Of a stretch of DNA of 36,426 bases, positions 1 through 36,426 are shown piece after piece. A model generated the notes under the pieces. The model was given only the letters and a program-made list of their open reading frames with translations. It was not told where the DNA came from and made no database searches. Position 1 is the stretch's first letter. The number at the start of each line of letters is the position of its first letter. The position numbers and the translations under genes were made by a program. Source of the stretch: Phosphitispora fastidiosa (GTDB lineage Bacteria > Bacillota > Thermincolia > Thermincolales > UBA2595); the NCBI RefSeq assembly GCF_019008365.1, contig NZ_JAHHUL010000028.1, forward strand, positions 1-36,426, given 5' to 3'.

Positions 1-94
1 AAGATAAAAAGTGTTGCTAATGAGGGCTTCTGCTAAATTATCGATATTGAGCAGGTGCGGGTCTAGTTGACGCTTACATACAAGCAACAATTCA

Positions 95-126
95 TACGGG
101 TTGCGGCGCGATTTCTACGGGTTGCG
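95..126 (+). promoter_or_regulatory. Direct repeat upstream of agrB, possible LytTR-type site
   Basis: The 11-mer TACGGGTTGCG occurs at 95-105 and again at 116-126, a 21-base period or two helical turns. LytTR-domain regulators such as AgrA bind two direct repeats at about this spacing. The repeats lie about 60 bases before the agrB start, which suits an autoregulatory site. The match to the S. aureus AgrA half-site is poor, so the assignment rests on spacing and position. No regulator gene is present in the window. Confidence 0.35.
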
Positions 127-183
127 CATCTGCTATGTGAAATATTGAGGATGGCTGGTACGATAAAATAGAGGTGACTTAAG

Positions 184-837
184 GTGCATGAAGTTTCAAT
201 TCATAAACTAGGACGAGTTGTTGGATCATATGTTGCAAAAAAAGTTTCCAGACTTGATCAAGTGGAATTTCTGGCCTTCGGTGCTGAAATTTTGCTGGGC
301 AGTATCTTAAAATTAAGCATTCTATTTTTGATAGCAGCGATGCTGGGTGTCGTCCTTGAAGTTGCAATTTTACTTGTAGTAACTGGCTTAATTCGTACAT
401 TATCCGGTGGAGCGCATTGCTCTGCATATTATCGGTGTCTGGTAACAAGTGTGCTAATACTTACAGCGTTAGGTTACACAATTAAAACTGTCCATCCTTT
501 TATCCGCTTATTACCAACAATCGTTTTGGTTGCTATATCGGTACTATCCATTTTTTTATATTGGTATTATTCACCCCAGGCTCCCCTTAATAAGCCTTTT
601 AGCAGCAGAGCTAAAGAAGTAGCCTTTCGTTGGTATACGCTAATTGCAGTAGTGATGATATCTATTATCTTAACTATTCTGGGAACTGACAGTTTGATTG
701 GCTGGACAATGGCGTTTGCACTATTGTGGCAGGCATTTACTCTAACACCGTTGGGACATAGGTTTATAGGATTATGGGACATTTTACTTACATTTAAAGT
801 GAAAGGGGGGAGACAGAATGTGGAAGATTATGACTAA
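184..837 (+). CDS. agrB: AgrB, membrane peptidase that processes the AgrD autoinducer precursor
   Basis: AgrB is an integral-membrane cysteine endopeptidase. It trims the C-terminal tail of AgrD and helps form the (thio)lactone ring of the autoinducing peptide. The 217-aa protein has several hydrophobic segments and the family signature RTLSGGAHCSAYYRC, which places the catalytic pair at His78 and Cys85. The spacing matches the known S. aureus pair His77/Cys84. The start is GTG at 184, seven bases after GAGGTG (171-176). agrD overlaps its 3' end by 20 bases. The sensor kinase AgrC and regulator AgrA are not downstream, so they are either left of the window or absent. Family assignment is firm. 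Confidence 0.93.
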   Translation: MHEVSIHKLGRVVGSYVAKKVSRLDQVEFLAFGAEILLGSILKLSILFLIAAMLGVVLEVAILLVVTGLIRTLSGGAHCSAYYRCLVTSVLILTALGYTIKTVHPFIRLLPTIVLVAISVLSIFLYWYYSPQAPLNKPFSSRAKEVAFRWYTLIAVVMISIILTILGTDSLIGWTMAFALLWQAFTLTPLGHRFIGLWDILLTFKVKGGRQNVEDYD

Positions 838-946
838 AATAATGTTCCAAGGATTGGCAGCAGTATTGACTGTGGTCGCTATGACGAATATTGGGACAAA
901 CAGCATGTTTATGTTTTATCAACCGGAACCTCCTAAAAAGTATTAA
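818..946 (+). CDS. agrD: AgrD-type cyclic lactone autoinducer precursor (42 aa)
   Basis: This is a 42-residue ORF beginning ATG at 818 after GGGGGGAGA and overlapping the end of agrB. It has the AgrD layout: a short amphipathic, hydrophobic N-terminal leader (MWKIMTKIMFQGLAAVL), a core, and a charged, Pro-rich tail. The core and tail read TNSMFMFYQPEPPKKY. In most AgrD proteins a Cys four residues before the ring end forms a thiolactone. Here there is no Cys, and a Ser sits in that position, predicting a Ser-Met-Phe-Met-Phe lactone ring cut before YQPEPP. Ser rings are known in some staphylococci. The ring boundaries are inferred. Confidence 0.85.
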   Translation: MWKIMTKIMFQGLAAVLTVVAMTNIGTNSMFMFYQPEPPKKY

Positions 947-1067
947 AGTAAAAATTTTCTCTTATGGTAAATATTTTGGCCAGTAAATGCAAGAGATTTA
1001 ATCGAATTCAATCGATAATGAAGTTTAGAAAAAACTTACTTGATGATAAAAATAGAATAATCAGCGA

Positions 1068-1152
1068 AAAGGGCAAACCTGCCTAAAGGCAGGGACGCAA
1101 AGCCATAGGGTCTAAAGTGCTTGCTGCACTATGATAGCCTAGCTGCCGCAGA
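1068..1152 (+). promoter_or_regulatory. Cyclic-di-GMP-I (GEMM-I) riboswitch
   Basis: The class I c-di-GMP aptamer signature is clear: GGGCAAACC at 1071-1079, a hairpin CCTGCC-TAAA-GGCAGG, then GGGACGCAAAGCC, a second arm ending near GCTGCACTATG, and the closing AGCCTAGCTGCCG. The first hairpin loop reads TAAA where the family usually has a GNRA tetraloop that docks into the other arm, so docking may be altered. A terminator hairpin follows at once, so c-di-GMP probably controls transcription termination. The gene downstream appears truncated. Exact ends of the aptamer are approximate. Confidence 0.92.
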
Positions 1153-1162
1153 GACTAGTATT

Positions 1163-1193
1163 AAACCTGCCCTTTATAGCGGCGGGTTTTTTT
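1163..1193 (+). terminator. Riboswitch expression-platform terminator
   Basis: AACCTGCC (1164-1171) pairs with GGCGGGTT (1181-1188) and runs into seven T residues. The CCTGCC arm is identical to an arm inside the aptamer hairpin and complementary to GGCAGG near 1088, so alternative pairing with the aptamer is possible. Confidence 0.85.
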
Positions 1194-1274
1194 GTTTGCC
1201 ATGGTTGAGAATTTCGGTAATACAACACTCATGCGCAACCTGAGACTGTTTACAAGCATCGGGAGGATTGGCAC

Positions 1275-1385
1275 ATGAAAAAAATTACGCAAGCATTATC
1301 TCTCTCGGTACGAATATGCACTCTCCGGCCTTATGGCTTTATGCGCATCCATAAGATTTTTCATATTGCAGCACACACATATTGA
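1275..1385 (+). pseudogene. 5' stub of the c-di-GMP-controlled gene, probably truncated
   Basis: A 36-codon ORF starts at ATG 1275, eight bases after GGGAGGA. It begins MKKITQALSLSV, like the first residues of a signal peptide, then continues as Arg-, His- and Cys-bearing sequence with no hydrophobic core, and stops at 1385. A terminator hairpin follows five bases later. The simplest reading is that the exported-protein gene served by the riboswitch lost its body when the element to the right inserted, with the junction near 1305-1330. It could instead be an intact short leader peptide. The product is unknown. Confidence 0.5.
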
Positions 1386-1389
1386 CTGG

Positions 1390-1430
1390 AAAACCGCAGT
1401 TTGCAATACGCAGATTGCGGTTTTCTTTTT
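1390..1430 (+). terminator. Rho-independent terminator after the 36-codon ORF
   Basis: AAAACCGCA (1390-1398) pairs with TGCGGTTTT (1416-1424) across a 17-base loop and is followed by CTTTTT. Confidence 0.65.
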
Positions 1431-1557
1431 GACAAAAATCACATTTATTCGAGAAAAAACGACAAATAGGTACATTGTTACATTCGAAAGGTGCCGCTCT
1501 CCTCCGCTTGTTCTTCATTTTTCAGATTTAAAAGATCTCGAAATGGAGGACAAGTCG

Positions 1558-1974
1558 ATGGAAAACTATGGCAAAAAATATACTCTGCTGGTTAGAGGCA
1601 AGCGCGTTTCTGTGACAAAGGAGGTCTATAAAGCATATTACAAGTGCCGGGACAGGGAAAAATACCTGGACGAGCTATCAGAAGAAAACAACATCTCGCT
1701 CGAAGGCTGTATCGAGAACGGCGTTTCCGTGGAATACATAATATCCACTATGATGGAGTCCCTGGAGGACGCGATCATAAAAAGGATGATGATCGCTAAG
1801 CTGTACCGATGCCTCGAAATGCTCGACAAGTCGGAAAGAACGCTCATCGAGGAGTTGTATCTTAGGGGCAAAAGCGAGCGTCAGTTTTCGGCGGAAACAG
1901 GGAGTCCCTATATGACCATCCATGACAGAAAGATAAAAATCCTTGGCAAAATAAAAAAACTTATGGAAAAATAA
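1558..1974 (+). CDS. Small sigma-70 region-4-like regulator of the mobility module
   Basis: The start is ATG 1558, seven bases after GGAGGA. The open frame continues upstream to 1333, but that part looks non-coding and crosses a terminator. The 138-aa product is mostly helical and charged. Its C-terminal 45 residues (ERTLIEELYLRGKSERQFSA, then a recognition-like helix ending KKLMEK) resemble the sigma region 4.2 / helix-turn-helix fold used to read -35 elements. It has no region 2, so it is unlikely to be a full sigma factor. Genes like this often sit at the head of clostridial serine-recombinase elements, as here. It probably controls excision or recombinase expression, which is inferred. 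A strong terminator follows. Confidence 0.6.
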   Translation: MENYGKKYTLLVRGKRVSVTKEVYKAYYKCRDREKYLDELSEENNISLEGCIENGVSVEYIISTMMESLEDAIIKRMMIAKLYRCLEMLDKSERTLIEELYLRGKSERQFSAETGSPYMTIHDRKIKILGKIKKLMEK

Positions 1975-1988
1975 GAATTTTTCCGTGC

Positions 1989-2028
1989 AACCCCCTCATT
2001 TTTTCCCTATAGAAGTGAGGGGGTTTTT
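1989..2028 (+). terminator. Strong rho-independent terminator
   Basis: AACCCCCTCA (1989-1998) pairs perfectly with TGAGGGGGTT (2016-2025) and a T-run follows. It ends the sigma-like gene. Confidence 0.88.
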
Positions 2029-2039
2029 ATGTTCTCTCT

Positions 2040-2530
2040 CTTGCTCTTTGAAAATTACATATCCGGCAGCATAAATACATGAGCTGTCCAGCCGTGTGAA
2101 AAGCGGCAGCGACGTTGACGGGCGCGCCAAGACTGCCTGCGGATGAATTTCATCCGTCGAACCGATGGCATCGAAGGTGACGAGCGGGAACGCCTGGTCA
2201 TAAAACAGTCTGTGGTGGACTGTTTCGCAATGAAATGGACAGTGACAATGCTACTTCCGTCCAGCCACAGACCTCAAGCAATGGGGGCGGCTCGCAGAGA
2301 TCCTGGGAGAGGTGAAATTCCTATGGCGTTTGCTCAACCGGCAAACCGTTTATGCTGCCGCACTGAGAGCCGTAAGGCTTTTTTCGCTTCGGGAAGTAGT
2401 GTCGAATAGAAGCGTTAATATGTAATGAAGAACAAGCAGATCATTTTTTTGATCTTGGAAACTATGCGGCAGGGCGGTCTTTTCCGTCCTGCCGCATCCT
2501 TCTGGGATTAAATTCAAAATATCAGGGAGG
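2040..2530 (+). other. Structured non-coding leader between the regulator and the recombinases
   Basis: No convincing gene is present in these ~490 bases, but they are rich in inverted repeats. CGGATGAA/TTCATCCG lies at 2140-2156. AACAGTC/GACTGTT lies at 2204-2224. GTCTGTGG (2208-2215) can also pair with CCACAGAC (2265-2272), which competes with the previous hairpin or forms a pseudoknot with its loop. AGCC-GTAA-GGCT runs into TTTTT at 2368-2384, like a weak terminator. A perfect 10-base stem (2464-2473 with 2488-2497) lies just before the recombinase RBS. Alternative pairings plus an internal terminator suggest an untranslated regulatory RNA or attenuator. Its class is unknown. Confidence 0.4.
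2464..2497 (+). promoter_or_regulatory. Stable hairpin just upstream of the first recombinase gene
   Basis: ATGCGGCAGG (2464-2473) pairs perfectly with CCTGCCGCAT (2488-2497), and CGG/CCG inside extends the stem. No T-run follows, so it is probably not a terminator. It lies 26 bases before the RBS AGGGAGG (2523-2529). Confidence 0.5.
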
Positions 2531-2538
2531 AACACGAA

Positions 2539-3246
2539 ATGGAAAAGGAAGCATTGACTGAATTGCTAAAGAAGGAGCTAATCATCGGATATATGTACGG
2601 TCTTGACGGAAAGCGCCAGGAATACTACTTTGAGAAGTCTCCGTCCAGCATTGCGAGCTTTATCATGCTGAAAAAGGAGCAAGCGGACAAAATCGTTCTG
2701 ACAGATACACTGGACAGGCTGGTGTTGGACACCTTTGGCGAATTTATAAACCGCTACCCGGATCGGAAGCTTCTGCAGGAAATCACAAAGGAGCTGGTAC
2801 CCATGCAGCTAGATGAAAAGGAGCCTGTCAGCATTCCGATTGTGAGCGCCGAAGAAGCTCAAGCCTTCTGGAGCCAGGAAAGCCAGCAGCGAGCATGGAT
2901 TTACTGCCGGATCGACGCGCCGGAGGATATCCACGGCGCCTTGAAAGGGCAGAAAAAGGAGCTCATTGATTACGCCGAGCAGATGGGATTTGTGGTCGTT
3001 GGTGAATCTGAGGATATCGGGAGCGGTCTGGATTTTGAACGTGTTGGTCTTGCGGAGGTCATGAAGGTTGCCGGAGACGGCAGAATGGATGTATTGCTGG
3101 TAAAGAAGCTTGACCGCCTGGGTCGAGATACAGCCAAGCTGCTGGAGTTTTTAAGGGGACTGGAGCAGTTGGGCGTCAAGCTTTATTCGCCGTTGGAGGG
3201 CCAAATTCAACTGGATTATCAAAGCCCTTCACTTTCTCTGCGATAA
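2539..3246 (+). CDS. Resolvase-domain protein with Asp in place of the catalytic Ser
   Basis: This 235-aa protein has two parts. Residues 1-115 are helical and of no family I recognise. Residues ~118-220 form a serine-recombinase catalytic domain beginning WIYCRIDAPED and containing VLLVKKLDRLGRD. In active members the motif is YCRVS. Here position 126 is Asp, so the DNA-attacking serine is missing, although the conserved Arg residues (YCR and DRLGRD) remain. The recombinase DNA-binding domain and zinc ribbon are also absent. It therefore probably cannot recombine DNA by itself and may be an accessory or architectural partner of the full-length enzymes downstream. ATG 2539 follows AGGGAGG at good spacing. 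Confidence 0.75.
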   Translation: MEKEALTELLKKELIIGYMYGLDGKRQEYYFEKSPSSIASFIMLKKEQADKIVLTDTLDRLVLDTFGEFINRYPDRKLLQEITKELVPMQLDEKEPVSIPIVSAEEAQAFWSQESQQRAWIYCRIDAPEDIHGALKGQKKELIDYAEQMGFVVVGESEDIGSGLDFERVGLAEVMKVAGDGRMDVLLVKKLDRLGRDTAKLLEFLRGLEQLGVKLYSPLEGQIQLDYQSPSLSLR

Positions 3247-3262
3247 ACGGGGGGTGAGCGAT

Positions 3263-3424
3263 ATGTCAAAGAATCAGACAGCCAATGAAGTGAAATACAA
3301 GGTGGCGGTAAAGCTGCTGGATATCTTGCTCCGAAACGCTCTTATCTCTCCTGCTGAGTACAAAAAAATCGATGAATTGAACCGTCAAACTTTCACGCCG
3401 GAGCTTTCAGGGGTATATTTGTAA
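3263..3424 (+). CDS. Small SHOCT-like protein (53 aa)
   Basis: This short ORF starts ATG 3263 after GGGGGGTGAG, 16 bases past the previous stop. It ends with an LISPAEYKKIDELNR segment, which resembles the SHOCT motif (short helical C-terminal domain, typically I-(S/T)-x-E-E-(Y/F)-x-x-x-K). Small genes of this kind often lie between recombinase genes in clostridial elements. The function is unknown. It is probably co-transcribed with the recombinase genes. Confidence 0.6.
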   Translation: MSKNQTANEVKYKVAVKLLDILLRNALISPAEYKKIDELNRQTFTPELSGVYL

Positions 3425-3502
3425 AAACACTAGATATCTCAAAGCTTATGTGGTATTGTGTGTTGCTGACAGGAGTCAAAAGCGAGAGAAAGGAGAAAAC
3501 GC

Positions 3503-5134
3503 ATGGCTAAGAACGTAGTAAAAATAGAGCCTGTTAGGCAGCAGGTCGTCCGGCAATTACAGCCGAAAAAACGGGTTTGCGCCTATTGCCGGGTCAGCAC
3601 CGACTCCCGTGAGCAGCAGAATTCCTTTACCGCACAGCTGGAGCATTACACCGCCTTGATTGAAAATAAAGAGGACTGGCAGTTTGCCGGAATCTATGCC
3701 GATGAAGCAAGAAGCGGGACGAAGCTGCAAAAAAGAGATGACTTCTTGAGGATGATGAAGGACTGTGAGGAAGGCAAGCTTGACATGATCATCACGAAAT
3801 CCTTGACCCGGTTCGCCAGAAACACAGTGGACAGCATCCAGGCGATCCGCCGCTTGAAGGAGCTTGGCGTCGCCGTCTATTTTGAAAAGGAACATATCGA
3901 CAGCCTGTCAGAGAAAAGCGAACTGATGCTGACCATTTTAAGCTCTCTGGCGCAGGGCGAATCTGAAAGCATCTCCTCCAACAGCAAATGGGCGGTGATA
4001 AAACGCTTTCAGGACGGTACCTTCATCCTTGGCACTCCCGCATACGGCTATACCAAGGATGAAAACGGCGAGCTGATAATTCAGGAGGAAGAAGCCGCAG
4101 TAGTCCGGCGCATCTTCCGAGAATACTTAATCGGCAAGGGCACTTATGCAATAGCCAAGGATTTATCGGAGGAAGGACTCCCCACCATACGCTCGGCCGA
4201 AAAATGGAATGACGGCGTGATAAAGGAGATGTTGCTGAATCCCATTTACACCGGGAATCTGCTTCATCAGAAAACCATGACTACAGAGGTGCTACCTTTT
4301 AAGCGACAGAGAAACAAGGGTCAGCTTCCTCAGTACCTGGTTGAGGACAACCATGAACCCATTATCTCACGCGAACAGGCGGAGGCGGTCAGGGAAATCT
4401 TTGAGTACCGCAGAAAGCAGATGGGGGTGGACGATACGAGTAAATACCAAAGCCGGTACGCCTTCAGCAGTAAAATCCTCTGCGGCGAATGCGGCGGTAT
4501 GTTCCGTAGGCAGAAAATCTACATTGGCAAGCCTTATGAGAAAATCCAATGGTGCTGCCGTCAGCACATTTTAGACAACACCAAATGCAGCCAAAAGGCA
4601 ATCCGGGAGGATGACATTCAATGGGCTTTCTGCGTAATGTGGAACAAGCTCGTAAGCAATTATACGGAAATTCTCACTCCCCTGCTGGATACGCTTAAAA
4701 AGCTGCGAATGGACAAGCAGCAGGAGCAGGAAATCGGGGAATGCAGCAACAGAATTATGGAGCTTACAGAGCAGGGGCATATACTCAGCAGATTGATATC
4801 AAAGGGGTATATCGACCCTGCGGTATTTATAGAGAGGCAAAACACTCTGACTTTAGAGCTTGCCGCTGTGAAAAAGAAAAGGAGCCAGCTTCTGGACAGT
4901 AATGGCTTTGACCAAGAGATCGCCGGAACAGAGCTGCTGCTGGAGCTGATCAGAAACCATCCTCACGTTATTGAAGAATACCGTGAGGATTTATTTTTAC
5001 AAGTGATAGATAAGGTTATCGTACAGAAAAACGGACAAATCACCTTCCGGCTCATCAACCGGCTGGAGCTGTCTGAACCATGCCGGAAGGAGGCGATAGA
5101 GGATGATGCAAAGGCACATGCCCATCGGGTATAA
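3503..5134 (+). CDS. Large serine recombinase (TndX/TnpX type), complete
   Basis: This 543-aa site-specific recombinase performs concerted double-strand exchange through a phosphoserine link. Domains in order: resolvase catalytic domain (residues ~24-165) with YCRVSTDS and nucleophile Ser32, plus TKSLTRFARNT with the catalytic arginines; recombinase DNA-binding domain (~185-300); a four-Cys zinc ribbon starting CGECGGMF (~326) and closing near WCCRQHILDNTKC; then a coiled-coil-rich tail (~395-470), as in integrase-type members that control integration versus excision. The start at 3503 follows AAAGGAG. Its last 32 bases overlap the next gene. It is probably the enzyme that moves the element. 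Confidence 0.93.
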   Translation: MAKNVVKIEPVRQQVVRQLQPKKRVCAYCRVSTDSREQQNSFTAQLEHYTALIENKEDWQFAGIYADEARSGTKLQKRDDFLRMMKDCEEGKLDMIITKSLTRFARNTVDSIQAIRRLKELGVAVYFEKEHIDSLSEKSELMLTILSSLAQGESESISSNSKWAVIKRFQDGTFILGTPAYGYTKDENGELIIQEEEAAVVRRIFREYLIGKGTYAIAKDLSEEGLPTIRSAEKWNDGVIKEMLLNPIYTGNLLHQKTMTTEVLPFKRQRNKGQLPQYLVEDNHEPIISREQAEAVREIFEYRRKQMGVDDTSKYQSRYAFSSKILCGECGGMFRRQKIYIGKPYEKIQWCCRQHILDNTKCSQKAIREDDIQWAFCVMWNKLVSNYTEILTPLLDTLKKLRMDKQQEQEIGECSNRIMELTEQGHILSRLISKGYIDPAVFIERQNTLTLELAAVKKKRSQLLDSNGFDQEIAGTELLLELIRNHPHVIEEYREDLFLQVIDKVIVQKNGQITFRLINRLELSEPCRKEAIEDDAKAHAHRV

Positions 5135-6002
5135 GCTGGTAGACGGTAAAATACAGCTTGATGAACCAAAGGCGGCTGTTGTTAAAAAGATATTTGCAGA
5201 CTATCTGTCCGGAGCCTCCACCTCTGCCCTTGCAAAACGGCTGACCGAAATGGGATTTCCGAACGCCAACAACAAAGCCTCCTGGAATCACGGCTCAATC
5301 GGCAAGATACTGGAGAATGTTAAATACCTTGGGGATGAATTCTATCCGCAGATGATTGCCGCAGAGCTGTTCGAGCAGGTGCAGAAACGCCGCAAGGAGC
5401 GTTGTGAACAGCTTGGACGAAGCATCCAGCCAAACAGCGCGAACCGCCAGTATCCATTCACCGGTAAGCTTCGGTGCGGAGAATGTGGCGAGGTTTACCG
5501 CAAATACATCGAGCACTGCGGCAGACCATCGGAAAAGTCCCTCTGGAAATGCAAGAGGTATATTTACAAGAACCGAGCATGCTGCCGTTGCGGTTTTTTC
5601 TCGGATGAGCAGCTTGAAAGAGCCTTTCTTGAGGCAGCCAACCGGATTATTGCAAGGATACAAATCCTCGACCGGAAGATTAAGAAAGAGTCAATTGCAA
5701 ATAACCCTGAATTTAATAGCCTGGATCAGCGGATCAAAGAGCTGGAAGCAGAAGGACGGTATCTGTCCAATGAACTTCCGGCTCTTGTTTTTAAGCGGGC
5801 ACAAGCCTTTTACAAAACGGCAAGAATTGATGACGCCGAATATAACACCGAGAAGATGAAGCAGGCGTTTTCAAGGAGACAGCCTCTCGCAGATTTCGAT
5901 GAGGAACTGTTTTCGACAGTAGTTAAGCAAATCACGGTCTACGTCAATCATCGGCTGGTGTTTGAATTTATAAACGGACTGACCATGGAAGTCGGATACT
6001 AA
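5103..6002 (+). CDS. Recombinase DNA-binding protein lacking the catalytic domain
   Basis: This 299-aa protein starts inside the end of the previous gene (32-base overlap). It begins directly in the recombinase DNA-binding domain (HMPIGYKLVDGKIQLDEPKA), continues to a zinc ribbon with CGECGEVYRK and CKRYIYKNRACC, then a coiled-coil region (residues ~180-250). The ~150-residue resolvase domain with its serine is absent, and no stop-filled remnant of it lies upstream, so this looks like a stable half-protein and not fresh decay. With the catalytically altered 235-aa protein upstream, it could make up a split recombinase. It could instead be a recombination directionality or dominant DNA-binding partner. 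Confidence 0.8.
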   Translation: MMQRHMPIGYKLVDGKIQLDEPKAAVVKKIFADYLSGASTSALAKRLTEMGFPNANNKASWNHGSIGKILENVKYLGDEFYPQMIAAELFEQVQKRRKERCEQLGRSIQPNSANRQYPFTGKLRCGECGEVYRKYIEHCGRPSEKSLWKCKRYIYKNRACCRCGFFSDEQLERAFLEAANRIIARIQILDRKIKKESIANNPEFNSLDQRIKELEAEGRYLSNELPALVFKRAQAFYKTARIDDAEYNTEKMKQAFSRRQPLADFDEELFSTVVKQITVYVNHRLVFEFINGLTMEVGY

Positions 6003-6024
6003 GCCAAGGAAGGAGAAAAGCATA

Positions 6025-7680
6025 ATGCAGACAGCTACAGCTAAAAAGAAAAGCATATCTCTCATACCCTCTAAGCCGGAGTATGACAGAAGTATAAAGC
6101 CCCAGTATAAAGCCCTGCGGGTAGCGGCATACTGCCGCGTCAGCACCACGCTGGAGCAGCAGGAAACCAGCTATGAAGCCCAGGTTTCCTACTATACCGA
6201 AAAAATAAAGAGCAATCCCAACTGGAAGCTTGCCGGAATTTACGCCGATGATGGTAAAAGCGCCACAAACACCAAAAAACGCGACGACTTCAACGCCATG
6301 ATCGAGGACTGCATGGCCGGAAAAATCGATATGGTCATCACCAAGTCGGTCAGCCGCTTCGCCAGAAATACGGTGGACAGCCTCCAAAACATCCGCAAGC
6401 TTAAGGAAAAGAACGTCGCCGTCTTCTTCGAGAAAGAGGGCGTGAATACACTGGAGGGCACCGGCGAGCTTTTGATCACTATCCTGAGCAGCCAGGCGCA
6501 GGAGGAAAGCCGGAACTTAAGTGAGAACACCCGGTGGGGTCTTGTCAGACGTTTTGAGAACGGCATCGTCTCGGTCAACCACAATAAGTTTTTAGGTTAC
6601 ACCAAGGATAAGAACGGCGAGCTGGTTATCGTACCGGAGGAAGCGGAGCTGGTCAGACGTATTTTCCGCCTTTACCTCGAAGGGAGCAGTATCATACAGA
6701 TTACCAAGATACTAGAGTCAGAAGGGATCACCACAGTCACCGGACTGACAAAATGGTGTCCTGGCGTCATCAACCAGATGCTGAGTAATGAAAAATACAT
6801 GGGCGATGTCCTCCAGCAGAAAACCTATACCATTGATTTTCTCACTAAAAAGCGGGTGAAAAATAAAGGCATCGTTCCCCAGTATTACATAGAGGATGAC
6901 CACGAAGCCATTATCCCCAAGGAGCTTTATTATCAGGTGCAGGAAGAAAAAGCGAGGCGGGCAAGCCTAAGTAAAACTGCGGCAGCAAGAAGGGCAAAGC
7001 AAGAGAAAGAGAAAAGCAAATACAGCTCCAAATTCGCCCTGACTGACATCATGGTATGCAAGGAATGCGGCCAGCCTTACCGCAGGCAGGTATGGTCTAA
7101 ATACGGCCAGAAAAGCGCCGTGTGGCGGTGTGAAAACCGCCTGAAGAACGGGACCAGGAACTGCAAGCACTCCCCCACGTTCAAGGAGGATGTCCTATAT
7201 GACGCCATAATGACCGCCATTAACAACGTCGTGGAAAACCGCGGCGAGTTTGTCGGTGCCTTCCGCGAAAACGTCATCCGGGTTATCGGAAGCTACTCCA
7301 CTAAAAACGTGACCACCGAATATGACGGGCAGATCGAAAAGCTGCAGGGTGAGATGCTGGCCCTGATAGAAGAAAATGCAAAGCAAGGCTCCATCACGGA
7401 TGATTTTGACGAGCAGTACCATAGGATAGCAGAGCAGATCAACGACCTGAAGCAAAAAAAGCTGGAGCTGGTGCGGGAGCAGAAAACGGCGGCAAATTTT
7501 CAGCAGAGGCTCGATGATATGGACGCCTGCCTGAAGCAAACCACCTGCGAGGTCAGGGAGTTTGACAACGATCTGGTCAGGAGGCTCCTGCAGAGCATCA
7601 AGGCCGTTAAGGATGATCTAATAGAGATCCAGTTCAAAACCGGAATCGTGATGAACCAGCGGGTTTCATATTTTGATTAA
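6025..7680 (+). CDS. Second complete large serine recombinase
   Basis: This 551-aa protein starts ATG 6025 after AAGGAGA, 22 bases past the previous stop. The catalytic domain carries AAYCRVSTTLEQQETSYEAQ with nucleophile Ser40 and TKSVSRFARNTVDS. The recombinase domain follows (residues ~190-330). The zinc ribbon is CKECGQPYRRQ (~344) with CENRLKNGTRNC, and a long coiled coil runs ~430-500. It is clearly related to the enzyme at 3503-5134 but not a recent duplicate. Two active enzymes in one operon suggests paired recombinases, as in CcrA/CcrB of SCCmec, although which one acts cannot be read from sequence. No terminator was seen after it. Confidence 0.93.
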   Translation: MQTATAKKKSISLIPSKPEYDRSIKPQYKALRVAAYCRVSTTLEQQETSYEAQVSYYTEKIKSNPNWKLAGIYADDGKSATNTKKRDDFNAMIEDCMAGKIDMVITKSVSRFARNTVDSLQNIRKLKEKNVAVFFEKEGVNTLEGTGELLITILSSQAQEESRNLSENTRWGLVRRFENGIVSVNHNKFLGYTKDKNGELVIVPEEAELVRRIFRLYLEGSSIIQITKILESEGITTVTGLTKWCPGVINQMLSNEKYMGDVLQQKTYTIDFLTKKRVKNKGIVPQYYIEDDHEAIIPKELYYQVQEEKARRASLSKTAAARRAKQEKEKSKYSSKFALTDIMVCKECGQPYRRQVWSKYGQKSAVWRCENRLKNGTRNCKHSPTFKEDVLYDAIMTAINNVVENRGEFVGAFRENVIRVIGSYSTKNVTTEYDGQIEKLQGEMLALIEENAKQGSITDDFDEQYHRIAEQINDLKQKKLELVREQKTAANFQQRLDDMDACLKQTTCEVREFDNDLVRRLLQSIKAVKDDLIEIQFKTGIVMNQRVSYFD

Positions 7681-7821
7681 TACAAAGATAAGTGATTTGT
7701 AGAAACGAAGAATGCATTTGATCTATAGTTTGGGAGCTTTCTTACAATAATAAATAGCAGAGCAATGCAGAGCTGTGTAAAGGTTAAAGGACATAAATTC
7801 TGCTACAATTTTCGCCCAAAA

Positions 7822-7832
7822 TATGGTATAAT
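7822..7832 (+). promoter_or_regulatory. Extended -10 promoter for the DUF262/HNH gene
   Basis: TATGGTATAAT contains a perfect TATAAT (7827-7832) and the TG of an extended -10 one base before it. No good -35 hexamer is seen at 17-base spacing, which extended -10 promoters tolerate. It leaves a ~90-base untranslated leader before ATG 7931. Confidence 0.6.
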
Positions 7833-7837
7833 ATAAA

Positions 7838-7899
7838 AAATTCGCCTTTTCAGTGCGACATTTAACGTGAACCAAATTTATAATGCAAAAAGCGAATTT
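7838..7899 (+). repeat. Inverted repeat in the leader of the DUF262/HNH gene
   Basis: The 13-base arm AAATTCGCCTTTT (7838-7850) matches the reverse complement of AAAAAGCGAATTT (7887-7899) at 12 of 13 positions, with 36 bases between. The first arm starts about six bases after the promoter -10, so it is either an operator dyad or an RNA hairpin in the leader. The right arm is followed by CTTTATTATT, giving a weak terminator look. The rest of 7681-7821 shows no gene. Confidence 0.5.
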
Positions 7900-7930
7900 C
7901 TTTATTATTCAATTTTGGAGGACTTAAGAT

Positions 7931-9673
7931 ATGTCGTTTCAAACGCCGCTGACCATCAACGATGTTATTACTGATATTCACGCAAAGAAATATCTCCTGC
8001 CATCAATACAAAGAGAATTTGTATGGGGCCAGGAACAAATCAAGATGCTGTTCGACAGCTTGATGAGGGACTACCCCATCAATGCTTTTTTGTTTTGGAA
8101 AGTTCCGAAGGAGAAGGTTTCTGAGTTTCAGTTTTACGAATTCCTACGTGATTATCATCAGAAAGACAATCGTCACAATCCGAAAGCAAATGTCAGCGGC
8201 AGTGATGATGTTATGGCCGTCCTGGACGGTCAGCAAAGGTTAACCTCCCTATACATAGCCCTTAAAGGCACATACGCATCGAAGCTGTCATATAAGCGTT
8301 GGGATAACCCACAAGCCTATCCGAAAAAGAGGCTTTATCTGAATCTGCTTTCCAAGCCGGAAGACGATACTCTTGAATATGAGTTTGAATTCCTGACAGA
8401 CGATGAGGCTAAGGAGAACGACGAAGACCATCATTGGTTTCTCGTAGGTAAAATCCTGGACTTGAAAGAGCTTCATGAAGTCATGAATTACATGATTGAA
8501 GCCGGACTGTCTTCAAATCCAGACAAAGAAAAAGCCAAATTTGCAAACAGGGCACTTTCCAAGCTTCATGCAGTGATCCATGTGAATGGAATCATCAGCT
8601 ATTATCTGGAGCAAAGCACAGAGCTTGATAAGGTGCTTAATATATTTATCCGTGTAAACAGCGGTGGTACGACACTGAGCTATGCCGACCTGCTCCTGTC
8701 CGTGGCTACAGCGCAATGGAAGAAAAGAGACGCCCGCGAGGTGATCATCGACTTTGTAGATGAGATTAATGACATTGGCCGAGGCTTTAATATTGGTAAA
8801 GACATAGTCCTCAAAGCATGCCTGGTACTTTGCGACTTGCAAGATATATCATTCAAAGTAGATAATTTCAGCCGTACCAACATGATGAAAATCGAAAGCG
8901 AATGGGAAAATATTACGAAGGCAATCCGGGATGCTTTGAGGCTGATCAGCAGCTTTGGATTCAGCAGAGAAAACATTACCTCAAACAACCTGATTGTTCC
9001 TATAGCCTATTACTTGAAATCCATCGGTTTACCGAATAATTTCGAAGTCTCAACATCTAGGGTGGAGGACAGGCGAAAAATCAAGCTGTGGTTCGTTTCC
9101 TCATTATTGAAGCGAGTATTCAGCTTTATGCCGGACGGTGTGTTAAAGCCTGTCAGAGAGATCATCCAGAAACACGGCGCCAATGGCTTCCCTACGGAGC
9201 AAATATTCGCGAACTTCAAAGGTACAAACCGTGCTTTGCAGTTTACCGACGATGATATAAACAATCTGATGTATTCGAAATACAGCCATGGAGATACGCT
9301 CGTTATCCTGTCGATTTTATATCCTTGGGCGGACTTACGGCATCACTTCGATGTTGACCATATGTTTCCAAAGAGCGAATTCACTGCTAAAAGACTGAAG
9401 GCAAAAGGTGTGCCTGAAAGTAAGATCGACGACTTTGTGGCGAACTACAATTATATCGGCAATCTCCAACTGTTAGAAGGCATACCCAACATTGAAAAGA
9501 AAGCTATGGACTTTGAAAAATGGCTGAAAGAAGTTGTTCCGGCCGGTGAGCTTACTGACTACAAGAAAAAGCACTTTGTACCGGATGTGGATCTGTCCTT
9601 CGCCAACTTCGATGAGTTCCTCGAAGAACGCGAAAAACTGCTTATCGAAAAGCTTCGTGATGAATTACAGTAA
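7931..9673 (+). CDS. DUF262 + HNH (DUF1524-like) protein, GmrSD-type restriction factor
   Basis: This 580-aa single-chain protein has the layout of GmrSD/BrxU-type type IV restriction enzymes. The N-terminal DUF262 (ParB/Srx-like nucleotide-binding) region carries IQREFVWGQEQI (residues 26-37) and VLDGQQRLTSLYIA (97-110). The C-terminal HNH nuclease region carries DVDHMFPKSEF (~473) and NYNYIGNLQLL (~505), matching the DHxxPxS...NxxGNLxLL pattern. GmrSD uses nucleotides to cut phage DNA with modified cytosines. The target of this protein is not shown by sequence. ATG 7931 follows TTGGAGG. The gene has its own promoter and a weak terminator after it, so it can act as a stand-alone system. Confidence 0.87.
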   Translation: MSFQTPLTINDVITDIHAKKYLLPSIQREFVWGQEQIKMLFDSLMRDYPINAFLFWKVPKEKVSEFQFYEFLRDYHQKDNRHNPKANVSGSDDVMAVLDGQQRLTSLYIALKGTYASKLSYKRWDNPQAYPKKRLYLNLLSKPEDDTLEYEFEFLTDDEAKENDEDHHWFLVGKILDLKELHEVMNYMIEAGLSSNPDKEKAKFANRALSKLHAVIHVNGIISYYLEQSTELDKVLNIFIRVNSGGTTLSYADLLLSVATAQWKKRDAREVIIDFVDEINDIGRGFNIGKDIVLKACLVLCDLQDISFKVDNFSRTNMMKIESEWENITKAIRDALRLISSFGFSRENITSNNLIVPIAYYLKSIGLPNNFEVSTSRVEDRRKIKLWFVSSLLKRVFSFMPDGVLKPVREIIQKHGANGFPTEQIFANFKGTNRALQFTDDDINNLMYSKYSHGDTLVILSILYPWADLRHHFDVDHMFPKSEFTAKRLKAKGVPESKIDDFVANYNYIGNLQLLEGIPNIEKKAMDFEKWLKEVVPAGELTDYKKKHFVPDVDLSFANFDEFLEEREKLLIEKLRDELQ

Positions 9674-9675
9674 AA

Positions 9676-9706
9676 ACCGCCTGACTAAGACTCATGGCGG
9701 TCTTTC
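9676..9706 (+). terminator. Possible weak terminator after the DUF262/HNH gene
   Basis: ACCGCC (9676-9681) pairs with GGCGGT (9696-9701) and is followed by CTTTCG. The T-run is short, so some readthrough into the SAP gene is likely. Confidence 0.4.
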
Positions 9707-9736
9707 GTATTGATATAACCTGAGAGGGGGGATACC

Positions 9737-10894
9737 GTGTCATTCTTTGATCTTTTCCGAAGAAAGCCAAGACCATCCAACAATGAAAAGCCGTCCATGC
9801 AAAATACAAAGTCAGCCGAAACAACAAAACAGCCCAAAGCAAATATATCGTCATTCATAAAGATAACGACAGAAATAATACCGTCTGCTGCAGAAGAAAT
9901 TGTTCCGGCTGAAAAAAGAATGCAAAACGCCATCGCCAGCAAGCACGGATTATACCCTCATGAGGTACTGGTTCTTGATTATTCCCGTGCGTTTTACACG
10001 GAAGGCAATTCTTTTCAAGGTTTTTGGTGGTATAGGTATGGTATGAAGGATGTTGATAAATACCTCCGTTCCCTGCTTGACCGAGGATTTCTGAAAGTCG
10101 GTGATTTGCAGAGCGCCATAACATTAGAGAATGTAACAGTCCTAAAGGAAGTATTGAAAAAACATGGGCTTAAAGTAAGCGGTAAAAAAGACGAGTTAGT
10201 ACAGCGCCTGATGATAGAGGTTCCTCACGATGAACTCAGCTCCCGTTTTGCCAAAAGAACATACCAGTTAACCGAACTCGGAAAGCAAGCGCTTGAAGAA
10301 GAAGGTTATGTGCCATACATACATCGTCATACGCTTGAAGATTTGGATATATGGTCGCTCAACAGAATAATCCACGAACCGCCCTATATGCCATTTCGAG
10401 ATAAAATATGGGGTTATCTCAACAAGCGCAGCATAGAGCATTTTGCAGCCGGTAACTTTGGCTTATACAGAAACTGCAGGCATCATATGTCGAATTTTCT
10501 GATGGAAGAAAATAAGATAAGAGATGCACTGGGTATGTTATCAGAAGTGGTGTTTTATGATTTGAGCGGCCTTGGAAACGGCTATGATCCGAAATATCTC
10601 GACATTTTTGCCGAGCACTTCTTCCCCTATAAAGACTCGACGGTGACGATGGCGCCTGGCATTAAAAGTGCCGTTATTCATTGTCAAAAGGAGCTTAATC
10701 TATCAGATGAGGAACTCAAAACGGTAATGCTTGAACGGATGGCTCGCCTGAGCGCACCTTTTCATATTTTCACGCCGGAAGAATGTGTGGATATCGTACT
10801 TATGGAGAGTCGCGGAGAAACTGATGCATTAACAAACCTATATGCTAAGGCAAGACAGCGATTCAAGCAGCGTTTTCCGGGAAATAAATGCTAA
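9737..10894 (+). CDS. SAP-domain protein of unknown function
   Basis: The 385-aa protein starts GTG 9737 behind GAGGGGGGA. The N-terminal ~55 residues are basic then Ser/Thr/Lys-rich and low in complexity. A SAP motif (a DNA-binding helix-extended loop-helix) follows at residues ~130-160, with NVTVLKEVLKKHGLKVSGKK and DELVQRLM. A mostly helical C-terminal half contains YQLTELGKQALEEEG, a winged-helix-like phrase. No catalytic motif was found. The gene lies between the GmrSD-like gene and qatA, 41 bases before qatA and in the same direction, so it may be transcribed with qat, although SAP proteins are not part of the four-gene Qat definition. The role is open. Confidence 0.6.
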   Translation: MSFFDLFRRKPRPSNNEKPSMQNTKSAETTKQPKANISSFIKITTEIIPSAAEEIVPAEKRMQNAIASKHGLYPHEVLVLDYSRAFYTEGNSFQGFWWYRYGMKDVDKYLRSLLDRGFLKVGDLQSAITLENVTVLKEVLKKHGLKVSGKKDELVQRLMIEVPHDELSSRFAKRTYQLTELGKQALEEEGYVPYIHRHTLEDLDIWSLNRIIHEPPYMPFRDKIWGYLNKRSIEHFAAGNFGLYRNCRHHMSNFLMEENKIRDALGMLSEVVFYDLSGLGNGYDPKYLDIFAEHFFPYKDSTVTMAPGIKSAVIHCQKELNLSDEELKTVMLERMARLSAPFHIFTPEECVDIVLMESRGETDALTNLYAKARQRFKQRFPGNKC

Positions 10895-10935
10895 GGTGTT
10901 CAAGAGCTTTATAACAGGCATTTGGGGGTATCGGT

Positions 10936-12876
10936 ATGATTCTATCAGACAATGAAACAAAAATTGATATGCTGAACAATCGCGCCATCGCAAAGACAGT
11001 TGCTGAACTCATTAAAGAGTGTGACGATCGCCCTATTTCTATTGGTGTTCATGGGGACTGGGGCGCCGGTAAATCAAGCATCTTGGCAATGGTTGAAGAT
11101 GAGCTTTTAGCACAAAAAGACGGTATAGAGTGCATTAGATTCAACGGCTGGAAGCATCAAGGCTTCGAAGATGCCAAGATTGCTTTGATGAGTGCAATTG
11201 TTTCGGAATTGGTAGAAAAACGAAAACCCTCTGCAGAGGCAAAAGTCATATTAAAAAAGCTGTGGAAGAACATCAATTGGCTCAGTGTGGCAAAAGCCGC
11301 AGGCAGCGTAGCTTTTTCTGCCGCTACGGGTATCCCCCCTATTGGCTTATTAACCAACATAATGGGGAATTTGAAAGGTTCAGTATCTGATAAAGAAAAA
11401 GTAGCAACTGCTATAGAGAGTGTAGGCCAATATCTCACGGATGCCAAGGTGTTTGAAGACAATTCTCTGGCAAAAGAATTCTCCGAATTTCAAAAATCGT
11501 TTGCTGAGCTGTTAGAAGAATCAAAGATAAAAAAACTGGTTGTTCTTATTGACGATCTGGACAGATGTCTGCCCAAGGTCACAATTGAAACATTGGAGGC
11601 TGTTCGCCTGTTTATGTTCTCCAAGTCCACAGCCTTCGTTATAGCCGCAGATGAAGCTATGATTGAGTATGCGGTACGCAATCACTTCCCTGATCTGCCT
11701 GATGACGGCGACATCCGGACGGGGTTTGAATACTCGAAGCGTTACTTAGAAAAATTGATTCAAGTGCCGTTTCGTATCCCCGCGCTAGGCGAAATTGAGT
11801 CCGGAATGTACATAACTCTACTTCTGATAGGGTCATGTTTAAAAGAGGATAGCGCAGAGTTTAATAAGCTATTAACGGTCGCGATTGATAAAATGAAGAA
11901 GCCGTGGGAAAATTTAGGCTTTACAATTGAACAACTTAAGGAAGCTCTTGGAGATAAATTTGCATCAGTAACAAATGAAATAACCGTATCAAACCAGATA
12001 GCGGATATATTGGCGAGGAACACTCAAGGTAATCCGCGAAAAATCAAGCGTTTTATCAACATGTTGCTGCTACGGGATAAAATTGCTGAAGCAAGAGGTT
12101 TTGGAGATTCCATTCACATCCCCATTTTGGCTAAAATGATGCTCGCGGAATATTTCTTCGTCGAAGAATATAAGAAAATAGCCGCTTTAACAGATGATAA
12201 CGGAAAGTGTGATTTGCTTCACGCCTTTGAAATACAGCTCCTGGAACCTACAATAAAAGTGGAAACATCGGCTGAGGATGCGGAAAAACCAAAATCAGAA
12301 AAAACGCAAACCCTGGCTGTGGTGCCTAAGCCTGAAAAAAACAAAGACTTAGAACCATGGGAAAATAATGCGGATTTTACCGCATGGGTATCCAGTAACC
12401 CCTTATTGGGTGAAATTGACTTACGTCCATACTTTTTTGCCAGTAAAGAAAAAGAAGACTTTTTCTTTGATCAGGTTAAATCCGATCAGTTACGAATTCT
12501 CATTAGCAAGCTCATGGGCGGTACAATGAATATAGCAAGTGCCAATGACGAGATTAAGGCATTGTCTTCTGCAGATGCCAGGAAGGTCTTTGAGGTTCTA
12601 TCATCAAAGATTCTTAAGAATGGAGATATTGCTATGATGCCGAAAGGTATTGAAGGCATCAAGGCGCTTGTTTCACACCATTGCGATTTAGAGCCATCCT
12701 TAGTTGCATTAATCGAAACGTTTGATTGTAAGAGAGTTGGAGTTTGGATTTGCAGCGGATGGGATAAATGCATAACCACCGAAAATTCGAAATCACGCTT
12801 AGATAAGTATTATGAAAGCCTGTCAAAAGAGGGTATTGGCTTGGTAAAGGCGGCTTTGAATAATACGAGGAAGTGA
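10936..12876 (+). CDS. qatA: QatA, KAP-family P-loop ATPase of the Qat anti-phage system
   Basis: This 646-aa KAP NTPase has a Walker A motif HGDWGAGKSSIL at residues 39-50 and a Walker B motif LVVLIDDLDRCL at 201-212. Between them lies a Gly/Ala-rich hydrophobic stretch (~116-144), the site where KAP proteins usually carry membrane helices, so membrane contact is possible. A helical lid (NPRKIKRFINMLLLRD) follows, then a C-terminal extension of unknown fold with a Lys/Glu-rich linker (~445-470). The start ATG 10936 follows GGGGG. It is the first of four consecutive genes whose order ATPase, QatB, QueC-like, TatD-like defines QatABCD. The mechanism of Qat is not established. Confidence 0.9.
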   Translation: MILSDNETKIDMLNNRAIAKTVAELIKECDDRPISIGVHGDWGAGKSSILAMVEDELLAQKDGIECIRFNGWKHQGFEDAKIALMSAIVSELVEKRKPSAEAKVILKKLWKNINWLSVAKAAGSVAFSAATGIPPIGLLTNIMGNLKGSVSDKEKVATAIESVGQYLTDAKVFEDNSLAKEFSEFQKSFAELLEESKIKKLVVLIDDLDRCLPKVTIETLEAVRLFMFSKSTAFVIAADEAMIEYAVRNHFPDLPDDGDIRTGFEYSKRYLEKLIQVPFRIPALGEIESGMYITLLLIGSCLKEDSAEFNKLLTVAIDKMKKPWENLGFTIEQLKEALGDKFASVTNEITVSNQIADILARNTQGNPRKIKRFINMLLLRDKIAEARGFGDSIHIPILAKMMLAEYFFVEEYKKIAALTDDNGKCDLLHAFEIQLLEPTIKVETSAEDAEKPKSEKTQTLAVVPKPEKNKDLEPWENNADFTAWVSSNPLLGEIDLRPYFFASKEKEDFFFDQVKSDQLRILISKLMGGTMNIASANDEIKALSSADARKVFEVLSSKILKNGDIAMMPKGIEGIKALVSHHCDLEPSLVALIETFDCKRVGVWICSGWDKCITTENSKSRLDKYYESLSKEGIGLVKAALNNTRK

Positions 12877-12886
12877 GGGCCGAAAA

Positions 12887-13717
12887 ATGGGAACATCATC
12901 AAGTAACCGTGGACAAAACGGCAATACGCCGCTGGTACCTTCCTGGTTGGGTGATAATGATGGCGATCAACAGCCAGGACAACCACAGCCAGGACAACCT
13001 CAACCAGCGCAGCCCCAACCGGCACAACCTCAGCCGGCTGACCCCAAACGCTTTTCAGTTCCTCGCAGTAATTTTACGCGATATGTAAATAGCGGTGGCA
13101 GTAAAGGCGGAAGTTTACATCGGGCTACGTCTAATTACGTTCGGCACTCACTGGGGGGATCACAAAACGCGACTACCCGGTTGGGTTCGGCACGAAACAG
13201 CACTGCCCGCTTGGTTTCCATATTCAGCAGTTTCGTAAATCGCGGCGTAGCGGAAACAAGCAGAGATTATAAGCTTGGGGATATTATTGGGAAAAGTGCG
13301 TCTGATGTTTTGCTCCGTATAATGGACTTTGTTTGTCCTGACGGTGGGAGCACTGATGAAGGAATTGCCAGAAACTCTTATATCGAAGCGCTTTCCACAT
13401 TACCTGATTGGGAGGACAAGACGATTGAATCTCTCACCCCTCCTGAATTTCTTGCTTTTACGGAAATCTATATGGCAAATGTTATTGAGGAAAGGCTTGT
13501 AAATGACATCGGGAACAAATTATTCGCTTTGCCCAAGGATGTCGCTCAAGTCGAGAGCCTTCAAGGGCAACTCAAAGACTACATAAAGGGAGCGGTTTCG
13601 GATGCGCTTTCCAAGCTGAATATAGATATCCGTTCCATAGATACATCGCAAACAAAAGCCATAGTAGATTCTATCTATCGTACTGCTTATGATATTCTAT
13701 CTGGACTGGAGGAATAA
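12887..13717 (+). CDS. qatB: QatB
   Basis: This 276-aa protein begins MGTSSSNRGQNGNTPLVPSW, the typical opening of QatB, and starts eleven bases after qatA. Residues ~29-50 form a Pro-Gln tandem repeat (units such as GQPQP and AQPQP) encoded by a repetitive 13 kb-mark stretch at 12972-13040. A Ser/Asn/Gly/Arg-rich segment (RRATS- and TTRLGS-like phrases, ~55-105) follows, then a helical C-terminal domain. No enzyme motif is visible. The low-complexity half could act as a flexible linker or substrate. A role as the target processed by QatC is only suggested by operon context. Identity is supported by order and N-terminus. Confidence 0.87.
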   Translation: MGTSSSNRGQNGNTPLVPSWLGDNDGDQQPGQPQPGQPQPAQPQPAQPQPADPKRFSVPRSNFTRYVNSGGSKGGSLHRATSNYVRHSLGGSQNATTRLGSARNSTARLVSIFSSFVNRGVAETSRDYKLGDIIGKSASDVLLRIMDFVCPDGGSTDEGIARNSYIEALSTLPDWEDKTIESLTPPEFLAFTEIYMANVIEERLVNDIGNKLFALPKDVAQVESLQGQLKDYIKGAVSDALSKLNIDIRSIDTSQTKAIVDSIYRTAYDILSGLEE

Positions 13718-13720
13718 CAT

Positions 13721-15094
13721 ATGACTAAATACCTTCTTGCTGGTGATTATGATTACAAAGAAGTCCAATCTTCGAAAAAAGAAGATTACATGAAGGTTAC
13801 CATACCATTCAAGGCTAATGATAATTCCCTTCGGTTTGGTATAGGCCATGCTCTGGAAAAACTTAATGAGAATAGTATATATCCAACCGAAGACGGCATT
13901 GATATTCTCAGCCTCGCAGGTTTGATCTATCTTGCTGATACTAGAATTTCACGAAGTTTCCATTCGCAGGACAGTTGGACAAGAGAAATCGGCATTGAAA
14001 TACCGGTTTTTCACCTTGAAAAGTGGGTGCCTCTTGGAGAATTGTTTACGAGGATGCTCAATTTTCTGACGGGTGACCGTTGGATAATATCGTTCAGAAA
14101 AAGAGATGAAGCGCTTTCGGGGAAACCTAAAGATGATGCTAAACCGCCGGAATTTGATGCGGTTACTCTTTTTTCTGGTGGGATGGATAGTTTAATCAGC
14201 ACAATTAATCATCTCGAAAACCATAATAAAATAGCCCTTATAAGCCATGCCGGAGACGGATATACAAAAAACGCCCAAAACAAGCTGTTGAGTTGTTTCC
14301 GAGAAAAATACCCTGATATTTATCCGCTATATCTCGATCTGTGGATGGTCTTCGAGAAAAATATGATCCCTGGTGCAGGAATAGAAAACTCAACGAGAAG
14401 CCGATCATTTCTATTTATTGCTTTTGGTATCTTTGCCATGAGTGGAATGAAGGGAGTATCAATCTTGCAAGTACCAGAAAACGGGTTGATAGCATTGAAT
14501 GTTCCGTTGGACGAACTACGCACTGGTTCCCATAGCACACGGACGACACACCCCTTTTACTTGGATTCATGGAATCAGGTGTTGAAAGGCTTAGGACTTG
14601 AGTTCTCTGTTCAAAATCCATACTGGAATAGAACAAAAGGAGAAATGGCTGACGAGTGTTTGAACAAAGAATTTCTCCAGCAAGTGATACCAGATTCAAT
14701 TTCCTGTTCTTCTCCGCATAAAGCTCGTTGGAGTGGTTCTGCTCCTCAACACTGCGGTTATTGTGTTCCTTGCCTAATCCGCAGGGCTGCAATGAATAAG
14801 GCTTTCAGGGAAGAAAAGGACTGTACTCCTTATTTAATAGACAGTGTTTCAGAAATAGCTGTCAATCATGCAAAAGGAAAAGGAGTACAACTTCGTTCTT
14901 TTCAAATTGCTATTAAAAAAATTAAAGAGCAACCACAACTGGCAAAAATTCTGATACACAAGAGCGGTCCTCTTCCTGGCGATAGCGCTTATCTGAGAGA
15001 GTTATCGGAAGTATATCGGAGGGGGCTATTGGAAGTTGATGATTTCATAATAAAAAATTCCGAAAGTGAGAGGAATACACAAGAAGGAGTATAA
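13721..15094 (+). CDS. qatC: QatC, QueC-like PP-loop ATPase
   Basis: This 457-aa member of the QueC (7-cyano-7-deazaguanine synthase) superfamily starts ATG 13721 behind GGAGG, three bases after qatB. The PP-loop ATP-binding motif is LFSGGMDSL at ~151-159. A Cys cluster near residues 328-350 (CSSPH...HCGYCVPC) matches the QueC zinc site. An N-terminal extension of ~140 residues is not found in housekeeping QueC. No queD, queE or queF lies nearby, which argues against preQ0 synthesis as such. In defence systems QueC-like proteins are thought to modify a protein or nucleic acid partner, and the substrate here is unknown. Confidence 0.9.
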   Translation: MTKYLLAGDYDYKEVQSSKKEDYMKVTIPFKANDNSLRFGIGHALEKLNENSIYPTEDGIDILSLAGLIYLADTRISRSFHSQDSWTREIGIEIPVFHLEKWVPLGELFTRMLNFLTGDRWIISFRKRDEALSGKPKDDAKPPEFDAVTLFSGGMDSLISTINHLENHNKIALISHAGDGYTKNAQNKLLSCFREKYPDIYPLYLDLWMVFEKNMIPGAGIENSTRSRSFLFIAFGIFAMSGMKGVSILQVPENGLIALNVPLDELRTGSHSTRTTHPFYLDSWNQVLKGLGLEFSVQNPYWNRTKGEMADECLNKEFLQQVIPDSISCSSPHKARWSGSAPQHCGYCVPCLIRRAAMNKAFREEKDCTPYLIDSVSEIAVNHAKGKGVQLRSFQIAIKKIKEQPQLAKILIHKSGPLPGDSAYLRELSEVYRRGLLEVDDFIIKNSESERNTQEGV

Positions 15095-15119
15095 AGGAGA
15101 TATAGTGTGGTGACCGGTT

Positions 15120-15860
15120 ATGGAAATTTATGATATGCACTGCCATGTAGATTTGATGCAATCCATGCATGAATTCTGCAAAGCGGCTCTGGAAGAGAGG
15201 ATCAATCTATTGGCGATGACAACAACGCCAAAGGCGTTTGAGATCGAAAAGGAAAGGCTCGGGAATTTCTCTAACGTTCAAGTCGCCTTGGGGCTACATC
15301 CGCAACTTGTTTTCAATAGATTCCAAGAACTTGCTCTCATTGAAAAATATATACACACAACAAAATTCGTTGGTGAGATTGGTTTGGATTTTAACAAGCA
15401 GTTCTATCATTCCAAGGAACGCCAGATAGATGTGTTCTCACAAATCATTGAGTGGTGTCAAAGATCACCCATGAAAATTATATCAATACATTCTGTTCGA
15501 TCGGATAAAGATGTACTGGATATTTTAGAAAAATATGATTGTACTAAACATAATAAATGTATCTTGCATTGGTATTCTGGAACATTAAAACAGCTGGATA
15601 GAGCTATAGATCTTGGCTGCTTTTTCTCAGCCAATGAGTATATGCTTAATTCTCCAAACGGGCAGTCGATATTACAGAGAATTCCTGTCGAGCGATTATT
15701 ATTAGAATCTGATGCTCCGTTCATATCAGATATTAAAACGGTTGAGCAACTCAAACGAAGCTTGACTTACTGTCTTAATAACCTAAGTGTAATAAAGGGA
15801 AACGAAGTATCGAATTGCATTTTTGAAACAAGCCGTCGATTACTTAAAAGCTATAGATGA
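15120..15860 (+). CDS. qatD: QatD, TatD-like metal-dependent DNase
   Basis: This 246-aa TatD-family amidohydrolase-fold nuclease carries its metal ligands in order: DMHCHVD (His7, His9), VGEIGLDF (Glu near 86), SIHS, HWYSG (His near 150) and ESDAPF (Asp near 197). It completes the qat set. The ATG at 15120 is 25 bases after the qatC stop. An AGGAGA at 15096-15100 is too far for this start, but it is well placed for GTG 15105, which opens a two-codon frame GTG-TGG-TGA ending at 15113. Translation of qatD may therefore depend on reinitiation. A strong terminator follows the gene. Confidence 0.9.
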   Translation: MEIYDMHCHVDLMQSMHEFCKAALEERINLLAMTTTPKAFEIEKERLGNFSNVQVALGLHPQLVFNRFQELALIEKYIHTTKFVGEIGLDFNKQFYHSKERQIDVFSQIIEWCQRSPMKIISIHSVRSDKDVLDILEKYDCTKHNKCILHWYSGTLKQLDRAIDLGCFFSANEYMLNSPNGQSILQRIPVERLLLESDAPFISDIKTVEQLKRSLTYCLNNLSVIKGNEVSNCIFETSRRLLKSYR

Positions 15861-15874
15861 TAAGAGATTGTAAC

Positions 15875-15919
15875 GAATAAAGCCTTCAAGAGGCCAACAC
15901 GCTTTTGAAGGTCTTATTC
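15875..15919 (+). terminator. Terminator of the qat operon
   Basis: GAATAAAGCCTTCAA (15875-15889) pairs with TTGAAGGTCTTATTC (15905-15919) at 13 of 15 positions across a 15-base loop. It ends the defence operon just where the IS relic begins. Confidence 0.75.
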
Positions 15920-15952
15920 GACACAATTTACTTTACCAACATAGATGCTTAA

Positions 15953-16405
15953 GTGGAAGCCTTCCTTTCGCAAAACCGGGATTCCTGGATTGCGGCTTAT
16001 TGCAATACGTATAAGTTCTTTGGCGGTGTTAACCGAATTTTGGTTCCTGATAATCTGAAAACCGGCGTGGAAAAAGCCACCTGGTCCTCTCGGAGATAAA
16101 CAAAACCTATAATGGCAGAACACTATGGAACTGCCGTTATTCCGGCACGGGTCGGAAAGCCCAGGGACAAGCCCAATAGCGAAGAGTCTGTTAAGATTAT
16201 CTCTACATGAATTAGTGCCGCTCTGCGCAACCAGAGATTCTTTAGTCTTGCAGAACTTAATGATGCCAATAGAAAAAAGTTGGCGGCATATAACAGTCAG
16301 CCTTTTCAAGGGAAGGAGGGCAGTAGACTCACCGTCTTTCTTGAGGAAGAGAAGCCGTTGCTGTTACCATTGCCCGCCGCCCCGTGGTTCCCTTTTTCCG
16401 GAACA
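15953..16405 (+). pseudogene. istA: IS21-family transposase (istA) relic
   Basis: Translated fragments in shifting frames match the C-terminal half of IS21 IstA: EAFLSQNRDSWIAAY, then KFFGGVNRILVPDNLKTGVE, a frame break with in-frame stop (AGA TAA), AEHYGTAVIPARVGKP, ALRNQRFFSLAELN, and EEEKPLLLPLPAAPW. The conserved VPDNLKTGV and AEHYG..VIPAR blocks are diagnostic. The N-terminal half, istB and terminal repeats are missing, and several indels and stops are present, so this is a long-dead partial copy. A minus-strand open frame over the same bases is a shadow. Confidence 0.85.
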
Positions 16406-16726
16406 GTAGTTCCCACTTACCGGAGCGGTGGTGTAAAACCGTCCGGATTATTCAGTTAGCATTATAAAAGGATAGATTTGTATTATTTTTGGTCGTAAGA
16501 TATTAACGTGCTTTCTGATGATGAGAGAAGGAAGAGTAAATGAATTTAAACACACTATTGAATGAATAAAACGACCAATGACAATCACCGTATCCGAGAC
16601 TAGATAAGTAAATACGAGAAAAACAAATTTTAAGCGGCACATATGATATAATTTAAAAAAACAAGCTAAAAAACAAAAAAAACAAAATGTAAGTGATTCG
16701 GGTAAAACATTCTCAAGGTGAATAAC
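16406..16726 (+). other. Non-coding stretch with hairpins and promoter
   Basis: No gene was found. Near the end of the istA relic a hairpin CCGGA-g-CGGT...ACCG-TCCGG occupies 16420-16446. The rest is AT-rich, with A-tracts at 16653-16686 just after the promoter described next. Confidence 0.4.
16642..16652 (+). promoter_or_regulatory. Extended -10 promoter ahead of the XRE relic and MORC operon
   Basis: TATGATATAAT carries a perfect TATAAT (16647-16652) with an extended -10 TG one base upstream. The -35 is weak. It has the same architecture as the promoter at 7822-7832. It precedes the regulator relic and the operon starting near 17020, with no other promoter seen between. Confidence 0.55.
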
Positions 16727-16934
16727 GTGGCGGTAAGAAGCTCTGGAAGCTGATTATCGGCAAAAAGATGAAAAAGAAAGATTTAAAGTCTGCAGCAGGC
16801 GTCAGATCCAGCTTTATCACAAAACTTGGGCGTGATGAGCCTGTACGACTGTGCTTATGAAAATATGCGCTGCTCTGCAGTGCGATATTGGCGATATCAT
16901 GGAAATCATTCCTGACGAACCGAAAAGGATGTGA
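16727..16934 (+). pseudogene. Frameshifted XRE-family (Cro/C1-like) regulator
   Basis: Pieces of a small helix-turn-helix repressor are readable in different frames: KKLWKLIIGKKMKKKDLKSA, AGVRSSFITKLGRDEPV, then after a missing base LMKICAALQCDIGDIMEIIP and a stop at 16934. A GTG at 16727 with AAGGTG upstream would be the old start. About seven bases seem lost between it and KKLW, and one base at ~16849, so the regulator is dead. Intact relatives are ~70 aa. Its place directly ahead of the MORC-Z1 operon, behind the shared promoter, suggests that it once controlled that operon as a C-protein-like regulator. Confidence 0.8.
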
Positions 16935-17019
16935 CCACCGTGAGGGAATAATGCCGTCGGTTTACCTGATCAGCAGAGAAAAGTACAATTATTAGAATAT
17001 GGAGAAGAGGAGGCAAATT

Positions 17020-18483
17020 TTGAAGACTATTTGCTTGCCGCCGTATGCACCGACACTTATTGAGTCTACTCGTGCTATCGGCTATACACTAGAATCGGCA
17101 ATTGCCGACATTGTAGATAACAGTGTCTCAGCATCGGCTTCGTGTGCTGAAATCTTCTTCTTTCCGATTGGGGATTCATACATAGCAATACTGGACAACG
17201 GCTGCGGAATGAATGCTGGTGAGCTTGAAACTGCTATGCGCTATGGCAGCCAGAATCCGAATGACAAACGGGCGGCCACAGACTTAGGGCGTTTTGGGCT
17301 GGGTTTAAAAACAGCTTCTTTGTCACAGTGCCGCACATTGACAGTCGCCAGCAAAAAAGACGGCAACATTGAAGTCCGCCGCTGGGATATTGACTATGTA
17401 GTCAAGACTGGGGAGTGGTCGCTCATTGTGTTGGAAACCGAAGAAGAAATTAACGCAGTACCCCGCATCGATAACTTGCGTGAATTTGAAAGCGGCACAT
17501 TGGTTGTGTGGCAGAATCTTGACAGGCTCAAAGTCGGCGAATTGAATTTTGACTGCTCTATGGGCAGAAAGATGGATGATGTCCGTGCCCACCTCTCTCT
17601 GGTGTTCCATCGATACCTTAGCGGAGAAACCGGGCTGAAGAAGCTGCAGATTAAAATGAACGGAACTGCTATTGATTACGCCGACCCTTTTCTGACACGC
17701 AGGAACACACAGGTAATGGCTGATGAGGAGTTGTTTATTGAGGACGCAAAAGTCGTTGTCCGTCCATACATACTCCCCCACATCTCAAACTTATCCGCCG
17801 ATGAGATAGATAAACTTGGGGGCAAAGAGGGATTGCGGAAAAGCCAAGGGTTTTATGTATACAGGAATAAACGCCTTTTGGTTTGGGGGACATGGTTTCG
17901 CATGATGCGGCAGAGTGAGCTTTCCAAGCTGGCTCGGATTCAGGTCGACATACCAAATGATCTGGACAGCCTTTGGACGCTTGATATTAAAAAATCAACG
18001 GCTGTTCCCCCGGAGATCGTCAGAAACAATCTGGAATCCATTATTGAGCGGATGGCAGAGCGCAGCAAGCAGACGTGGGTATTCAGAGGGAAAAAGGAAA
18101 CGAATGACTCTGTTGTTCACATTTGGCAGCGGTTTAAGGGAACACAAGGCGGCTTTTTCTACGGCATTAACCGTGACCACCCTTTGGTAGAGATGTTCTT
18201 GGATGCACCGCCGCAAATAAGGCGGAATGTCGAAGCATTATTAAAGGCTATTGAAAACGGGATTCCGCTTAATCAGCTATACCTCGACTTAACATCAGAA
18301 AAGCCGCTTGAGAATGAAACCGAGGTCACGGCGAATGAAATAGAAAGCATGCTGAAATTGCTTATTGACCAGATGCCTTCAGTTGCAGCTAAAAGAGAGT
18401 TGCTGGACAGGCTTTCTGTGTCCGATCCATTTGTAAATTATCCTAAAATTATTGAGAGGTACCAAAATGGAGGCGATTTATAA
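17020..18483 (+). CDS. GHKL ATPase of the MORC/MutL-like restriction family
   Basis: TTG 17020 is preferred because AGAGGAGG ends six bases before it. An in-frame ATG at 16999 has no RBS and would add seven residues. Counting from 16999, the Hsp90/MutL-type ATP site is complete: N-box SAIADIVDNSVSA (33-45), ILDNGCGM (64-71), and glycine-rich lid DLGRFGLGLKTASLS (95-109). A ribosomal-S5-like transducer region probably follows, then a helical tail. MORC-like ATPases next to Z1, PD-(D/E)XK, AIPR and C5-methylase genes were described by Iyer, Abhiman and Aravind (2008) as a restriction-like system. It may act as an ATP-driven DNA clamp. Its stop overlaps the Z1 start (TAATG). Confidence 0.88.
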   Translation: MKTICLPPYAPTLIESTRAIGYTLESAIADIVDNSVSASASCAEIFFFPIGDSYIAILDNGCGMNAGELETAMRYGSQNPNDKRAATDLGRFGLGLKTASLSQCRTLTVASKKDGNIEVRRWDIDYVVKTGEWSLIVLETEEEINAVPRIDNLREFESGTLVVWQNLDRLKVGELNFDCSMGRKMDDVRAHLSLVFHRYLSGETGLKKLQIKMNGTAIDYADPFLTRRNTQVMADEELFIEDAKVVVRPYILPHISNLSADEIDKLGGKEGLRKSQGFYVYRNKRLLVWGTWFRMMRQSELSKLARIQVDIPNDLDSLWTLDIKKSTAVPPEIVRNNLESIIERMAERSKQTWVFRGKKETNDSVVHIWQRFKGTQGGFFYGINRDHPLVEMFLDAPPQIRRNVEALLKAIENGIPLNQLYLDLTSEKPLENETEVTANEIESMLKLLIDQMPSVAAKRELLDRLSVSDPFVNYPKIIERYQNGGDL

Positions 18484-21257
18484 TGGCTGTAACTAATGTT
18501 GAGCAATTGGAGGGCATGATTTCCTCAAACATAAATACGCAGTTCAAGGAAGTTCCTCCTAGCGAAGCGGAATTTGACAGGATAGCTGACACACTCAGAC
18601 AGTCACTTGCCTCGTTTTGCCCAGTGACGGATGACGAGTTTGAGGACTTGAAGCGAAGGCTCAAAGCCAACATAGTCGTCGTCATGGATATTGGTGTGGT
18701 GATTAAAGATGACAAACGGCCGCATCAATCTTGGCTCCCGTCACGGCGTTCTGAGCTCGACTTCTTCTTTTGGAACAGATATAAAAAGTATCTTGAAGAG
18801 ATAAAACACTGGAATCCAAGGGTAACTGGAAATCTTGGGCGTGTTTCTGATGAGATTGTCGACCTTCTGGGGGACCCCAAAGCGAAAGATGATTTCCAGC
18901 GGCGCGGCCTTGTACTGGGTGATGTGCAATCAGGAAAAACCGCTAATTACACAGCCATCTGCAACAAGGCGGCAGACACGGGTTATAGAGTTATCATTGT
19001 GCTTGCGGGTATGATGGAAAATCTGCGCCAGCAAACGCAGGAACGGTTGGACGCAGAATTTTCTGGCAGGAAGAGCGAATATTTCCTGGACCCAACTAAG
19101 AAGGAAATCAGGAATGAACCCGTCGGCGTTGGAAGATACGGAACGAATAAACGCATTGCTTCCTTCACATCTGTAATCAAGGATTTTGATATAAATATAC
19201 TGAAAAGCAACGACCTGTCGCTGCTCAGTGTGAGCGATCCTGTCGTATTTGTTGTTAAGAAGAATAAGAGTATCCTCAATAACCTCATACGGTGGCTGCG
19301 CAATAACAACACAGTCGCAGGGCAAAAAATCGATTTACCTATGCTCCTGATTGACGATGAGGCTGATAACGCTTCCGTCAACACCAAAAAGGAGGACGAA
19401 GATCCGACGGCAATCAACGAAGCGGTTCGGACACTTTTGGCGTTGTTTCGGCAAGCGTCATATTTAGGTATAACCGCAACGCCATATGCGAATATTTTCA
19501 TCAATCCTGAAACCACTGACGACATGCGCGGAGATGATCTGTTCCCGCGGGATTTCATTTACTCCCTGGCACCGCCGTCGAACTATATTGGGTCAGATAG
19601 TATCTTTGGCGTGGAAGCACCTTTCAGGGAAGCTCTTGAAGAATTACACCCGCAAGAAATGGATGCCTTTTTCCCGTTCAGCCATAAAAAAGGGCATCCG
19701 GTCACCGAGTTGCCTCCGAGCATGAAAGAAGCTATGGCGTATTTCCTGCTTATAAACGGCATTCGTGATGTGCGCGGAGATTACAAGGCTCACCGTTCCA
19801 TGATGATTCATGTCAGCAGATTTACGGATGTTCAAAACCAAATCCGCGATCTGGCAACTGAGTGGATTTTGCAAATGCGTTCTGATTTACAAAACTACTC
19901 GCGTTTGTCTGAAAAAGAAAGCAGTAAAATACCTGGCATTGCCTACTTGAAAGCTGTCTGGGACAAGCATTTTCTAGGTGAAAAAGCTGGTGTGCCGGGT
20001 AATCCTATGCCATGGCACATGTTCCTTTCGGAGTATTTGTTTAAGGCTGCAGCACCGATAGATGTACGGGCGGTCAACCAGCAGAGCGGCTCCACAAGCC
20101 TTGATTACTTCAATCATCGCGAGGATGGTCTGCGTGTTATCGCAGTGGGCGGCAACAGCCTGTCCAGAGGGTTAACACTTGAAGGGTTATGCGTAAGCTA
20201 TTTCTACCGAAAATCCCAAATGTACGATACATTACTACAAATGGGGCGATGGTTTGGTTACCGTCCCGGATACGATGACCTGTTCAAGATTTGGATAAGC
20301 GTAGAGGCCATCGACTGGTACGGATACATAACGGCAGCGGCGGAAGAGCTTAAGCTCGAAATTGCACGGATGAAGAACGCCAACCTCACACCGCTGGAGT
20401 TCGGGCTGAAGGTTCGGCAAGACCCAGCTTCCCTAATCGTCACCGCAAGAAACAAGATGCGGGCAGGTACGATGGTAAAACGCCCTGTTACAGTTTCCGG
20501 GCGCTTGCTGGAAACTCCGCGGCTAAAAGCCGACGCTGCATCTCTGAAAGCCAATGAGGATGTATTCAAGGAATTTGTCCGTCGGCTGGATACCATAGGA
20601 CAGCGGACTGCTCGGGAAGACGCACGCTATTTCTGGGAGGGCATTAATAAAGACGAAGTCGAGCAGCTTCTCCGTGATTTCAAAACTCACCCGTGGCATC
20701 TCTCGTTCCAGGGACAAGCACTTGCAGACTTTATCAGAGACAAAATGGGCAATGCCTCATGGGATGTTGTTATTGCCGAAGGTTCCGTAGAAAATTCCTA
20801 TACAGAGTTGTATTGCGGCACTGAACAGCTGCCGATGAAACCAGAAAAACGCACCATTATTGCGACGCGAGAGCAAATCAGTATCAGCGGAACGAAGGTG
20901 CGTGTAGGCGCCGGCGGCGCAACAAAGCTAGGGTTAACGAAAGAGCAGCGGGAGGAAGCTGAAGCTGCATTCAGGCGGGACCACACCGGCAAACTGCACG
21001 TTTCCGACAGCGCTTACTTAATTGAAGGTCGTGCGCCCATTTTGATGCTGCACGTTATAGCCGTTGACCGGAACGGCACCGATAAAAACGGCAAGGTGCG
21101 GACACAAATTGTAGAGGGCTGCCAAGTGCCGGATTTCCTTTTTGCGCTGGGTGCGGGCTTCCCGTTGACAGGGCTGCCCGAAGAAACAGCAAGTTATATG
21201 GTTAATATGGTTGAACTAAGCAGTTACTATGATTCCGAGGAGGATAACGACGAATGA
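18483..21257 (+). CDS. Z1-domain superfamily II helicase-like ATPase
   Basis: This 924-aa protein carries SF2 motor motifs: Walker A LVLGDVQSGKTANY (~143-156), Walker B LLIDDEADNAS (~287-297), GITATPYANIF (~330-340), GGNSLSRGLTLEGL (~555-568) and the arginine-finger motif QMGRWFGYRPG (~585-596). The last two are signatures of the Z1 domain. The N-terminal ~140 residues and a ~300-residue C-terminal part are specific to the family. It probably moves or remodels DNA for the neighbouring nuclease. It overlaps the ATPase upstream (TAATG) and the nuclease downstream (ATGA), so the proteins are probably made in matched amounts and may form a complex. Confidence 0.93.
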   Translation: MAVTNVEQLEGMISSNINTQFKEVPPSEAEFDRIADTLRQSLASFCPVTDDEFEDLKRRLKANIVVVMDIGVVIKDDKRPHQSWLPSRRSELDFFFWNRYKKYLEEIKHWNPRVTGNLGRVSDEIVDLLGDPKAKDDFQRRGLVLGDVQSGKTANYTAICNKAADTGYRVIIVLAGMMENLRQQTQERLDAEFSGRKSEYFLDPTKKEIRNEPVGVGRYGTNKRIASFTSVIKDFDINILKSNDLSLLSVSDPVVFVVKKNKSILNNLIRWLRNNNTVAGQKIDLPMLLIDDEADNASVNTKKEDEDPTAINEAVRTLLALFRQASYLGITATPYANIFINPETTDDMRGDDLFPRDFIYSLAPPSNYIGSDSIFGVEAPFREALEELHPQEMDAFFPFSHKKGHPVTELPPSMKEAMAYFLLINGIRDVRGDYKAHRSMMIHVSRFTDVQNQIRDLATEWILQMRSDLQNYSRLSEKESSKIPGIAYLKAVWDKHFLGEKAGVPGNPMPWHMFLSEYLFKAAAPIDVRAVNQQSGSTSLDYFNHREDGLRVIAVGGNSLSRGLTLEGLCVSYFYRKSQMYDTLLQMGRWFGYRPGYDDLFKIWISVEAIDWYGYITAAAEELKLEIARMKNANLTPLEFGLKVRQDPASLIVTARNKMRAGTMVKRPVTVSGRLLETPRLKADAASLKANEDVFKEFVRRLDTIGQRTAREDARYFWEGINKDEVEQLLRDFKTHPWHLSFQGQALADFIRDKMGNASWDVVIAEGSVENSYTELYCGTEQLPMKPEKRTIIATREQISISGTKVRVGAGGATKLGLTKEQREEAEAAFRRDHTGKLHVSDSAYLIEGRAPILMLHVIAVDRNGTDKNGKVRTQIVEGCQVPDFLFALGAGFPLTGLPEETASYMVNMVELSSYYDSEEDNDE

Positions 21258-22195
21258 GAACAACGCCTGAAATCCTCCAAAGGCAATGGAACAGCATCGA
21301 CTACAAGGACGGCGGGTTCTTGCAGATTGATACCCAGCACCCGCTTGAATGGCACATTGGTTATCAGTCAATTAGCCAGAAAACCCTGTTACTTGTTTGT
21401 ACCACGGATATTGGAACAATCGAATCCTCAAAATCTATGTCGGTAACCCGCCGCAAGAGGGAGACCGATAACCGCTGGACGCTTTCGTTTGAACTTCTCC
21501 GTAACGAACAAGAAGGTGTTTTTGCCATCCTTTGCTCTGATATTATTGAGCACTCACGTTCGGCATCAAATGAAAAAGAATCATTGGCACTGGTCATCAG
21601 CCGCTACAAGCAATGGAGCCGGTTACTGGAATCACAAAGAAGAGGATTGATGGACGAAAATAGCCGGAAGGGATTGCTTGGTGAACTCCTGTTTTTACAG
21701 GAACAAATTGAAGAAAGAGATTCCGCCTTGGCTGCAATACAGGGCTGGGTAGGCGCGGACGGCGCTGACCAAGATTTCATATATGAAGATGGCTGGCACG
21801 AAGTAAAAAGCGTTGGCGCCTCTGCAACGGCCGTAACTATTTCTTCACTTGAGCAGCTTGACTGCGCCGGTGAAGGTGAACTTGCAGTAATGCGTATTGA
21901 CAAGGCCGCTCTAGATAAGGCGGGTGCATTATCACTTAACGATGCGGTACGGCAGATCAGCATCAAGTTAACTGACGCCACAGATGCGCTGGACTTATTT
22001 CGCTTAAAACTGAGTGCATACGGTTATATCGATTTACAGGAATATTCTGAACAGAAATATTACTGCTCCGGTTTGCAACGGTACGGCGTGAATGACACAT
22101 TCCCAAGGCTCATAAGGCGAAACGTTCCAACACAAGTTGAATCTTTGCATTACGAATTAAGCCTGTCCTCGCTGGCAGACTGGCTGAAAGGGTGA
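21254..22195 (+). CDS. PD-(D/E)XK nuclease-like protein (DUF4420 type)
   Basis: This 313-aa protein starts ATG 21254, overlapping the Z1 stop by ATGA. The nuclease core is visible as GLLGELLFLQ (Glu ~143), then GADGADQDFIY (Asp ~174), then WHEVKSVG (Glu and Lys ~182-184), giving the E...D...ExK pattern of restriction endonucleases. It is the partner gene usually found beside Z1 proteins and the likely DNA-cutting subunit. The N-terminal ~130 residues resemble a binding domain and have no recognised motif. Cleavage presumably needs the Z1 and MORC-like ATPases, which is an inference from operon structure. Confidence 0.87.
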   Translation: MRTTPEILQRQWNSIDYKDGGFLQIDTQHPLEWHIGYQSISQKTLLLVCTTDIGTIESSKSMSVTRRKRETDNRWTLSFELLRNEQEGVFAILCSDIIEHSRSASNEKESLALVISRYKQWSRLLESQRRGLMDENSRKGLLGELLFLQEQIEERDSALAAIQGWVGADGADQDFIYEDGWHEVKSVGASATAVTISSLEQLDCAGEGELAVMRIDKAALDKAGALSLNDAVRQISIKLTDATDALDLFRLKLSAYGYIDLQEYSEQKYYCSGLQRYGVNDTFPRLIRRNVPTQVESLHYELSLSSLADWLKG

Positions 22196-22200
22196 ACCAT

Positions 22201-24285
22201 ATGGACGCACAGGAATTCCGAAAAGATTTTATAGAAGGAGTTAAAGCCGAGGCGGCAGCCACCGGCGAGGGTTCCAGCGCGTCATTCGTGAGTGCTTTTG
22301 CTCAGTATCTGCAGGAAGCAGAATTCCTTATGGACTTCACCGCTGCCTACTTTGAGGGGACAGGAAAGCGCAACCGAAAGCTGCGTGTTGACGGATATGT
22401 TTACGATGAGTTTGACAAAACCATGAGCCTGATAATCGCCGACTATGATGCTTCTGAAAGTGAGCGGGTGCTTGCCAGAACTCAGGCCCGACAATTGCAG
22501 GAACGGTTAAGTGCTTTTGTAGACCACGCACTGAATTCCACCCTTCACCGTGAAGTTGAGATGAGCAGACCCTGCTCTGACTTAGTGGACTTACTGCGCG
22601 AAAAACGCCGGGAAATCCGCAAATATCAGCTTTTGATATTTACGACGGCCATCATCAGCGCCACAATAACCAAACTCGAGTCCGCTGATATTGATGGGGT
22701 TTCCTCCGAGTGCCAAATATGGAATATTGACCGCTTATTCAAAGTCTGCGGTTCAGACACGGGACGGCACATCATTGAGATTGACTTCAAAGAGCATTCC
22801 GAGCATGGCATCCCTTGCGTGGAGGCAAGCGGTACCGCAACAAAAGACTTTAAGAGTTACCTGTGCATTATCCCCGGTGCCCTGCTGGCGGATATTTATG
22901 ACAAATACGGGAGCGGTTTGCTGGAAGGCAATGTACGGTCGTTTCTTTCCACTAAAGTAGCAGTAAACAAAAAAATACGCGCTACTATTCTGCAATACCC
23001 TGAAAGGTTTTTCGCTTACAACAACGGTATTTCTGCTACCGCAATGGATATTCAAATCGAATCCGCTCCACAGGGGCAGTTTCTTGTCTCTGTAAGGGAT
23101 TTTCAGATAATTAACGGCGGTCAGACTACTGCGTCTCTGTCAAATGCGAGGTTCCGTGATAAAGCCGACCTTAGCACCATCTTTGTGCAAATGAAGCTTA
23201 CAGTAATTGAGAGGACACTGGAAGAGGAGGCAACCGAGCTTGTTCAGAACATTTCACGTTCCTCTAACAGCCAAAACAAAGTCAGCGATGCCGATTTCTT
23301 CTCAACGCATCCATATCATGTCCGTATGGAGAGATTTTCTCAGCGTCTGTACGCAAGAGCGGTTGGCGGTCTTCAGCACGAAACGAAGTGGTTTTACGAG
23401 CGGGCGCGCGGGCAGTATCTGCAGAAACAGATGCGGATGACTGCTGGCGAGAAAAAGAAGTTCCTGCTCCAGAATCCGAAGAATCAGCTTATAACGAAAA
23501 CCGACCTTGCAAAGGTTCGGAACACTTGGAGGGGTTTGCCCCATACTGTAAGCCGTGGTGCGCAAACTAATTTTGCCGAGTTTGCGAAAACGACAAGTGA
23601 CGAGTGGGAAGCATCTGATGACGGGCTTGTTTTCAACGAAAAGTATTTTCAAGAAAGCGTTGCTTTAGTCCTGATATTTAGGTATAGTGAACTGATGGTG
23701 ACACATCAGCCATGGTATTCACAAGGTTATCGTGCCAATATTGTAACCTATACCATTGCTCTTTTTCATATGCTTATACAGAAACAGTTTCCGGGAATGG
23801 ATTTGGATTTGATGAATATCTGGACACGTCAAAACGTCCCGGATGCTGTTGCCAATGCTCTGACCGAATTGTCTGAACTTGTTTATGATAAGCTGACCGA
23901 CCCGCAAAGAGGAGTTGAAAACGTTACCCAGTGGTGCAAACAAGAAGGGTGCTGGAGAAACGTTCAAAGTATCGATTACAGATTATCACCTGAAATTGAG
24001 GCGTGCCTCATTGGACGAGAAGAGCGAAAAGCCGCTGAAAGGGAAGCTAAAGCTGACCAGCGGATAGTTTCGGATGCAGAAATTATGACTAAGATTGTAG
24101 AACTTTCTCAGGTGCAATGGCAAAATGCTCTGAGTTTTGCCACGGGCAGGCGGATGATTACGCCAGATGAACACACTGCCCTGCGAATTGCATGTCAGAT
24201 ACCTCAAAAAATGCCAACTCCGATCCAATGCAAAAGACTTCTTTCTGTACTGGAACGGTTACAGGAGGAGGGATTTAAGCTATGA
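22201..24285 (+). CDS. AIPR-family abortive-infection-type protein
   Basis: ATG 22201 is chosen because AAAGGG ends eight bases before it. A GTG at 22192 lies inside that RBS. The ~694-aa protein carries the AIPR signature: RFFAYNNGISATAMDI (~280-295) and FQIINGGQTTASLSNA (~303-318). It has a charged Glu/Lys-rich segment near residue 600. AIPR proteins (abortive infection phage resistance) occur as a fixed member of Z1-nuclease operons. Their biochemical action is not well established. The gene overlaps the previous one by its RBS and the following methyltransferase by ATGA, so it is firmly part of this operon. Confidence 0.9.
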   Translation: MDAQEFRKDFIEGVKAEAAATGEGSSASFVSAFAQYLQEAEFLMDFTAAYFEGTGKRNRKLRVDGYVYDEFDKTMSLIIADYDASESERVLARTQARQLQERLSAFVDHALNSTLHREVEMSRPCSDLVDLLREKRREIRKYQLLIFTTAIISATITKLESADIDGVSSECQIWNIDRLFKVCGSDTGRHIIEIDFKEHSEHGIPCVEASGTATKDFKSYLCIIPGALLADIYDKYGSGLLEGNVRSFLSTKVAVNKKIRATILQYPERFFAYNNGISATAMDIQIESAPQGQFLVSVRDFQIINGGQTTASLSNARFRDKADLSTIFVQMKLTVIERTLEEEATELVQNISRSSNSQNKVSDADFFSTHPYHVRMERFSQRLYARAVGGLQHETKWFYERARGQYLQKQMRMTAGEKKKFLLQNPKNQLITKTDLAKVRNTWRGLPHTVSRGAQTNFAEFAKTTSDEWEASDDGLVFNEKYFQESVALVLIFRYSELMVTHQPWYSQGYRANIVTYTIALFHMLIQKQFPGMDLDLMNIWTRQNVPDAVANALTELSELVYDKLTDPQRGVENVTQWCKQEGCWRNVQSIDYRLSPEIEACLIGREERKAAEREAKADQRIVSDAEIMTKIVELSQVQWQNALSFATGRRMITPDEHTALRIACQIPQKMPTPIQCKRLLSVLERLQEEGFKL

Positions 24286-25913
24286 GTCCTGACGCAGAAT
24301 CAAAGTACAGCGTTGTTGATTTGTTTGCCGGTGCAGGCGGGCTTAGCTATGGGTTTCTTCAAACAGGCAGATTCTCCATAAAGGCAGCCTTTGAGAACAA
24401 CCACAATGCACAGAAAACTTATAAGCGTAACCACGGAAATACTGCGGTTTATAATGACGTTGCCGACGCCCTTAGCGATGACGTAAAAGTGAAACTCGGC
24501 AAAGTAGATGTTGTCATCGGAGGACCACCGTGCCAAGGGTTTTCTAATGCAAATCGGCAGAAGAACCATGCTATCAGTCAGAATAACTCGCTTGTAAAGA
24601 AGTTCGTTCAGGTCGTACTTCATCTGAACCCGATGGCGTTCGTAATGGAGAATGTGAGCATGCTGCAGTCGGATGTTCACCGTTTTTATGTAGATAAAAC
24701 CGATGCGGAAACCATAGAAAAATACAGCATTAAAACCACCCCCTCGGAGATTCAGCTTCTTGACTCAGAGTTCATATTTCCGGGCGTTGCTGACATTGCA
24801 AGAAACATGACACGGATTTCAAGTTATCTTTGGAAAGAGAACGACTATTTATCGCTCAATGTAGTATTCAAAACACGCAATAATCCCAAAAAGTTATGTG
24901 CTTCGTTGGAAAAACACAAAAAAAGGCTTCTTGCACTCGCGAACAACCTTGTTGCGGCATTTGATGAAAACGACTCTATTTTGAAACACTCATATGCTGC
25001 AGGTGTGGCAATACAAAGTTATTTTACCGCTACTGCAACCTACGAGGCCGCCGAAAAACTTTGCAGGGCGATCATGCCGGCAATTATGCTGCAACGAATG
25101 CTCTCAAAGGCAAAGGAAATAATGGATAACCGTATCGTGGTTGACCACTATTCAACCGAGAACGGTCTTGTTGCCCATGTCACTTCTATGGCGGTGATAG
25201 ACTATATTGAATCCATTCTGGGAGCCACAAGCACAGGATACAGCATAAATTATGGTGTTTTACCGGCCGTTGCCTTTGGTGCGCCTCAAAAGCGGATGCG
25301 CTTTGTTCTCATCGGTGTAAAAAAGTCCATATGTGATGATGTTAAGCTTCTAACCGGCACATTCACTGAAGCAAACTATCGTACGGTTAAAGATGCGATT
25401 AAGGATTTAGAGGAAATTGAGACGGCAACTGAGGTGTCTGACGGAGACCAAGGAGTACAGTTACCTGACGCTCCGAAAGACATAAGTGAGCTTGGAAAAC
25501 AACTGCGCGATTCAAAAAATCTTTGCAATCATGTTTCTACGGCAACAACCTCAGACGCACTGGAACGGTTTATGGCGATTAAGCCAGGAGACAATTTCCA
25601 CAGCTTGCCGCCAGAACTTAAAACCACTTACTCTGATACGGAGCGCACACAAAAAACCATTTATCTGCGTTTAAAATACGACGAACCATCCGGCACAGTT
25701 GTCAATGTCCGGAAATCTATGTGGATTCATCCAGTGAAGCATCGCGCCCTCAGTATACGAGAAGCAGCGCGTTTGCAGACTTTCCCCGATAGTTTCGTGT
25801 TCTGCGGAACCAAGGATTCACAATACCAGCAGGTAGGCAATGCAGTGCCTCCGATGCTAGCAAAGGCAATAGCAGAGCATCTGTGCGGATATTTGGATTG
25901 TGGAAGCAAATAG
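24282..25913 (+). CDS. DNA (cytosine-5) methyltransferase with a large internal insertion
   Basis: This 543-aa enzyme transfers methyl from SAM to cytosine C5. Motif I is VVDLFAGAGGLSYGF (11-25), motif IV IGGPPCQGFSNA with catalytic Cys84, motif VI VMENV (121-125), motif VIII APQKRMRFVLIG (~335-346) and motif X QQVGNAVPPMLAKAI near residue 517. About 210 residues separate motifs VI and VIII, where compact enzymes such as M.HhaI have roughly 40. The extra helical block (~130-320) is an unrecognised insertion. It probably marks host DNA for the adjacent nuclease system. The recognition sequence cannot be read from the protein. Confidence 0.94.
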   Translation: MSPDAESKYSVVDLFAGAGGLSYGFLQTGRFSIKAAFENNHNAQKTYKRNHGNTAVYNDVADALSDDVKVKLGKVDVVIGGPPCQGFSNANRQKNHAISQNNSLVKKFVQVVLHLNPMAFVMENVSMLQSDVHRFYVDKTDAETIEKYSIKTTPSEIQLLDSEFIFPGVADIARNMTRISSYLWKENDYLSLNVVFKTRNNPKKLCASLEKHKKRLLALANNLVAAFDENDSILKHSYAAGVAIQSYFTATATYEAAEKLCRAIMPAIMLQRMLSKAKEIMDNRIVVDHYSTENGLVAHVTSMAVIDYIESILGATSTGYSINYGVLPAVAFGAPQKRMRFVLIGVKKSICDDVKLLTGTFTEANYRTVKDAIKDLEEIETATEVSDGDQGVQLPDAPKDISELGKQLRDSKNLCNHVSTATTSDALERFMAIKPGDNFHSLPPELKTTYSDTERTQKTIYLRLKYDEPSGTVVNVRKSMWIHPVKHRALSIREAARLQTFPDSFVFCGTKDSQYQQVGNAVPPMLAKAIAEHLCGYLDCGSK

Positions 25914-25948
25914 CATGATCCGAGAGGAACCATTTCGGAGGCAGTCAT

Positions 25949-26365
25949 ATGGCGGATACACATTCTAAAGAAACCAGAAGCTACAATATGTCACACATCA
26001 GAAGCCGGAACACACAACCGGAGACAATGGTGCGAAAGTTCCTGTTTTCTAAAGGACTGAGGTTCAGAAAAAATGACAAAAGATACCCTGGTCATCCTGA
26101 TATTCTGCTTTCGAAGTACAGAGCAGCTGTGTTCATAAACGGCTGTTTCTGGCACTGCCACGAGGGATGCTCTGATTTTGTTCTTCCAAAGTCCAATCAG
26201 GACTACTGGGAGCCAAAGCTTAGGAAAAATCGCAAACGTGATGAAGAAAACTATGCTGCCCTTAGAAAAGATGGATGGAATGTGTATATCGTCTGGGAAT
26301 GTGAACTGAAAAAGGCTGCCGGGGATGAGCGACTTGAGCAACTGTATCTGCAGATAACTAAATGA
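25949..26365 (+). CDS. vsr: Vsr-type very-short-patch mismatch endonuclease
   Basis: This 138-aa protein is about the length of E. coli Vsr. It has the family path SYNMSHIRSRNTQPE, YPGHPDILLSKYRAAVFING, CFWHCHEGC, then YWEPKLRKNRKRD and a WECELKK end. Catalytic Asp51 (in GHPD) falls at the same number as in E. coli Vsr, and the zinc ligands (CFWHCHEGC) are present. Vsr nicks T:G mismatches arising from deamination of 5-methylcytosine, so it protects sites methylated by the C5 methyltransferase encoded 35 bases upstream. ATG 25949 follows GGAGG. It closes the operon. Confidence 0.95.
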   Translation: MADTHSKETRSYNMSHIRSRNTQPETMVRKFLFSKGLRFRKNDKRYPGHPDILLSKYRAAVFINGCFWHCHEGCSDFVLPKSNQDYWEPKLRKNRKRDEENYAALRKDGWNVYIVWECELKKAAGDERLEQLYLQITK

Positions 26366-26635
26366 TTTGAAAAGGCCTGCCGCGAGATTGGTTATCGAGC
26401 CGAGTCTTTCCTGTGTTATGTGAAGTGGTAATAGTTCTGCTGCTTTTGTTTCATATATTTCTTACTCCAAACGATGACTACTCTCATTTACAGATTGGGC
26501 GTACTGGGTTGATTAAAAAAAGAGATATGAATGGAATAGAATTAGCAACAGTAATTGGCTATTCTAAAATATGCTAATAGAAAAGACATCTTCTGGACAA
26601 CAGAGATATAAAAATTAAAAAAATGAAAGGCTAAA
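26366..26635 (+). other. Intergenic region with a short coding-like remnant and dyad
   Basis: Directly after the vsr TGA, the same frame stays open for 22 codons (FEKACREIGYRAESFLCYVK...) to a TAA near 26434. It looks like a gene tail more than random sequence but is not recognised. A dyad ATTAGCA (26541-26547) / TGCTAAT (26572-26578) lies 58 bases before the next gene. The last 150 bases are AT-rich, and no clear promoter hexamers were identified. Confidence 0.35.
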
Positions 26636-27946
26636 ATGCTATTAGATATGGAAATTTCACCTAAATTAAATAATGACAATCCTGTGTACCCGCAGAATAG
26701 TTGGTATTTTTATTATGCGGGATATGCCGATGGATTTATCAAACATGCAATTGAGAAATACGGAAATACTTTTAAAAGTCCTGTTATCGTTGACCCCTGG
26801 AATGGATCAGGAACAACCACATTAGTGGCGAGCATGATGCATTTAACATGTTATGGGTTTGATATAAATCCAGCTATGATTCTCATAGCTAAAGCAAAAC
26901 TATATAATGCTAAAATGTTGGATATAGAAGAAATGAAGATTCAGTTATCATTAATTATACCAACGCAACTATCAAATGAAGAATATTCAGAAGATCCTTT
27001 GAATAACTGGTTTACGTTAGAGTCTTTATCAATAATTCGGAATATTGAGGAAGTGATACAGAACATTACTGGCTTTAAGCAAAATGATAGGAAACTTATA
27101 CGTATTAAAGGGCTATGTAATATTGAGACATTAAGTTATGAAATGTCTTTTTATTATTTGGCATTGTTTACCACTATTAAACAATTTACAAAAGTTTTTG
27201 TTGGTTCAAATCCAACTTGGATTAAATCTAAAAATATTGAGAAGTTAAATATTGATTCATCAGAGCTAGTTAAGCTCTATTTAAGTAATATTGAAAGTAT
27301 GAAAACTGACTGCTCAGAAGGCGTTGATCTCCAAAAGATATATTTGTCTATTGGGGACTCGAAAAGCATCCCACTAAAAAATGAAACCGCAGATATGGTT
27401 ATCACTTCTCCTCCGTATTGCACCAGAATTGATTATGCTGTGTATACAAAAATTGAATTATCATTACTAGGATATAATAGCTCCGATATCCAGAATTTGC
27501 GTAGGGAGATGATTGGGACACCTACGATTAGAAAAGGAATAGATTACTCAAAACCCCCTCAACATATTCAGTTTTTGGAAGTATCAAATAGTTGTTTAAA
27601 TACGATGGAACAAATTTTAACACACCAAAGTAAGGCAGCAAAGAGTTACTATTATAAAACATTCATTCAATACTTTATTGGAATGTATGAATCGGTGAAA
27701 GAGATATATAGGATACTCAATAAAAACGGAATTGCAATTATAGTAGTCCAAGACTCGTGGTTTAAAGATGTTTATGTAGATGTACCCGGAATTGTCATAG
27801 AATTTGCTCAGTCTTGCGGCTTTTCAATAATAGAAAAAAACGACTATGAAGTAAGAAATAATATGAATTATATAAATACAAAAAGTAGGGGATATAAAAA
27901 GTCAAAAAGATCCGTTGAATCGGTAATTACTTTTAGGAAAGGATAG
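26636..27946 (+). CDS. DNA amino-methyltransferase (N4-cytosine or N6-adenine)
   Basis: This 436-aa Rossmann-fold methyltransferase has SAM motif I VDPWNGSGTTTLVAS (52-66), the next acidic strand CYGFDINPAMI (~72-82), and catalytic motif IV VITSPPYCTRIDY near residue 257. SPPY is commonest in N4-cytosine enzymes, while N6-adenine enzymes mostly use DPPY or NPPY, so m4C is favoured but not proven. The ~190 residues between motifs I and IV are large enough to hold target recognition. The gene begins the AT-rich block. The RBS is weak (AAAGG), and ATG 26648 is an alternative start. It abuts the DUF262 gene and is probably the self-marking part of a three-gene system. Confidence 0.85.
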   Translation: MLLDMEISPKLNNDNPVYPQNSWYFYYAGYADGFIKHAIEKYGNTFKSPVIVDPWNGSGTTTLVASMMHLTCYGFDINPAMILIAKAKLYNAKMLDIEEMKIQLSLIIPTQLSNEEYSEDPLNNWFTLESLSIIRNIEEVIQNITGFKQNDRKLIRIKGLCNIETLSYEMSFYYLALFTTIKQFTKVFVGSNPTWIKSKNIEKLNIDSSELVKLYLSNIESMKTDCSEGVDLQKIYLSIGDSKSIPLKNETADMVITSPPYCTRIDYAVYTKIELSLLGYNSSDIQNLRREMIGTPTIRKGIDYSKPPQHIQFLEVSNSCLNTMEQILTHQSKAAKSYYYKTFIQYFIGMYESVKEIYRILNKNGIAIIVVQDSWFKDVYVDVPGIVIEFAQSCGFSIIEKNDYEVRNNMNYINTKSRGYKKSKRSVESVITFRKG

Positions 27947-27951
27947 TGCAA

Positions 27952-29142
27952 ATGGAGAATAATTTAACTGCGATTATTGATGAGAGAATAAAAGAATTAA
28001 AAATCACCTCACTTGATATTTCATTTAATGAGTTAGCTGATATGTACAAAAATGATGAGTTGATAATAACTCCAAACTATCAAAGAACATTTAGGTGGGA
28101 CATTTCAAGGCAGTCAAGATTTGTTGAATCGTTACTATTAGAAATGCCTATTCCACCAATTTATGCAATAGAGATTGAAGACGGACGCTACGAATTAATT
28201 GATGGTTTGCAAAGAATATCGTCATACTTAAACTATAGAGGTTTACTAAAGGAACTTCCAGTTGAACCTAAAATGGCTTCTGATGTGTTGATTGAAGATG
28301 TTGATGAAAATGATGAAGTCTTAGAGGATGAAGAAGATACTGCTGCAGATGTTGAAAGGGGATTTGCTTTAAGCGGGTGTGATATAATTCCAGAATTAAA
28401 TGGAAAGCGTTTCGATGATTTACCGGCAAGCATGAAAATAAAAGCTAAAAGATCTTTTGTTCGAATGGATGTTTTACGCAAGGGAATAAATCCTCAGTTA
28501 AAATACCATATGTTCAAGCGGTTAAATACTGGAGGTGAAAAATTATCTTATCAAGAACTTCGGAATTGCTCAATTAGATTGATAGATAACAAATTCATTG
28601 ATTTCATTAATGATTTAGCAAGCAATGCAGATTTTTTGCAAACATTAGCATATGTAAGTAAAAATCAAAAAAAGAAAAAGTTTGCAGAAGAACTTGTATT
28701 GCGTTTTTTTGCACTGAAGAATAAGTTTTCATCGTTTTCTCACAATGTAGATTCATTCTTAACAGAATACATGGAGGAAATATCCATGGGCGATACTTTA
28801 CATGAACCTAAATTCAACTATTTTAAGGAAAAAGAGGTCTTTGAAAATACCTTTAGAATATTAAATAATTCTCTCGGAAAAGAAGCTTTTGCAGTATATA
28901 AAAATAATTCTCAGAAGCTTTCTGGATTCAATGTTTATCAATATGAAGCAATTACAACAGGTATGCAATCAATATATGAGGAACTTGTAAATGGTAGCTA
29001 CCCTATTAGCAAATTTACTGAAAAAATCAAAGAAGCTAAAATGGATAAAACTTTTAAATTATACACTGTAGGTGGAGGAAAAAATTCTTCGGGTGTTTTG
29101 ATGAATCGATATCAATTCATTGTTAACAAATTAGGTGAATGA
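27952..29142 (+). CDS. DUF262 protein without an HNH domain
   Basis: ATG 27952 is chosen because AAAGGA lies eight bases upstream. A GTG at 27946 overlaps the previous stop. The 396-aa protein has the DUF262 core: ITPNYQRTFRWD (39-50) and YELIDGLQRISSYL (80-93), the nucleotide-binding and processing motifs shared with GmrS and ParB/Srx-like proteins. A strongly acidic insert follows at ~112-132. The C-terminal half is helical and has no HNH motif, unlike the DUF262 protein at 7931-9673. It would need a separate effector, and a HEPN protein starts within its stop codon (ATGA). It is probably the sensor or NTP-dependent switch of the operon. Confidence 0.85.
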   Translation: MENNLTAIIDERIKELKITSLDISFNELADMYKNDELIITPNYQRTFRWDISRQSRFVESLLLEMPIPPIYAIEIEDGRYELIDGLQRISSYLNYRGLLKELPVEPKMASDVLIEDVDENDEVLEDEEDTAADVERGFALSGCDIIPELNGKRFDDLPASMKIKAKRSFVRMDVLRKGINPQLKYHMFKRLNTGGEKLSYQELRNCSIRLIDNKFIDFINDLASNADFLQTLAYVSKNQKKKKFAEELVLRFFALKNKFSSFSHNVDSFLTEYMEEISMGDTLHEPKFNYFKEKEVFENTFRILNNSLGKEAFAVYKNNSQKLSGFNVYQYEAITTGMQSIYEELVNGSYPISKFTEKIKEAKMDKTFKLYTVGGGKNSSGVLMNRYQFIVNKLGE

Positions 29143-29867
29143 ATATGACGTTTTCTGAACTATGTGAAAATATACTGGAAGAGCTTGAAATTGAATATAG
29201 TAATCGAATAAGTGAACTCGTAGAATACGAAAACTTTATGGCCACATACTCTCAAAATGAAGTGTTTAATGAAAATTACAGAAAGATGTTAACTATTATG
29301 TTATATTCGTATTTTGAGGGTTTTTGCAAACAGTCTTTGTTAATCTATGTGGACTACTTAAATAGAACTAATGAATTAGTGTCTAGAATAAAACATGGAT
29401 TAGCAGCTGCAACAATTGAGAAGAGCTTTGTAAATCTTGCTAATTCAAATCATAAGCCTGTTGATTTAGGAGAAAGAGCGCTGAAAGAAGATGGGATTTT
29501 GCAATTATATGGACGTAGGAGGGAATTCTTTTCTGAGTATGTTGATATTGTAGGGAAGACATTATGTATACCGGACGGAGTGGTTGATACAGAATCTAAC
29601 TTAAAGTCTAGTGTTCTAAAGAAATTGCTTTATAAATTGGAGATTGATTTTTCTATTGTTGATGATTTCCAAACAGACATTAATGAAGTTGTTAACAAAA
29701 GAAATGCATTGGCACATGGTGACCGGACTCGTGGAGTCACATTGAATGAGTACATAAAATATAGAGAAAATGTAATTAATTTGATGGGACTATTGAAATC
29801 TACAATTTATGAAAATTTCTACTATAAGAAATATTTAAAAGAGCATGATTCAGGAACAGCTGTGTGA
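29139..29867 (+). CDS. HEPN-domain protein, predicted RNase effector (MAE_28990/MAE_18760-like)
   Basis: This 242-aa, all-helical protein overlaps the DUF262 stop by ATGA. Its C-terminal part carries VNKRNALAHGDR, the R-x4-H motif of HEPN ribonucleases (Arg188, His193), followed by a Thr-rich turn and a final helix. The N-terminal half (YEEF-like aromatic phrases such as LYSYFEGFCKQSL) fits MAE_28990-type HEPN proteins, described by Anantharaman and colleagues as defence-linked RNases. It may cleave host or phage RNA when released or activated by the DUF262 partner. The family call is good. Activity and regulation are inferred. No clear terminator follows. Confidence 0.8.
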   Translation: MNMTFSELCENILEELEIEYSNRISELVEYENFMATYSQNEVFNENYRKMLTIMLYSYFEGFCKQSLLIYVDYLNRTNELVSRIKHGLAAATIEKSFVNLANSNHKPVDLGERALKEDGILQLYGRRREFFSEYVDIVGKTLCIPDGVVDTESNLKSSVLKKLLYKLEIDFSIVDDFQTDINEVVNKRNALAHGDRTRGVTLNEYIKYRENVINLMGLLKSTIYENFYYKKYLKEHDSGTAV

Positions 29868-29940
29868 TTGTTTAATGTCCTCCCCAGGCGACTGTTTCAG
29901 AAACATACCCTGCTGCCAAGGCCCTATCAGGTTCCAGCGG

Positions 29941-29983
29941 CATCTTTTTTGTATCCTCAAGGCACGTTGAAGCCATAATCCTG
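29941..29983 (+). repeat. Left copy of a diverged direct repeat
   Basis: The first 30 bases match 33010-33039 at 26 of 30 positions (shared cores CATC, TTTTTGTA, CTCAAGGCA, GTTGA), and similarity fades after that. On the minus strand both copies can be read as STCLExTKxM, so they may be scraps of the same lost gene. This copy sits between the HEPN gene and the headless recombinase. Confidence 0.5.
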
Positions 29984-30016
29984 CTGCGCCGAAGCGGCAG
30001 AGGCGGGCTGAATAAA

Positions 30017-31045
30017 ATGCTAAGGAAAGCGGCTAAAGGCAAAATCGCTTACATCCTTACCAAGTCAATTAGCAGAGTTTCAAGAGATACACTGGAAGTT
30101 TTGAAGATTATAAGATTTTTAAGACAGCGAGGGATCAATATGCATTTTGAAAATGAGAACCTGGATTCGATCAATGAAGATAAGGAATTTGAGATTACAC
30201 TGAGGGGAATGCTGGCACAAGACGAAAGCCGAAATACCAGCGAGAATATTCAGTGGGGATTTCAACGCAAGTTTGAAAAGGGCGATATTTTTACGAAGTA
30301 TAAGAATTTTATGGGATATGACTGTGTTGACGGCGAAATTGTTATTGTTCCGAAGCAGGCAGAGGTCGTCAGAAAAATGTTTGACTTGTATTTGCAGGGG
30401 CTGTCATTGGGACAAATAAAATCTTTTCTGGAATCCCAGGGGATTAAAACTGCAACTGGCAAGGGAATTTGGGATACAAAAACGATTCAGAATATGCTCA
30501 GGAATGAGAAATATAAGGGCGATACGATGTTTCAAAAGACTTTGACCAAGGATTTTATGACAGGTAAGAAAAGCAAGAATATAGGACAACGGAACAAATA
30601 TTATGTTAAGAATAGCCATCCGGCTATTGTTTCTGCTGAAGTATTTGATAAGGTACAGGAGGAAATAGCTAAGCGTGCAAGGCTCGTCAGTAACGAGGAT
30701 GGCACAGTAGAAACCAGCGGAAGTAAATATAACGGAAAATACATATTGGGTAATTTGCTCGTTTGCGGCGATTGCGGCACTTCTTACCGAAGGAGGCCAG
30801 AAAGAGGCAAGGTCGTCTGGAGATGTGCGATACGAATTGAAAAAGGCAAAGATGCTTGTTCACATTCCCCTACTCTGGATGAAGAATGGATACTGGATAC
30901 TCTGAAGAAGGCTGTATGCACAAACGGAGTTTATAATGAAGCTATTATCAGAAATAAAGTTGACAAAATTCAGGTTTTTGATGCCTTTATTATGATTTTC
31001 CGAACAGATGGGTTTCAGGACAAAAGGTTATTCCAGAATGGTTGA
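30017..31045 (+). pseudogene. Serine recombinase missing its catalytic N-terminus
   Basis: The 342-codon open frame from 30017 lacks the first ~75-90 residues, including YCRVS. Recombinase-like sequence begins abruptly about ten codons before the first ATG (RGGLNKMLRK, matching the RPGFNxML of intact enzymes). After that come TKSISRVSRDTLEV, the DNA-binding domain, and a zinc ribbon CGDCGTSYRRR (~251) with CAIRIEKGKDAC. The C-terminus is short, without the long coiled coil of the enzymes at 3503-7680. It is a relic of another mobile element, fused on its left to repeat-like sequence. It could still make a DNA-binding fragment. Confidence 0.85.
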
Positions 31046-31130
31046 ACTTATGATATGCTAATAATTGTAAGTAAGAGTAGAGGGTAAAGCCTCTGCATAG
31101 ATTGACTAGGGTAAATCCCAATGCTGAAGA

Positions 31131-31152
31131 AACAAGCTGAAAGGCTTGTTTT
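31131..31152 (+). terminator. Rho-independent terminator after the recombinase relic
   Basis: AACAAGC (31131-31137) pairs with GCTTGTT (31144-31150) across TGAAAG, followed by TT. Two small hairpins precede it (AGAGG/CCTCT near 31080 and GGG-TAAA-TCCC near 31110), so the 31046-31231 gap is somewhat structured. It holds no gene. Confidence 0.6.
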
Positions 31153-31231
31153 ATGCTATGACTGTCTCTTTGACCTTGCAGCAGTGGAATGAAATATAAA
31201 AAATGCTGCGGAAAGTGATGGGGTTATAATA

Positions 31232-31780
31232 ATGGTTATTATGCTTTTTGGTATAACGAATGTAGGAAAGACTGTAACGGGTGAGAAGCTTGCCGAAAAA
31301 TTGAATTATTCTTTTTTTGATGTGGATGAAGAAATAAAAAAGAGATTTCAGACGACCTTAGAAAAATTTATGCAAGATCACCCATTTTCATATGAACGAG
31401 GTCAAATAAAGGGTAAGATATTAAGGGATTTACTGAAAGAATATAGAGATAACATCGTTATTGCAGTAAGTCCAATTTATTATGCAAGGCATTTTAACTC
31501 ACTTTTAGACTTGGAACAGGTAATTGCTATTGAATTACAGGATTCAGAAGAACACATTTTTGAGAGAATGGTTTTTTCTGATGAAAATGACAATATATAT
31601 AAAGATGATGCATATAAGGAAGAACATAAAGATTATTATATTAAAGATATACATGAAGATATTGTATATGCAAGAAGGATTTTTAAAAAAATAGAGAATA
31701 AGTATTTCATAAATAATCGTTCTGTAGATCAAGTTGTTGATGAATTGATGGCCATAATTCATAATATATCTATTGAATAA
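31232..31780 (+). CDS. Small P-loop kinase-like protein (shikimate-kinase-like fold)
   Basis: This 182-aa protein has a P-loop at its N-terminus, MLFGITNVGKTVTGEKLAEK (residues 4-23), followed by an acidic strand SFFDVDEEI typical of shikimate/gluconate kinase-like nucleoside kinases. A lid-type Arg/Lys-rich region follows. The family's substrate motifs are not clear, and there are no aromatic-pathway genes nearby, so it is unlikely to be the cell's AroK. The C-terminal 60 residues are AT-rich and Tyr/Lys/Asp-heavy. Base composition is low GC, like the HEPN operon. It may be a mobile resistance or nucleotide-handling kinase. The RBS is weak. Confidence 0.6.
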   Translation: MVIMLFGITNVGKTVTGEKLAEKLNYSFFDVDEEIKKRFQTTLEKFMQDHPFSYERGQIKGKILRDLLKEYRDNIVIAVSPIYYARHFNSLLDLEQVIAIELQDSEEHIFERMVFSDENDNIYKDDAYKEEHKDYYIKDIHEDIVYARRIFKKIENKYFINNRSVDQVVDELMAIIHNISIE

Positions 31781-31810
31781 ATATGCTCAAAAATGGAATA
31801 ATCATGCAGA

Positions 31811-31829
31811 TTAAAGCGTCGAATTCAAC
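31811..31829 (+). repeat. Left flank of the RhuM cassette, related to the palindrome at 32928
   Basis: TTAAAGCGTCGAATTCAAC resembles the left half and centre of the palindrome at 32928-32957 (TTAAAGGCGTCGAATTCGAC), with one base missing and one substitution over ~19 bases. The two copies bracket the RhuM gene. Confidence 0.5.
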
Positions 31830-31898
31830 CGTATACAAATTGTAAGCAGTTGAAAACGAAGGTGGCGGACAACAATATATTCAAGGTGGTGGAAGTAA

Positions 31899-32927
31899 AT
31901 TAAAAAGAAAAACGAAATCACCATTCGTTCCAGTGCTGCGGAATACCTGACATATGTGGCAGCTACTGGCGATAATCCTCAAAGTTTTGAAATGCGCTAT
32001 GAAGATGAAAACATCTGGCTTACGCAGAAGATGCTGGCAACGCTATATGACGTAGAAACGAACACGATTAATTATCATATTAAAAAAATTTTTTCAGATT
32101 CTGAGCTTGAGGAGAATTCAGTTATTCGAAATTTTCGAATAACTGCGGCTGATGGCAAGCAATATAACACAATACATTATAATCTGCAAATGATTATTGC
32201 TTTGGGTTTTAAAGTGAATAATGAACGTGCTGTCCAATTCCGAAAATGGGCAAATCAGATTGTAAAGGATTACACTATCAAAGGCTTTGCTATGGATGAT
32301 GAACGCCTGAAAAATGGTGGGTCTATTCTGACAGAGCAATATTTCGAAGAGCAACTCCAGCGTATTCGTGAAATCCGTCTTAGTGAGCGGAAGTTTTATC
32401 AAAAAATTACCGATATTTATGCGACTGCCATTGATTACGATGTAAATGCAAGTGCCACAAAACGTTTTTTTGCCACTGTCCAAAACAAGCTTCATTGGGC
32501 AATTCATGGACAGACTGCTTCAGAAGTTATATATACCCGTGCCGACGCAGGAAAGGAACATATGGGGCTGACAACATGGAAAGATGCACCTCATGGAAAA
32601 ATCCAGAAATTCGACGTATCGGTAGCTAAAAACTACCTGAGCGAATTTGAGATGGGACAGCTGCAGCGGCTGGTTTCTGCCTATTTAGACATTGCCGAGA
32701 GTATGGCACTTCGGCATATACCTATGACCATGCAGGATTGGGAAACACGACTAAACCGCTTCATACAGGCAGCCGACCATGATGTTTTACTGGATGCAGG
32801 GAAGGTAACGGCGGAAATTGCTAAAGCTCATGCTGAAAGCGAGTTTGAGAAATACCGCATTATCCAGGACAGACTGTTTCAATCTGATTTTGATAAATTA
32901 ATTGAAGATACTAAGGGCGAAAAATAA
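31899..32927 (+). CDS. RhuM-family protein
   Basis: RhuM proteins are widespread on mobile elements and pathogenicity islands, and their function is unknown. The body is typical: MRYEDENIWLTQKMLATLYD with a DNA-binding-like HTH, then YNLQMIIALGFKVNNERAVQ, FRKWANQIVKDYTIKGFAMD, and a C-terminal ATKRFFATVQNKLHWAIHGQ segment. The usual N-terminus (KKNEITIRSSAAEYLTYVA) is fully encoded from 31899, but the codon at the start position is ATT, with a GGTGGTGG upstream. The first standard start is GTG 31956, which would remove 19 conserved residues. Either ATT is used, as in infC, or an ATG-to-ATT mutation has weakened the gene. Confidence 0.85.
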   Translation: MKKKNEITIRSSAAEYLTYVAATGDNPQSFEMRYEDENIWLTQKMLATLYDVETNTINYHIKKIFSDSELEENSVIRNFRITAADGKQYNTIHYNLQMIIALGFKVNNERAVQFRKWANQIVKDYTIKGFAMDDERLKNGGSILTEQYFEEQLQRIREIRLSERKFYQKITDIYATAIDYDVNASATKRFFATVQNKLHWAIHGQTASEVIYTRADAGKEHMGLTTWKDAPHGKIQKFDVSVAKNYLSEFEMGQLQRLVSAYLDIAESMALRHIPMTMQDWETRLNRFIQAADHDVLLDAGKVTAEIAKAHAESEFEKYRIIQDRLFQSDFDKLIEDTKGEK

Positions 32928-32957
32928 TTTAAAGGCGTCGAATTCGACGCCTTTAAA
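32928..32957 (+). repeat. Perfect 30-base palindrome right after the RhuM stop
   Basis: TTTAAAGGCGTCGAA (32928-32942) is followed at once by its exact reverse complement, beginning the base after the stop codon. No T-run follows, but the hairpin may still stop or stabilise the transcript. As DNA it could cruciform or bind a dimer. A related sequence flanks the other side of the gene at 31811. Confidence 0.8.
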
Positions 32958-33009
32958 TGCATAATGATATCAGATACTTTCCCTCCAAGGGAGTACCAGA
33001 GGGGTACGA

Positions 33010-33052
33010 CATCCTTTTTGTACACTCAAGGCATGTTGAGACAGTAGTATTG
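33010..33052 (+). repeat. Right copy of the diverged direct repeat
   Basis: This partner of 29941-29983 lies in the same orientation, about 3.07 kb away. The segment between holds the recombinase relic, the kinase and the RhuM gene. The bases from 32958 to 33230 contain no gene I can support. Confidence 0.5.
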
Positions 33053-33069
33053 ATGTCAAGGGTGGAGAA

Positions 33070-33137
33070 GTGAGCGTGTCAAAAACCCAGTAAATAAGCC
33101 ATTCGTGCGATTTTGACATCCAAAGCGTAAGCCAGAA
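33070..33137 (+). repeat. Transposon-end-like repeats (possible relic end)
   Basis: Three short motifs occur in the same direction: GTGAGC (33070), TAAGCCA (33095) and GTAAGCCAGAA (33127-33137). The last is identical to 36369-36379 near the right end of the minus-strand transposon. TGTCAAAA (33077-33084) and TTTTGACA (33111-33118) form an inverted pair of the TGTCA type seen at TniA/TnsB-type ends. This looks like the leftover right end of a related element. Confidence 0.4.
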
Positions 33138-33241
33138 AATCATCATTTTATCGGTTCGTGGAAACAATATATAGTTGAGGTAGGTCGCAATTGTAGAATC
33201 TATTGCACTTATAACCCAAATGAATGTAGAGGATGATATTT

Positions 33242-33565
33242 ATGGAAATCTTTGGTTTAATAGCATTTGTATTAGTTCTAGGCAATTCTTCAAAGTTTAA
33301 TAAACTTGAAAGGGAAATTAAGTTTTTAAAGGAAAATCGTAGGGGGAAGAGTGAAATGACAAAACTAATAAGTGATTTAAAAGGACAAAAATGTATAATT
33401 AGATGTGAGGAGTTACATCCATTTACAGGGAAAAAAGTAAGTATTGAATGCGAAATATGTGATGTTGATAATGAATGGGTTAAGGGAACTTTCGTAGATA
33501 AAAAGGGAATTTCCAAGACCAAAATAATACGTTTAGAAAACATTTATGATATTGAATTGCTATAA
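33242..33565 (+). CDS. Small membrane-anchored protein of unknown function
   Basis: ATG 33242 is chosen because GAGG lies nine bases upstream. An in-frame ATG at 33233 overlaps that RBS. The 107-aa product has one N-terminal hydrophobic helix (IFGLIAFVLVLG), then a charged helical linker (KFNKLEREIKFLKENRRGK), then a small beta-rich domain (GQKCIIRC, KKVSIECEICDVDNEWVKGT, KIIRLENIYDIELL) resembling short Sm/SH3-like barrels. The domain would face the cytoplasm. I do not recognise the family. Similar TM-plus-coil-plus-barrel proteins are common in Firmicutes, and no partner is obvious here. Confidence 0.6.
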   Translation: MEIFGLIAFVLVLGNSSKFNKLEREIKFLKENRRGKSEMTKLISDLKGQKCIIRCEELHPFTGKKVSIECEICDVDNEWVKGTFVDKKGISKTKIIRLENIYDIELL

Positions 33566-33646
33566 ACTTTCATGCGCGGCTCTCCTATTTAACTGTGAAG
33601 TATATGCAGAAAATTGCGTACTATGGTGTACCTGTTGAACGGCAAA

Positions 33647-33714
33647 CTGAAATCCGGTCAAACTGCAGATTGTTTTCTGCTGTTTTCAGCAGCATAGCGA
33701 CACTTTGATTTCAG
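33647..33714. repeat. Nested 68-base hairpin structure
   Basis: CTGAAATC...CAAA (33647-33662, with a CGGT bulge) pairs with TTTGATTTCAG (33704-33714), and inside it CTGCTG-TTTT-CAGCAG (33677-33692) is a perfect hairpin. The 33566-33766 gap holds no gene otherwise. It could be a transposon end structure, a REP-like element, or a small RNA. Confidence 0.45.
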
Positions 33715-33766
33715 GATGGCGCGTTATTATCAGAAAAACAGCCCTTTGCCGTCAATAATCAAATTG

Positions 33767-33803
33767 GAAAAACTGAACCACAATGTTAAGAACACTGTGG
33801 CTC
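33767..33803 (-). terminator. Terminator of the minus-strand transposon operon
   Basis: On the minus strand GAGCCACAGTGT pairs with ACATTGTGGTTC across TCTTA (twelve pairs including G-U pairs) and runs into AGTTTTTCC. It begins six bases after the stop of the third gene. Confidence 0.75.
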
Positions 33804-33809
33804 GTTTAA

Positions 33810-34154
33810 TCATATATACCTGTTTTTGCTTAAAGTCCGCAGAGCCTCTGCAACCGTGGCTGCATCCACGGGATTCATAAGCCTTGCCAGGTGTTCATTG
33901 TTCCAGAAATAATCACTGTAACCGGCCAGGTCACATCCGATTCCAAAAGCGGGAATGCTGATGAAACCGCCGTTTAAATATTTTCCAATGATAAAGATAA
34001 AACCGCTGCGGCTTTCAATATGTATTTCATAGTGACTTCCATGATTTTGAATGTATTTTACATATCCGTCCCATTCCTCATACTTCCGACCGAATTTTTC
34101 ACGACAGTGAAAGGCTACTGGATAAAGGGAGGCAGAAATTTTTGTATTTGTCAT
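33810..34154 (-). CDS. Small third gene of the transposon operon, unknown function
   Basis: This 114-aa protein starts ATG 34154, six bases after GGAGG on the minus strand. It is beta-rich and aromatic in the middle (EWDGYVKYIQNHGSHYEIHI, FIFIIGKYLNGGFISIPAFG) with a helical end (AATVAEALRTLSKN). No nuclease or DNA-binding motif is visible. It sits in line with the transposase and ATPase, about ten bases after the ATPase, so it is probably co-expressed. It may be an accessory such as a target-site or immunity factor, which is a guess from position. It may belong to a DUF family that travels with this transposon group. Confidence 0.65.
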   Translation of the reverse strand: MTNTKISASLYPVAFHCREKFGRKYEEWDGYVKYIQNHGSHYEIHIESRSGFIFIIGKYLNGGFISIPAFGIGCDLAGYSDYFWNNEHLARLMNPVDAATVAEALRTLSKNRYI

Positions 34155-34164
34155 GAGGCACCTC

Positions 34165-34974
34165 CTAACCTAACGCAAGGCTGTTGCTGGCAGCAAGAAT
34201 GATTTCTGAGTCAATGCACTGCTTTTTCAGCTGTGCCCCAAGCATAAGAGCATTGGTTATGATGGAATTAATAATACGGGGTACTCCCTGACAGTAGCCG
34301 GCAACAGCACGGGCAGCAGCTTCATCAATGATGGAGCGGGCACCGCCAGCGGCTTCAATGCGTGAATAAATATATTCTGCTGTTTCTTCAGCCGACAGTC
34401 CGCAGTAGTTGTAATGAACCACAATACGCTGTTTTAAAGCTTCATGTACGGGCTTTTCCAGAATACTATTCATATGTGGAAGACCAACCATAATAAGAGC
34501 GAAGCAGTCCACGGAGTCATAATCCTGGTTCATAAGTAGTTTAAAATCCCGGAGGATACCGGTACTGAGATACTGGCATTCATCGACAGCTACCAAGATG
34601 GTCTTATGTTTCTCTTTTATGAGATGACGCACCCTGTCCTGAATGGCTTTGAACATCTCCGTTTTTCGCCCGCACGGTTCCAGGCCGAGCTGCATACAGA
34701 GCTGACGGTAGAACTCTGTCACGCTGATAGTGGAAAGACAGGTGTAGCTCATCTGGCATAGGTTCGGGTTAAGGCTGTCGGCAAAACAACGCAGGGCGTA
34801 AGTCTTTCCCATGCCGGGTGGTGCAGTAAAAAGTCCAATTCCTCTGGTCTTTTTCAGAAAGGAAAGCCGATTCTGCATTTCAAGATGATCCTTTGAAAGG
34901 AAGGCATCTTTTACCGGTGCAGATTTGTCAAAGGGATTAAAAGTAAGGCCGTAAAAATGTTTATACACCTTCAA
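34165..34974 (-). CDS. ExeA/TniB-like AAA ATPase, transposition partner
   Basis: This 269-aa AAA+ protein starts TTG 34974 after GGGAG, overlapping the transposase end by 14 bases. Walker A is FTAPPGMGKTYALRCFA (residues ~49-65) and Walker B is TILVAVDECQYLS. Sensor and Arg-finger regions follow (FALIMVGLPHMN, ALKQRIVVHYNY). The ExeA-type opening FYGLTFNPFDKSA is a family mark. In TniB, TnsC and IstB systems such ATPases choose the target DNA and activate the DDE transposase. This gene is probably translationally coupled to the transposase. Confidence 0.88.
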   Translation of the reverse strand: MKVYKHFYGLTFNPFDKSAPVKDAFLSKDHLEMQNRLSFLKKTRGIGLFTAPPGMGKTYALRCFADSLNPNLCQMSYTCLSTISVTEFYRQLCMQLGLEPCGRKTEMFKAIQDRVRHLIKEKHKTILVAVDECQYLSTGILRDFKLLMNQDYDSVDCFALIMVGLPHMNSILEKPVHEALKQRIVVHYNYCGLSAEETAEYIYSRIEAAGGARSIIDEAAARAVAGYCQGVPRIINSIITNALMLGAQLKKQCIDSEIILAASNSLALG

Positions 34975-36244
34975 TATCTCCCTTCACGGAATAGTCAATG
35001 GAAGGAGTGTTTTCCCTTTTTGTACGGGAATTCTCCACCTTGTTGGTTGGGCGAACGGGATAGCGCCGCCCTTCGTACAGGATATAGGCATTCTTCATGT
35101 CATCCGGAAGAAAGCGGATTTCCACCTTCATGCGGATGAACTGCATCGGTACATCATAGGAAACAGTATCAATGGAAACCGTAGAGTCGTTATTTACTCT
35201 TCTTATGATGCGGTTCATAAAGCATTCGTCAAGCCATTCCCGGCTTTTGGGAAAGCGGATGCGGTCAAGATACCTTGAATAGCGTTCCATCGGTGTTTCG
35301 CCGATATCACGGTTGAGCGAATTGTTGCGCATCCTGACATAATCGGCCAGCAAGCGGTTTAACTGCTCAAGGGATTTGACGCTTGACGGATTAAAACCGT
35401 TGAGCCAAGTGTCCTTTATGGTACGGAATGACCTCTCTACCTTCGCTTTGGCAGCACCGTCACGAACTGGGGCGTGGATTTCAATGATGCCGAGGGAGCC
35501 AAGGATAAGTTTAAGTTGCCCATTAGAATACGGCGCACCGTGGTCTGTATAAAGCTTTCTGCAAAGACCGTAGCGTGCAATGGATTCTTTTAAAACAAGC
35601 TGGAAATTGTAGGAATTGTCATTATAGAAAAACTGCGCCCCGACAATCATCCTTGAATGGTCATCAACTATGTGGAATAAATAGGTTTTCCGTTTGACGC
35701 CGTTTTCTGTGATATAAATGCTGTGGCAGGTATCCGCCTGGTACATGTCACATGGGAATTCCTCTTCAAAGGCCTTACGGTCTTTAATGTTCGGGTTCCT
35801 TGCAGATTTGAGGTCGTTCTTTTTAATGAATCGTTGTACAGCAGATAGGGATACTTCAGAATGCTTAATAAAGCCGTCGGCAATAAGTTTTGTATAAATG
35901 AGAGTTGCATTAATGCGCGGGAACTGCTGCTTCAGTCGGAATATCTCGGCTATGGCAGTATCCGGAAGGACACGGGAGACTCCTGCATCAGAGCGTGGCT
36001 TCGGCATAAGACCGTCCATCCCATCCCTTTTATAGCAGGCCTCCCATTTTTCAAAAGTGTTATAGTTTAAAAACACCTCCCTGCCATCCGGCATTTTCAG
36101 TGGTTTTTCTGCCACCTTTTTGTAGTAAGCCGTTTTGGTGGGTTCAGTAAACAGCCCCTGGATGACAGGAGCTATGACTGCGAAGCGCAGATGAGCGATT
36201 TTCACGGCTTCGTTATAAGATTTGTCGTTAAAAGTATCGTTCAC
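34961..36244 (-). CDS. DDE transposase (rve/Mu-like, TniA/IS481-like)
   Basis: The ~427-aa transposase carries an N-terminal helix-turn-helix region (NYNTFEKWEACYKRDGMDGL, then FPRINATLIYTKLIADGF). The rve catalytic core follows: first Asp in CDMYQADTCHS, second in LYTDHGAPYSNG, Glu in GAAKAKVERSFRTIK. A C-terminal beta domain (VSIDTVSYDVP...) is as in IstA/TniA. The open frame extends to GTG 36256, but that codon overlaps AGGAGG. GTG 36244, eleven bases after it, is preferred. It is intact and probably functional with the ATPase encoded by the overlapping gene. Confidence 0.9.
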   Translation of the reverse strand: MNDTFNDKSYNEAVKIAHLRFAVIAPVIQGLFTEPTKTAYYKKVAEKPLKMPDGREVFLNYNTFEKWEACYKRDGMDGLMPKPRSDAGVSRVLPDTAIAEIFRLKQQFPRINATLIYTKLIADGFIKHSEVSLSAVQRFIKKNDLKSARNPNIKDRKAFEEEFPCDMYQADTCHSIYITENGVKRKTYLFHIVDDHSRMIVGAQFFYNDNSYNFQLVLKESIARYGLCRKLYTDHGAPYSNGQLKLILGSLGIIEIHAPVRDGAAKAKVERSFRTIKDTWLNGFNPSSVKSLEQLNRLLADYVRMRNNSLNRDIGETPMERYSRYLDRIRFPKSREWLDECFMNRIIRRVNNDSTVSIDTVSYDVPMQFIRMKVEIRFLPDDMKNAYILYEGRRYPVRPTNKVENSRTKRENTPSIDYSVKGDIEGV

Positions 36245-36269
36245 GACATAAATCACCTCCTGCCGACAT

Positions 36270-36309
36270 CATAACAGGGGCAGGAATGGAAATGAATTCC
36301 GCTGTTATG
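36270..36309. promoter_or_regulatory. Interrupted inverted repeat before the transposase
   Basis: CATAACAG (36270-36277) pairs with CTGTTATG (36302-36309), and inside it GGAAT (36283-36287) pairs with ATTCC (36296-36300). It lies nine bases upstream of the transposase RBS, so it may be an operator or leader hairpin that limits transposase expression. Confidence 0.5.
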
Positions 36310-36368
36310 TGAATAATGGAAATGCAAAAATTCAGCGAGGTCATACCGGTATAAACGCTAGAATAAAA

Positions 36369-36411
36369 GTAAGCCAGAATTAAAGAAAACGCCAGGAAAA
36401 AAGTGAGCCAC
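36369..36411. repeat. Putative transposase binding repeats at the right end
   Basis: GTAAGCCAGAA (36369-36379) and GTGAGCCAC (36403-36411) share the core GTRAGCCA, 34 bases apart. The first copy is identical to 33127-33137. Multiple spaced repeats are usual at TnsB/TniA-type ends. The terminal dinucleotide was not found before the window ends. Confidence 0.4.
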
Positions 36412-36426
36412 TTGTAATAAAAATCC

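Follow-up and report, generated by a model that had tools for sequence, protein, structure and literature searches.

The locus described here lies in a 36,426-nucleotide window (the whole stretch of DNA that was analyzed) from Phosphitispora fastidiosa. It consists of six intact genes in one operon, and its type, a bacterial anti-phage system, has been predicted and described before. As a kind, it is ordinary; the new point of this analysis is that its Z1 motor has been exchanged between lineages independently of the methyltransferase. The reading that we prefer, at a probability of roughly 60%, is that the operon encodes a restriction-modification-like anti-phage system, dependent on ATP and equipped with an exchangeable motor, along the lines of CglI/NgoAVII. 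Based on ORF and family profile searches, six intact co-directional genes were found at 17020–26365 (+), in the order MORC-type GHKL ATPase, Z1 SF2 motor, PD-(D/E)XK nuclease (DUF4420), AIPR protein, C5 methyltransferase, and Vsr. All frames are open and the named families match at strong scores, in agreement with a sequence-only reading that had described a complete six-gene operon. The features are as follows:

16727–16934 (+): small XRE/HTH_26 regulator pseudogene, its frame broken by two small deletions
17020–18483 (+): mzaB-like gene, prokaryotic MORC with GHKL ATPase and S5 domain, 487 aa, TTG start (PF13589, 2.6e-31)
18483–21257 (+): mzaC-like gene, Z1-domain SF2 helicase/translocase, 924 aa (PF10593, 8e-75)
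21254–22195 (+): mzaD-like gene, DUF4420 PD-(D/E)XK nuclease, 313 aa (PF14390, 4e-61)
22201–24285 (+): mzaE-like gene, AIPR protein, 694 aa (PF10592, 2e-98; PF22879, 7e-37)
24282–25913 (+): C5-cytosine DNA methyltransferase, 543 aa, with a large insert between motif blocks (PF00145, 2e-58)
25949–26365 (+): Vsr mismatch endonuclease, 138 aa, accessory gene (TIGR00632, 146 bits, cut-off 97.85)
17970–21210 (+): exchanged cassette, MORC C-terminal third plus Z1 gene, with approximate breakpoints relative to L007/L012/L016

The genes had also been described as linked by TAATG, ATGA, and ribosome-binding-site overlaps, which holds for most junctions. The mzaB/mzaC junction is TAATG (18481–18485), the mzaC/mzaD junction is ATGA at 21254, mzaE and the methyltransferase gene overlap in ATGA at 24282, and the 35-nt gap between the methyltransferase and Vsr genes contains GGAGG. 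The exception is mzaD/mzaE, two genes without overlap that lie 5 nt apart with mzaE beginning at ATG 22201, the probable start, since M4 is the first invariant residue. For mzaB, the probable start is TTG 17020, after AGGAGG, since it is kept in relatives and the upstream ATG 16999, which gives a longer ORF, is not. The surroundings are a defense island, with QatABCD, two GmrSD-like genes, and further matches to defense models in profile searches.

The statement that all catalytic motifs are intact stood for the Z1 protein, the nuclease, and the methyltransferase, and calls for a caveat at one residue each in the MORC protein and Vsr. In Z1, Walker A (142–153), DDE-D (291–295), and DTLLQMGRWFG (582–592) are conserved, the last fitting DThhQXuRhFG; in the nuclease, E144, D174, and E183-x-K185 are invariant in an 18-row alignment and fit the E-D-ExK signature; and in the methyltransferase, the motifs GGPPCQG, ENV, QKRMR, and GNAVPP are intact. 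In the MORC protein, the S5 motif GFYVYRNKRLL (284–294 of the 494-aa MzaB ORF, in whose numbering G284 and R292 are invariant) fits GhXhhpXXRhl; the GHKL catalytic Glu is replaced by Asp (D37), a substitution common to annotated MZA and to all aligned relatives that have a residue at this position. Vsr keeps E25, D51, and H69 (E. coli numbering) and has Asn in place of His64, a trait common to some relatives. The best PDB matches of the MORC protein are human MORC4/MORC2. Eukaryotic MORC ATPases act in transposon silencing and chromatin organization; for bacterial MORC relatives in restriction-like operons, we found no biochemistry.

When compared by sequence with solved structures, Z1 and MzaD gave chance-level matches only and AIPR gave nothing at E up to 1, and Foldseek with the MzaD and AIPR models returned nothing significant. 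The top three VIA matches of the MzaD model (pLDDT 89.6) are PvuII, EcoRV, and 3ndh at Z 5.4–5.9, which suggests a restriction-endonuclease-like fold at middling Z. The AIPR N-terminal domain has been described as a HEPN RNase, with the all-helical HEPN fold (PMC3506569), whereas in our low-confidence model (mean pLDDT 65.7) it is mixed alpha/beta and aligns with PD-(D/E)XK folds at middling VIA Z. As modeled, this domain appears PD-(D/E)XK-like and lacks conservation of the catalytic residues, and the AIPR core may be partly ParB-like; that these fold matches rest on such a model counts against the restriction-like reading. An active PD-(D/E)XK nuclease in this domain was rejected, given that neither D67 nor the D84-x-D86 position is conserved in more distant members. 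On viral contigs, no related set was found for AIPR.

Gene order over the first five genes is identical in 17 of the 17 relatives complete over them, from five phyla, and wherever dN/dS was computable all six are under purifying selection (0.06–0.13, about 0.1); thus, the operon is more than a chance assembly. The proposed completeness of a six-gene set applies to this five-gene core, Vsr being accessory (9/17 relatives, in two of the nine at another place). Comparison of the relatives shows which genes are fixed (the core) and which are dispensable additions (Vsr, HNH genes, regulators), and so indicates the minimal set to clone; downstream of the methyltransferase here, no HNH remnant was found. 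In all 17 complete relatives, the methyltransferase directly follows AIPR, and it also adjoins the annotated MZA of Thalassospira (L041) and four more distant sets. The operon was found in none of nine other genomes of the host's own order, and a sample of 398 genomes from the phylum gave no further close relative, only three at 34–41% Z1 identity and weaker helicase matches.

This combination of genes has been described before: it matches both the MORC/Z1 class of Iyer, Abhiman and Aravind (2008) and the type II of Miller et al. (2022), and it is a diverged cousin of MZA. The sequence-only reading had correctly pointed to the first of these. The third operon class of that study (PMC2292703) has a MORC protein, an SF2-Z1 protein, and a restriction-endonuclease-fold protein, whose published signatures were all found here; cytosine methylase and Vsr are frequent in it, AIPR is in its neighborhood figure, and there is no essential difference from our operon. 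Nearer prior art had been overlooked, namely MZA and the type II of Miller, Stern and Burstein (PMC9523054), a prediction in a study that cites Gao et al. 2020 for MZA. Type II, which has subtypes II-A and II-B, shares with our operon a Z1 protein of ~925 aa, a PD-(D/E)XK DUF protein, a C5 methyltransferase, AIPR, an associated MORC and regulator (here only a pseudogene), and low similarity to MzaB-E; no difference in gene content was found. As for MZA (MzaABCDE), homologs of MzaB-C-D-E are present in the same order and match PADLOC and NCBIfam models, with bit scores all far below the NCBIfam equivalog cut-offs (MzaB 367/850, NF041932 at 1e-109; MzaC 525/1500; MzaD 114/420; MzaE 310/1050). 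MZA as named has no methyltransferase, whereas here the methyltransferase and Vsr adjoin and MzaA is missing: no sigma factor ORF adjoins mzaB, and the XRE pseudogene is there instead (compare L041). In CglI/NgoAVII (PMC4267653), a Z1-containing SF2 motor likewise has a 5mC methyltransferase as partner, along with a nuclease that is a protein of its own and holds the site specificity; that system differs in having three genes and a PLD nuclease with a B3 specificity domain, and no MORC, AIPR, or DUF4420 is described for it. A profile search found no PLD match among our operon proteins.

Two clear events show that the Z1 gene was exchanged between lineages independently of the nuclease, AIPR, and methyltransferase, and that the methyltransferase stayed put (topology test, AU p ≤ 3e-5 in the Z1 tree). 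One exchange took the MORC C-terminus together with Z1; between L006 and L010/L020, the breakpoints are at gene borders (18.44–18.53 and 21.12–21.21 kb). Z1 alone has a distance correlation with the methyltransferase near zero (−0.08 to 0.23), versus 0.43–0.83 among the MORC N-part, nuclease, AIPR, and methyltransferase. Chimeric assembly as the source of the incongruence was ruled out, as several independent assemblies carry the same allele groups. Since Z1 was swapped without the methyltransferase, it probably does not read the methyltransferase target site. The exchange might well reflect homologous recombination that is neutral and struck Z1 as the longest gene in a mobile operon, with no bearing on specificity or partner contacts, a rival to the exchange part of our model and not to its restriction-like nature. 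The length of Z1 and its conserved helicase blocks would favor such recombination, and the relative loci were collected with Z1-based patterns, a source of sampling bias; the breakpoints at gene borders and the low correlation of Z1 alone argue against it. Tentatively, the Z1 motor, with or without a MORC C-terminal docking part, would be an exchangeable module swapped under selection (e.g., phage-inhibitor escape or a changed trigger), and the nuclease, AIPR, and methyltransferase a co-evolving core keeping the modification site constant. If true, this would be a restriction-modification-like system in which variation resides in the motor rather than in the specificity subunit. With intact loci in close relatives and Z1 chimeras that arose in nature, the locus is ready for testing the role of Z1 in phage range, methylation site, and MORC pairing.

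In the restriction-like model, the C5 methyltransferase would mark host DNA at target sites, where Vsr would mend T:G mismatches from deaminated 5-methylcytosines. On unmarked incoming DNA, a MORC dimer may use ATP to close and so act as a clamp or looping element, the Z1 protein would translocate along DNA, and the DUF4420 protein would cut, with AIPR as a putative structural or sensing subunit rather than a nuclease. Site choice would lie in the nuclease or in AIPR, as a subunit that evolves in step with the methyltransferase, and not in the Z1 motor, which is exchangeable, once together with a MORC part that may dock on it. We favor this model because of the families and motifs, the constant five-gene order, the dN/dS values, the MzaD fold, the defense-island setting, the CglI/NgoAVII precedent, and the Z1 exchange without the methyltransferase. 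Given that MZA as named has none, protection by methylation is not a certain part of the mechanism. We consider it unlikely that the operon acts by abortive infection, with a MORC/Z1/nuclease/AIPR complex that responds to a phage cue by killing the cell or halting its growth, and with the methyltransferase and Vsr as neighbors that form a separate, solitary modification pair. The AIPR/AbiU1 family takes its name from abortive infection (PMC3506569), which would suggest cell suicide and counts against the restriction-like model; the methyltransferase-free MzaA-E naming of NCBIfam and the optional Vsr point the same way. However, a separate pair fits poorly with a methyltransferase that always follows AIPR in complete relatives, overlaps it here, and adjoins even the Thalassospira MZA and the more distant sets.

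Comparison with the intact relatives L007 and L016 (the L016 homolog matches PF13443) revealed two small deletions in the XRE remnant and bore out the frameshift reported earlier. The same gene is stop-interrupted in L015 and broken in L017, and no XRE homolog was found upstream of the operon in 14 of 19 relatives, two of the 14 having short upstream sequence. The XRE region had no match in plasmids, and a promoter scan upstream of the operon gave no signal above chance. A transposase-like remnant also lies upstream. It is very improbable that the operon shares the decay of its regulator and has lost its expression: the broken XRE, the transposase-like remnant, and the promoter scan would fit decay, but all six frames are open and under purifying selection, and the 14 relatives without XRE still keep the operon. 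That expression may now be unregulated, as had been suggested, finds little in its favor; XRE loss means little, since the gene is also broken in two relatives and absent from most, and an intact paralog, 59% identical, is present elsewhere in the same genome. Other loci carry other regulators.

All six frames of the MORC-Z1 operon are open on the plus strand (17020-26365) with no long gaps between them, so that the uninterrupted set of genes proposed by the sequence-only reading stands, as do its junctions (TAATG at 18481; ATGA at 21254 and 24282). The spacing is 5 nt between mzaD and mzaE, and 35 nt between the methyltransferase gene and the downstream Vsr gene. Starts were best set at TTG 17020 for mzaB and ATG 22201 for mzaE. 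Based on Pfam, the products are a GHKL ATPase, Z1, a DUF4420 PD-(D/E)XK nuclease, AIPR (with AIPR_N), a C5 methyltransferase and Vsr, and the first four matched MzaB, MzaC, MzaD and MzaE in PADLOC and NCBIfam, with NCBIfam scores all below the equivalog cut-offs (MzaB 367/850, MzaC 525/1500, MzaD 114/420 and MzaE 310/1050 bits). Against the related loci L005, L015 and L007, dN/dS was 0.06-0.13 where computable, dS being saturated versus L007 for Z1 and Vsr.

The operon class goes back to Iyer et al. 2008, who described it with Vsr and cytosine methylases among its genes and showed AIPR in their neighbourhood figure (PMC2292703). In Miller et al. 2022 the class appears as a predicted defence system, named type II, with ~20% identity to MzaB-E; these authors termed MZA validated, with Gao et al. 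2020 as the source (PMC9523054). The earlier assignment to the Iyer class was confirmed by the S5 signature, DThhQXuRhFG and E-D-ExK, all of which matched, and its remark on little mechanistic study agrees with the literature found. The operon itself is a further member of a described class, to which an exchange of Z1 is the added point.

The relatives comprise 19 loci from a genome scan with Z1 and two plasmid-collection records from a DNA search. The complete run MORC-Z1-DEXK-AIPR-methyltransferase was found in the same order in 17 loci (51-94% identity per gene); those with a named organism come from Bacillota, Nitrospirota, Thermodesulfobacteriota, Campylobacterota and Synergistota. A Vsr homologue accompanies nine of these 17, in seven downstream on the same strand, in one on the opposite strand (L006) and in one upstream (L009); in the more distant L022 and L023, the methyltransferase and Vsr lie upstream of the four-gene core.

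Along the MORC N-terminal part, the window shows ~73-92% sliding DNA identity to L007, L012, L016 and L017; along nuclease, AIPR and methyltransferase the figure is 71-92%, but between ~17.97 and 21.2 kb it is mostly 60-75%. Protein identity of the window, L005 and L015 to that group is 83-90% in the MORC N-part, 81-89% in the nuclease-AIPR-methyltransferase block and 69-72% in the MORC C-terminus plus Z1, a cassette which is 90-95% identical within either group. A second, independent case is Paenibacillus L006 versus Cohnella L010, where flanking blocks 96% and 93% identical enclose Z1 genes ~72% identical, with breaks at the Z1 gene borders (18.44-18.53 and 21.12-21.21 kb). AU tests rejected the operon-type clades on the Z1 tree (p 8e-8 and 3e-5) and the Z1-type clade on the other-block trees (p 9e-93 and 6e-6); these p-values are lenient, the clades having been picked after the identities were seen, and the log-likelihood differences are large (105-1036). 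Across 13 loci, rank correlations of pairwise distances were 0.43-0.83 among MORC N-part, nuclease, AIPR and methyltransferase, -0.08 to 0.44 between the two Z1 halves and those four parts, and -0.08 to 0.23 for Z1 versus methyltransferase, in a sample fetched by Z1 patterns that very different Z1 alleles would escape.

The MORC C-terminus was co-exchanged with Z1 in one event and not in the second. This sequence pattern suggests that it may contact Z1, with a dependence that is not strict, because the second exchange left it out. In CglI and NgoAVII, the Z1-containing SF2 motor relies for site binding on a nuclease that is a separate subunit, and the site is the target of a 5mC methyltransferase (PMC4267653). 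Should the system described here operate likewise, the motor could be swapped with the protected site unchanged, and such an exchangeable motor with a constant site fits the trees. The exchange may have been adaptive or neutral; as far as our limited literature search goes, it is unreported.

The claim that all catalytic motifs are intact holds for Z1 (GDVQSGKT, DDEAD and DTLLQMGRWFG, the last an exact fit to DThhQXuRhFG), for the methyltransferase (GGPPCQG, ENV, QKRMR, GNAVPP) and for the nuclease, in which E144, D174 and E183xK185 are invariant across 18 aligned rows. It needs qualifying for the GHKL general base of MzaB, which is Asp (D37) and not Glu, and for Vsr, where E25, D51 and H69 are kept but His64 is Asn, in the window and some relatives. 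Because all aligned relatives that have a residue at this position carry Asp, as do MzaB proteins from sets that are annotated or more distant, D37 is a family trait, not damage. The MORC S5 signature GhXhhpXXRhl reads GFYVYRNKRLL (284-294), and human MORC4 and MORC2 are the best solved relatives of MzaB. In the AlphaFold2 model of MzaD (pLDDT 89.6), residues 113-313 had PvuII, EcoRV and 3ndh as top three VIA matches, with Z scores that are middling but consistent (5.4-5.9).

The MzaE model is weak (mean pLDDT 65.7). In it, residues 3-189 repeatedly matched PD-(D/E)XK folds (FokI, EcoT38I, HamA of Hachiman, McrC, Shedu; Z 4.9-6.3), and residues 214-369 the ParB N-domain (Z 5.6) and SspE (Z 4.4). 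The would-be catalytic residues lack conservation in distant members, and the core keeps RFxAYNNG, NGGQTT and NSQN; we read MzaE as a probable nuclease-like, non-catalytic domain fused to a conserved core. The HEPN RNase earlier proposed for the AIPR N-terminus (PMC3506569) would, at low confidence, find no support in this model.

Upstream of mzaB, L007 and L016 carry an intact Cro/C1 protein of ~70 aa (PF13443). Comparison with them bears out the reported frameshift of the window's XRE gene, which is broken by two small deletions; the gene has one stop in L015, and frameshifts plus a stop in L017. No match was found upstream in 14 of 19 relatives, absence being unproven in L014 and L005, which have little upstream sequence. 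Other loci carry other genes there: L003, L008 and L019 a different XRE, L004 a diverged XRE together with a WYL regulator, and L003, L005, L008 and L019 a ~80-aa protein without Pfam match. DNA similarity between window and L005 starts only at 17005, by the mzaB start. These variable genes and their frequent absence indicate an upstream module that is exchangeable and often lost. Unregulated expression, as suggested, could occur, but the evidence does not point to it, given that the XRE is broken or absent in relatives and that the host genome has an intact paralogue (59% identical, C6:83449).

At the other end, an HNH_2-type gene lies 3' of the methyltransferase in L007 (11546-12316) and L015, in both before Vsr, and in L012; it was looked for in the window and not found. 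Its protein weakly resembles phosphorothioate-DNA restriction enzymes. At L041:10699-11868, the annotated MZA locus of Thalassospira marina has an AspBHI/Mrr-type restriction enzyme and a C5 methyltransferase 3' of MzaE.

The window is a defence island, with these features around the operon:

2539-7680 and 30017-31045, several large serine recombinases (some incomplete) that flank the island on either side
7931-9673, GmrSD/DUF262-type protein (PADLOC HEC-05, 777 bits)
9737-10894, SAP-domain protein after the HEC-05 gene, no PADLOC match
10936-15860, complete QatABCD (KAP ATPase, QatB, QueC-like, TatD-like; PADLOC ~250-750 bits), directly upstream of the operon
15914-16460, remnant resembling a transposase, its frames broken, lying between Qat and the operon
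26636-29867, three coupled downstream genes: N6/N4 methyltransferase, GmrSD_N protein (PADLOC NsnA, PD-T4-2_A) and MAE_28990-type HEPN protein
31232-31780, shikimate-kinase-like P-loop protein adjoining the RhuM gene
31956-32927, RhuM-family protein (PF13310; PADLOC PDC-S05, 490 bits)

Similarity of the remnant to the rve/AAA transposase pair at 34165-36256 was not detectable. The three coupled genes are possibly a separate modification and toxin-like defence set, and the serine recombinases probably form the element's integration machinery.
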